Source: Mesostigma viride (Eukaryota > Streptophyta > Mesostigmatophyceae > Mesostigmatales > Mesostigmataceae). Taken from it: 64,000 bases of DNA. The translations under genes and the position numbers were made by a program. Shown here in pieces: positions 1-64,000 of this stretch (positions are counted from its first letter, which is position 1; each line of letters starts with the position of its first letter). Under the pieces are notes generated by a model. The model was not told the DNA's origin, ran no database searches, and saw only the letters and a program-made list of their open reading frames with translations. The DNA lies in the NCBI GenBank assembly GCA_009746045.1, contig RPFO01002220.1, forward strand, positions 1 to 64,000, in the 5' to 3' direction.

Positions 1-2
1 TT

Positions 3-221
3 TGTCGAGACGTCCGGTATTGTGCTGCCGAATGCCAGCGTGCGGACTGGGAGGAACACAAGAAGTGGTGTACCAAGTATCGTGAGGCGAGAAAGTCTCT
101 CAGCACTATGCACGGCGACGTTACAGACAGCTGGTCTGGTGTCAATTTGGCCGGACTTGTAATTCGGATGGGGGGTGAAGTGCATTTCAAGTTCAAAGGT
201 GAAATGTTCAAGGTTTTTTGA
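3..221 (+). CDS. MYND zinc-finger protein, C-terminal part
   Basis: The window opens inside this gene. The frame starting at base 3 reads CRDVRYCAAECQRADWEEHK, followed by KWC. That is a nearly complete MYND finger: the C-x3-Y-C-x3-C-Q and H-x3-C pattern is intact, and only the first Cys pair lies off the left edge. MYND fingers bind zinc and mediate protein-protein contacts, usually in chromatin or signalling proteins. About 45 more residues follow, ending in FKGEMFKVF and a TGA at 219-221. That stop follows a run of six T (214-219). Reading with one T fewer continues into sequence resembling the tail of the next gene, so the stop may be a frameshift or a base error. The protein partner and role are unknown. 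Confidence 0.7.
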   Translation, partial: CRDVRYCAAECQRADWEEHKKWCTKYREARKSLSTMHGDVTDSWSGVNLAGLVIRMGGEVHFKFKGEMFKVF

Positions 222-322
222 TGGGACTGAATCGTACCCAAGGGCGATTTGTGAGGCGATGTCCGCGCTGGGGGAACAGTACCCCTGTTCGACTGCGTGA
301 GGGGAATGGATTCTGCGACTGA
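222..322 (+). pseudogene. Out-of-frame tail of the MYND gene
   Basis: After the TGA at 219-221 the DNA still resembles the 3' end of the neighbouring gene at 606-1223. One frame reads RAICEAMSALGEQY, against REVMYALGQEY in the neighbour. Both stretches finish with TGCGACTGA, which encodes a final Cys-Asp. Keeping this similarity needs one shift at the T run (214-219) and a second small indel near 290-300. The segment therefore looks like a former coding tail broken by two indels. Sequencing error is an alternative for the first break. Confidence 0.45.
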
Positions 323-605
323 AGGCATTTTGGGTGTGATTTTCTTGCGCCAACGGCCGTTGGAACTTGCAAATTAGCGTTTGATTTTCTTCGCACCCGG
401 AAGTAGGGTGTGGTTTGCCACGTGGCACCATGGATGTAATTAATAAATGCATAATAAAACATTTTTCGTGCGCCAACGGCCGTTGGAGACTGAAAACTAG
501 TGTGTGCTTTGTGCGCGTAATAAATCTTAAAATTCTTGTTGTTTTTTCAAGCCAACGGCCGTTGACGGTGAGAAATGTATATCAAACGGTGTCGGTGGGT
601 TGCAG
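323..605 (+). promoter_or_regulatory. Spacer and 5' leader with three palindromes
   Basis: This spacer is closely related to 1224-1478, so gene and spacer were duplicated together. It has two copies of CCAACGGCCGTTGG (350, 473) and a third near-copy ending in TTGA (552), an AT-rich block with AATAAA-type signals (TAATAAATGCATAATAAAA, about 439-459), and a leader starting GACGGTGAGAAATG and ending TTGCAG just before the ATG at 606. Each palindrome contains two inverted CAACGG cores, a sequence that Myb-type factors are known to recognise. Whether it acts here as a protein site, an RNA hairpin or a splice element is unknown. Confidence 0.5.
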
Positions 606-1223
606 ATGACGTTCTACAGGACGGAGGGGGGCGAGTGGATCAACTTGGAAGACAGGCTTCTGGGAGTGGTTAAGAGCGCGCTCAGGCTTCTGCCGGACAT
701 TAAGCTGGATTTTATGCCCAAGGAGGGTGAAAGGTCTCTTTTGAGACCGGATGTCGCGAAGGCCGCGGCTCTTGTTTTCAATATCGAGGGTCGGGGACTC
801 CCAAAGCCGACCGTAGAGCCATTTGAGGAGGTGCTTGTGAGGTGTGGTGCTATAAGGCCCTATGATCCATCAATACCCAGCCCAATTTGTTTTCAGTCGA
901 TCGATGCTGATGGTAATGAAAGTTGGATACCGATGGCGCGGCCATATGATAGGGGAGAAGGGTTTAAGGGTTTAGGGGAGGTGGGACGGTTCGAATGGGT
1001 CATCTTGAAGGACGGCAAGTACTTCAAGCATCACACTGACCTGATCATCGACCGGCTGTTCGTGTCTGCTGGAGATTGCATGTTCTGGTTGAGGGAATAC
1101 GTGCATGAGTGGGGACCCGACGGTGTTGACGAGTTTGAGAAAGCGGTTCGTGAGGTGATGTACGCGTTGGGGCAGGAGTACAAGTTCGAGTGCGTGACTG
1201 ACGCGAATCGATTATGCGACTGA
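606..1223 (+). CDS. Hypothetical protein, tandem family member
   Basis: This intronless ORF encodes about 205 residues starting MTFYRTEGGEWINLEDRL. I chose the ATG at 606 because the same CAG-ATG context precedes the starts at 1479, 2872 and 3680, and because the whole leader matches that of the 1479 gene. I recognise no domain. The C-terminal third (about residues 145-205) is acidic and probably helical. It ends NRLCD, similar to the broken tail of the MYND gene upstream and to the end of the next gene (ARNACD). It therefore belongs to a local duplicated family, although it lacks the Cys/His clusters seen in three of its neighbours. Confidence 0.6.
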   Translation: MTFYRTEGGEWINLEDRLLGVVKSALRLLPDIKLDFMPKEGERSLLRPDVAKAAALVFNIEGRGLPKPTVEPFEEVLVRCGAIRPYDPSIPSPICFQSIDADGNESWIPMARPYDRGEGFKGLGEVGRFEWVILKDGKYFKHHTDLIIDRLFVSAGDCMFWLREYVHEWGPDGVDEFEKAVREVMYALGQEYKFECVTDANRLCD

Positions 1224-1478
1224 AGTGTTGGGTGTGATTTTCTTTGCGCCAACGGCCGTTGGCAGCTGGAAAGTTGGGTGTGATTCGCCACGTGGCACTA
1301 TGGATGTAATCAATAAATGCATAATAAAAATTTTTTTCGTGCATTTTTCGTGCGCCAACGGCCGTTGGAGACTGGAAAATGGTGTGATTTTCGTGCGAGT
1401 AATAAATCATTCTTGTTGTTTCAAGCCAACGGCCGTTGACGGTGAGAAATGTGTATCAAACGGTGTTGGTGGTCGCAG
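1224..1478 (+). promoter_or_regulatory. Second copy of the palindrome spacer/leader
   Basis: This stretch is a diverged duplicate of 323-605. It carries palindromes at 1249, 1355 and 1426, the same TGGATGTAATCAATAAATGC block, and the same leader GACGGTGAGAAATG, ending in CGCAG directly before the ATG at 1479. The leader resembles a tiny intron, with a GTGAGA donor-like start and a GCAG end about 40 bases later. If it is spliced, the palindrome would form part of a 5' untranslated micro-exon. Confidence 0.45.
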
Positions 1479-2261
1479 ATGGCGGTCAAATGCACGGTTG
1501 CGTGGTGCCAGGAAGCGAGAGCAGGAGGGGATGACTTGTGCGTGCGTCATGTCAGCGTGCGAACGGGAATGGCAGGGAGGGTGAAGGATTTGTTTGCAAA
1601 AAAGGGGGGATGTATCGCCCGGGATTGCCAGCTTCCATTCGGGACGGATTGCATGCCTTTTTGTGATGGACACGCCAAGTTGTCAGGGGAGATGCAAGAG
1701 GTGATCAAAGGAGGCTTGTTGTTTGTGAATGGCGAGTCCAGTGCTGGTGAAGGACCTCTTGTCCTGAGTTTTGAGGTGGACGGTGCTGGAAGTCTGGAAA
1801 GAATGGCGGTCCGGTCGCGGGAATGGATGTTGAATCACCCTGACTTTGACTCGTATGCCTACTGCCAAGGTTTCGGGGACGCCGTTTTTACATGGATGCT
1901 GTGCTCGGAGGATGACGTGCATGCGATTGTTTCGCATGACGACTTGGATATCGCAGGCGCCATGGGCGCAGACCTGTTGTTGTATTTCATGATTGGATGG
2001 GGTTGCGGATTTTTGGAAGGTGATTGGTGGGTCCCGCACCTCGCAAGGCTTACTTTTGCGGTCGGCGAATTGCCTGTACCTGTTGAAGTGTCAAAAACTC
2101 GTGTGGAGATGGCTGCCGTTCTGGCATCGGGGGTTAAGCGCCAAGCCCGATTTGCCATGACCGTTGTTGCTGATGCTGAGGGGGAGGAAATTGAAAAGGT
2201 CGTGGAAAGGGTCGTCCTGGCCTCTGCTTTGGTGGAGAGAGCAAGGAATGCATGCGACTAG
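1479..2261 (+). CDS. Cys/His-rich zinc-binding-like protein
   Basis: The ORF encodes about 260 residues starting MAVKCTVAWCQEA. The N-terminal 65 residues hold two similar Cys/His modules: C-x4-C ending LCVRH, and C-x4-C ending FCDGH. This C-x4-C-x(n)-C-x2-H pattern resembles short zinc-binding repeats seen in many protist and plant proteins (for example the repeats of WRKY19-like proteins). The rest is unrecognised; it has a Trp/Gly-rich middle and a helical acidic C-terminus ending ARNACD. The start at 1479 matches that of the upstream paralogue. Function is unknown; zinc binding is inferred from motif spacing only. Confidence 0.6.
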   Translation: MAVKCTVAWCQEARAGGDDLCVRHVSVRTGMAGRVKDLFAKKGGCIARDCQLPFGTDCMPFCDGHAKLSGEMQEVIKGGLLFVNGESSAGEGPLVLSFEVDGAGSLERMAVRSREWMLNHPDFDSYAYCQGFGDAVFTWMLCSEDDVHAIVSHDDLDIAGAMGADLLLYFMIGWGCGFLEGDWWVPHLARLTFAVGELPVPVEVSKTRVEMAAVLASGVKRQARFAMTVVADAEGEEIEKVVERVVLASALVERARNACD

Positions 2262-2332
2262 GTGTTTTTGGTCGCCAACGGCCGTTGGACTTGCAAAATG
2301 TCCTGTGAGCTGAGTCCGTTTCTTAACTTGCC
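2262..2332 (+). other. Short spacer with one palindrome
   Basis: The 71-base spacer begins with the conserved 3' tail and contains one copy of CCAACGGCCGTTGG at 2275. No separate promoter motif is visible. Confidence 0.4.
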
Positions 2333-2677
2333 ATGGACGTCGGTTGTGCAGGGGCAGGGTGTAGGATGGAGTGCGGAAAAGAAGGAAAGGAAGGGGGGGA
2401 GACTACAAAGGAAAACCTGATAGAGATTGTGGAGGCCGAACTGGAAGACCTGCCCGATCTGGTTCTCGAAGAGGACGGGCAATTGCACGCTGAACGTCTT
2501 GATGGCGTGGGCATGATGATGTCGGAGGTTGATGGGTATGGTGGAATTGCTAAAGGTGTATTGCGTAAATTGAGGCGTGAGGAGGATGTGGGGACTCCGG
2601 CTCATGTTTTGGTCAGTTTTATGAACGACAATTGGGGTCGAATGCAACCCACTAAAGATGGGGAGGATGTTGACTAG
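2333..2677 (+). CDS. Small hypothetical protein
   Basis: This ORF encodes 114 residues from an ATG at 2333. The first 12 residues hold three Cys (MDVGCAGAGCRMEC), followed by a strongly acidic, Leu-rich helical region and ending KDGEDVD. It has no recognisable domain. It lies in the same orientation as its neighbours, between two palindrome-bearing spacers, and is followed by an AT-rich stretch with AATAAA (about 2709-2714), which supports a real 3' end. It could be a shortened member of the local family. Confidence is limited by its length and lack of homology. Confidence 0.4.
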   Translation: MDVGCAGAGCRMECGKEGKEGGETTKENLIEIVEAELEDLPDLVLEEDGQLHAERLDGVGMMMSEVDGYGGIAKGVLRKLRREEDVGTPAHVLVSFMNDNWGRMQPTKDGEDVD

Positions 2678-2871
2678 AATGTGATTTTAGGATGAATGTA
2701 AATTTATTTAATAAAGAAGAATCATTTGGAAAAAATCGCCTGATGGTGTCAAGTTTTGTGCGTCTAAGGCCAACGGCCGTTGGGGTGTGTGGAATTTAAC
2801 AGGGCCAACGGCCGTTGACCCTGCTGAATGCGTGCGTTTGCGGGTGGTGTAAAAAATATCGATGTGCACAG
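2678..2871 (+). promoter_or_regulatory. 3' end signal and leader with two palindromes
   Basis: An AT-rich segment with TTTATTTAATAAAGAAG (about 2703-2719) looks like the polyadenylation region of the preceding gene. Palindromes follow at 2770 and 2805 (the second ending TTGA, like those at 552 and 1426). The leader ends GTGCACAG directly before the ATG at 2872, repeating the CAG-ATG start context of the family. Confidence 0.45.
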
Positions 2872-3456
2872 ATGACCTCATTCGATGACCCCATTCGATG
2901 CGAACATCCGGATTGTCAATGGGAAGGAGTGCCGACGGAAAGCGAGTGGTTCTGTCCCAAGCATTCTGACGTATGGGGGGCGTTGTTTGCCGAAATCGAG
3001 AGCGGGCTGATGACGATTGACCGTCACATCGTGACGAAAAAGTGGAAGCCTTGGCCCAACAACATGGTTTTGGTCTTGTACTATGTTGACAAGAAGCCTC
3101 GATTCATGCTGCGTGATGCAGAGTGGGTGATAGAGGAGGTGGGACAGATGCGACCTGGAGAGGGGATAGGCGGTAAGGACAAGCCGCCAAGGCATGTGTG
3201 GGCTTACATGGGAGACCATCCCGACTGTCCAACGGCCAAAGTGTGGCATGATATGGGAAGGGACCTGGCCACGGAGTCCGCGTATGAGTGCGCGCGACTC
3301 GTGACAGCGCTCTTGAAGGGGGAGGTGAAAGACCTGATGCGCAAGGGGGGGTTGGTAGAGCAGATTAGACAGCAGATTAGACGTGTGTGTGATTTTGATG
3401 AGGAGATTGATGAGAAGCCGGCAAAGAGGGGCAGGATGGACAGAATTGCTCAGTAA
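2872..3456 (+). CDS. Cys/His-motif hypothetical protein
   Basis: The ORF encodes about 194 residues starting MTSFDDPIRCEHPDC. The N-terminus has one finger-like module, with Cys spacing C-x4-C and then WFCPKH. This is the same C-x4-C-x(12)-C-x2-H plan as the genes at 1479 and 3680. The middle is unrecognised. The C-terminus is basic, with KPAKRGRMDR, a plausible nuclear localisation signal. The ATG at 2872 is preferred over upstream codons because of the shared CAG-ATG context. An AT-rich spacer with AATTTATT-like elements follows. Confidence 0.55.
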   Translation: MTSFDDPIRCEHPDCQWEGVPTESEWFCPKHSDVWGALFAEIESGLMTIDRHIVTKKWKPWPNNMVLVLYYVDKKPRFMLRDAEWVIEEVGQMRPGEGIGGKDKPPRHVWAYMGDHPDCPTAKVWHDMGRDLATESAYECARLVTALLKGEVKDLMRKGGLVEQIRQQIRRVCDFDEEIDEKPAKRGRMDRIAQ

Positions 3457-3679
3457 GAAAGAGAGGGAGAAAATATGATTTGATTAATCTGATGCGTGTA
3501 ATTGAAACTAATTTATTTTGTCTCATAAAACTTCTTTGAACGGACCTTTGAACCAACAATTATTGCACAACAAGACTAGATTGAGAATTGTGTGAGAAAG
3601 ACGCCAGAGGGGGTTCTGACGGTCCTTATTGCCCCTGTTATACAATGGCTGCTGTATGGGACTCATGGCAATTGCGCAG
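3457..3679. other. Intergenic spacer
   Basis: This AT-rich spacer lies between two family genes. Unlike the upstream spacers it has no CCAACGGCCGTTGG palindrome. It ends in GCGCAG before the ATG at 3680. Nothing else is recognisable. Confidence 0.4.
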
Positions 3680-4468
3680 ATGGCAACGAAATGCAAAATC
3701 TGTACGGAGCCCGTAAGGGTCGAGGGACTGTGCGCGGAACATTACAAGTTCCTACAAGCGCACGACCTCGAGTACCAAAATGCCAAGGATCCATACGGGG
3801 GGTGTGGATTTCTTAGATGTGATAGACCACTGGAGGGATTGGATGTGTATTGCAAGACACATCTACCTTTTGCCGAGAAGTTGGAGGACGTGTGCGCTCG
3901 TGGGATCGCATACGTAGCAAGTTTGCAGATGTTGATGGGGAAGACCGGAATGACACGCTCGGTCCTCCACTTCACGGCAACGCACACTGGGGAACGGAAA
4001 GTTGAGCTGGTGCGCCTCGACAGGCAGGGACTCGAGATTTCGGCAGAGGGGGACAGCGCGTACGGGTTTGCTCATGGGCAAAACGTTACCATGGGGGATT
4101 CCTTGCAGGGTGTGGCGCGTGAATGCGCGTACACCTTGATGATGAATAATGGATTTGTGGAAGCACAAAGACTGCACAAGGATATTTTGGAGGCTCTTCT
4201 TGCCGCAGAGCCGGTGAGACTGCCGACGCTCCCGAGGCCTGAGGAGCGGGACCGTTTGATCAGGATGGTGGTGAAGGCGGATATAGATGCAGATGTGGAG
4301 GCCGCAAAGGCGAAGGCAGAGGAAGCGCGTCGTGCAAAGGAGGAATCGGATCAAGAACTGTTGGAGAAGATGCAGAGCTCCAACAAAATTTTGCATCGTT
4401 TGGGGATGGCGGACGTCGCTTATGAATACGAGTCCGGGAAGGGGAAGAAACAAACGAGGAAAAGATAA
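3680..4468 (+). CDS. Two-module Cys/His protein with coiled-coil tail
   Basis: The ORF encodes about 262 residues starting MATKCKICTEPVRVEGLC. Two zinc-finger-like modules lie in the first 60 residues: C-x2-C-x9-C-x2-H (KCKIC...LCAEH) and C-x4-C-x10-C-x2-H (GCGFLRC...YCKTH). The start matches the 1479 gene almost base for base (GCAGATGGC...AAATGC). The C-terminal third is rich in Ala, Glu, Lys and Arg and probably forms a coiled coil (DVEAAKAKAEEARRAKEES). It ends in a basic KKQTRKR, a likely nuclear signal. The layout suggests a nuclear zinc-binding protein; the function is not known. Confidence 0.6.
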   Translation: MATKCKICTEPVRVEGLCAEHYKFLQAHDLEYQNAKDPYGGCGFLRCDRPLEGLDVYCKTHLPFAEKLEDVCARGIAYVASLQMLMGKTGMTRSVLHFTATHTGERKVELVRLDRQGLEISAEGDSAYGFAHGQNVTMGDSLQGVARECAYTLMMNNGFVEAQRLHKDILEALLAAEPVRLPTLPRPEERDRLIRMVVKADIDADVEAAKAKAEEARRAKEESDQELLEKMQSSNKILHRLGMADVAYEYESGKGKKQTRKR

Positions 4469-4689
4469 TAATGGGAATGGTCGCCCACTGTTCTTGTCAC
4501 AGAAATGCTTTTGTTAATGCTGGCGAACTTGGGACGGTCGTCCGTATTTCAACATTTCCTTGCCTTTAAAATTGATTGATGGGTAAATAATAATACTGAG
4601 CAAGCCTTCCATTTTATGTGTCTGTGGTCATACAATTTCGTTATTGTTTCAACCCTTGCAACGATGCATGTAAGTCTCAACCTTGGTGT
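4469..4689. other. Intergenic spacer before plastid fragment
   Basis: No gene or repeat is recognised. The sequence is mildly AT-rich and holds the 3' end of the preceding gene. Confidence 0.3.
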
Positions 4690-5214
<525 letters not shown>

Positions 5215-5224
5215 TCATTGAATT

Positions 5225-5540
5225 GAACAAAAAAAATTCTCTTATTGCCCCAATCATGGCTATTCTCTTAATGCCCTATCATGGCTATTTGTTTGTGTAT
5301 GTTTTGCCCATGTTATTACATTAATGGCATGATGTTGTGGATTGCTAGCTCTATCTATGATGGTTGTTCGTTTGTGTATGCTTTGCCCATGTTGTTACAG
5401 TAATGGCATGATGTTGTGGATTGCTAGCTCAATCTATGATGGTTGTTCGTTTGTGTATGCTTTGCCCATGTTGTTACAGTAATGGCATGATTTTGTGGAT
5501 TGCTCAACCTATGAGGGTTGTTCGTTTGTGTATGTTTTGC
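5225..5540 (+). repeat. 79-bp tandem repeat, about 4 units
   Basis: Units share TTTGTGTATGCTTTGCCCAT and GGCATGATGTTGTGGATTGC. The motif GTTTGTGTATG recurs at about 5291, 5370, 5449 and 5524, giving periods of 79, 79 and 75. The first and last copies are diverged. Only short open frames cross it. Confidence 0.75.
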
Positions 5541-5552
5541 GCGCAGATCACA

Positions 5553-5759
5553 ATGGATTGCACCATCTGCCGCAGCAAGCGAAGCCCCCTTACTGGTTCC
5601 AAGATCTTATCCTACTGGATGCCAAGCAGGCTGGCGAAGGGTATCCCAGTACGTACTTTGAAACTTGATGCCGCAAAACAACTACAACTTCGTTTTAACC
5701 CTTTAGCCGTTTTGAGTGATATTTACAGCGGACATTACATTTTTGTTGCTACGGGATGA
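5553..5759 (+). CDS. Short ORF with C-x2-C motif, possible first exon
   Basis: An ATG at 5553, preceded by a CGCAG as in the upstream family, opens 68 codons starting MDCTICRSKRSPLTG. The C-x2-C pair resembles KCKIC of the gene at 3680. It may be a tiny gene, or an early exon of the gene continuing at 6195: AAGG-GTATCC near 5640 is a weak donor, but its phase does not match the exon at 6195. The evidence is thin. Confidence 0.25.
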   Translation: MDCTICRSKRSPLTGSKILSYWMPSRLAKGIPVRTLKLDAAKQLQLRFNPLAVLSDIYSGHYIFVATG

Positions 5760-6194
5760 GAATTGAGCTTTGTAATGCTAACAGGTGTCACAAACCAAAC
5801 TGTCCGCTATTTGTAGTGGGCATTTATTGTTAGAGCTTGCAGCTGGGTCCCTGCTCCTCCACATGCAACCTTGGTGTTCATGAGCCCTTTACTAGCTTCC
5901 TTTCTGTCAGGGGGTGCTATATTTGGCACCCATAGGACATTGCAATATGACCAATGACATGACCCCCAAGGTGGTGAATATATGTGTGTGCTTGTGTCCT
6001 ATAATGGACCATAACTAACTATTAGGTTGGTTTGTGGACATTATCATGGAAAGTGACAATTGCCCGGTTTTTATAGCGGGCAGTTGGACACGGTTTTAAG
6101 GGTTGACCTATGAGCTTTGTCAGATGTGTGTGCTGCACCGCACCGCTTGCTAACATATTCGGCGGATTTTTTCTTTGTCGTCTGCGTGTCACAG
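5760..6194. other. Non-coding stretch upstream of the 6195 exon
   Basis: No gene is recognised. The last bases (TTTTTTCTTTGTCGTCTGCG, then TGTCACAG at 6194) form a good polypyrimidine tract and 3' splice site for the exon beginning at 6195. Confidence 0.4.
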
Positions 6195-6494
6195 CGTGCT
6201 TGTACGCACAACCACCCGCCTTCCCCTCCGCCGGCGCCCCCGCCGCCGGGCTCTCCGCCGCCACCGGTGTTGCCCCCTGCGGCCGCCGGCCCTTCCGCGC
6301 CGTCGGAAGCTGCAGCGGCAGCACAGCAAATGCCCCCTCCCCCCGCACCATCGTCGGGGCAAGAGGCGCGCGGCGTTCATGCAGCAAAGTCGGCGAAGGA
6401 GCGGAGGAAATCGGCGGCTTCTGGGTCATCGGGTTCCGATGCCGCGACGGCAGCAACTGGAAAAGCAACCCACAAGACACTGCCAGCTGCCCGG
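6195..6494 (+). CDS. Exon, Pro/Ala-rich N-terminal segment
   Basis: This is a 300-base open segment between a TGTCACAG acceptor and a CGG-GTAGGT donor, exactly 100 codons in phase 0. It encodes a low-complexity Pro/Ala-rich region (PPSPPPAPPPPGSPPPP), then AKSAKERRKSAASGSSGSD, and ends KTLPAAR. The donor leads into a 5.2-kb intron. The next exon at 11702 is also in phase 0 and continues GRPSRQRTEEERRRW, so a basic AT-hook-like patch would form across the junction. The other two frames are also open here, but this one gives consistent splice phases. The first exon and start codon are not identified. Confidence 0.5.
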
Positions 6495-6530
6495 GTAGGT
6501 GTTACGCACAAAGATGGGATTTTCTTGCGC

Positions 6531-11077
<4,547 letters not shown>

Positions 11078-11655
11078 CTTGATTTTCTTGCGCCAACGGC
11101 CGTTGCAATTTGGAAATTAGGGTGTTATTTTTTTTTTGCCCAACGGCCGTCGGAACCTTGAAATTAGGGTGTGATTTTCATGCGCCAACGGCCGTTGGAA
11201 CCTGTAAATTAGGGTGTGATTTTCATGCGCCAACGGCCGTTGGAACCTGTAAATTAGGGTGTGATTTTCATGCGCCAACGGCCGTTGGAACCTGGAAATT
11301 AGGGTGTGATTTTTCTGTCGCCAACGGCCGTTGGAACCTGGAAATTAGGGTGTCATTTTTCTTGCGCCAACGGCCGTTGGAACCTGGAAATTAGGGTGTG
11401 ATTTTTCTCGCGCCAACGGCCGTTGGAACCTGGAAATTAGGGTGTCATTTTTCTCGCGCCAACGGCCGTTGGAACCTGGAAATTAGGGTGTGATTTTTCT
11501 TTCGCCAACGGCCGTTGGAACCTGGAAATTAGGGTGTGATTTTCATGCGCCAACGGCCGTTGGAACCTGTAAATTAGGGTGTGATTTTCATGCGCCAACG
11601 GCCGTTGGAACCTGGAAATTAGGGTGTTATTTTTCCGGCGACGGCCGTTGGAACA
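11078..11655 (+). repeat. Palindrome-repeat array 1 (45-46 bp x ~13)
   Basis: The array has about 13 tandem units, each with CCAACGGCCGTTGG followed by AACCTGGAAATTAGGGTGTG and ATTTT(T)CTTGCG. Period 45-46 bp. The first two units (11092, 11141) and the last (about 11638) are diverged, while the inner ones are nearly identical, as expected for unequal exchange from the middle. It directly abuts the megasatellite and ends 46 bases before the acceptor at 11701. The same repeat occurs singly in the gene spacers at 0.35-2.8 kb. Confidence 0.9.
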
Positions 11656-11701
11656 TAGTACTGACCTTCCGGCTATCTGTATGTTTTTTGCATGTGATCA
11701 G

Positions 11702-12823
11702 GGGCGTCCGTCAAGGCAGAGAACGGAGGAAGAGCGGAGGAGGTGGGCTTACAAGATTGAACATGGGGTGGCGGAAAGGCATCTCACAACATTTTTTGAG
11801 GACTGGCGCCAACGAGCTCCGGGCACCGACTTATGGTCGGGGATTGTGAAGACCTTTGAGAGGAAGGGGCTGCTGACGACACGTGCTGGAAATGCGAAGC
11901 CCAGCATTTTGGACTCCTGGGAGCCAGCGCCATCCTCTCATGTGCACGACAAGAACCTAACTGACAGCATACAGGCGGCGTTTCATCTGCGGCAGAAGTT
12001 TCGTCTAGTGCCAGACGATGTCGACATCGTGGGGGGGTCCGCGATTGCGACTCAAGTACGGGTCTTTACGGACAACTTGTGCCAACTCCCGGAACTAATG
12101 AGGCATCGGACGGTGACGGTGCGGAATTGTAAGGGGCTCGCGCCGTGGTTCGTGGGGGCCGGCACAAGTCTGACGAAGGCAAAATGTGCCGTGCTGATCT
12201 TCCGGTTTGCGTGGCAGGTGCTGGCAGACCAGGAGCCCGATTCTTACAATGCCTGGCTGGAAGAGAATCCAGGGTTTTCTGACAAAATTAAAAAACTGAC
12301 GGGGGAGGACAGTGACCGTGCCGTGCAGAGGTTCGGATACTTTCGTTCGCCAACGGCCGAGGAAGGGAGGGCCATTCTCCGGACGCACTCCAAGAAGGAT
12401 ATGGCGGCCGCGTGCTCGCAGGATTTGATCACCATGGACTTGAATACGTCCGAGTGGTCAGATGCATCTGACCGTGAGGCAGTACTTGAGCTCACGAACA
12501 CCGCGTTGGGCTACATGCTCGCGTACGACAAGCCTTTCGTGTTTGCGCAGTTTGCCGTGCTGGACGGCAACCACTACACGCAGATGTTGAAGTCCGTGAT
12601 TTTTGAGGGCTCAGACGAGCAAGTGAGGACTGCGATAGCTGGCGAGATTGCCGGTAAACAAAAGGGCAAGTACGTGGAGACAACCGAGGAGGCGTTTGAT
12701 TTGTGGAGGGGGTTGGTGAGGGACGCGGACAAGTTCATGTACACCAATCTGGACGTGCTCAAGGGCTGGGAGGTGGAGGGGGAAGCACTGATCCCGCCCA
12801 TGAAGGACATGCGGACGCAAAAG
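11702..12823 (+). CDS. Large exon of a multi-exon gene, unknown family
   Basis: This open segment of 374 codons lies between GCATGTGATCAG (acceptor) and CAAAAG-GTAAATAT (donor), phase 0 at both ends. It begins GRPSRQRTEEERRRWAYKIE and ends MKDMRTQK. The composition is that of a normal globular protein (conserved-looking Trp, Asp and Gly), but I recognise no family. The flanking palindrome arrays would both lie in introns. Reading on past the donor gives only a few codons before a stop at 12863-12865, so an unspliced gene ending there is possible. Phase agreement with 6494 and 13532 favours splicing. Confidence 0.55.
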
Positions 12824-12869
12824 GTAAATATAACGGATCGGGTGTGGGAACGTTGTAGGCACTAGATGT

Positions 12870-13445
12870 GATTTTTGTTCGCCAACGGCCGTTGGAACCT
12901 GGAAATTAGTGTGTGATTTTTCTTTCGCCAACGGCCGTTGGAACCTGGAAATTTTGTTGATATTTTTCTTGCGCCAACGGCCGTTGGAACCTGGAAATTC
13001 GGTCGACATTTTTCTTGCGCCAACGGCCGTTGGAACCTGGAAATTAGGGTGTGATTTTTCTTGCGCCAACGGCCGTTGGAACCTGGATATTAGGGTGTGA
13101 TTTTTCTTGCGCCAACGGCCGTTGGAACCTGGAAATTAGTGTGTGATTTTTCTTGCGCCAACGGCCGTTGGAACCTGGAAATTAGGGTGTCATTTTTCTC
13201 GCGCCAACGGCCGTTGGAACCTGGAAATTAGTGTGTGATTTTTCTTTCGCCAACGGCCGTTGGAACCTGGAAATTTGGTTGATACTTTTCTTGCGCCAAC
13301 GGCCGTTGGAACCTGGAAATTCGGTCGACATTTTTCTTGCGCCAACGGCCGTTGGAACCTGGAAATTAGGGTGTGATTTTTCTTGCGCCAACGGCCGTTG
13401 GAAACTGGAAATTAGGGTGTGATTTTTGTTCGGGAACGGCCGATC
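12870..13445 (+). repeat. Palindrome-repeat array 2 (46 bp x ~13)
   Basis: This is a second array of the same unit, about 13 copies, each with CCAACGGCCGTTGG then AACCTGGAAATT. It has internal higher-order structure: a three-unit block with variant linkers (TTTGTTGATATT, then TCGGTCGACATT) at about 12945-13020 recurs at about 13270-13335. The last unit is degenerate (GGGAACGGCCGATC at about 13432). It lies wholly within the proposed intron 12824-13531. Confidence 0.9.
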
Positions 13446-13531
13446 TTCCAAAGTGTAAGGACAAAATGTCAGGTCGTGTGTTGTATGACCGTTTTTTGTC
13501 TCAAACACTGATTCACATTTCATGCATGCAG

Positions 13532-14038
13532 GGGAGAGAGGCGCATCGGAGGGTTGCCCTGATCGGAGGGGGGCTGAATGCAGAAGACGAGGCCGTTTCC
13601 AAAAAGTCGAGGGGGACGGCGCTGCTGGAAGTGCACAACTATTTCAAGACGCACATGGAGGAATCCTGGGATAAGCCGGAGGTGCCCCTTCAGGACCAGA
13701 AAGAAATATGGAATTTGATTCATGGGGTTTCAAGCAGCACTGAGAAGGCAAGGAAGGACGGGGAGGGGGAGGAGGGTGGTGAGGAGCGGGTTGGAGGGCG
13801 ATTGAACGAGGGTGGGTTGTCCGAATCGGAGAAAACCCAAGTCTACGACTTCATCTCGGCTGTGAAGGATGAAACGGTCGCTCCGAACGACGACAGTAGA
13901 TGTGGAATGCCGATTGAGGACAAGCTGGCCAAGGAGCTTGCAGAGTTTCTGGACATCGTGGCAGCGGACAAGCTGGACGGGGAGGGAAGGGTGATGAGGA
14001 AGGGGGGGGGATCAAACAGGAAGGGTGGAGGAGTCTAG
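13532..14038 (+). CDS. Exon of the same gene, frame broken at a G run
   Basis: The exon follows TTTCATGCATGCAG and opens in phase 0 with GREAHRRVALIGGGLNAEDE, joining the previous exon. It encodes a mixed, acidic region (GEGEEGGEERVGG; DFISAVKDET) with no recognised domain, and stops at 14036-14038. Just before the stop is a run of eight or more G (about 14001-14008). In another frame after that run the sequence stays open through GWRSLARFRFWPSIM into the segment starting at 14065. I infer a single homopolymer indel, real or a sequencing error, in an otherwise continuous exon. Confidence 0.45.
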   Translation, partial: GREAHRRVALIGGGLNAEDEAVSKKSRGTALLEVHNYFKTHMEESWDKPEVPLQDQKEIWNLIHGVSSSTEKARKDGEGEEGGEERVGGRLNEGGLSESEKTQVYDFISAVKDETVAPNDDSRCGMPIEDKLAKELAEFLDIVAADKLDGEGRVMRKGGGSNRKGGGV

Positions 14039-14064
14039 CCCGCTTTCGATTCTGGCCGTCTATC

Positions 14065-15825
14065 ATGGCAACCGTGAAGGCCAAACACGTTCCTCCTCAG
14101 TGCTTGTATGACCTGACATACATGGCCAAGATCTTCTGCGAGGTGATGGTCCAGCTTTTCATGATCTACAACCGCGATTTGGGGAAATACCCCGAACCAC
14201 GCGACCTCGGCTGGTTGCCGATGCAGCCTTCGGAATCCGACAGCGCCCTTCAGAGGGTGGCCGATACGGTCGCTGTAGCTGCCAAGAGACTAAGGGCGGT
14301 TATCAGGCCAACGGGGAGGGACGATTCCACCTTCCCACTTGCACTGCTGGAGAGGACGGATTTTGGGACGACCCACAAGGAGGAAACGAAATGGTGGGTC
14401 CTGATTGCGCCCGAACCCCCAACCGAACAGGCTGTGGTGCCCCAACCCGTACAGCCTGTGGCGGGGGCTGTGGTGGTGACGGGGGCTGTGCCGGAGGAAG
14501 GCCAAGCCGAACATGCCGAGGCAGAGGACGTCCAGTCGGGTCGCCAAAAAAAGGTGGGGGAGAAGCGGGAACCCCCGCGGAAGTTTGGGTCGGAGGAGCT
14601 GGCATCCGAAATCGAGCAGCAGGGCCCGTGGATTTCTAAGAAAATTTACGGGTCTGACGGGGAAACGACCTGTGAGTTCATGATGAAGACTTTCGCGTGG
14701 GAGAAAAGCGATGGGCCGACACGGTTGGCTCAAGTGGTACTTAATGCAATGGAGGGGTTCGAATTTGTTGTGAAGAGGAAGGGGGGGGTGAACCAGCCGG
14801 ATATCAAGAATGGGATATGGCTGCTGAATTTGGAACACCACGCGAAGCTGTGGAATGATGAGGAATTGTTGAAGGGTCGAACGGGTGCGTGGGTGGAGAA
14901 AAGGGACTGGAAGGCGGCGAAGGATTGTGGAGATTTCAATGGTGTGAAGGACGCCTGGTCGTCGTACCTAGGCGATTTCACGGGATTCTTCAACCCACCC
15001 GTGATCTTCATTGGGTCAAAGGAGCAGGTGGATGGGTTTAAGGTCCTTCTGAAGGTACTTGGGAAGCGGCCTGAGGGGGAGGATATTTCCAATCCCAACG
15101 GCCGTTCGGGCAAGGAAATTGCGGGTGCAGCCCAGAAGCGTCCGCTGGAGACGGCAGGCGCTGGCACCAAAAAGAAACGCCGGAAGCGCGCCGCCTCGGA
15201 GACCCCCTCGGCCGAAGACGTCTCAATGGGGGATGATGAGGATGTCGGGTCACATGGGGGTGATGATGGGGAGGAGGTTGGTGATGATGGTGCCGGCGAT
15301 GATGAGGGGGGCGGGAATGAGGGTGGTGATAAGGGGGGCGGGTCGAAGGACGGAGAGGGGGGGGTTCGAAGGGCGGAGAGGGGGGCGGGTCGAAGGGCGG
15401 AGAGGGGGGGGGTCGAAGGACGGAGAGGGGGGCGGGTCAAAGGGCGGAGAGGGGGGCGGGTCGAAGGGCGGAGAGGGGGGGGGTCGAAGGACGGAGAGGG
15501 GGGCGGGTCGAAGGGCGGAGAGGGGGGGGGTCGAAGGGCGGAGAGGGGGGGGGTCGAAGGACGGAGAGGGGGGCGGGTCGAAGGGCGGAGAGGGGGGCGG
15601 GTCAAAGGGCGGAGAGGGGGGCGGAGAGAAGGGCGGAGAGGGGGGCGGGTCGACCGGCGCATCGGGGGAAGGGGGGAAGGAGGGGGGGGAGGGGAGGGAG
15701 GCTCGAAGGGGAATTCGGGGGCGTCTGGGGGGGGATGTTGGGGCGTGCCGTCGACTACTGCAAAAAGCTCCTTTCGCCTGGCGGGCACGTTCGATCAAGA
15801 GCAACGGCTAGTCATCTGTCAAAGG
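14065..15825 (+). CDS. Continuation exon with nuclear signal and acidic Gly tail
   Basis: Open from MATVKAKHVPPQCLYDLTYM. About 380 residues look globular (for example YNRDLGKYPEPRDLGWLP; WLLNLEHHAKLWNDEELLKG) but match no family I know. A basic stretch KKKRRKRAASE (about 15171-15200) is a strong nuclear localisation candidate. It is followed by an acidic Asp/Gly region and then a G-rich minisatellite in which all three frames are open. The exon ends at 15825 at a consensus GTAAGT donor. Only the frame reading AVDYCKKLLSPGGHVRSR after the satellite joins the next exon properly (phase 1), so at least one frame change occurs within the repeat. Confidence 0.5.
15330..15665 (+). repeat. G-rich coding minisatellite, ~24-25 bp unit
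   Basis: Units resemble GGGGGGCGGGTCGAAGGGCG plus GAGA. Variation in G-run length changes the unit by one base and rotates the reading frame among GGGSKGGE, RRAERGG and EGRRGGR versions. No frame gains a stop, so the repeat tolerates slippage. The minus strand is Pro-rich in every frame and is not considered coding. Confidence 0.8.
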
Positions 15826-15944
15826 GTAAGTTAATCTGAGTGAATATGGTCGGTTAAATTATGATGTTTGCATATTCCCAAGTTTGATTTGCGATTGTAA
15901 TGATAACTAATTGCGCCGCTCGTCATTGCTTGTCCCACCCACAG
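15826..15944 (+). other. 119-bp GT-AG intron
   Basis: The intron starts GTAAGTTAATC and ends CTTGTCCCACCCACAG. Both sites are close to consensus. It joins codon G-GT in phase 1 and links the AVDYCKK frame to GDESEEEPPKDD. It is the best-supported intron of this gene and sets the strand of transcription. Confidence 0.7.
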
Positions 15945-16761
15945 GTGACGAGTCTGAAGAGGAGCCGCCAAAGGATGACGCGCATGGCGGCCCACCCAAA
16001 GGGTTTGAGGAAGATTCGGAAGAATCGGAAGAATCGGAACCTGAGGAGGAAGCGCCACAAAGACGTGTCACAGTTACCGCAACCCAGCCCAAGCCACTAG
16101 ACAAGAAAGTGCCACCACCAAGTTGGCAGACGTGGATGGAGAATCTGGAAGGTGGGGGGGGGGGAAACGGGTCGTGCCCCGCTCGCCTGTTGGATGTCCG
16201 GTTTCGGTATTGTGCAAGCACGGCGGTGAATTTTGCCAGTATCGGAAGAACCAATCCCAGCGCCTTGATACGTTGTGGAAGCCCACGTGGGCTGCTGATT
16301 CGGTGGCTAAACTCAATGCAGACCCAATGAAGCTGGCACACATGCCTGATTTCCACGTCGACACGTTCCTGGTGCATGGAGTCGTTCGAAAGGTGGATAA
16401 AACGGGCGTGTGGTACGTTAAATTTTGGGCAGAAGGGTGTGACGAAAAGGGAATCTGGATTAATGGGGAGCAGGGGACGATGCCCGCGGCAATTTTCAAG
16501 GTACAACAAGACGAGATGCGGAACTGTTTCAAGCCACCTGAGGGAACGTATTTGGAGTGGTGGATGGACAAGGGGTACCTGGCGACCAGATCTTCCCCAG
16601 CGACCAGATCTTCCCCACGACTCCAAGAGAAGGGGGGAGACCAAGCCGCAGGGCAGGGCAAACGAAAACCTCAAGGGAAGGCTGGCGCAGATGTGCGGGA
16701 GGGGGGTGTAAAGAAGCCCAGCGGACGGGGTGTAAAGAAACGCCTGTTAGTAGGTAGTTAG
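15945..16761 (+). CDS. Last exon: acidic linker and C-terminal domain
   Basis: The exon opens GDESEEEPPKDDAHGGPPKG and continues with an acidic, probably disordered linker to WQTWMENLEGGGG. An 11-G run at 16154-16164 then breaks the frame. The frame starting KRVVPRSPVGCPVSVLCKHG carries on to a TAG at 16759-16761. The second part contains FLVHGVVRKVDKTGVWYVKF, which looks like a small Tudor/PWWP-type beta-barrel, though this is a visual impression only. The end is basic (KKPSGRGVKKR). A shift in the G run would give one continuous C-terminus; a base error there is likely. Confidence 0.5.
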
Positions 16762-19700
16762 ATAGCTTGATCTGAACTCGTGTACATTTGTAAAGATCGA
16801 TCTGTACATCTGTCTCCAGAGCATTCACTTGAATATTCAAAGTTCAAGTGGGAATTACTGGTTGGGTTGTGCACAGGCTTGTGCACAATTTTGGCAATAA
16901 TTATAATTCGTTCTATAAATAGAACTAGCGGGGTCGTGGAGAGGGTTGTGCAATTGTAAATAATCTACAACTTGTCTCACTTGCTTACCCTCCGAGTGCA
17001 TGACACTATGACAAAAACAGCCAATTTTACCCCGACTTGAATAAATTTTAATAAATGTTAATAAATTTTAATAAATTTAAGCAATCTAGTAATGAAAAGT
17101 GCACGCGGAAAGCGCACCAGTGACCAAATTGCATGAAATGGTAATGATTTCATGTGGAAACGCATTCACAATGAGCATCAATTGTCATGTATTTGTTGAA
17201 ATGGCGTCTCCTCAAGTAATAAAATTTGGCATGGGTATTGTAGATTGATTGTGGGCCCCCCCTTTGGGTCTTGCTTGTGGCAGAGGTATTCCGGCCACCT
17301 GTATAGGTGCATGTCGCTGCTGCTGCTGAGTGGCGGTTAGGTCATCATCCAGCATAGAAGTTATTGCCCCTGAGGACAGCCGCCACACTACCGCCTCGTC
17401 CGCCATTACTGTAGAAGACAGTTCGGATGAAGATTTATTGAGTGAGACAACTATGCCTGGACGCATGGTGATCCAACGCCGTACGTACGTGGAAGGACTA
17501 GGGTAGTTGTGTGAGAGGAAAGACGCGAAGGCCGCGTGGCTATAACTCTAGGAAGACCTGCATGGAGGGAGACAGAGGGTAACAAGAAAGGTTTATAGGG
17601 AAAACACATACACACATCCATACACACACCACAAACACCACCACCAGCAGCAGCACGACCACAAAAACAACCAAAACTAAGATGGAGAAGAGGGAACGCA
17701 TACACACATACACGAAGGGGCTAAAAGAAAAAGTAAGAAGTATACATTACAAAGGGAAAAAGAGGAAAAAAAAAAGAATGAAAGAAAAAAGAAAAGAAAA
17801 TGCAAATAATAATAAGAAGAACAATAATGAATAAAGACAAAGTAAAGAGTAATAATAATAATAACAAAAACAAAAATGGAATATAGAAAGAGGTCATTGC
17901 TGGGATATGGTGAGGCACAGGCGATGTTGGAGTATGGGTCAGGAGTTCGATATGTTTCATCGCCCATGGTGCCCGGCCGGGGGCCCATCTAGTGCATTAG
18001 CTACAGGGTTGGAGCATGATGCAAACTCTCGTGAGTAGTTTTGATTGCAGCAGTGCTTCATTTGCCTCCGGTCATGAGGGAAGGGTGTCTCTGGCTTCTG
18101 CCCCCTTCACAGGGTGCAACATACATGAATGAAAAGCACCTTAACTACGTGTTATTGCGCTCCGCCACTCCCCAATGGGAGAGCATGTAATCAATGACGC
18201 AAGCGATCGTTGTGTAGTTAAATTCTCTAATCTGAGATTCGCATAGTACTCCGTGGCATGCCTCTGCACATGACAACCAAGGACTTACCAACTTATGCAC
18301 ATTTGCTGAGATTTGCTATGGTGAAGCTGGTCCTTGTGTAGGATCACTTATGCTCCTCTATCACGGCCGTTTGAAGCACAATGAAAACAAGATACACTTC
18401 ATTTTCATGGCCAGGTTATGGTGCCCACACTTGCATCCAGAGTCTGCAGGCCAGCGGGCAGCTAGCATGGTACTGATACCTGCTTAGATTGCCGCTGTAC
18501 TTGCATGCATTCAGAGGGACCTCCCATGCCACCAGGCTTGGCAACCTCAAGTATCAAGCTTTATGTTGAAAACATTGCCGTAAATTCCGCAACCTTTCTA
18601 TAGCCTGACAGGCACCTACTAAATATCCAGCAAACATTACTATAGTCTCACATGCCTTAACTCATAACTGCGTCAGGAACAAGGGTTACCTTGTAGAGTT
18701 GTAGGTATTAACGGTCCAACTAATGATGGGCATATCTAGAAGTAGCTACTTTAATTGAGTATACCTTGATCAGGAGTCTGGGAGAGTGAAAGGAAAGGAC
18801 TGGTGGAAAAAGCACCGGCTGGAAAACCAGCGAAGGGTTTGTCCGCCGATAACAGAAGCACGACGTGACCTGGGATACCAGTGGCGCTAGAAATGATGCA
18901 CGCAATGCCAGACTTGAGCCACGGGGCACGCACAAGTAACAAGGCTCATTCACTACGGTGCACGCTACTTATTACACCAACGGCAAATGACTCTTTGCCG
19001 CCAGCTTCGAAACAGGAGACAGATCCAAGTTTCCTATATTCCTAGCAGTTCCTGATCATATATGTGTACCTGTAGAGCGGTCCGTCGAAAACCATGACGT
19101 CTGCGCACTATCCACACGGGGTAGAAAAGTGGCGACCATGATATGCCGGATATGTGGTTACTGGAAAGTTGCACGAGACATTATCCGTCCAGCCTTGCGG
19201 CATGCTAAACAGCCACGCCAACTTCGCTCGGTTATTGACCTTTACCACGCGTCGTCATGGCGCTAAAGCCAAGTTCTCTATCTCTATCTAAGAAGCATCA
19301 TTCTCAGAAATAACTCCAGCTTACAAAACTATCTGCATAACTGATTTTTAGCAATCAAGACACTTAGAGCGGCGGCGGGTGCCTGCAAACAAAAATGCAC
19401 AGTTGGCTGTGATTCAATGCGACAGAAGGGCTCTCTCCAGAGGTCGAAAATCCACCAACATGTGAATTCGCCATATCTGTATGTGGGGCACCTGCTGTGG
19501 CCAGTGTGCTGTGAATTTGCCATAAGTATCTATTCAGTTTCGTGATTATTAATTAGACCTCATACGGCTATAGTTGTCCCTTGACCCTTCATCATTTTTT
19601 GCTTCCCGTCATGGTCCCTAAATGACCCTAATCCCTTCATTTATAATATTGCGAAACGCTACCGAGTACAGCAGAGTACACACGTACACACCGCGCTTTA

Positions 19701-19800
19701 GAAAAGGCAAGTTTTCTGCTGAATTAAGCCCTATACATAGGGCTGTGGACCCCCCCCCCCCCCCATGTTTATGAATCCCAGGTTTCAGATTATGAGAACC
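16762..19800. other. 3-kb stretch without a supported gene
   Basis: The sequence has an AT-rich tandem motif TTAATAAATTTTAATAAATG (about 17038-17085), a CA-rich stretch (17600-17660), a purine-rich A/G region (17720-17880), and a run of 16-17 C (19750-19766). Short ORFs lack similarity to known families and have no splice context. Nothing else is recognised. Confidence 0.4.
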
Positions 19801-20067
19801 TGGATTTGACCTATATTTTTCCAGGTAAATAGGTGTACGTTTATTCCAAATATAGCCAGTAGTTAATCCCTCCTAAGCCTAGGGTATCAAGATGTCAGTG
19901 GCTAAAACGGAGCCTTACTAGACCACGGAAGCCACTGGATTTGACCTATATTCCAGGTAAATAGGTGTACGTTTATTCCAAATATAGCCAGTAGTTAATC
20001 CCTGCTAAGCCTAGGGTATCAAGATGTCAGTGGCTAAAACGGAGCCTTACTAGACCACGGAAGCCAC
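19801..20067. repeat. Tandem duplication, ~135 bp x 2
   Basis: Two nearly identical copies, 19801-19935 and 19936-20067, start TGGATTTGACCTATATT and include CTAGGGTATCAAGATGTCAG. A third copy begins at 20068 (TGGA) and is cut off after four bases, where the mobile-element complex starts. The same 17-base start recurs at 39406-39422, on the far side of that complex. Confidence 0.75.
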
Positions 20068-20159
20068 TGGACTTCTAAGGGGTTGTCATTGGGCATGTGG
20101 GTAAAGATCCTGTTTTTGCCCATGAGGTCATGAAAGATCTCAAGTGGGCTGGGCTTATC

Positions 20160-21612
20160 CTGGTCCGCGCCAGGGTCCCAGATTTTGTTTTTGATCAGGC
20201 ACTCCGCAAAGGTGAAAACCATTTGCGTTCAGTACCGGGCCGCGGAAAACGCGGAAAAACGCGATCTGCAAATGAATCCGACCGGAATCGAACTGGGGAC
20301 CTCTCGCACCAATTTTGCTGACTATAGGACGGACGTCTCCGGTTACCATGGCATCGCCAACTTACACCTACAGTCATCCGCAAAAGTTCTCCTGTCCGGG
20401 GAGTGATGCAAGCCTTTCGGATTTGGTACTAGATAAATCACTCGAGATCTGTGTGTAGGAGTACTACACACGTGTCTGCACGCGAGACTTGTTCAGTCTC
20501 GCACCGTGAGACGGGCTGAACACGGCTGAATCCTTCTTTTTAGTAGAAGGGGGCGTAGCCGGTACTATCGAAATCAGCCAAGCGTATATTTGATCAGGCA
20601 CTCCGCAAAGGTGAAAACCATTTGCGTTCAGTACCGGGCCGCGGAAAACGCGGAAAAACGCGATCTGCAAATGAATCCGACCGGAATCGAACTGGGGACC
20701 TCTCGCACCAATTTTGCTGACTATAGGACGGACGTCTCCGGTTACCATGGCATCGCCAACTTACACCTACAGTCATCCGCAAAAGTTCTCCTGTCCGGGG
20801 AGTGATGCAAGCCTTTCGGATTTGGTACTAGATAAATCACTCGAGATCTGTGTGTAGGAGTACTACACACGTGTCTGCACGCGAGACTTGTTCAGTCTCG
20901 CACCGTGAGACGGGCTGAACACGGCTGAATCGTATATTCTGATCAGACACTCCGCAAAGGTGAAAACCTTTGCGTTCAGTGCCGGGCCGCGGAAAACGCG
21001 GAAAACGCGATCTGCAAATGAATCCGACCGGAATCGAACTGGGGACCTCTCGCACCAATTTTGCTGACTATAGGACGGACGTCTCCGGTTACCATGGCAT
21101 CGCCAACTTACACCTACAGTCATCCGCAAAAGTTCTCCTGTCCGGGGAGTGATGCAAGCCTTTCGGATTTGGTACTAGATAAATCACTCGAGATCTGTGT
21201 GTAGGAGTACTACACACGTGTCTGCACGCGAGACTTGTTCAGTCTCGCACCGTGAGACGGGCTGAACACGGCTGAATCCTTCTTTAGAAGGGGGCGTAGC
21301 CGGTACTATCGAAATCAGCCAAGCGTATATTCTGATCAGACACTCCGCAAAGGTGAAAACCTTTGCGTTCAGTGCCGGGCCGCGGAAAACGCGGAAAACG
21401 CGATCTGCAAATGAATCCGACCGGAATCGAACTGGGGACCTCTCGCACCAATTTTGCTGACTATAGGACGGACGTCTCCGGTTACCATGGCATCGCCAAC
21501 TTACACCTACAGTCATCCGCAAAAGTTCTCCTGTCCGGGGAGAGATGCAAGCCTTTCGGATTTGGTACTAGATAAATCACTCGAGATCTGTGTGTAGGAG
21601 TACTACACACGT
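20160..21612 (-). mobile_element. Four tandem tRNA-like SINE units
   Basis: Four copies of a 350-400-bp unit occur. The marker GATCTGCAAATGAATCCGAC recurs at 20263, 20662, 21009 and 21402 (spacings 399, 347, 393). On the minus strand each has AGTTCGATTCCGGTC, a good RNA polymerase III B box (GGTTCGANTCC type), about 45 bases after GTCCGTCCTATAGTCAGC, an A-box-like position. The 347-bp step lacks a 46-bp segment around CCTTCTTTAGAAGG. Each unit begins (minus strand) with the hairpin GTGTGTAGTACTCCTACACAC, which also follows the stop codon of the adjacent LINE. This is a candidate SINE family sharing sequence with the LINE 3' end. Confidence 0.6.
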
Positions 21613-21613
21613 G

Positions 21614-24600
21614 TCAGATTTTGTTTTGTTCATTTGCAACCATCCAGTAGCGTCGCATGCCGGAGTTCCATAGGTAAATGAAGCGTGAGAGAACCCCAGC
21701 TTTGTCGAAAACTGTGCGCCTATTGAACACCACATCGTTTCGCACCGTCCAGATTGTATATAACATGCATGTGCGGAGCCATATCCACGCTTGTTGTGAA
21801 AAGGTGAGCTCAAGGCCAGGGGTGCCAGTGATGCCAAAGATAATTGAGCGGGTAGACACCGGTATGATAGGCTCAGATGTCCAGGCTGCCCATAAACCAA
21901 TCAACCAGGTCCAAACTCCCTGGAGGTTACACCATAAAAATCGGTGTTCCACAGTTTCAGTGGGGTTGGTACATAAACAAGTAGCAGGGTGGTGAAATCG
22001 CCGGTGAAGGATCTCCCCTACCCCGATGGACCGGTGCATCAAGAGGTGTTGTACGTCGGTCGCGCGGCGATCAATCAACGGGTGGTCAACGGCGAGGGTG
22101 ATGTTGCGGACCCAGGTGTGGCCAGGCCACTCAGTAGCGCCCCAGCGTGTCCGTCCGGGGTGGAATTGATGGTTTTTATGCCGGAGCATTGTGTAGCCCC
22201 ACTCTGCCGTGTACTCGTAAAGGCCCTTTACAATTCTGCTGTCACCCTGATTTAGCACCCAGCCAAATTCCACTGGATCCAATGACAACATGTCCAGGCG
22301 AGTTGATCCCACATGTAGCCAAATAATAGCAGCGTCTGGAAGGTTGGGGTTGGGTTGGTATACACATGATTGTTCAAGGGACCAAGGTACAACCCGAATC
22401 CGGTGGCATAGCTGGGTGGGGAGGAACACCACTGCAGTTGTAAGTTGAGCCAAACAGCCATTGTGGCCGCTCAGCGGCGCCAGTAGTTGAACGTGCAGGG
22501 TTCCAAGGGGGAGTTCTGCGATCACCTTCCCCGAGCATGTTGCGGTCGTGCTGTATGGACAAAAGCAGCACCATTCACCAGCTTTATAGGGGGCACGGGG
22601 AGAAGTCATGAGTGTGTGCCAGCGTGGGGGTATGGCTTGTACTAGCGCGGCCCAGGCAGCATAAGTAGGCATATTGGGGACCCAGGCAGCCAGTTCGTTA
22701 TATGTTAAGAGGCGGTAGCAGTCACCGTGGAGAATATACAGGTGGAGAATAGTGGTTACAGGGTGGGGGGATGTTATGAAGCCTTCATAGGGGTTAGGGC
22801 CACTTAAGCATCCGAAGGGGCGATTAAGGGGGTTGAGGTATATATCATTAAAGAATAGGGGTTGGCGTGCAACTTCCTCACGTAGTGTGGGGAATAATAG
22901 GCGGTCGGGTTTAAGTGCCATAAAGCCTTGCCATATACGAGCCCAGTACCAAGGAAGACCTCTGGTGAGCTTAGGGGAGGGGAGGCGAGCAGTAAGCAGT
23001 GCGGCTCCAGAGTGCCAGGAAATACCATTGGAGTGATGAGTAAGACGTGAGAGGGTTACACGTGCCAGAAGACATCCAGGGTGTGTGTTGACACCAATGT
23101 GGGCAGAGATAACTTGTTTGGCATACACAGACCATAAACGCCATTGCATATTGTGTAAGCCTAGTCCTCCAAGAGGCCACGGCATAAAAGACATTGACTC
23201 TCTGATCCATCCGTGTACCTGGCGGCTGAGATCGCTCGATTTTTTCCAAACAAAGTTATGCCCCAGTCGTTGAATAAGAGACACGGTGTGTTCATCCGGT
23301 GGGTGGGCCTGACCGAAGTACAGCAACTTGGAGAACAGCAGCTGGTTCGTGACGAGGACCTTGCCCCGGAGGCTGAGGCGGTGTACGCCAGCCCAGCGGT
23401 TGGCCACCTGTTGTACACCAGTAAGTTTGCCCAGTTGTTGTGATTCGTCGTATAAAAAGGTTTTGACTTCCAATAACCTCCCTTCGGCTGTCCGACCGAT
23501 AGGGCAGTTATGCAAAAGGTGGTATCCTCCTGGCGGGACCCATGTCACCGCCAGGTTGGTAGGTTGGAGAGTCGGGTTGGTTGTTCTGCCAATATGCAAG
23601 CCCGTGGACTTTTGCACGTTGCAGCGTTGTTGGGAGGCGGTACAGTATGTAGATATATTGTCAAGCACAGCATCAACATCACGCAAGGAGGTGCAAATGT
23701 TAGTAGTGTCATCGGCGTAGGCAGTTTGAAACAGACCACGTGTGTGGTGAGGGATGGGGTAGCCTTGAATACGGCTGTCCTGTTGATGAAGAAAGAAGAG
23801 GCCAGCGTGAGCGAGCAAAAAGAGAAGGGGAGAGAGACAGTCGCCTTGTGGGAGGGAGCGTGTGCTATGGCCTATTTGGGATTTATGTCCATTAATTAGT
23901 AGGTGCCAAGTGAGGGATTTGATCATGCCTAGACTGACCTTAATAAGTTTAGGTCCAAAGCCAAGCCCGTGTAGTATAGCCTCGAGATATTTCCAGCATA
24001 TGCGGTCGAATGCTTTTTCAAAATCCCAAAATAAAATAAGACCTATAATATTGTTGCGCCATGCGTCATCAACAATGTCCATGATCATGGTGATGCTGTC
24101 GCTGATGTGTAGGTTGGACCTGAATCCAACTTGTTCCGGGCCGATCAGATTATCTAGTACACTATAGAAACGGCGTTGCAAGAGTTTGCTGGCTAGTTTG
24201 TAAGGGACTGTGAGCATGCGAATGGGTCTATAATTTTTCCAACTTGTTTTATCCCCTTTTTTGTGTAAGAGGATGAGGATTGTTTCCGACCACTGGCCCT
24301 CAACAGTTTCGGTGTTCCAGATTTCCAGGATGCACTGGTAGAGATCCCGGCCTATGAGGGGCCAGAACGTTTTAAAAAACTCTACTGGAAGGCCATCTGC
24401 ACCAGGTGCGCTACCGGTTTTGAGATGTTGAAGTGCTAGAGATGTTTCTTCCATAGTGGGGCTGGCGTCTAGTAGAGCTTGTTGTGACGGAGAGAGGCGG
24501 TGTGGAATAGCATCGAGGATTTTTTGTGTGGCTGTATTTGCAGAGGGGTCGGGTTCTGTCCGGAACAGGGTGGAGAAAAAAGCATGTCCAGATTGTAGGA

Positions 24601-25873
24601 TGTCTTGAGGGGTGGTATGGGTGCCAGTCTCGTCTGTAATTTCAGTGATGGTGGTTTGTGAGCGCGGGGGTGGGATAAATGCAAAGAATTCCTTATTCAT
24701 TCGTTCACCTTTGACATGCCACCATGTATTTTCCACATCTAGGGCTTCTGCGTGGCGTTCAAGGCGTAGCTTATCCATCTCAGTCTGGCACAATTGTAGT
24801 CGTGTTAACTCGTGCGGGGCTAGTCGGGGTTTGGATTGCAACATAGTGATAACTCGTTTGTAGTAATTGTAGTCTTTGCCTTTTATGCGGCGTTGTTCTA
24901 GATCGTATGCCTTAGAGGAGTCAAGGATGTGCGAGAGGCATGCTTGCATCCAGAGAGTAGTGCTTGGGTAGTCTACTTGCTTAGTTTTCCAGTCCCGCCA
25001 TTGTTCTCGGACTAGGGTGCGAAAGGCGGGGTCAGCCAGCAGCTTTTTATTGAGGCGAGGGACGCCTGGTCCTCTGGGGGGGCTGGAGTGATACACCATG
25101 GTGAGAAGGCAAGGGTAGTGATCAGAAAAAACTGTGGAGCGTATGACCTCTGCATGACAAATGAGGGATGCCCAAAAGGGTGACATAAATATGTAGTCTA
25201 GACGACTAGTGATGCGGGTGCCCTGACGAGTGGACTCGCGAGTATGCAGATGGTCGCGAGGTTTGATAACATCTTGTAGTGAGAGGCGTGTGAGGTGGTT
25301 GGCTAACGAGGTCGTCTCAAGCCCAAGGCCATGGTCTAGGTCAACATTAAAGTCACCCATCAGTATGACCTCATGAGATTGGTCCAGGAGGGGGGCAACC
25401 ATAGCAAACAAATCATCAAAAAATTTTATACGGTCAGAGTGTTCGTTGGGGGCATATACCGATATAATATAGCCAGTCTTACCGCCCCAGGAGATGCATT
25501 GCCGGGTCCAGCGACCCTGCCATGTGTTGGGAGCAGTATCTATGTGTTGGGCCCATGGGTGCAGTTGAACATGAGGGTGTGGCGGACGTCGATATTGTAG
25601 CAATGCAGTGCCTCCACTAGTCCCCCGTGCCCATGCCCATCTGCGTTCCATGTCTGGGGTGCGTCTTGTAAAGGATTGTAGTGCTTTGGCGTCTATTCCA
25701 GGAAATTTATGTTCTTGTAGGCCTACCCAGATTTCATGAGATGGGCCGACATAGGGTTGAGTGATACTGGCTAGTTGTGCCTGGAGCGCAGATATTTTAG
25801 ACTGTCCCTGGGTGCGAACACCATAAGTATTTAGACCCTGAACGTTCCAAGATATTATAGTAAGTTGACTCAT
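21614..25873 (-). CDS. LINE ORF2: endonuclease-reverse transcriptase
   Basis: The protein has 1,419 residues and is fully open. The N-terminus is an APE-type endonuclease (ISWNVQGLN near residue 8, LMGDFNVDL with GDFN at 173-176, later LDYIF and SDHYP), which nicks target DNA for target-primed reverse transcription. The reverse transcriptase follows: GSAPGADGLP, WKNYRPI, WDFEKAFDRI, LPQGDCLSP and the catalytic AYADDTTN (YADD about 719-722). The C-terminus has a zf-RVT-type knuckle, C-x-C-x7-H-x4-C (CLCTNPTETVEHRFLWC). No RNase H is evident. This layout fits L1-like or plant/algal (Zepp-like) LINEs. All catalytic motifs look intact. Confidence 0.95.
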   Translation of the reverse strand: MSQLTIISWNVQGLNTYGVRTQGQSKISALQAQLASITQPYVGPSHEIWVGLQEHKFPGIDAKALQSFTRRTPDMERRWAWARGTSGGTALLQYRRPPHPHVQLHPWAQHIDTAPNTWQGRWTRQCISWGGKTGYIISVYAPNEHSDRIKFFDDLFAMVAPLLDQSHEVILMGDFNVDLDHGLGLETTSLANHLTRLSLQDVIKPRDHLHTRESTRQGTRITSRLDYIFMSPFWASLICHAEVIRSTVFSDHYPCLLTMVYHSSPPRGPGVPRLNKKLLADPAFRTLVREQWRDWKTKQVDYPSTTLWMQACLSHILDSSKAYDLEQRRIKGKDYNYYKRVITMLQSKPRLAPHELTRLQLCQTEMDKLRLERHAEALDVENTWWHVKGERMNKEFFAFIPPPRSQTTITEITDETGTHTTPQDILQSGHAFFSTLFRTEPDPSANTATQKILDAIPHRLSPSQQALLDASPTMEETSLALQHLKTGSAPGADGLPVEFFKTFWPLIGRDLYQCILEIWNTETVEGQWSETILILLHKKGDKTSWKNYRPIRMLTVPYKLASKLLQRRFYSVLDNLIGPEQVGFRSNLHISDSITMIMDIVDDAWRNNIIGLILFWDFEKAFDRICWKYLEAILHGLGFGPKLIKVSLGMIKSLTWHLLINGHKSQIGHSTRSLPQGDCLSPLLFLLAHAGLFFLHQQDSRIQGYPIPHHTRGLFQTAYADDTTNICTSLRDVDAVLDNISTYCTASQQRCNVQKSTGLHIGRTTNPTLQPTNLAVTWVPPGGYHLLHNCPIGRTAEGRLLEVKTFLYDESQQLGKLTGVQQVANRWAGVHRLSLRGKVLVTNQLLFSKLLYFGQAHPPDEHTVSLIQRLGHNFVWKKSSDLSRQVHGWIRESMSFMPWPLGGLGLHNMQWRLWSVYAKQVISAHIGVNTHPGCLLARVTLSRLTHHSNGISWHSGAALLTARLPSPKLTRGLPWYWARIWQGFMALKPDRLLFPTLREEVARQPLFFNDIYLNPLNRPFGCLSGPNPYEGFITSPHPVTTILHLYILHGDCYRLLTYNELAAWVPNMPTYAAWAALVQAIPPRWHTLMTSPRAPYKAGEWCCFCPYSTTATCSGKVIAELPLGTLHVQLLAPLSGHNGCLAQLTTAVVFLPTQLCHRIRVVPWSLEQSCVYQPNPNLPDAAIIWLHVGSTRLDMLSLDPVEFGWVLNQGDSRIVKGLYEYTAEWGYTMLRHKNHQFHPGRTRWGATEWPGHTWVRNITLAVDHPLIDRRATDVQHLLMHRSIGVGEILHRRFHHPATCLCTNPTETVEHRFLWCNLQGVWTWLIGLWAAWTSEPIIPVSTRSIIFGITGTPGLELTFSQQAWIWLRTCMLYTIWTVRNDVVFNRRTVFDKAGVLSRFIYLWNSGMRRYWMVANEQNKI

Positions 25874-26297
25874 AAGTAAGTAGAAGGAGAGAGAATGCAG
25901 AAGGATGGAGTGGTTTTACCGGATTAGGATACATTTTTTTGTTTAGGATACATTTGATGCACTGTGCAGTTTTCAGATGTGTTTGAGGGGGTTGATTGCG
26001 CCTAACATGCATTTTATTGAAGCAATGAGTTTCCCAAGATATACATGATATAAACTAAGACAATTGACCCATTAAGGCAATGAGACAACATCAATAAGAC
26101 AACATATGCCAATTGAATAAGACAACTCAACCTTACAGGACGTTGGGCCATCATACGTCCGGAATAATTGTCTCACTTATTACATAACCAAACTTTTTGA
26201 GGGATCGCCATGGTTGCATGGTTTCCACACATGCGCCCTGCACTCATGTGCATCAAAGGTGTTGCGTCTAGTGCCAACTCAGTGTCAAAGAACTGAT

Positions 26298-26417
26298 TCA
26301 ATCATATTTCCCGTGTGGCCATGAAGGCCCACATGAGTTAAACATGGCCGAGAGTGATTGCATCATCCTTCTTGGCGACATCGGTCTTGACGACGTCGAT
26401 GGGGAAGACGGCAGCAC
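26298..26417 (-). CDS. Last exon of the polyQ gene
   Basis: On the minus strand CTTTTGTTCACATGCAG precedes a 120-base open segment of exactly 39 codons plus TGA. It reads VLPSSPSTSSRPMSPRRMM and ends PHGKYD. Phase 0 matches the donor at 26845. Reading the first exon onward without splicing gives only a Gly/Trp repeat from a C-rich minisatellite, so splicing is more likely. Confidence 0.5.
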   Translation of the reverse strand: MLPSSPSTSSRPMSPRRMMQSLSAMFNSCGPSWPHGKYD

Positions 26418-26489
26418 CTGCATGTGAACAAAAGAATCCATGAATTGTGGCATCCAAAGGCAACAACATATTAGCATCCCATTGAACAC

Positions 26490-26838
26490 GCAGCCACGCT
26501 GACCCGGCCATCCAGCCGCCCACGCAGCCACAAAGCCAGCCAGCCACGCAGTGACGCACCCACCCAGCCACACATCCACGCATCCACGCACCCGGCACCC
26601 CCCCCAGCCAGCCAGCCACGCAGCCACGCAGCCACGCAGCCACGCAGCAGCGCAGCCACGCAGCCACGCACCCTCCTTTCCAGCCAAGCAGCCACGCAGT
26701 CACACAGTCAACCCCCCCATCCCCCCCCCCCCCCACCCCCCACCCCCCACCCCACCCCCCACCCCACCCCCCACCCCACCCACCCACCCCACCCACCCAC
26801 CCCACCCACCCACCCCACCCACTCAACACTACACGAAT
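26490..26838. repeat. CCACGCAG and CCCACC minisatellites in an intron
   Basis: The first part repeats CAGCCACGCAGCCACGCAGC (about 26500-26710). The second repeats CCCACCCCCCACCCC and CCCACCCACCCC (about 26715-26825). Both fall inside the proposed intron 26418-26845 of the minus-strand gene (donor GTGAGT). The apparent Gly-Trp-Val and Ala-Trp-Leu reading frames across them are treated as non-coding. Confidence 0.7.
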
Positions 26839-26845
26839 GACTCAC

Positions 26846-29110
<2,265 letters not shown>

Positions 29111-29239
29111 AGTTCCCGTGGCTAGTGCCCATCACCTTCCACCTTGAGCGAAGTCACGAATTCAAGCGCGAAGTGCATTTGAATCAAGCGGGAACTGGGT
29201 GACACTGCTTGAAGACGTGCAGCTCCAAGGCATGCAAAT
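29111..29239. other. 5' flank of the polyQ gene
   Basis: This short unique segment lies between the minus-strand start and the 149-bp repeat. No TATA box is obvious. Confidence 0.3.
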
Positions 29240-30290
29240 GATGCAATGTATCAAAGATACGATACGCAAAGTTCAGGTGTTCAGGTGAAGCCGTGAAGAC
29301 GTGAAGCCGTGAAGCCGTGAAGACGTGGTGAAGACAGGTGAAGACGTGGTGAAGACGTGAAGACGTGAAGACGTGAAGACGTGAAGACGTGAAGACACGA
29401 TACGGCAAGTTCAGGTGAAGTTCAGGTGTTCAGGTGAAGCCGTGAAGACGTGAAGACGTGAAGCCGTGAAGCCGTGGTGAAGACAGGTGAAGACGCGGTG
29501 AAGACGTGAAGACGTGAAGACGTGAAGACGTGAAGACGTGAAGACACGATACGGCAAGTTCAGGTGAAGTTCAGGTGTTCAGGTGAAGCCGTGAAGACGT
29601 GAAGCCGTGAAGCCGTGAAGACGTGGTGAAGACAGGTGAAGACGCGGTGAAGACGTGAAGACGTGAAGACGTGAAGACGTGAAGACGTGAAGACACGATA
29701 CGGCAAGTTCAGGTGAAGTTCAGGTGTTCAGGTGAAGCCGTGAAGACGTGAAGCCGTGAAGCCGTGAAGACGTGGTGAAGACAGGTGAAGACGCGGTGAA
29801 GACGTGAAGACGTGAAGACGTGAAGACGTGAAGACGTGAAGACACGATACGGCAAGTTCAGGTGAAGTTCAGGTGTTCAGGTGAAGCCGTGAAGACGTGA
29901 AGCCGTGAAGCCGTGAAGACGTGGTGAAGACAGGTGAAGACGCGGTGAAGACGTGAAGACGTGAAGACGTGAAGACGTGAAGACGTGAAGACACGATACG
30001 GCAAGTTCAGGTGAAGTTCAGGTGTTCAGGTGAAGCCGTGAAGACGTGAAGCCGTGAAGCCGTGAAGACGTGGTGAAGACAGGTGAAGACGCGGTGAAGA
30101 CGTGAAGACGTGAAGACGTGAAGACGTGAAGACGTGAAGACACGATACGGCAAGTTCAGGTGAAGTTCAGGTGTTCAGGTGAAGCCGTGAAGACGTGAAG
30201 CCGTGAAGCCGTGAAGACGTGGTGAAGACAGGTGAAGACGCGGTGAAGACGTGAAGACGTGAAGACGTGAAGACGTGAAGACAAGTTGCA
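29240..30290. repeat. 149-bp higher-order tandem repeat, ~7 units
   Basis: The marker TACGGCAAGTTCAGGTGAAG recurs at 29401, 29550, 29699, 29848, 29997 and 30146, exactly 149 bases apart. Each unit is built from 9-bp GTGAAGACG/GTGAAGCCG words. Units 2-6 look identical or nearly so, which indicates recent amplification. The array fills the gap between the two divergent genes of the transposon. The period is close to the length of nucleosomal DNA, which may be chance. Confidence 0.9.
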
Positions 30291-30329
30291 GCACTCAGCC
30301 GCAGCAGTCGCACGCAGGTAGAAACGATA

Positions 30330-30794
30330 ATTTGTTTGAATCTGTCAAGACCCCATCGAATGTAAAACAGGTTTTTCGTAAAGAAATCCGATGTGTGGGC
30401 GGGCTTTACATAGTTGCGATTTCTGGCCTGCGATTTCTGGCCTGCGCTGGTTGTCTCTTTTATAGTGCTTCTGCCCAAGCACTACCGGCTGTAAAACAGT
30501 ATACTTCTTGAAGAAATCAGTTGGGGCTTTGTTGGGCGTCACATTTGACCGGTGGGCGGAGTTTCCTGCTTCTGTGAAGGCGCCATCGAATGTAGATCAG
30601 TAGATTTTCTAAAGAAATCTGAGGTGTGGGCGGGGCCTTTATTGCTTGTGTCCATCCACCACCGGATGTAGAACAGTAGACTTATTGAAGAAAACAGTTT
30701 GGGGCTTTGTTGGGCGCCACATTTGAGCGGTGGGCGGGGTTTCTTGCTTCTGTCCAAGCACCACCGGGTGTAATACAGTAGATTTCCTATTAAC
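30330..30794 (+). promoter_or_regulatory. Promoter-proximal GC-box repeats of the transposase gene
   Basis: About five diverged direct repeats share GTGGGCGGGG, CTTCTGTCCAAGCACCACCG and TGTAAAACAGTAGA...TTGAAGAAATC. Spacings are about 50-130 bases, ending 10 bases before the ATG at 30795. The repeated GGGCGG core at a fixed place before a start codon suggests transcription factor binding. In transposons such arrays can also bind transposase. Neither role is shown. Confidence 0.45.
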
Positions 30795-33700
30795 ATGGAT
30801 GAAGAATGGGATGTGCCAGACCTGGTGGATTCGGATGCGAGTTCTGAAGCTAGTTGGGGCGTAGATTCTGACGGCTCTGACGACGACCTGCTTCACACGG
30901 AAATGGGGCCCGGCACGTCTTCCTCTCGAGCGAAGCGCAGTGGGAAGAAAGATGGCGCCCGGCTTCTCGCCTCCAAATTGAAGTCCGTTGACAAGGACAT
31001 CGCCAAGGCCAGGAAGTGCGGTCCGACTTGTGGGGAGCATTGCCTCGAGAAGGTGGGCACCTTACTTACCGATACCAGGTCGTGGACTGCCTTTCGAGAG
31101 TACCTGTACAACCAAACGGACCAGCAGCGCATGGCCTCCCTTTGCGACGTGATCCGGTCGGCCGGCGTGGGCAACATCGAGGTAGAATCCCCTGCCGACG
31201 GTGGCCGTTACAAGAAGTACATCATTACCGGCCCTTTACACGTGGACGTGGTGATTGCGGGGTGCATGTACACCGTCACCGGTTGTGCATCTGCCATCCG
31301 GAAGATGGCCGGCGTTACCCGGGCGACTTGGAACAATCTGGTGGCGTCGGTCGTGTCGGCGAAAGAGTATTTCCTGACCGTGCATCCCAACGACCTAGCG
31401 ACTTTCGGTGTTGGTCTGGAGCACGCACCACCTGAGCGTGATGCTCGGGGGCGTTCGGAGGTTGGCGAACACGCAGCAATGTGGATGCACGAGTTGGTGC
31501 AGCAGATCGCAGACCATGACCCGACTCATGCTGGCGTTGTCTTCATGGACGTCATGTCCATCAAGGAGATGCACGCCATGTACGTTGAAGACGTGGTGGC
31601 AGAAGCGGGGGAAGGGGCCAAGGTGCTAGGCTACAACGCATTCTACCGCATCTGGCGCACCTACTGCAAAGGCGACTACTTCCCAGGGCAGAGGAGCCCG
31701 AAGGTGGTGGTATGCCCGCACAACAAGAGCACCGGTCACTGCGCGGACTGCGTGGAACTGCGCATGCGGCGCCGCGGTGCTTCAACTGAGGCACAACGGC
31801 AGTACGTCGACAACCAAATCAAGCAGCATGTCGCTCTGGCCTGGTTTACCCGCCAGAACTATTGGTTGAGGCGCGAGCTTGCCTGCGCGATGGTGGCCGC
31901 TATGTTGACGGCCATTTTGTCGATCAACCTCGACAAGCTGGATCACGCCAAGACATACTGGCCGAAGCTGGTGGGGGGGCCCGACTCATGGGGCAGCTAT
32001 GCAGGTGGCATGATGCCGTTCTCGCTCTTCTGTGCGGCCGTCCATGGGTACAAGGCGATGTGGTTCATCGTTCTCGCATGGGTCCTCATGACCGACAACC
32101 TCTCCGGCAGTGTCACCGTCACGATGCTGATGCACATCCTGGCGCAGTTGATGAGGGACCAGCCATGGAGGAGGGCGGGGCTGCCGCACATGCCCAGGTG
32201 TTTGTGCCTGCAACTGGACGGTGGGAGTGAAAACCGGAATCACACCGTCTTACTGTTTGCATGGTGGCTCGTACACGTTGGCTTCTTCGACGTCGTCGAA
32301 ATGCACCGCATGCTCGTGGGCCACACGCACGCCGACCCAGATCAGAAATTCGGCGTGCTTGTGGCCTACATGAGACACGCTGTGGCGGGGGGGCCTAGCT
32401 TCGTGCACAAGTACCCAACTTTGGAGAGCTGGGTGGCGGCCATAGAAGAGGCATTCCGTCAGCCTAGTGGTGCAGCTGCGAACTGCAACTCGACCGTCCC
32501 CGCTGGCACGGAGGTCAAGGTATTGGGGGTCGCTTACGATGTCAGGAACTTTCTCACTCCGTTGCAGCGCGAGTCGTTTGCCGGTTGGTGCAGCACAGTA
32601 GATTGGATGACCGGTAGGGAGGATCAGGTTATCAAGGTCACCAGGGTGCGTGGTGATGTCGTGCAGCCTGCGTGCAGCGAGGCGCAGCCGGCGCACGGAG
32701 GGGCGGCGCCATCGGTGCGCGGCGGGGCGGCAGCGGCGGCGCAGCCGGCACGCGGCGGGGCGGGGCAGTCAGCGGGCAGCGGGGCGGCGCTGCCGGTGCG
32801 CGGCGGGGCGGGGCAGTCGACGGGCGGCGGGGCAGGGCCGTCGACGGGCGGCGGGCCAGCGGTGCTGCCGGCGCGCGCGGGCGGCGGGGCGGGGCAGTCG
32901 GCGCGCGGGGGGCCAGCGGCGCTGCCGGCGCGCGTGGGCGGCGGGGCGGGGCTGTCGACGGGCGGCGGGGCGGGGCAGTCGACGGGCGGCGGGGCAGGGC
33001 CGTCGGCGTGCGGGGGGCCAGCGGTGCTGCCGGCGCGCGTGGGCGGCGGGGCGGGGCTGTCGACGGGCGGCGGGGCGGGGCAGTCGACGGGCGGCGGGGC
33101 AGGGCCGTCGGCGTGCGGGGGGCCAGCGGTGCTGCCGGCGCGCGTGGGCGGCGGGGCGGGGCTGTCGACGGGCGGCGGGGCGGGGCAGTCGGCGTGCGGG
33201 GGGCCAGCGGTGCTGCCGGCGCGCGTGGGCGGCGGGGCGGGGCTGTCGACGGGCGGCGTGGCGGGGCAGTCAGCGCGCGGGGGGCCAGCGGCGCTGCCGG
33301 CGCGCGTGGGCGGCGGGGCGGGGCTGTCGACGGGCGGCGGGGCGGGGCAGTCGACGGGCGGCGTGGCGGGGCGGTCGGCGTGCGGGGGGCCAGCGGCGCT
33401 GCCGGCGCGCGTGGGCGGCGGGGCGGGGCTGTCGACGGGCGGCGGGGCGGGGCAGTCGACGGGCGGCGGGGCAGGGCGGTCGGCGTGCGGGGGGCCAGCG
33501 GCGCTGCCGGCGCGCGTGGGCGGCGGGGCGGGGCTGTCGACGGGCGGCGGGGCGGGGCAGTCGACGGGCGGCGGGGCAGGGCCGTCGGCGCGCGGGGGGC
33601 CAGCGGCGCTGCCGGCGCGCGTGGGCGGCGGGGCGGGGCTGTCGACGGGCGGCGGGGCGGGGCAGTCGACGGGCGGGGGGCCAGCGGTGCTGCCGGCGCG

Positions 33701-35965
33701 CGTGGGCGGCGGGGCGGGGCTGTCGACGGGCGGCGGGGCGGGGCAGTCGGCGTGCGGGGGGCCAGCGGTGCTGCCGGCGCGCGTGGGCGGCGGGGCGGGG
33801 CTGTCGACGGGCGGCGGGGCGGGGCCGTCGGCGCGCGGGGGGCCAGCGGCGCTGCCGGCGCGCGTGGGCGGCGGGGCGGGGCTGTCGACGGGCGGCGTGG
33901 CGGGGCAGTCGGCGCGCGGGGGCCAGCGGCGCTGCCGGCGCGCGTGGGCGCCGGGGCGGGGCTGTCGACGGGCGGCGGGGCGGGGCAGTCGACGGGCGGC
34001 GGGGCAGGGCGGTCGGCGTGCGGGGGGCCAGCGGCGCTGCCGGCGCGCGTGGGCGGCGGGGCGGGGCTGTCAACGGGCGGCGGGGCGGGGCAGTCGACGG
34101 GCGGCGGGGCAGGGCCGTCGGCGTGCGGGGGGCCAGCGGCGCTGCCGGCGCGCGTGGGCGGCGGGCCGGCGCAGCTGGCATGCGGCGGGGCGGGGCTGTC
34201 GACGGGCGGCGGGGCGGGGCAGTCGACGGGCGGCGGGGCAGGGCGGTCGGCGTGCGGGGGGCCAGCGGCGCTGCCGGCGCGCGTGGGCGGCGGGGCGGGG
34301 CTGTCGACGGGCGGCGGGGCGGGGCAGTCGACGGGCGGCGGGGCGGGGCAGCCGGCGCGCGGCGGGCCGGAGGCGCAGCCGGCGGGCGGCGGAGCGGCAC
34401 AGCCGGTGCCTGAAAAACGCGGTCGCTCAATGAAGGTGCACCACGCCGTCTTCTTCCAGGTACAGGGCAACGCAGAGACCTGGTTGTCCTACCGGACCAC
34501 GGAGTCCCAAAAGACGCCGTGGCAGCCCGCGGGGACTCGACAGGAAGGCGCGCCACGGTGCGGGAAGGCGATGACACAGCCTTACAAGTTTGATGCGGAG
34601 GGGCGGCCGCTGTTTGGCGTCCGACTTGTGGATCCAGACCGCATTCCGATGTTGCAGGACACCCCAGCCTTCGCACCATTGAACATGGAGTTTCTGGGGA
34701 AGGAGCTGGAGTCGATCAAAACAAGGGTCGAGAAGTTGCCCCATGGCATCTGGCAGTGGTACTTTCCGCCCGACACCATCAAGCCAAACGAGGCCTTTTT
34801 CGCAAAAGTCCCACATGCCCCTGAGGAGGTGCCTGAGGAGTGGCGCCCTTTGCCGTGGCCATCTCGCGCGGACATCTCCGCCCTGCGTGAGCACGATGCA
34901 GCGCCTGAACCACCACCGACGCAAGAAGAGCACTTCATGGCGTTGGTCGACGCAGAGGCGGTGCGCGTCACCCCGCTGGTAGACCGAGTTCTTCATGATG
35001 GCCACACACAGCAGGAATGGGCGGCAGAAGACAGGGCCATGACAGCCAAGGTCGCTTACTTGAAGCGCATGCAAGGCGTTGAGAAAGGCTCCGCTGTTCT
35101 ATACTGGCACCCTTCAGCTGGTATTCTCTGCAACTCGAAGCTCACGTGGACTCCAGTCCTCTTTGGCATCATCAAGGAGGTGGTTGCGAAGGAGGATGGC
35201 GGCCAACCTTCTATTGAGCTCTTTGTATACCGCGCTAAGCATTTGCGTGACACGTGGCACCCGTGGAACCCAGACATTGCGCAATGGCCCCATCCGCCAA
35301 CCACTGCGGCGCACACGGTGATCATCACCGCGTCAGACCTCGTCTTGACACAAGTGGTGGGCAAGCGAGGTCAGCCGCCCCATGCAGTCTCCTTGGGTGC
35401 GAACAAAAAGCTCACCAAGGAGTGCCTAAAGGCGCTGAAGGAGGTGCCCTATGACGCGGAACACCCGGTCGTGAAGTGGCAAGATGCTGAATGCTCGAAG
35501 GGCATCGTCGGCATGGCGAAGGCATGCTGGGAAGGCATAAGGCTGCAGGTCAAGAGTGGCAGCCGCAACCTCGTAGGGCAAGTCGTGTGTCATTGGGCGT
35601 CGGAGCGTGTGACATCCGCGGACGGTCGCACCGAAAGCCGGGACGGCAGGTACCATGGTCGTGTCGCTGTTGTCGACACGCAAAACGACATGGTAGCCAT
35701 GTACTGGGGTGCCCGTTGGGAGGAGGACGCGGTTTCTTGTGTGCCTCTCCACGAGCTGGAGGCACAGATCTGCGGGTGCCCCGGTGTGGTCGTCCCTGCG
35801 TTGCAAGCGCCGGATATCACCCTGGCCGAGGCTCGATTGCGCGAGATGGTTCCACCCAGCGACGATGTGGCGGAGAACAACAACGCAGGCGCCTCCCGGC
35901 GTCGGAAGCGAGCGCTCATCCTTGCCGATGACGATGACGACGACGACGACGACGACGACTGCTGA
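30795..35965 (+). CDS. DDE-type transposase (DUF7869-like), one frameshift
   Basis: Starts MDEEWDVPDLVDSDASSEAS. Residues about 60-80 include KCGPTCGEHC, and about 310-320 have CPHNKSTGHCADC, possible zinc sites. The core reads VVFMDVMSIKE (Asp 252), LQLDGGSENRNH (Asp 475) and VGHTHADPDQKFG (Asp 514/516). The GHTHxDxDQ motif is characteristic of DUF7869 proteins, and the D...D...D/E order fits an RNase H-fold transposase. A Gly/Ala-rich minisatellite region follows (32690-34400). One repeat copy has five G instead of six at 33918-33922. That shifts the first frame to a stop at 34433, while the C-terminal 500 residues (from EKRGRSMKVHHAVF) continue in the other frame, ending in a poly-Asp tract and TGA. 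Whole length would be about 1,720 residues. Confidence 0.7.
32690..34400 (+). repeat. ~105-bp GC-rich coding minisatellite
   Basis: About fifteen units are built from GTCGACGGGCGGCGGGGCGG, CGGGGGGCCAGCGG and TGCTGCCGGCGCGCGTGGGC. They encode repeats such as GGGAGLSTGGGAGQSTGGG with PAALPARVG. Units vary in length by one or two 15-30-bp modules. All frames of both strands are open, so the minus-strand Pro/Arg-rich frames are shadows. Confidence 0.9.
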
Positions 35966-37133
35966 AGCGCGAGCAGCGGTTGTTGTCATTGAGCTGCTCA
36001 TGTGCTGCTGCTGCTGCTGCTGCTGCTGTGCTGCCATGCTACTGTTGCTGCATTGCTGCCGTGCTGCTGTTGTGCTGTTGTGCTGATGTGTTGCTGCATT
36101 GCTGCCGTGCCGCTGATGTATTGCTGTCGTGCTGCTGCCGTGCTGCTGTGTTGATGCACTGCTGCATTACGGCCGTGCTGCTGAGCTACAGTTGTGCTGC
36201 TGCTGTGCTACGGTCATGCTGCTGCTGTGTTGCTGGGCTGATGTGTTGTTGCATTGATGTAGTGGCTATTGTTCCGCTACTACAATTTGCTACTGATGCC
36301 GCTGCTGGTGCTTTTTTGCATGGCAGTGCCCGCTATGTTCACACCACTGTTGCCGCGGTTGGTATCGCGTGATTTCCACCGGTTGTGCGTTGACATGTGT
36401 TACTCATGCATTTCCCGCTATATTTGGTAGCACGCGGTTTCGCGTTAGTTAGGTGCAGACAGCTGCATGTAGACAAACATCTTGTTTAAGTCGGTCAATT
36501 AACGGTTCTTGACGCATCATGGTCCAAGTCGACCGACCTGTAGGGACCAGTAGAGCAATTGTCTAGGAGAAAGAGCGTGATCGCTGCAGAAGCCGCGTGG
36601 CAGCCGTGGCTGTACCTGTAGTACGACCTGCATATATATGGATACTGTATTTGGATACTGGGTTGTTTATCAATTCTGGTTTTAATTTATTTAGTGTACC
36701 TGGTGTTGGCATGCCAACTCAGTGCTAAACTACTTTATGCACAATGATGCAACTTGATGCTATAGTGACGTGCCACGATGTAACTTTATTAACTTCACCA
36801 TTAGTCATGGGGTCAATAGGATTGCTCATTATGCCATGTTAACATGAACCATGGGTTACGTAATAGTGAAAACAGTAATCATGATGCTCCACTTGAAGTC
36901 TCCAACATGGTCATGTTTGGAATTTTATTGATCATATTTACAATATATGAAAAGAGACAACAAACGTGGAAGCATGGCACGCCGAGGCCGATAATATATG
37001 TGTGAAATATGAAAAGAGACAACATCTTTGGCAAGCATGATCATATCATGCTTGCCAAACATATGAATGATATCGACCATGTCCAGAAACCATGTTTGCC
37101 AATGGTGCATTTAGGATACATTTGAAGCTGTGC
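35966..37133. other. 3' region of the transposon
   Basis: After the transposase stop comes a degenerate CTG-rich stretch (35998-36260), then unique AT-rich DNA. The right subterminal part holds two copies of GAAAAGAGACAACA (about 36948, 37011) and a 15-bp-stem palindrome TTTGGCAAGCATGAT/ATCATGCTTGCCAAA at 37027-37059. No additional gene is supported. Confidence 0.5.
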
Positions 37134-37183
37134 AAATGTATCCTAATCCGGTAAAACCACCCATGCAAGCGTTGGCGTACCTC

Positions 37184-38809
37184 TCATGCCTTGGAAGACG
37201 ATGCACGCGCCCGCTTGGTTGCGTCGGCTGTGGTGACCGCTGGCTGCGCCCGTTTGGCCGAGGGGTCGTCCTGCGCTGGCGCTTCCTCGAGAGAGCCAGT
37301 TGAGGAGGGCATCATGTCGAGATCATGGGGTAGGGCCGGCAGCCGTGCCGCCGGATCAGACGGTGACGGCTGGTTGTGCGCTCCCGGGGGATCCACGTAG
37401 TTCGCCCCGGGGACGCGTCGGAGGATGCTCTTGAGTTGGGCCGACGTAACCCCGATGGATTTCAGTGCGGCCTCCTTGTTGGTCCAGACCAAGCGAGCCC
37501 CGGCTGTTGCGAAGTCTCCTTCCTTGGATGTGAGGCATGGCACTAGTGTTTTCAGGATATAGATGGTGCCAGCCCTGGGGCGGTAGTCAATTGAAGCGTC
37601 TAACATGATGGACAGCCGGCGCTCGTTTCGCGAGACTTGTACAAGCGTGTCGAGCTGGTTACGTTTGAGAAAGTCCTCCGTTTCCGTCCAGATGTCAAGT
37701 GGCCGCCCTGTCCTAGCCCCCATGGGCTTGTGCATCAACAAGCTGGGGCTGTTATCCGCAGCGACGGTGCAGAGTACCTTGTTGGGTTGATTGGCCGAGG
37801 TGATGTATGGGTAGAGGTGGCTGCCCACCGAGGCGTCCTTGGGGATGTCTAGTTGTTGCAGATCCCATTCGCCGTAGCCGCCCATGATGTAGCGGTTGAT
37901 GAGCACGTGCGGTGGGACCGCCTCTGGGGGCGCCGCTGGGTTCTGCTCGGTTTGCAGGCCACCGAGCCGCTGTTGCTTGGCAGCTGCAAGCCTGAGGGCC
38001 TCTGGGCACGCGTTGGATAAATGTTCACGCGAGCACATGCAGGTGATACATAGCAGCGGTTCCATGTTGATTTGGGTAGTCACCCGAGAGTCGGCCAGCT
38101 TAGCAATGTCGAACTCCATGATGGGGATTTGCAGAATGTCCGGTAGGCAGCGTGGCGAGGTGCCGGAATAGCCGCCGGGGCACCCGTAGATCTGCCCAGT
38201 GCCGTTCAGTCCGAGCCCTTGGTCCGGTTCGAACCGGGGCGTGTAGCTGCAGACAATGCTGTAGGCTTGGTAGGAGTTGCCACCACCCGTGCGAGGAAGG
38301 TCCTCCACCTTGTTGGGCAGGTTCAACCCATGAAGCGATCCGTAGGGCTTAAAGATTTCATTCAGGGTCTCTCGAGTCCGGATCCGGCCAGGGACGTTGT
38401 GCAGGGTCAAGTGGTATGTCCCCGCCAGGTCTGTATGGCGCCAATAGCGTACCGGGATAAATGTTCCGCCCACGGTGACCCCAGGGTGGGAGTTAACCGT
38501 TGTGAGGGTGTCCAGGACCGATTTGGCTGTCTCCGGAGTAAAGAAACAGATCTCAATGTTGGGGTGGCCCTTGAGACCCTGAATCACCTGGCCTGAACGC
38601 CCTGCCACGGTAGCGGCGGCTGCACGTTTATCCGCTTGAGAAAGCTGCTTGCCCTGGACCTCGAGGACGAGCATGCGTTTGCTCATATTAGCGTAGCTGG
38701 AGGCCAACACTGGAGTCCATGGGATTTTTCCCGCCGCCAGCGCTTGTAGGTCACCCTGGGGTTGTGCCAGCCGAAGGCGTTCCTCCCAGGAGGGATCGGG
38801 GTTTGCCAT
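37184..38809 (-). CDS. LINE ORF1: nucleic-acid-binding (gag-like) protein
   Basis: The protein has 541 residues, starting MANPDPSWEERLRLAQPQGD. ORF1 proteins of LINEs bind element RNA and chaperone it with ORF2. Residues about 90-250 (IEICFFTPETAKSVLDTL; YHLTLHNVPGRIRTRETLNE) resemble an RRM-like, transposase-22-type fold. A zinc knuckle-like motif C-x2-C-x5-H-x4-C (CITCMCSREHLSNAC) lies near residue 260. The C-terminus is Ala/Lys/Arg-rich (KRAQPAVTTADATKRARASS). Assignment rests on the knuckle, the matching strand, and the 59-bp spacing to ORF2 once the nested transposon is removed. Confidence 0.75.
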   Translation of the reverse strand: MANPDPSWEERLRLAQPQGDLQALAAGKIPWTPVLASSYANMSKRMLVLEVQGKQLSQADKRAAAATVAGRSGQVIQGLKGHPNIEICFFTPETAKSVLDTLTTVNSHPGVTVGGTFIPVRYWRHTDLAGTYHLTLHNVPGRIRTRETLNEIFKPYGSLHGLNLPNKVEDLPRTGGGNSYQAYSIVCSYTPRFEPDQGLGLNGTGQIYGCPGGYSGTSPRCLPDILQIPIMEFDIAKLADSRVTTQINMEPLLCITCMCSREHLSNACPEALRLAAAKQQRLGGLQTEQNPAAPPEAVPPHVLINRYIMGGYGEWDLQQLDIPKDASVGSHLYPYITSANQPNKVLCTVAADNSPSLLMHKPMGARTGRPLDIWTETEDFLKRNQLDTLVQVSRNERRLSIMLDASIDYRPRAGTIYILKTLVPCLTSKEGDFATAGARLVWTNKEAALKSIGVTSAQLKSILRRVPGANYVDPPGAHNQPSPSDPAARLPALPHDLDMMPSSTGSLEEAPAQDDPSAKRAQPAVTTADATKRARASSSKA

Positions 38810-39405
38810 CCGGTGTAGTAGGCGGTAATCTGCAGGTATGACAACGAGGACAACAGGAGCAATAAAGAGTTAGATAGCGAAAAAAGGTGTTCCATTCCGG
38901 GGGTTATGCTGGGGGAAAGCCTGCATTGCACCGTCCGTGACTGCAATGTCAGGTTGGGTCTGTATCGGGTGTCATGGTGACTTCCGGTCACCGAGTTATG
39001 CGAGAGCCTGTTCCTCAGCAGGATCGCATGGTTAAAGGTGTAAAGGGTGAGTAGAAACAGCACTACCAGGAAGCGTCCAGCTTCCTGAGCTGTTCTACCA
39101 CTATTCCAGGTCCATTTGTAGTGAGCCGTCACGCTATTCTGTATGCCTCTAGGCATCAGCCGTACTTCCTGTACGCCTTGCCAGCCGACATCACAGATAG
39201 CGTGGCGGCTCAAGGACCAAATGAAAGTTGCTTATATGGGTATCGTTAGACGCACCTTTTCACGGCGAATCCGTTGGTATGTCGCTGGTCGCGGATGGCC
39301 GAAGCTATCGCCTGCTATCCTCTACGCCGCCATAGCCTCGCTACGTTTTTGCCAGAAAACCGGAACCCCTGCTCCGAGGCGTAAACTACAACTACTACTG
39401 TACTG
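38810..39405 (-). other. 5' untranslated region of the LINE
   Basis: The sequence upstream of ORF1 runs to the 17-bp flanking repeat at 39406. It has no ORF with recognisable similarity. Internal promoter elements are expected for a LINE, but none can be identified by eye. Confidence 0.4.
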
Positions 39406-39422
39406 TGGATTTGACCTATATT

Positions 39423-40222
39423 AGTGGTAGAGTGTAAGTAGAATCTAGTAGAGTTAATTGGGTAGGATCGAATCACTATCTACCTACATTAAAGACCGTC
39501 ATACAGTATTAAGATTCTTTAAGATCGTGAGCCCTGGATTGGTCGGACCCCAATCTTAAACGTGCGGGGGGGGGTAATGTACAGGCTCCTGCCTGATGTC
39601 TCCTGGGCCCTGGCTCATTCTCGGCAGCCTCGAGGGCAAAGTCTGGCCCATGCGCTGCCGGTTTACCAAACACACGGGCGCGACTCCGTAGGATTCGCGG
39701 TAGGAACCGGCGTACTGTACTGTAGGAATAGGAATAAAGCAACGGCGAACGCACTGACAACTAAATATTGATCGAGCTTCTGCTTTGTTTGTGTGCTCAG
39801 GATGGAAAGGATTCAGAACTGATGATGTGACCTCGAGTTGCTTTACCACATACCTAAGGATAGACATGGGCTCCGCCGGACAACCTTGTTCTCACGCCGA
39901 CGGGCCACGCACGGTTTTTTGACGCCGTCCGCCGTCCGTTGGCAAATAGGCACGAAGGCTGCATTCCTATTTTACGTTGGTCCGTTGTCGGCCTTCATCA
40001 CTCAATCCAGCTAAGCGTTGCCCGATCGAAGCGCAAGATACAGCCTGGACTACGCAGGCACAGGCGCAGGAAGAAACCCGACCATATTGACGGCTATTAG
40101 AGTGCGTTTCCGTACTACGCAGGCACAGGCGCAGAGACAAATCCTACCATTGATGGCTAGAATGCATTCTCTTACTCTTTCGCTCATGGCGTCCGCTGTT
40201 CGTTGTTCGGGCGCACTCCATA
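39423..40222. other. Upstream region of the DUF3638 gene
   Basis: No gene is recognised. A short direct repeat (TACGCAGGCACAGGCGCAG at about 40049 and 40116) lies upstream. The true first exon or start codon of the next gene may be here. Confidence 0.35.
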
Positions 40223-40945
40223 ATGCATTGGTGCGAAGACAGGAAGATACTGCAAAGTATCTTCCAGTTTAGCGCTTATCCTTTTAATAACGCACAGAAC
40301 AACGCCCAGATCGCGGAGCTATGCGCTCTGTTGCTTCGTTCCGTTCAGGAACCATTTAGTCCACTAGCCGCTTGGCAGTTAGCCAAGGAAGAATATGAAG
40401 CTCTGTTGCAGGCTGCAAAGACTGTAAAAGGCGAATTTTCTGCTGCCTTGGTGACTACAGAATGTCGGGCTGTCCACGACATCATATGGTTTCCAAGTTA
40501 TGGATGTGCCGTGGTGAGTCTGTTCGCCCTGCGCGCCGGCGACGAGATGGTGGCTCCATTGATTGTGGGCCTGGATGGTTGGGACTTCGCCAGCGGTGGG
40601 CCATCCAATGCGCATTATTCTTCCACGGCCCATTCGCACGCCTTGTTGTGCCACCCTGCTGTTCCAAAGGGCAGGTGGCACGAGTTGGTGCGCAATGTCA
40701 ACAAGATGATACAACGAGCAGAAGAACAAGCTCGTAGGACTGGCAAAAGGACGGCAGCAGGGGATCACAAGGGGCACCAAAAAACCCCAGCGTTCATTTG
40801 CAGTGTATTCAGCGATGTTGTGCAGTCCTTATTCACAGGCACAGAATTGGAGACTCATCCAAGGGGAGGATTCACGGATGTCGGCTTGCATACCGGTGGA
40901 GTAGAGAGGGACACGTGCTGGGCGCTGGTGAGGGAGGTGGCCCAG
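40223..40945 (+). CDS. DUF3638-family protein, N-terminal exon
   Basis: The open segment has 241 codons from an ATG at 40223 (MHWCEDRKILQSIFQFSAYP) and ends REVAQ at CAG-GTATGT. The donor is in phase 0, and the acceptor before 42000 is also phase 0, continuing VLLSHVLLLSRDAST. The segment itself has no recognisable domain; it is assigned by splice continuity and the shared Leu-rich helical character. An earlier exon could exist upstream of 40223. Confidence 0.55.
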
Positions 40946-41999
40946 GTATGTTGATTTCCTGGATTGCTGAGTTAACGCACACCGCTGTAACAATGCTGCA
41001 GCCTTGTACCTCGACAAATGTATCTGTTTTCACACATGCATAGTATCATGGGTTGCACCAGCTATTGGCAGGCCATGCACTTGTAGACTCAGCACATGGT
41101 AATGGCTGACTTTCAGTTGCTGTTCTTCTTCATTGTTCAACTTGCTTTTTTGTGTGGCACGCTGAGATTTTGTGTTAACGGTGTCCAAGCGACCTCACCT
41201 GTAATGGGTTGAGGTTCGCTAAACTAGCTGTTATGGGTTGTCAGTTGCTTTTTATGTCAAGATGAGTAATACCCTGGCCCCATTATGATTAAGGATTACA
41301 ATTCATGATAGCTCCCCATTTTGTTTTCTGTTCATTTCGCTGGGCACCTCTGTAAGTTTGTTGGATTGTGGTAGATGCGAGCTCCTTTTCATCTGCTTCG
41401 TCGCAAAGAACCATTTTGACACTAATACAAATTAGATACTCTCATGGCATGATCATTATCGCGTCTGATAGGAACACCTATGTCATCTGTGTATTGGACA
41501 TCTTTTGACACCAATACAAAACCATCATGGGTAGCGGTACCACGCACAAAATATTGCCTTCGTTGCCATGGCAGGGCAGATGGCCTTGGCTGCACACAGC
41601 ATGCCAAGTACACTGTGGTTGTGACTGCCCATGTTACTGAGCCACACGCGACCTATCCTAATTCAGACCACCTGCTCTTAAACACCCCCACTCCTGCCTT
41701 AATATGCTGTCACAGCCATGGCATGATGAACTGTGTTTTGCCCACCCAATGGAGGCATGGGACTAAATGATGGACGCCGTACTACGTGTACTGACTTGTC
41801 CATCACGCGCCTGGCCTGGACATAGCTTGCGTAAGCCAGTTCCATTCCGGCCAACTGAAACTGCTGAATGTTTGCGAGGGCAACCGCGTGCCTACTCCAT
41901 GGCAGCTACGCATTCAAAGGAACATTACCTGATTGTACCCACTTGTCTCATCATCATCGGCTGTGCACCTCTACCTCCTCCCCCCCCCTTTCCCACCAG
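40946..41999 (+). other. Intron 1 of the DUF3638 gene (1,054 bp)
   Basis: The intron starts GTATGTTGATTTCC and ends with a strong polypyrimidine tract and TTTCCCACCAG. Internal short ORFs are ignored. No repeat or mobile element is seen. Confidence 0.6.
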
Positions 42000-44900
42000 G
42001 TCCTCCTGAGCCACGTGCTGCTGCTGTCACGAGACGCCAGCACGCATGGCTTTGCTTCCTCGCCCCTCTCCCCCAAGCAGCTCGTGGCGGTGGCAGAAGC
42101 CAGCATGTGCCTGTGGCTGCTGGAACGCCAGCTGGCGCTGCTGACGCCTGAGACCACGACACCATCATCCGTCACCGTGGTTGTGGACATGCTGGAACAT
42201 ACGGCACTGCTGGGCACTCAGCTGTCAGATTGCGTTTCAGGAAATTTCCAGCCTGCGCCTGCGATGGTGGCAACGGCTGACCATGTTGATGGCTTGCCTG
42301 TCGAACCATTAGACGTTGTCATGGCAAGTCCAACGGGCAGCAGTTCTGGGCATGGTGGTGATGCAGATGTCAGAAGCGGCATCGAGAGGTTTGCAGAGCG
42401 GCTCCAGTCAGCCCGGCTGAAACTAGAAGCATTGCTCCAGGCCAGGGAGCAGATGCGAGCATTACCGTACCAGCTGCCCGCCGAGGAATCTGTGGCAGCG
42501 CCGCGGGTGGAAGAGCCCCGCGTGGTGCTTCCAGCAGCGCCGATGCTGGCTGCCAGTAGCTACTCAGACATACTCGCGGTGGCCAATCAGAACCTGGGCG
42601 GGCTGCCCATCCTTCTCCCGCACGCGTCAGTTCGCTTGGCCCTATCTTGGATGAAACATTCCTGGGCCAAGGTGACCGACACGACCAAAGAGCTGTGGTC
42701 CCAGCTGGCACTGCAGGGGCTCGAGCAGGCGGTGTTTGGTTTTGCCGTGGATGCGAGCGCCAGCGATGGGCCGGGGTGGGTGGATCCTGATGTCACACCG
42801 GGGGAGGTCATGGCCCTGGTGGACAACTATCGGCGCGTGCTGGCAGGGGTGTCTGGCGAGTCGTTTGCGCGGATGCAAGTGGAGGTGCGCAGCCGAGAGA
42901 CGCTGATGGTGTGGGTGGCATTCTGTGTTGCGGATGCCAGGGGATGCGTCGAGTACCCATTGCTGGGGGAGTTTGGCGTGGCGTTGCGATGGGAGGATCT
43001 GCGGCACCTCGTGCTGGGGGACAGGCTGGCGGTGGATGCAGCGCTGGCTGTGGGTGATTACTTGCGTTCGCGGACAGAGATGGGATTGGAAGTGTTCACT
43101 CTGCAAGATGCCGGTGGTGGGTGGCAGATTAACACGATGGCCATGGCAGCAGAGATGGCAGAAGAGAGCAGCTTGAGCCAGCACATCGCTTCCCTGTGGC
43201 GTGCGGAGCAGGAGGATGCGGAGATGCGGGTGCAAGGGCACTGGCAGGAGGTGTTGCGGAAGCAAGCGCTAGTGGTGAAGCTGAGGGAGGAGCTGGCGGA
43301 TCTTGAGAGGAAGCTGGAGGGCTTGCAGAGTGAGCTTCTGAGTGCAACGAATGCCCACGCTGCAGCTTGTGCGCTCTTGAAGGCGTACCCCCATCAGCAA
43401 TTGCGTAAAGGCGGTTTGCAACCATGCTGCCCTCACCATAGCCAGTTCCACGACTCCTGCGCATGGAAGGCGGAGCGTGTTGCGCGTAAAGCTGCGGTCG
43501 ATGCGGCACATAGAATGGTCAGCAGCGCACGGGTTGCAGAGAATATTTGTAACTCCAGGGTGCGAGCGAAGAGGGCAGAGCTCACGGAGGCCAAGAGATC
43601 ACCCGCACCCGTGTTCCAGCCGCTGCCCTCGGATGAGTCAAAAGCCAAGGCGCTGCTCTTCCTGATAAACATGCCCGAGGTGCTGCGGCAGGTGGCACAG
43701 CTGGCATTTACGGCGCAGGAGATGCTGCTGCCGTGCCGTCGGGGCAACGAGGGTAGGGGCGCGGACATCGCTGCCCTGGTCCAAGAGGTGCCTTTTGCAT
43801 TCGAGTGGCATGCGTACTACAACGGCCACCAGGTGTGCGAGTACCACACCCCGGCAGCGACCCGCAAAGGCAGCACAGGAATGGTACTGCTGGGCAGTCG
43901 ACAGCGACCACCGACAACAGTCGGCCCGGCCGATGTGGAGCAATGTCTGCACAAGCACGACGGGATATGGCACCCGGATGGCCTGTCCCCGACCCTGGGC
44001 TGGCAAGGGTGTGGGTGTGCACCAGCTGTCCCGTATGGCCTGTACAACCCCTTTGCCGCCATCCCGCATCAGATGACCGTGGATTACTTCACGGAGCTGC
44101 TGCCAAGCCGCCCTGGCAGCTCGCTCCAGTGGGCGATGCCCCAATACGGCACGGATAACACGGACACGACACGTGGCAACATCGCAATCGCGGAGCAGAT
44201 ATCCCGACCGGCGTGGATGTCCAAGCCGCAGTACCTGGCGTTCGGGGCACTGCGGGCATACCCCAACCAGCAGGTGCGCAAGATGTGCGTCGCGCTGAGG
44301 GACAAGCTGTTGCCGCTGGACCGTCCCGCCGTGCACACGCTGCTGCGGATGGCGGCATACCACCTCGGGGAGCTGGACGTGAACGTCAGTGATGGCGGCA
44401 GCACCTCACTAGCGCGATGGTTTCATTCTAGTAATGCGACCGAGCAGGTCTTCCCCCGCTGGCACACCGACCTGTGGCTGGGTGGCGCCGCGGATGCCTT
44501 GTGCGAGGAGCTGCAAGCATTACTTGAGGAGCTGCGGCCGGCGCCCCGGCGACACAGCGAGCTGATGATACTGGCGGAGGTGGCAGGGTACCTTGGGGAG
44601 AGGCATGAGGCATGCCTCGTGGTGGCCCGGGGATTCGGCGAGGTCGCGCGCAAGTGGGGCGACGAGCTGGAGGGTCAGCTGGCGGAGTCCAGCGCATCAG
44701 CCGCTGCGATATTGAAGCGAGAGGGTGGGCAGAAGCCTGAGCTGCGGGATAGCGACAGTACCGCTCGTTCCCGCCAGGGGCTCTTCTACATGTACGCGTT
44801 GTTGTGCTACCGTTCGGGGCCACTCTCGGTGGCGGATGCCAGAAGCATGGTCGCGCTGATGGTGCTGGTATCCTACATGAAGGTGTTCGAGGATGGAGGT

Positions 44901-47900
44901 GGCGGCGGGGGTGGAGGTGCGGGTGGTGCGACTGCGGCTCTTGCTGTGCGGTGCCACCATGTGATGGCAGGCCGGGTGGGTGACGTGCTCCAGGTGCTAG
45001 GGGACGCCGGGGTCCGGGATCAAGCGCTCACGTCCGCGTTCAAGCTCGCCGTGAGACAGGGCGTCCCTCAAAATCTCTCCTGGGAGCAGGTGGCCGATTC
45101 CCGCGCGTGTTTCCATGCGAGGAGCAACGATGGCCGCCTGTACAGCATCAACGTGCTCACGGGGACAGTGCTGGTGGACGGGACCCCCCCGGGGCGTCTG
45201 CCGGCGGCCATCCTCGAGCACCCGCTTTACAGGGCTGTTTTTGGCGACAAGTCGTTCGAGGTCTGCGTGACGGCAGCCGGCATGTACAGCGTCACACGGG
45301 CGGTGGGTGGGCGCTCGTATGAGTTTGCAATGCTCAAGGGCAGCCGTCTGCTGGTCGTGGAGGTTGATGGGACCGAGGGCGCTGGGGCACGGTTAGAGCT
45401 GTTAGACCCGGAGGAAGGGTGGGCGAGCGACCTGCCTGTTCGGTTCCGACAGCTCCACAGCCACTGGGTGTGTCGTGATTCTACCATCCACCCCGATGGG
45501 ATGCCCTTCGTCGTCTTCCGCCCTCGAGACTTTCGCCAGCGCCAAGTCTCCTTCCTCATGGAGTGCCACGGAGGCGGAACCGGGTCATGCTGGCGTGTGC
45601 CCGACTCGCTGTGCTGGCAACCGTGCGCCGCACTGGTGCAGTCGCTGCGGCCGTGCCTGACCCAGAAACTCGTGCTGGCGCGCGCAGGTGGTGAGGACCC
45701 CTTGCTGCATGTGCTGTCCAAGTTCGAGCCGCTGCGCTTTATTCACATCTTCCAGGAAGACAAGACCTCACAAGGCGACTTCCTCACGGTGCACTTCCAC
45801 CTGCCGCGCCTCAAGCTCGAGTTCCTCCTCAAGGGCGGCCGAGTAGAGTCGATGGACTACCGTGGCTATATCCTGTCATCCAACCAGCAGCTGGTGGGCC
45901 CCATTACGATGCCAGAATTCACACAGTACCTCGTGCTCGAGCGCTCGCCGCCTGTGGGGCCTGCAGAGGCATCCCAGCGACCAGCCACCTTTCTGCTGCC
46001 ATCCGGGCGAGCATCCACGCACGGTCTGCCTGACACCCTGGTGGTCATGCCCCAGGGCCTTGTGGCACGACGCGCGCCAGCATTAGACCAAGAACAGGGT
46101 GGGCTGACCCCTTCGGCGTTCATCGAGCGCGATGATGCCAACTGCAACGCCTCATGGGCCACGCACACATACCACCTCCACGGTCGCTGGCCATTGCTGC
46201 AAGCAGCCACTGTGTCCGCGCGGTTGCAGCTGGCGGCCGCGTACGCCGCGCCAGGGTCCCTGGCGGTGTTCCCAGGCTGCCTGGGGGGCATGGCGGGGCT
46301 CGAGGTCGCGCTGGCCTTGGTGCGCCAGTGCCGCGTGGCCCACCCGCTGGCACCGCGAGACGCCCAGCAGCTGCGGCGGATCGCTGGTTTTGGCGTCCCG
46401 CTACTGCCTGCGCTCACCATCGCCTGTACGGCGCTGGAACGGTCGTCCCTCGAGCTACGGTTCCTGTACACCGAGGGGGTCCCCAGGTGGCGGCAGGGTC
46501 TGGAGGTGGAGTGGACAGCCCCCCACCTGGTGTGCGGCGCCCCCGACGCGCACACGGCGTACATGCACAAGTGCCGGCAGATGCCCGCACATTCGCGGCG
46601 ACGGCTCACAGGGGACGAGGCGGCACAAGAGCTGGGGTTTGGTGACGGTGAGATGTGTGCGGGCACTGCAGCAGGGACCGGGCTGGGTCGGGTCATGCCG
46701 CAGCATGGGGCGCTCGAAGCAGGCGTGTGCCCCGTTGGGGCTGATTACGTCCGCGCTGTGGAAAAGGACCTGCAGGCACTGCGGGAGCAGATCACAACCA
46801 AGAAACGGGAGTCCTCTGCCGCGCCCAAACCCGCATACCCACTATCAACCCCAGGCCCCACGGGGTCATCCTCACGCCTCGGCCTTGCGGGGGGGCGTGA
46901 CCGCATGATGGGCGTGCCAGCCAAAAAGCCCCGGCAGCAAAGCGTGGCGCCAGTGCGCACAGTGCTTGCCACGGAGATGGATGACGAGCTGCGGGCAAGC
47001 TGGGAGCTGCACCACCAGGTGCCTGAGATCACCCTGGGAACCGAAGATCATGGCCAGACGAGGCAATCAACCACGACAGCCAAACCCTTGGGCGATCATT
47101 TCAGGGGACTGCTGGCCCAGGTGTCGGGGGATCGAGCTCGCGTGGAGCGGTTCGTCCTCGAGTCGCTGTCTGACATGCGGTCATCGGGCGGCTGGCACGC
47201 GGCCGCTTGCAGGATGCTGGCGGCTGCTTCCATGCTGCCAGGTGTCACGCTGCGGGACATGGCGCGCATGGCTTGTGACCCGCGCCTGATCGGACAGTTC
47301 AACCCTTTCCTGTCGCAGAGGGCAAAGGAGGCGGTGCTGGGGGCGGTCCTCCTGTGGCTGGAGGTGTGTGTGCTGGAGGATAAGGTGGCCCGACTGCTGG
47401 CGTATGCGACCGGTGGGGACCATCTGCTGCTACTGCAAGAGCTAGAGGTGGTGCGGGAATGGGACGTTTGCAAGCACCCGCACTGGCTCGTGTTCGAGGC
47501 GGAGAACGGGCTCCAGATCCGGCCCAAGCAGCATGCTGTCGCGCGCCACATGATGGACCACCCGGGCGCCATCGTCCAGCTCAACATGGGCGAGGGCAAG
47601 ACGCGCGTCATCCTGCCCATGCTCGTGCTGCACTGGGCAGACGGTCGCAACACAGTGCGGCTAAACTTCCCCACGTCACTCCTCGATGAGGCGCACGACT
47701 ACTTGCACGGGTGCCTGTGTGCGGGCGTGCTGGAACGCCGGCTCACCATTCTCCCCTTCAACCGCGATGTGCAGATCACCGAACGTGGCGCGCGGACGCT
47801 AGCACGCCACGTGCAACTGCTCACCCGGTCGGGGGGCATCCTACTGGCGGCCCCCGAGCACCGCCTCTCCATCAAGCTCAAGTGGCACGAGCTGGCGGCA

Positions 47901-48586
47901 CGGCCGAGCGATGATGCCACACGCCGTCTGTTAGCACAACTTGACAACCGTGACGTCATCGACATCCTTGACGAGAGCGACGACCTGCTGCACCACCGGC
48001 GGGAGCTGGTCTATGCGTGCGGGGCGCCCGTGCCGCTGCCCAACGGGCCCAACCGCTGGACGGCCATGCAGGCGCTGCTGCTGGTGCTCCAACAGGGCAT
48101 TAGGAGCAAGGCAGAGGTCTGGCAGGTGCTCACGCGACCAGGCGTGTGCGTCGGCCTGGAAGCAGACAAGAGCTCTGATTCAGAAGGGCTTGCGGCAGTG
48201 ACAGGTGCCAGTAATAGCGGCAAGGTGGGGCACTTGGCTGGCTGCTCCCATGGGGAGTTCATCCCAGTGCGCCTTGTGCCAGGTGACGCGCTGACCGCCT
48301 GCTTGCCGGAGCTGCGCGTGTGCCTGCTGGGGGGTCTCATGGGCGACCCGCCGTATGAGCTGTCATGGCTGGGTCGGGGTGATGTCGTGAGGGATGCCAG
48401 AATCATGGAGTTTGTGACGGACCCTGCACCAGAGGACGTGTCGGCCCTCCTCGCGTCGATACTACCAGTGGGCAGTCTCCATGAAGACGAGCGTGCGAGT
48501 TTGCTCATGCTGCGGGGCCTGCTCGCGGGAAACTTGCTGTTCCACGAGCTGCAGAAGAGGCACCTGGTTGAGTACGGCGTGGACAG
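42000..48586 (+). CDS. DUF3638/DUF3645 giant protein, main exon
   Basis: This single exon has 6,587 bases (about 2,196 residues). Helical and coiled-coil segments come first (KLREELADLERKLEGLQSEL), then a poly-Gly insert (about 44900-44935). The family core is near the end: VQLNMGEGKTRVILPM (P-loop-like GEGKT, encoded at about 47586), then DILDESDDLLHHRRELVYAC. These match the conserved DUF3638 plan of huge eukaryotic proteins that databases often label ubiquitin hydrolase; that activity is not evident from motifs seen here. The exon ends with ELQKRHLVEYGVD and two bases of an Arg codon at GACAG-GTGGGC. Reading past this donor gives a stop at 48633-48635. Confidence 0.8.
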
Positions 48587-48975
48587 GTGGGCCGGGGGAG
48601 TGCACCTGTCTTTGTCATGCACACTAGTGGAGTAGAGTACGGCGTGGACAGGTGGGGGGGGAGTGCACTTGCCTTTGTCATGCACACTAGTGGAGTAGAG
48701 TACGGCGTGGACAGGTGGGGGGGGAGTGCACTTGCCTTTGTCATGCACACTAGTGGAGTAGAGTACGGCGTGGACAGGTGGGGGGGGAGTGCACTTGCCG
48801 TTGTCACATTAATGGAGTAGAGTACGGCGTGGACAGGTGGGCCGGGGAAGTGCACTTGCCTTTGTCATGCACCCTAGTTGAGTAGAGTACGGCGTGGACA
48901 GGTGGGGGGGGAGTGCACTTGTTGCTGTCATGCCCGTTAGTGGAGTAGAGTACGGCGTGGACACGTGGGCATGGG
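48571..48975 (+). repeat. 63-bp minisatellite duplicating a 5' splice site
   Basis: AGTACGGCGTGGACAGGTGG recurs at 48571, 48636, 48699, 48762, 48821, 48886 and 48949 (the last has CACGTGG), at steps of 59-65 bases. The first copy contains the last 16 bases of the exon and its GTGGGC donor. The later six lie in the intron and repeat the exon end plus donor, separated by TGCACTTGCCTTTGTCATGC. A short in-frame stop (TAG in GTGGAGTAGAG) sits between copies. Confidence 0.9.
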
Positions 48976-49658
48976 TATCTATATGCGGGTACCTATATAC
49001 TGGTTCCTATGCTGCTGGTGGATTGGCTGGACAGTAGATTGATTATCGCTTGCTCTGCCTGGGGTGCGAAGAGTTTGGATCGGCAGCCGTCTGTGCTGGG
49101 TGGGTTTTGAACACTTGGACTCGGTTGTCATAAGAACCGTCTGGAAAGCGAGGGCAGCACTTTTCCTTGAGACGGTATAGGAAAGAAAGTTCCTGCAAGT
49201 AATTTTCTTGCTTCCAAGGCCCGCTCCTCCCGCCTGTGACCTGCGATGTTAAGCTATACAGCGGTTCAAACCACTTGCAGCATGGTATTCCAGACGTGTC
49301 TTGATAGGTGCTTCTTATTAACACCACCATGTTTCTAAACAGCATCGCACAAACATGTCAGAAGAAAATATACACGATAACTCAGAGCCACTGACTTGAG
49401 TTTCAAATGTTGATTCCACCTGCCCGCCTGCCCCTACCCCCCCGCCCGCCCGCCCGCCCGCCCGCCTGTGCCCGCCTGTGCCCGCCCGCCCGCCCGCCCG
49501 CCCGCCCGCCCGCCCGCCCGCCGCCGCCCGCCCGCCGCCGCCGCCCGCCCGCCCGCCCGCCCGCCCGCCCGCCCGCCTCCTTGCCACCTGGTGAACTCCA
49601 CCTGCGATTAAAACCACTATTCTTGCACTTTCATTGGACTTCCACCAAACCTTTGCAG
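48587..49658 (+). other. Intron 2 of the DUF3638 gene (1,072 bp)
   Basis: Starts GTGGGCCGGGG and ends CACCAAACCTTTGCAG. The junction is phase 2: AG + G gives Arg, joining YGVDR to RAGSTRKKRLAVPFRA. This is the usual family sequence (a YGV/I-N/D stretch followed by KRxAVPFRA). The intron holds the splice-site minisatellite and a GC-rich repeat. Confidence 0.75.
49437..49578. repeat. (CCCG)n/(CCG)n GC repeat
   Basis: About 140 bases of CCCGCCCG with CCGCCG and TGTGCCCG interruptions lie within intron 2, about 80 bases upstream of the acceptor. Such a tract could form G-quadruplex or i-motif structures on its strands; this is general knowledge about such sequences, not evidence from this locus. 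Confidence 0.85.
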
Positions 49659-52455
49659 GAGGGCGGGCTCCACCCGCAAGAAGCGGCTTGCCGTCCCCTT
49701 CCGCGCGCACAACCAGCCGTCCGACCGCAGCGAGTGGGCGCACCCGGACGCCGCCCTAATGCTGACCGCCCTGGCATATTACCACGACGGCCTGACCCTG
49801 GGGGAAATGACGGAGTGCCTGCGCACCCTGGTGGGCATGGCGCCCAGCACGCAGGCCGACTTTTACAACGGGTGGTTGGCGATCTGCGAGCGACCGAGGA
49901 GGGACATCGCATCCACGACACTGGTGGCGGGATCAGCGGGGGTGCAACGCTCATCATCGGATTTGTTACCTCTCGTAGAGGAACGCTCCAAGTCTGAGGG
50001 GAAAGGCTGGTCGGAGGAGGAAGTGGAGGAATGGGCGGCGATCGACATGGTGGAAAAGGTGGACTTAACCAACGCGGTCCGTCTGGCGCTGATTCATCGC
50101 AAGCTGGGGCGCAACATGGGGGCGATCAACTTCTGGTTGAGCTACTGCCTGTACCCGCGCGAGACCAACCAGTTTGCGCAACGACTCAGCGCGTCCGCGT
50201 GGGACCTCGCGCAGGCGCCTGGTACGCAGGGCCGCGTGCTGGGCTTCTCGGGCACCAACGACCTGCACCGCCTCATGCCGCTGCAGGTCCGCCAGAACGA
50301 CCTGCGACTGCTGCAGGGCACAAGCGGAAAGATGCTGGCGCTTTTGCTGCGGGAGGACGGGGAGGACGGCTCGTACACCACCCTGGCAGGTGGAGGGGTG
50401 CCGTCCTGGCAGGCCACGCTGGATCTGTGCGTGCAACGCGGGGTCAACGCGTTGCTGGACGCGGGGGCGTTTCTGGTGGGGGTGAGCAACCGCGGCGCGG
50501 CCGAGTATTTGCTGCCGTCGCCACAGAGCGAACCCGACAGCGGTGGTCTTCCTTCTGGGAGCACTTGCGTACCTGCCAGGGATCAAAATGTGAATGGTGG
50601 CAATGAGGAGAGGAGCAGTACCGACACAGCACAGGGCTGGATGCTCTTCCTGGAAACAAGCCATTGGCAGCAGCAGCAGCAGCAGAGGCAGCAGCGGAGG
50701 CGGAGGCAGCAGCTGCAGCAGAGGCAGCAACAACGGCTGCGGCAACACGAGCAGCAGCAGCAGCAGGCATCCATGCGCACAGCCTTCAGGGAGCGCTTCC
50801 CTGGCGTCGTCTACTTCGACACAGGATTGCGCGAGTGGATAGTGCGCGACCGCAGCGGCTGGTGCGTCCCCCTGTCCCACTCCCCCATCGCCCCCGCAGA
50901 CGCGTTTGTCATCTACGACGAGTCGCGCTGCCGGGGCACGGACCTCAAGCTGCACCCCGAAGCGCTGGCGCTCGTCACGCTGTCGGCGCGCATGACCAAG
51001 GACAAGCTGATGCAGGCGGCGGGACGCATGCGCCAGCTAGACAAGGGCCAGCGGCTGCTGTTGGTAGGGAACGCAGAGCTCAGCAACAAAGTGGTCAAGG
51101 CCAACGGGCTGGCAGATGTCACATGCCCAGCTGGGAGCAGCAGCACCAAGGCCCGGGCCTCGACCAACGAGAAGCAGGTAGACGCTACTATACGACCGTC
51201 GCACGTCATGCGTGTGGTCATGGCCAACACGGTGGAAGCCACGCAAGAGGGACTCGTGCGGGCGAGTGTGCAGGGGGTGCATTTTGGGTGCACCCACGGC
51301 GCCCCCCACCGCGCCCTGCTCGACGATGACCTGGCGCTGGACACCATGTACGAGTCCGCGCTGGCGGAGGAGCGTGCGAGTGCGCTGGTGGATACGCTGG
51401 TGGAGAGAGGGGAGGCTCGCTGCGTTATTGCTGGCGGCCTGGATGGCGGCATGGCGGAAATGCTGGCAAGGATTCGTGACCGTGGGCAGAAGTACGGGGA
51501 TGATTTTTGCGTGGTCGTCTCTCAGGTCGCGCTCGGCGGCGAGTGCGAGCGGGAGCTGGAGATGCAAGTAGAGAAGGAGGTGGAGAAGGAGGTGCAGCTG
51601 CCCAAGTACGAGCCCAGGGCCGAGACGTTGTGGGATTATGCTAGCGTCCTTGGCGCCGGGGCCCCCACGCAGCTACCCACGCAGCTGGTCTCTCTCCAAG
51701 GCGCGATGGCGTCGCTGTTTCCACCTGGGCTGCAGCGCATGCCATGGGCTAAAAATATCTTCATGACGTACAACTTCCTGCATGGCACGCGGGAGAACGA
51801 CATGTTCATAGGTGGCATCCCGCACGGTGCGCCGCCCCACAAGGGCAACTACAACCTGAACGAGTTCCTGCGCGCGGTCGACGCGGTGCTCTATTTCTGG
51901 ACCACGGGCGAGGCGCTACTGCTGTCGGAACGCGAAGCTGACGCCGTGCTGGCGCTGCTCTGGGAGAGGGATGGCCTGGTCCTCTCTCCCAGTGGGAACA
52001 CTAGGGGCAGCACCGGCAAGGCGAGGGAGAAACAGTCAGCTGCTGCTGGCAGATATGACGTGATCGAGCTGTTCCACCTGTCATATTCATCCCGCGGGCC
52101 GCCCATGTCTCACAATATCGACAACGCTCAGGCAAGCCAGTCGGTTGCAGGGTTTACCGCCGTGACCAGGCGTCTGAGCTCAACCCCTTTCCTTGGCAGG
52201 CACCCACCGGCGGGAGTGCACGCCCCAAGCGTTACATTTCCGCGCCACGTGTCGTTGTCAGTACCGGCAGCCACGTCGCTGATGCTGTTCAGCGGCTCGA
52301 CGTCCTACAGCAGGCAGGACCACCGGGAGGAGCTGCACCGTTTGCTGCGCGGCGACGGGTCCTTGGCCAAGGAGCTCGTGGCCATGAGGGGGCGACTGCA
52401 CCATTTCCCTCGGAGTGACCTGGAGCGGGTGGCTCTGCATTACAAGGACAACTAG
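49659..52455 (+). CDS. DUF3638/DUF3645 giant protein, C-terminal exon
   Basis: The exon starts RAGSTRKKRLAVPFRAHNQP, then SEWAHPDAALMLTALAYYHD, the DUF3645 signature (KR-AVPFRA ... HPD-A--LT-L-YY--GL). It continues with GRVLGFSGTND, LLREDGEDGSYTTLAGGG, YDESRCRGTDLKL and TLSARMTKDKLMQAAGRMRQ. The last two resemble a helicase-like C-terminal half (DE-like and QxxGRxxR-like motifs). A Gln/Arg-rich CAG insert (about 50668-50770) splits the domain. Stop TAG at 52453-52455. With the other exons the protein is about 3,370 residues, within the family's usual size. No frame break is seen. Confidence 0.8.
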
Positions 52456-54386
52456 AAAGGCAGTCGGAGGCTGCCTCTGCATGTCTCTGTGCTAGTACCA
52501 TCAAAGTGTGCATGATACAACATCTCCGGCATTGTCCGGACCGAAGCGAATGATTGATAATGTATTATATGTTGCAATCATCAGCGATGCTTCTGCTGCA
52601 TGTCAAGTCATTTGTCGACCCGGCCAGTGGCCATGGATGATCTGGTGCATATAGTCAGATGTGGATGCGCTCTCCACTCATGACTATGGATTGACGGGTA
52701 GCGCCCGCGAGCCGGAGGATGAAGGATGCAACTATAGCACTGGTTAATTGCATTCCACTTGTACATACATTAAGCACGCAGAGGGCGAGTTGTAAGTTTG
52801 TGTGATCCATGAAGCTGTTAGATCAAACGTACTGAGCTAGGCATATGATTGAATAATTACCTTGTCTGGCTGTATATACCTAGCTGATTGTTGCCATCCT
52901 GGCTAGTAGTGAGCTAGAATTGCATGTGTGCTCGTAACTTTGTGCAGTTTCTAAATATTTTACTTAAAACGTATAGTAGTATGTCAAATTTGTGCTAGTA
53001 GTGCACACGCAGATTCTTTGAGAACCTGTCAGGCTGGAAGGATGAAGTGCACAGTACAGTCAACAATTGAAGGAGCAACTTGTCCTAGATCCCAAAAAGG
53101 ATCGATGATCTATTCTACTAGACCATTTCAACAAGTGTACTTACGCCCGTGTGGAGACTATGTTGTCGTCGGAAAGCTACAAGCGTGAAAACGCTCGTTG
53201 CCCAAATCTAGGCTCCGCGCGAGTGACCGGCCCCGTGCATGCTGGTTGACAGTTGCATATGGCAGCTGTTGGCAGCGGCGCACGTCATGTGGGGAGGTGG
53301 GCAGGTGGGCAGGAGTCGCTGGGTTGGATGCTGACTTTCGCGAGTGCCTGTCCACCTTCCCTGGCCGGCGAACGCTTCTCGCAGGTCGAAGGGAAAAAAA
53401 AAAACCTTTTTGCCTATCCACCACTGTCGCGACTCGGCACGTGCGTCTCTGAGGGTACGTGGCGCTCCTGGCCGCCTGTCGAGGCGAGGTTCTCGATGGC
53501 ACTCGTCCAAATGATCTGAGTGCAGATAGTCTGAGATTCCGCGAAACACAGAAAATAAGAAAGCTTAGAAGCTACTGTACCATCAAGGAATCGAACCTAT
53601 AATACAGGACCTTAATTGGAATAATTCGATCGCGGCTTTGTGAGTCCTGATCCCAAGGCATCCTGCACTTACAACGTTACCTAACAGCCCAACTGTGGAA
53701 AACCACTATTCTCTCACTGCCACAAGTAGGCAGGGGTTAAGTACTGAGCGCTCTCTCCGCGGCATGCAGCTCAACAAGCACACAAGCGCATGCAAAATGG
53801 CTTACGGCGGTATGGCTGACGACGGAGCCCAGATCAAACTTTTGCATGTGAGCCCCAAATTAATGCAGTCAGATCTCTTACATTCGCCGTGGCTTTTTAA
53901 GACGCACCCGCCAGTGTAATTGGTTCTGTCGGCTGAAACGCAGTATACAAAATTAGTTAAACGCAAGTGACACGATTCCGGATATGACAACCCCAAAGCT
54001 AAATGCTGTCTGGAAAAGGAGCTTTCCGGATCCCAGCCCAACCCTCTTGCCCTTGCTCTCGCTCCGGCTCAGCCGTCCGGATTTACCCGCCCGGCACTCA
54101 TCGCCAATTAAGCGCCTCACCCGAGCCCAAGAATTACCTTGGGCCGAATCACACATTTAAATGCAGTCGCTTCAGACCCCCGAGCACCGAACATTTCTCC
54201 CTAGCTCTTCGACTGGCAATGTCTGATCGACCAGGGGACAATGTGCCCAGGTCATCAAGTACCTCGCACAGGAACGCAAGATATTGTTTTGAGTCAGGGG
54301 GATGATTTTGACGTACTACTACGACGAGAGCCACTCAAGGAGTCAGTGGGTCTTCAATTTGTCAGAAATGCAACATCCCCTGAGAT
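52456..54386. other. Intergenic stretch
   Basis: No gene is recognised over about 1.9 kb. The first few hundred bases are likely the 3' end of the DUF3638 gene. A single B-box-like string on the minus strand near 53590 is not part of a foldable tRNA. Short ORFs show no family. Confidence 0.4.
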
Positions 54387-55442
54387 GTGAGCTTCTTTCA
54401 GCTCAGTGAACCCGCCGGCCAGGTCATCGCTGCACTCCGCAACCCAGCCCCCGAACCTGCAGCCACACCGGCTCCCTCCCTCTTCAAGGATGGCATCCGC
54501 GCAGCGCTGGAGGAGCACGTCACCTGGCCGCTGGCCGAGAAGCTGACATCGCTGGACACGACGTTCAACACGGTGAAGGCCCGGGTCTCTGGTCGATCTA
54601 TGCGGAAACCAAAGTCGCCCACAAGCTCCTACCCCAGCTCACGGCGGTGCCGTTAGCTGCTGACCGCGGCGCAGGCTGATCTGACGCCAATGCCGCCCTA
54701 CTCTCTCGCCTCAACTGACCAGCCAGGTGGAGGGCAAGTACGGCCTGCTCGTCAAGTGAAGGTGGACGCCATGCATCACTGCCCAAACCGAGGCCCTGCC
54801 CCGCGCAGGGGCCAGGCTGCAGAGATCGATGGCGCAGACGCGGCCACCATCGCTGCCCAGCCCGCCATCCGTCAGGCAGCAGGAGACCTCTCGCCGCACT
54901 CCTATATGCGGACCTGAGCACTACTGCGGTCAGCGCCGGACCACCTCGACGACGGTTGCCTCCAAGCTGCGCAGGAGATCAATTGAAGCCCAAAGCTGCG
55001 CAGCCGGAAGGCCACGAGGCCACTGACCGCGCCCGCCGCCACTAATAATGCCGCGTGGTGTTGCGTCGTTTCACACAAGAGCCGGGGGAGACGGCAAAGT
55101 CTCTTGCTGACGAGCTCAGTCAGGAGCAAGCTTCCGTCTTACTCTCCCGTAGTAGAACTTCAGATGAAGTGAAGCTGTGTGGCTGGGCACTGCCTTCCCC
55201 ACCATTCACAGGACAAGGCGGCACCCCCACCAGTCCTCAGTGCTCATGATCACCTTCAACTCCTTGGAGGATAAGCAGCTGGCCCGTGGCCGTCGACTTT
55301 CTCGTTGTGCACAATAAGTTGCACGACGTCCCAAGGTTGGACGCTGGACAACGACCTCACCCGCCCCGCGCAGCAGCAGCAGCACTGCAGCAACAGCAGC
55401 AATGCGTCCTGTGGCCGGAATTAACCTGATCCGGCACAATTA
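54387..55442 (+). pseudogene. Possible decayed gag-like retroelement segment
   Basis: Broken frames read FKDGIRAALEEHVTWPLAEK and LTSLDTTFNTVKARV, later LRRFTQEPGETAKSLADELS, and then a Gln-rich stretch. The second piece has the F-x-Q-x-PGE pattern common in gag capsid regions of Ty3-like elements. Frames are interrupted repeatedly, and no protease or reverse transcriptase is seen. The call is tentative. Confidence 0.25.
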
Positions 55443-56934
55443 AGCTTGACTAGACCCCAAGAAGCCCATTGAGGTGTATTGGAGGGGCGGGCACTTGATA
55501 ACGTCAACAACTGGCCAACTGTGGCATCCCCTTGTGGGACGTGGGCCACGTATAGATTCACAATATGCAGCCGCTAGCCCACCACAGGGAAGAGCCGCAG
55601 CCGGCGTATAAGCCCTTGTCATGATACCTGGACACCTACCGCGTGCAATGATCATGCTAATGCACGGTAGACCAGCCATACCTTTTATATATATAGCTAT
55701 GCGCTGCTGGTTGTCGAGATCCTTGATAGCTTAGTCAAAGTATAGCACAGCCGCTGCGGCCATGCGCCGCCACGCTAGGTCCATCACATCGCCCTGCTCA
55801 TCAATTGTTTGCCCAAGTCCTCCGGCCTAGCCATGCTAAGCTCATCATGCGGCACGGGTCTTCTTGCACCCACAGAATTCACGGCATGCCTGGATCGTTT
55901 TAGGTCCGATTGCAGTTGTGGCATGCCCCAGGTGGCATCATGAGGGTTAAGGGGGGGGTCTCCGGCCCCTTCACCTGCTGTTATACCGGCATGTGCATAC
56001 ACCAGACACAACTAGTCGTGGGGATGTCATACAATGTAAAACTTCAACCATGGACTCGGAACCTTGGTCACATCAGTAGATCTCCCGGCCCTTATCATGA
56101 GCGATGATTCGGCAGCTAGTACTACGGTGTTTACTTTGTATCGACAATGCGCCCTGGCCTCTGTCCGAGGTCGCAAGTACACCGCGGCGGTGTACCGGCG
56201 TGGTCGGCGGTGGTGCGGTGCAGCTATGCAGGCTGCACAGAAATTCGTTGTGGATGTGATCATGTGATAGTTGGCGTGAAGAAGAAAGCTGTACGCAACA
56301 GAAATAACGACAGTGACTGAATGCATGCGTTCGTTAGATTCTGTCCTCAGGGGCGCACTGTTGGCGCCAATAATTCAGGCAGTTACCTACGAAATAAAAA
56401 TTAATATACCGTAACAAATTACCGCGCGGTAACAGGACAACCACGGCGCGGCATGGTGCGGCGCGGCGCGGGAGGGACAGCCCTAATCGGCAGGCAATTC
56501 ATTTTCCTTACATATAGCCTTACATACTCTTTCCGTATTCCGAGTTCCGACCAAGCAGGGGCTATATAGGACAGGTTCTCTGCTGCCCATGTGCGGCGTG
56601 GGACACAACAACAACAACAACTTAACAACATATAAGACAGGTATCTCGTATATTTAACAAGCGCGAGAAACGGCAAGGCACCTAGCTATGGATTACGAAT
56701 TACATGACGTGACTTTCTGATATGCAAAGCGATTTCGTGCCCGTCTTGCAATTACTGGCACAAGATCTAATATGGGGACACTGACATGGGTGAAGCATCA
56801 GCCCGGTTTTATTACGGTAGAATGGACAAGCGCAATTACCCGATTTTGCTGGAATTGAATCGTATATTGGACGAGGACCCTCTAATGTGAGTAACGGTTG
56901 CGCGGGCTTGTGATTTTACTAGAGATTTCATTGG
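55443..56934. other. Intergenic stretch
   Basis: About 1.5 kb with no recognised gene or repeat. There is a GC-rich CGGCGCGGCATGG-type patch near 56445-56470 and a short (CAA)n at 56606-56620. Confidence 0.35.
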
Positions 56935-57573
56935 ATGAATATCAGCTCATCAACTTACATCGATTTGCTCGTCTCCCTCTACTCGCTGACATTCTGCTAC
57001 AGAGACGAGGTTGAGCTGGTGCCTTCGACTTCGACTCTTCTTCCACCCGCCGACCAAGAAGCAGCAGGAACGCCTTACGTAAAGACCATATTCCCTCTTC
57101 ACTTCTTTTGCATCGAGCATAAACTAGCAATTTGCATCAAGTCTGCATCCGCGATCGCCGCTACCGCTCGGGACATCCTGTTTGCCGAGCTGCCAAGGTT
57201 TCGTGTCCTGACCGATGCTTCAAAAGACACCTGCGGATGGACAGAGTCAAAAATATTGGACAAGGGGGGGCTGGGCGTTCCTGCGACTTCTCAGGACCGC
57301 ACACCAGAACCAGAATTTGGCGATGTCCCTGTTGGTAGCTCCGCCCCCCATGATATTACCAAAGACGTGTTACAGCGTGTGGCCATGGCTTCAAGGGCCC
57401 TGCTCCTGTTCAACGGAGGCCATGGCACGGCATGGAACGCCAGGTACCCTACTTTCCTATCCAGGCATAGCATATCTCTACTTTTGCCATTTCTTAAGAG
57501 CAAGTATGGGGCCCGGGAAGTACGGGAAAGCATCCGCCACATGTTTGCCAACGCACGGTCTTATGCACCATGA
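56935..57573 (+). CDS. Hypothetical ORF, possibly partly exonic
   Basis: The ORF encodes 212 residues from MNISSSTYIDLLVSLYSLTF. I recognise no domain. Potential splice sites occur inside (CATTCTGCTACAG acceptor at about 57002; CCTTAC-GTAAAG donor at about 57080), so part of it may be intron. The C-terminal half (RALLLFNGGHGTAWNARYPT; SISLLLPFLKSKYGAREV) looks protein-like. Confidence is low without homology. Confidence 0.3.
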   Translation: MNISSSTYIDLLVSLYSLTFCYRDEVELVPSTSTLLPPADQEAAGTPYVKTIFPLHFFCIEHKLAICIKSASAIAATARDILFAELPRFRVLTDASKDTCGWTESKILDKGGLGVPATSQDRTPEPEFGDVPVGSSAPHDITKDVLQRVAMASRALLLFNGGHGTAWNARYPTFLSRHSISLLLPFLKSKYGAREVRESIRHMFANARSYAP

Positions 57574-58434
57574 TGCAGAGAGAGCGCTCTGTGGCCTGCC
57601 CACTAGTGGCAGTGAGAGAAGCCTAGGTCGCCCTCCCTCCTCCTTGTGTAGAGGGGTCAAAGGTTCCGTTGTTGGTACCCACGCGATGCAGTCACGTGAT
57701 TTCGATTAACTAGCATATCTCTTTTCCCAAGCTGATCTCATAACTGTTTGCCTCTGTTTTTTTGTTATCTGTCACATTGGCGAATTAAGAACACATCCCT
57801 GGTGCTTTCGTGACATCAGACAGGGGGTCATGTCCCTTACATGTCATGCCAGCCCCCTGCACCGCATCGTGGCATGACTAGGCTTAGCAAGGGCCACCCC
57901 TTACATGGGTACCATTACAGTGACCATGATAGTGAACATGACCATTAGACAAGGCTTTGCGAGGGAGACCCCAGGGTTGGCCCGGACCTAGGATGCCTCA
58001 GTCGCCTGCTGCCATGATTTTTGTGAGAAAGGAGAGACGCACGATGACATCATCACTTGTCACAAACACATGCATGATGACATCGCTTGTCACAAACACA
58101 CGCATAGGACTGCAGTCTCACGCTTTTAGCTAATAGGACAGAAGGGTAGCGCGCCAGGCAAGGGTACATGGCCGTGGGCAAGGGTACATGCGGTTCTGCT
58201 GGTGACGTTAGCCATGGCTGTACGTTGAGATTCCTCCACTTGTTTGTGCTTCTCGTCAGCAGCGCCTTGCGAACAACAACTATAGGAGGCACATCCCCCC
58301 CCTTTGCACGCTGTGCACGCCGTCTGCTCGACCCTTGGCAGATCGCTTGTTGTGCATGCATGCTGTCTGCTCGAACATGGGGCGTCTGCCCACTGTGGTG
58401 GCATCGTTGTGTGCCGGCCTCCTCCCCTCTGCAG
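57574..58434. other. Stretch before the 58435 exon
   Basis: No gene is recognised. A 40-bp direct repeat with ATGACATC and CTTGTCACAAACACA occurs at about 58042 and 58078. Confidence 0.35.
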
Positions 58435-58539
58435 GAAGCGGCTACTGTTGGCCGGCGCCACTACCTGCTCCTACGAGCTGGCCCTGTCCGCGCTGGTGAC
58501 GCGCAAGTGGCCCAAAAGCCTGGAGGCGTGGGCGCACCG
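58435..58539 (+). CDS. Small internal exon, unknown gene
   Basis: This 105-base segment lies between a strong acceptor (CTCCTCCCCTCTGCAG) and a consensus donor (CCG-GTAAGT). It is symmetric in phase and encodes KRLLLAGATTCSYELALSAL followed by VTRKWPKSLEAWAHR, a helical stretch. The gene's other exons are uncertain, and no family is assigned. Confidence 0.5.
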
Positions 58540-59184
58540 GTAAGTTGGTGTGTGTGTGGTGGTGGGGGGGGTGGGGGGGGTGGGGGGCGGGACGGGAGAA
58601 CCGCCCCTGTACAACCGGGGGGGGTGAGGGGGAGGAGGAGGTGGGCCACGGAGGCCAAGGAGCCATGTGCAGGTGCAGCTGCAATTAAGTTTGACATTGT
58701 TCCGTTCCACTGCCAACAACTTGCCACAAGCCGCGATACCTTCAACCCTACTTCACCCCTAATGGCCCTCCCCATAGGCGCTGCCATCTGCCCTTACATG
58801 CACTTCAATTTACCTCCCCATATACCTCGTCAACTCGGGTGGCCGAGCTCTTCCTACGGCTTTAGGTGGTTAGATTGGGGTTATGTTGTCAGGGGATGTG
58901 AGCGGAGCCGTCGTGTTGTGAAATCATCATGCATCTGCCATTCATTCATTAATTCATGCGCCTCCGTTGGGGTAGTCATGCATCGGCCAAGGCATGGGGC
59001 TCTGCTGGCTGGCAGAGCAGAGTGCAGAGTCCGCAGCTGGCAGGCGACGTGGCATGGCCCATCACCGACATGGTTCCCAAGCGAGCTCGATAGGGGTGAC
59101 AGTACAGAGGTCCAACATGAAATCTAGTTCAAAGGTGTTCACTGTTTTGTGGTTGCAGTCCTTTTGCTGTTGCTCGTCTTCGTT

Positions 59185-59640
59185 CTTGCCAGCTCTACGA
59201 AGGCACTCGTGTCGCGGCAGGCCGCATGTCGTCTGGTACCTGCAGAACAAATGGTAAAGGTCATGGCAGGGCTGCATGGCAGAGCTGCACGATATGTGGG
59301 GCACCAGAGGAGGGGCCAGGGGCCCATGGTATTTTGATGAGTGGCCATGTGCAGGGGTCATGCGCTGGCCCTGGCCCTGACTATCTCTTTCCATGTGGCC
59401 ATCTCTCTTATGCTTGTCGATGGCACCTCCCGGGCTGCAGGCGGTGGCTCCTGCGCAGGATCCTGGAGGAGGCAGGCGGTGATGCGGCTGCGGGTGCCAG
59501 GAATCATGAGTCCAGTGGCCAGAGCCTGGGTCAATTTGGGGAGTTTGGGCAAGAGGCAAGAAGAGCACTTCTGGCGGAGGAGTCCAATCTTTGCTTCCAG
59601 GTTGCGAGGGTAAGGCAACATAACTTCTCCCACAATGATT
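59185..59640 (+). CDS. Candidate exons with RING-like cysteines
   Basis: After CTTGCCAG the plus strand is open with QLYEGTRVAAGRMSSG. The same frame continues to CTICGAPEEGP and DYLFPCGHLSYACRWH. C-x2-C plus FPCGH is reminiscent of the C-terminal RING of endosomal VPS proteins, but the second His of CGHxxH is a Tyr and the tail is unusual. Introns may interrupt it (AATG-GTAAAG near 59251; GGGCTGCAG near 59440). It could belong with the 58435 exon. Treat as a hint of a zinc-binding protein. Confidence 0.3.
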
Positions 59641-62056
59641 TCATGGTGTGTTATCTCGGTCGCTATGGCCGACGTTGTTGTATGCGCATCACTCAACAAT
59701 TCAGTTTGGTGCGCGTACATTAGTTGGTTAGTTGGTTGCGGATTTGTAGTTGGCTGATGGTTTGGTTCGTCCGTTGCTAGTGGTCAGCAAGTTGGGTGTG
59801 GACTAGTGAGTTGGTCGTCAGTTGGTTGCGGGTTTGTCAATTGGTTATTTAGTTGGATGCATGGAGCATCTCACGGGAAACCCTCCACCGCAAGTACCCC
59901 TGTAGTATCCATGTACTAATGTAAGGCCGGACCAGCCAATGGCTCCACTATTGTAACTCTATTAGGAAACTGGCGTGGGAATCAACTGACTGACTGACCT
60001 ACACAACCGCAGCATGAGCAACCATGCGCTGGCGCGGTGAACCAGCGGGGAGTGACCCCCGGGTATTGAGCTGTGGGCGGGATCCATGCTGGGGCGTGAT
60101 CCAAACGAGCGCCTCTAGATGAATTCCGAGCCTGTCTGTGGCCTCTGGACCATGCACGGGGCAGCCTTACCGCATCCGCTCTCGGCTTTTGCTATATCGA
60201 AGCTTTATTGCACCCACAGTTGTTGCTAGGCTCTCCCGGTGAGCAGTTTAATTGAACCTGTGGCCTGCCTTTCAAAGGTGACAAGAGCAGGGGGGGGTCC
60301 CGTGCCCGCTTCTTGGTGTGCATCAAACAGGGATGAAAGGTACCTGTTCAAAAAGTCAGTACCCCGTGACTCCCACAACGAAGGCGCGTGAATGAATGAA
60401 TGCCTGGGTGGAACAATCCATCGCGGTGCCCCGCTGCCAAGTGTTTGCAAGGCTGCGCGCCTGCTCGAGGTCCCAGCTCTGCGAGTCGGATGGAGTGCGT
60501 CATGTGCTCTGTCGTGTGCTTTAGTGCACAATTCACTCTACCATCATCCTCTCGGCGTGCTTGTGGCTGCAGCGGCCATGGGTCCGCAAGGGCACTGCCT
60601 TGAGCGGGCATGAGCGAGGATCAAGTCCTGAGTTTTCCCTACACAGTTGCTGTGGACAATGCCAGCACGTAGCACCCGGGAACCTGGGATGACCGTGTGC
60701 CGGACGCATCCTGCCTTAGGTCGAGACAACCTTGCCATGGCTTGCCACGTTTGGCTTGTCGTGCTTCCTGGATATTCGCACTACTTCGATAAAACAGACA
60801 AACCGGTCGCGCTGTGCTAAATATAAAACAGTAGACTATACTGTTTGGCGTCTCCGATCAATTAACCCGTCGCCCAGCAGCGGCAGCCTGGCCCCCGTAA
60901 CACACTTTCCAGAGCAAGAGGGTAGCCGTGCCGGGGGAGAATGTGCGGGCGCTATGCTTACCCGAGGCCTCCCAGCTAACGTGCCGCATGGACATGTTCA
61001 AGCGCGGCGCCAGGTGCCAGCAGCGCATCGTGACGAGACGCAGAATCACCCATGATCGTGTGTATGTTTCCTGCCGCTGTTCCTGGGTGGCATAGTCCCC
61101 ATGGTTTTGCTCTCTATCCTCTTGTTGGTGTCCCACCCCAAGTTGTTGGCCGTGACCTGACTTAGTTTTTGTTCGTTTGCTTCCAGCACGGTGTGGGTTC
61201 CAACCACAACTTCACTTCCCCTCCACGTCCCCGCCACATGGTTGTTTGCATCTTGTTCTTCCCACTGCACCCTCCCCCCCCCTTGTGGTGCCACCCATCC
61301 ATTGTCACAGTTGCATGCTTGGTCCTTGCCAATCTTGTGCTTCATTCCGCACTTGCATCCGGCCCCCATTCTGTACGCGCCCCCTCCCTCACGCGGCCCT
61401 CCCTCACGCGCCCCTCCCTAACACGCCCCTCCCTCACGCGCCCCTCCCTCACGCGCATCCCCCTCCCATGCCCCAGCGCCACAAGATGCGCTACTCGGCG
61501 TGGCACCACCGCGGATGGATGGCGACGCGCATGGCACCCCGACAGGCAAGAGCATGGATCCGGTGCCAGAGCACATTTGAATACGTGTTTACATGAAGTA
61601 TCACGTACTATGTATCCGATGCCAGAATACATTCGAATAAATTCAAATACATGTGAACACGGTATCATAAAAAGTACAATGTATCCGATGCCAGAATACA
61701 TTCACATGCACAGGATTGCTGGCTGCTGCTCGCTGGATGTGCATGTTGAAGTGCTAAAAATGTGAGCATGGTTGTGGAAACTGTTTTTGTCCCTGATAGG
61801 CAGTCACAAGCATACCGAAGCAATTGGAAGCAGGTAGCCCGCCATAGCCTACCATGGCCACCCCTATCGTAGCCTGCCACACCCACCCCTACCCTCCAGA
61901 CACTTTGCATGCCCTTGGCTTGGCGGTTGCCCGAACATTGAGTGAACAGGCACTCTGTGGATGTAGAAGCGCGCCACTTCTTGGAAAATTGCCCCGAGGA
62001 AGTAAAACACGGTAAGTGGATCTCCCGTCCTGTCCGTATCCAAAGTTATTTTTTGT
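59641..62056. other. Stretch with simple repeats, no firm gene
   Basis: GTTGGTTG-rich sequence lies at 59722-59850. CCCTCCCTCACGCG repeats of about 15 bp (61383-61460) and a duplicated GTATCCGATGCCAGAATACATTC (about 61611 and 61680) follow. Several open stretches have coding-like composition (60420-60600, 61200-61560), but no splice-phase set could be assembled. Confidence 0.35.
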
Positions 62057-62076
62057 GTGGCTCCTGCCATCGCTTC

Positions 62077-62346
62077 CTACGCTATACTACTACTCTATAG
62101 TTTTTACGCTATACTACTACTCTATCATTTTTACGCTATACTACTACTCTATAGTTTTTACGCTATACTAGTACTCTATAGTTTTTACGCTATACTACTA
62201 CTCTATAGTTTTTACGCTATACTACTACTCTATAGTTTTTACGCTATACTACTACTCTATAGTTTTTACGCTATACTAGTGCTCTATAGTTTTTACGCTA
62301 TACTACTACTCTATAGTTTTTACGCTATACTACTACTCTATAGTTT
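62077..62346. repeat. 27-bp tandem repeat, ~10 units
   Basis: Units are ACGCTATACTACTACTCTAT then AGTTTTT, with one-base variants (CTAGTAC, CTAGTGC, ATCATTT). Because 27 is divisible by three, the plus strand stays open as repeated LLLYSFYAI, but there is no other sign of coding. Confidence 0.9.
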
Positions 62347-62673
62347 TAGGTCTTCCCCCACATAACATACTCCCCCTTAGCTGGGCATAGTGTGAAGATT
62401 ATGAGGGTGCAGGTGCCCTGGTGCACCTAGAGCAAGGGTCGCTTACATTCCCACCCTTGCAGGAAGTAGCCCAGAATGTATTAAAAGCCATATGCCCCTT
62501 CTCAGGGATATGTGCTACATGTACTCCCAACGGAGTTATGTTTCTAATTAATAGTTTTAGGTACTTCTATGGATTAATGTGTGTGATCATAGCTCATGTT
62601 CATTATGTTCGCTGCCTGTCGCCATGCTTGTGGTGTCGCTCCCTGTGTCGCTGCGTCCCTGGCATCACCACAG

Positions 62674-62754
62674 GTGGCGGAGGAGCTGCAGCAGCTCCAC
62701 GGCAGCCAGCTGGCGGCCTTTGTGGATGACAACTGTGCGTTCCATTACAGCCAG
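62674..62754 (+). CDS. Small internal exon, unknown gene
   Basis: An 81-base segment lies between GGCATCACCACAG and CAG-GTAATC. It encodes 27 residues, VAEELQQLHGSQLAAFVDDN then CAFHYSQ, with phase 0 at both ends. Good sites and coding-like composition support it. The gene probably continues at 62965. Confidence 0.5.
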
Positions 62755-62964
62755 GTAATCCCATAAACCCCTTCACGCGTGCGAGCAGGGCCGACACACC
62801 ATGACCATAAAAAAATTACCAATCATGGGGGGAAATGCCAATGCCAGGTTTGATGTACAGTTCTGGGCAAGGCCAGCACGCTAATGCGTCGAGCTGCGGT
62901 GGCTGCTGCTGCGCCCCTGTTCTGGCTTCTTTTTTTTATTTGGTCACGCGACTGTTTTCTAGAG

Positions 62965-63015
62965 GGTGTGTACGTGCCACACGTGCACGAACTCCATGGA
63001 CTTCCTGACCTCTTG
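62965..63015 (+). CDS. Possible next exon, phase 0
   Basis: After TTTTCTAGAG, 51 bases encode GVYVPHVHELHGLPDLL before TTG-GTGCGT. Phase 0 fits the previous exon. The donor is weaker, and the open frame continues beyond it to 63192, so the exon end is uncertain. Confidence 0.35.
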
Positions 63016-63226
63016 GTGCGTGAAGGTGCCCAAACACTTCTGGTACACCCTGCTGCCACGCTTTTGCCTGTGCATAGATTCAATGGGCCACCCATCACAG
63101 CAACTATGATATGGTTTTGCCCGGCATTATGCGACCCAGGCTGCCAGCAGCATTCGTGGCTTGAAGTAAGCAGCCATACACGTGCATGGTAATGTGCTCT
63201 TGTTGGATCCTTATGATACGCTTTCA

Positions 63227-63372
63227 TTCTGGTATTGCTTCTTGTATTTCATCTTTTCTCTCTTTCCTTATCTTCAGCTTTTCATAACACACTATCGTTC
63301 TGGTATTGCTTCTTGTATTTCATCTTTTCTCTCTTTCCTTATCTTCAACTTTTCATGACACACTATCGTTCT
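63227..63372. repeat. 71-bp tandem repeat (2 units plus interrupted third)
   Basis: TTCTGGTATTGCTTCTTGTA begins at 63227 and 63298. A third copy begins at 63369 as TTCTGTTAC and is split by the palindromic element at 63378-63583, resuming TGCTTCTTGTATTTTAGC at 63589. Confidence 0.85.
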
Positions 63373-63377
63373 GTTAC

Positions 63378-63583
63378 AGTTAGGTGAAATAGTGCCGGAA
63401 CCTTTTTGCCGTTGGGGCAAATCGGTCCGGAACACTATTTTGCCCGGAATCACCACTTCCGAGCACCCAAGTTAATTCGGCCGAATTAACTTGGGTGCTC
63501 GGAAGTGGTGATTCCGGGCAAAATAGTGTTCCGGACCGATTTGCCCCAACGGCAAAAAGGTTCCGGCACTATTTCACCTAACT
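63378..63583. mobile_element. 206-bp perfect palindrome MITE with GTTAC duplication
   Basis: Two 103-base arms are exact reverse complements with no loop, meeting at 63480/63481 (TTAATTCGG/CCGAATTAA). The ends are AGTTAGGTGAAATAGTG and its complement. GTTAC directly flanks both sides (63373-63377 and 63584-63588), a 5-bp target-site duplication. The neighbouring 71-bp repeat copies show what the site looks like without it. There is no coding capacity, so it would depend on a transposase in trans. Confidence 0.9.
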
Positions 63584-63588
63584 GTTAC

Positions 63589-64000
63589 TGCTTCTTGTAT
63601 TTTAGCTTTTATCTGCTTTCTTTGCCATGCAAAAAGCCATTTCGAACTTAGTCCTGGGCCACCCCCATTCCCCATTGGATTGCGCCATGGATGGGTGGGG
63701 TGGCACTGAAGAAAACTTAGTCGGATCATGGACTTATGTCTTTCCTGCTTGTAGGTTGTCAGCAGCATTAGAGCCACCTGCTGTGCTGCGCATCGTGGGT
63801 GTTGCGATTCCTGTCACGCAGCCGCGCTTGTTGCTTGCTCCCGTCCACCAAGGCAGTCACGGGACTCAATTCGCCAACATGGCAGTGATACATATAATGG
63901 ACTAATCCACCAACATGGCCGCTTCCTTCCGTGGACCTGGGTCACGCCAGAATTGATTGCTGCTTTGGCCTGAAAAAACTGCTTTTGCCTCCTCCCTGCC
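63589..64000. other. End of window, no supported gene
   Basis: Open stretches (63627-63905) may be exonic, but no boundary or family is clear. Confidence 0.3.

Follow-up and report, generated by a model that had tools for sequence, protein, structure and literature searches.

The window, a 64,000-nucleotide stretch of the Mesostigma viride contig RPFO01002220.1, contains a transposon of 11,255 bp (25908..37162, no strand assigned), delimited by its terminal inverted repeats (TIRs), by the conserved start of other copies over 36 flanks and by comparison with a second copy, C1868. The TIRs are 29 bp long with one mismatch and share a GRGTGG tip; the left one (25908..25936, plus strand) reads GAGTGG, where most copies read GGGTGG, and the right one (37134..37162, minus strand) bears the tip CCACCC. 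The comparison with C1868 also places an ATG target site duplication on either side (25905..25907 and 37163..37165). By eye, a subterminal second copy of TTTAGGATACATTTGA was recognized at the left end (25942..25959, plus strand) as a candidate transposase-binding repeat, and another copy, inverted to the TIR, at the right end (37110..37133, plus strand), for which a similar role may be supposed. The interior is occupied by two divergent genes, as the earlier note described, namely a minus-strand ORF (26708..29110) and a plus-strand ORF (30795..34433) continued by a second one (32672..35965), with a 149-bp tandem array of 6.8 copies between them (29269..30282).

The 27-bp perfect inverted ends reported previously are real and lie within the TIRs (25910-25936 and 37134-37160), but the limits of the element drawn from them (25910..37160) each fall 2 bp short. 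Among the 36 distinct flanks of other copies, G occupies position -4 in 34 and position -2 in all 36, while beyond -4 the bases vary; a degenerate tip is present at one end (C2, L046). This conservation indicates that the element starts 2 bp further out, with the limits 25908-37162 and ATG on both sides. The 25-base TIR core was found at two places only in the window, even at three mismatches, and at none in 100 shuffles.

Other copies with the same ends, the absence of which would have spoken against the element, were readily found: the exact end pattern occurs at 413 places in the 440-Mb assembly (203 forward, 210 reverse) and at none for the reversed control, which rules out an unrelated local repeat. 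The comparison of copies proposed in the earlier note also yielded a target duplication, an identical 3 bp in 26 of the 31 window-family copies with both ends read (absent from 5/31). It was detected in 22 of 26 end pairs, against a shuffled mean of 1.9 and a maximum of 7/26, with 0/26 at 4-6 bp, and in four of five further window-family copies. Over 100 ends, the first duplicated base is T in 42 and the last is A in 39, TAA/TTA being the commonest (17/100). When copies were extracted with a guessed right side, the right TIR was present in just five of ten. TIRs common to dispersed copies and a duplication of fixed length, two of the criteria of a TIR DNA transposon, are both observed. C1868 is full-length like the window copy and nearly identical to it, and the two lie at different loci, so the movement is recent.

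The plus-strand gene encodes the transposase candidate, which forms a single frame of 1,722 aa in C1868. In the window copy, the frame is broken inside a GC-rich tandem repeat (32735..34397, plus strand) that is absent from the protein of a second family, family E; the earlier note does not mention this break. The first part, 1,212 aa in length, ends at a stop that follows the frame shift and is continued in another frame. The C-terminal part (34409..35965, plus strand) is conserved with family E and has no Pfam match of its own. It includes a region (35570..35944, plus strand) whose homologue in the family-E protein is that protein's Tudor-like end (tblastn, 6e-10); no PF21743 match was detected in this region of the window, while the family-E end matches PF21743 at E=4.8e-4, below the cut-off.

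Residues 437-589 (32103..32561, plus strand) match DUF7869 (PF25273) with E=2.4e-16 and 60.4 bits against a cut-off of 26, in support of the family assignment made earlier from the letters. The cut-off was passed at 150 of the 150 genome places scored (275 candidates). Besides the window family, four or more repeated families carry the domain; those chosen to represent families D, F, G, and G' likewise score above the cut-off, and many copies of the domain are long open frames. Apart from DUF7869, the scanned element proteins showed no transposase domain of Pfam, and weak Pfam matches to T4SS_CagC, Las1, Rep_1B, and Dishevelled were taken as chance.

The residues D252, D475, and the GHTHADPDQ motif are present in the plus-strand protein as previously stated. 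In six aligned DUF7869 representatives, D380 (31932..31934, plus strand), D475 (in LQLDGGSEN; 32217..32219, plus strand), and D514 and D516 of GHTHADPDQ (32334..32342, plus strand) are invariant, whereas position 252 is Asp or Glu (Glu in 3/6). D252 was therefore rejected as the first catalytic Asp, and D380 is the better candidate; D475 may be the second, and either D514 or D516 the third acid. Sequence searches for PDB relatives gave one, two, and one matches, all at an E of 0.5 or worse, and the profile from alignment A1, in which L205, L206, and L207 were left out since they are window-family copies, gave none at E<=10, RAG1 included. An AlphaFold model of residues 340-600 from the single sequence, all helices with a mean pLDDT of 40.6, was discarded, and an NCBIfam search with six members returned two matches only, both taken as chance.

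The partner gene on the minus strand encodes 800 aa (761 aa in C1868), with a Cys-rich N-terminus, a stretch that looks coiled-coil-like by eye, and polyQ. A PHD-like zinc motif (28871..29059, minus strand; C18, C24, C48xxxC52xxxxHxxC60, WxC77xxC80) matches Pfam PHD at E=0.023, below the cut-off, and the polyQ/FPQQQQQ tail is coded by a 21-bp CTG-type array (27083..27674, minus strand). In residues 1-470, no Pfam enzyme match at E<=1 and no Myb/SANT match were found, the weak PHD match being the only one.

A similar arrangement was detected in family E, likewise a DUF7869 family, the transposase of which is 33% identical to that of the window family. Its end sequences are different, but the tips are GAG...CTC; 270 exact ends (136+134; control 0) were counted, and the gene was found at at least 19 places (60 of 990 candidates scored). 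A 3-bp duplication flanks 10 of 11 pairs (nine of ten hand-picked from the end list, and the C1 copy) and is missing from one. The divergent partner region carries polyQ and a PHD-like finger (Pfam PHD E=0.015, below the cut-off), and matches the window partner only at E=0.086. The polyQ ORF does not share its frame with the PHD-like stretch, and the two are assumed here to form one gene.

Hundreds of ends, the 3-bp duplications, and a second family of the same layout uphold the earlier proposal of a two-gene TIR transposon with the DUF7869 protein as its transposase candidate. The element is best explained, with a probability of roughly 0.8, as a class II (DNA) transposon whose TIR superfamily seems not to have been described, with the DUF7869 protein as its putative transposase, and, judging from sequence, this protein very probably moves it. 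The transposase would bind the element ends and perhaps also the subterminal TTTAGGATACATTTGA repeats, and would cleave by an RNase H-like DDD site (D380, D475, and D514 or D516), presumably within an RNase H fold. The ends would be joined to the target DNA at positions staggered by 3 bp, repair would then leave the 3-bp duplication, and the movement is presumably cut-and-paste rather than copy-out. More speculatively, the Tudor-like C-terminus and the PHD-like, polyQ partner may bind chromatin and aid assembly or target choice.

RAG1/RAG2 (ProtoRAG) likewise consists of a catalytic protein and a partner with a PHD-type finger. The likeness is an analogy only: ProtoRAG target duplications are 5 bp compared with 3 bp here, and the DUF7869 profile has no PDB match. 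A bolder version, offered tentatively and with the odds somewhat against it, is that DUF7869 serves as the catalytic domain in a eukaryotic superfamily not yet described, marked by GRG...CYC tips and 3-bp duplications, in which the Tudor-like transposase end and the PHD-like partner couple target choice to histone marks, as RAG1/RAG2 pairs a transposase with a PHD reader. Should these chromatin-reader modules be real, the element would join RAG as an example in nature of a transposase paired with a PHD-type protein.

Several known superfamilies each differ from the element in a feature compared. Pfam includes an ISAzo13-type transposase model, and no ISAzo13-related transposase match was found at E<=1, which argues against Zator. 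The likeness to Zator is its 3-bp target duplication, as given in the accessible part of PMC10045372. The CACTA/EnSpm clade (CMCT) has target duplications of 2 to 5 bp, and thus includes 3 bp, with mostly 5'-CA..TG termini and, separating the second and third acids, the motifs C(2)C and H(3-4)H, according to the accessible text of PMC12730594; the element instead has GRG...CYC tips (GRGTGG...CCACYC), and the stretch from D475 to D514/D516, on the assumption that they are the second and third acids, contains no Cys and neither of the two motifs. KDZ (Zisupton) has an 8-bp target duplication in that same text, not 3 bp.

There is a substantial, though minority, chance that a catalogue such as Repbase already holds the element, filed under the name of a known superfamily but unlinked to Pfam DUF7869, which would be compatible with the best explanation. 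As sequence, the family is already on record through its Pfam entry, and 'DUF7869' is absent from the literature searched, but most subscription journals lie outside that search. On the other side, the superfamily features in the accessible parts of PMC12730594, PMC10045372, and PMC4455052 do not fit. Literature searches combining transposase with GHTHEDIDQ, or joining transposon/transposase, PHD finger, Tudor, and terminal inverted repeats, found nothing, and a TIR superfamily with these features apparently has no description in the literature searched, Repbase being outside the comparison.

It is rather unlikely that the element is a very divergent PIF/Harbinger (PHIS) member, with the same mechanism in a known superfamily and a transposase too diverged for Pfam. 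An E..FG motif is typical of the PIF/Harbinger group, and D516-Q-K-F-G resembles it; the mild T..A preference of the duplications points the same way, TAA/TTA being the commonest. The 3-bp duplication, G-rich (GGG-type) tips, and two genes are also shared, as far as the accessible part of PMC2213677 goes, but its TIRs of 14-25 bp are shorter than the 27-29 bp here. Furthermore, the majority of duplications are other than TTA/TAA, no DDE match apart from DUF7869, IS5-like ones included, was found at E<=1, and the partner is PHD-like/polyQ, with no Myb/SANT match in residues 1-470. The idea that DUF7869 is a passenger or accessory, with catalysis supplied by the partner or by another element in trans, is very improbable: family-E ends far outnumber the gene places among the candidates scored, so action in trans seems common, and one family-E partner ORF weakly matches UvrD_C (E=0.011, below the cut-off, in its polyQ/low-complexity half, and taken as chance), but the window partner lacks a Pfam enzyme match in residues 1-470, the DUF7869 Asp residues are invariant in the six representatives, and many copies keep DUF7869 in long open frames.

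With the DUF7869 protein taken as the transposase, a Pfam domain whose entry gives no function is placed in elements whose ends and target duplications are defined. It gains a job and a set of signatures, namely the ends, the 3-bp duplication, the four invariant Asp, and a partner that recurs. With these signatures the family can be annotated wherever it is present, and a transposition assay becomes a direct test of it. Judging by how young the copies look, a working protein pair may persist in the genome.

On genome contigs, the GHTHxDxDQ pattern was found in at least 118 stretches. The 97 motif-bearing ORFs (loci among the pattern matches listed, and the viral locus) gave no phmmer match to the transposase at E<=10 and are thus taken as chance. 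No matches were confirmed on viral contigs by protein and alignment searches, four pattern-matching stretches having failed tblastn. The motif pattern itself occurs at one place on viral contigs.

Outside the element, an ORF with endonuclease (PF03372) and reverse transcriptase (PF00078) domains, belonging to a LINE, lies on one side (21614..25873, minus strand). The ORF on the other side (37184..38809, minus strand), with no Pfam match, is presumed from its position to be the LINE ORF1, and the arrangement fits a LINE split by the element.

The inverted ends claimed in the earlier note are present as perfect 27-bp arms (25910–25936 and 37134–37160) that enclose two divergent genes, a partner ORF on the minus strand (26708–29110) and a transposase ORF on the plus strand (30795–34433, running on to 35965 in another frame). 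No further arm-core site was found in the window with up to three mismatches allowed, nor in 100 shuffles. Across 36 distinct flanks from other copies, four further base pairs are shared outward of the GGTTTTACC core, with G at position −4 in 34 flanks, G or A at −3 in 35, G at −2 in all 36, and T at −1 in 35. Because flank identity reaches 4 bp outside the core and the bases are mixed beyond, the limits of the window element are 25908–37162, with the tip GRGTGG, and ATG stands on either side. A single end among those read (C2, L046) has a degenerate tip.

The same ends recur in the genome assembly containing the window (439.9 Mb, 2,243 contigs). The exact end pattern, which includes a non-T base six positions out, was found at 203 places in forward and 210 in reverse orientation, the reversed pattern at none in either, and a 201-bp left-end stretch was 100% identical at all 40 places scored (of 277 candidates). 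Among the 100 places listed, 26 plus/minus pairs lie within 40 kb, with lengths of 8.8 to 15.6 kb plus one of 29.5 kb, many near 9.1–9.3 and 11.2 kb. The 3-bp duplication is identical in 22 of these pairs (1,000 shuffles: mean 1.9, maximum 7), and none of the 26 matches over 4, 5, or 6 bp. Ten further copies were taken with a guessed right side, which contained the right TIR in five and not in L010, L014, L016, L022, and L026; one of the five, C998, had already been counted among the pairs. The duplication agrees in C1868 (CAT), C1690 (GAG), C1579 (CAT, right tip CCACGG), and the window copy (ATG), and the flanks of C1756 disagree (GAA vs. AAT). Aligning copies, as the earlier note had suggested, hence defines a 3-bp target duplication, identical in 26 of 31 pairs (22/26 plus 4/5). 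Its first base is T in 42 and its last base A in 39 of 100 ends, which are non-independent since both ends of pairs were counted.

Residues 437–589 of the transposase match Pfam DUF7869 (PF25273, E = 2.4e-16), the affiliation anticipated from the sequence. All 150 genome places scored (275 candidates) exceeded the family cut-off, and the domain was detected in none of 14 control genomes. The 30 loci cut out from this search all belong to the window family. Elsewhere, scores and frame lengths recur in sets of their own, which indicates at least four additional families (D, E, F, and G); one member each of D, F, and G, two of E, and one of G', a near relative of G, were read. Fifteen places with one and the same score, among them C224:3146668 and places on contigs C313, C469, C559, C631, and C1040, make up another related family, which has a 603-aa frame and 39% identity to family E. 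In six aligned representatives, the invariant acidic residues are D242, D380, D475, D514, and D516; D252, previously proposed as catalytic, is replaced by Glu in three of them and was rejected.

RNase H-like transposases carry an Asp as their first acid on strand 1, a second acid after strand 4, and a third on a helix further along. Judging from the sequence, this order would be matched by D380, which a hydrophobic run precedes, by D475 in LQLD, and by D514/D516. We infer catalysis by DUF7869, with an RNase H fold and cut-and-paste transposition: the protein most likely binds the two ends of the element, brings them together, cleaves them, and joins both to the target with a 3-bp stagger.

A second family, E, likewise has defined ends, a 3-bp duplication, and the same gene layout. 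Its end sequence, GAGGGGATTCATARGTGTTTGCTCAATTT, was found exactly at 136 places in forward and 134 in reverse orientation, and the reversed control at none. The C1 copy is 9,397 bp long with CGG on both sides, and the exact 3-bp duplication was present in nine of ten further pairs hand-picked among the 100 places listed, the exception being the C224 pair. The partner region is again on the minus strand, divergent from the transposase, and compared directly it resembles the window partner weakly (E = 0.086). One part of it is PHD-like, with the motif C-x4-H-x2-C ... W-x-C-x2-C; its Pfam PHD match (E = 0.015) and that of the window partner (E = 0.023) are both below cut-off. The other part is an ORF in a different frame, in which polyQ comes after what looks by eye like a coiled coil; the two parts are assumed to form one gene. 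The C-terminal part of the transposase is conserved between both families (tblastn 7e-31 and 6e-10), and the GC-rich repeat is absent at the corresponding point of family E, so that in the window family it is inserted between conserved parts. At its protein end, family E gave a match to the PTM/DIR17 Tudor model that falls below the cut-off (E = 4.8e-4), and the window transposase's own end gave no match to this model. Chromatin targeting by such Tudor-like and PHD-like modules is speculative.

In both family-E copies read, the transposase is spread over three frames, as ORFs of 323, 753, and 227 residues, and its gene probably contains introns. Beside the split between two of these ORFs, an 84-bp stretch (L199:2256–2338) has opposite orientation in loci L199 and L200, which are otherwise about 99.7–99.9% identical, and is possibly a palindromic intron-like insert. 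Long subterminal arrays of a ~173-bp unit, with opposite orientation at the two ends, were also seen (L208, L209, L215, and L216; C1 and C1391 copies). Since 270 exact ends compare with 19 places carrying the DUF7869 gene (of 990 candidates, 60 were scored), non-autonomous elements may be numerous in family E; examples of 5.3–18.4 kb (C128:14681–20221, C335:5886236–5891552, and C224:873193–891642) could carry other cargo.

Outside repeats, one substitution, in the left tip, separates the window copy from the 11,267-bp C1868 copy of the same family; the remaining differences are confined to simple or GC-rich repeats, and this near-identity points to recent movement. The C1868 transposase is a single 1,722-aa frame. 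Among seven further right-hand stretches compared, C1868 included, the frame is open to the C-terminal end in C1868, C1690, and C1579, open across the GC-rich array and broken later in C1106, shifted as in the window copy in C1756, rearranged in C998, and truncated within the array in C1857. Given this survey and the near-identical C1868, the window copy is either nearly intact with a broken frame or carries an assembly error in the repeat. The 15.4-kb copy at C998:3021338–3036716 contains a second partial transposase copy and is rearranged or nested.

Among known superfamilies, PIF/Harbinger (PMC2213677) has 3-bp duplications, G-rich tips, and two genes in common with the window element, but no match to an IS5-like domain or, in partner residues 1–470, to Myb/SANT was found, and the duplications are not restricted to TTA/TAA. 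Zator likewise has a 3-bp duplication (PMC10045372), and no Zator-related domain was found in the window element. According to PMC12730594, CACTA/EnSpm relatives have mostly CA..TG tips and C(2)C/H(3-4)H motifs, neither seen in the window element, and KDZ (Zisupton) has 8-bp rather than 3-bp duplications. The comparison also drew on the Repbase superfamily list in PMC4455052. DUF7869 is not named in the literature searched, and the element is undescribed only within these searches, which covered papers rather than Repbase itself.

Elsewhere in the window, four direct repeats of 300 nt (20190–21628; 81–100% identical, spaced 347–399 bp) lie downstream of the LINE reverse-transcriptase ORF. A 2,255-aa ORF with DUF3638 (41868–48635; PF12340, E = 6.4e-62) is possibly a host gene. 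At 6110–11161, all six frames are open over about 4.5–5 kb, which suggests a large tandem repeat.
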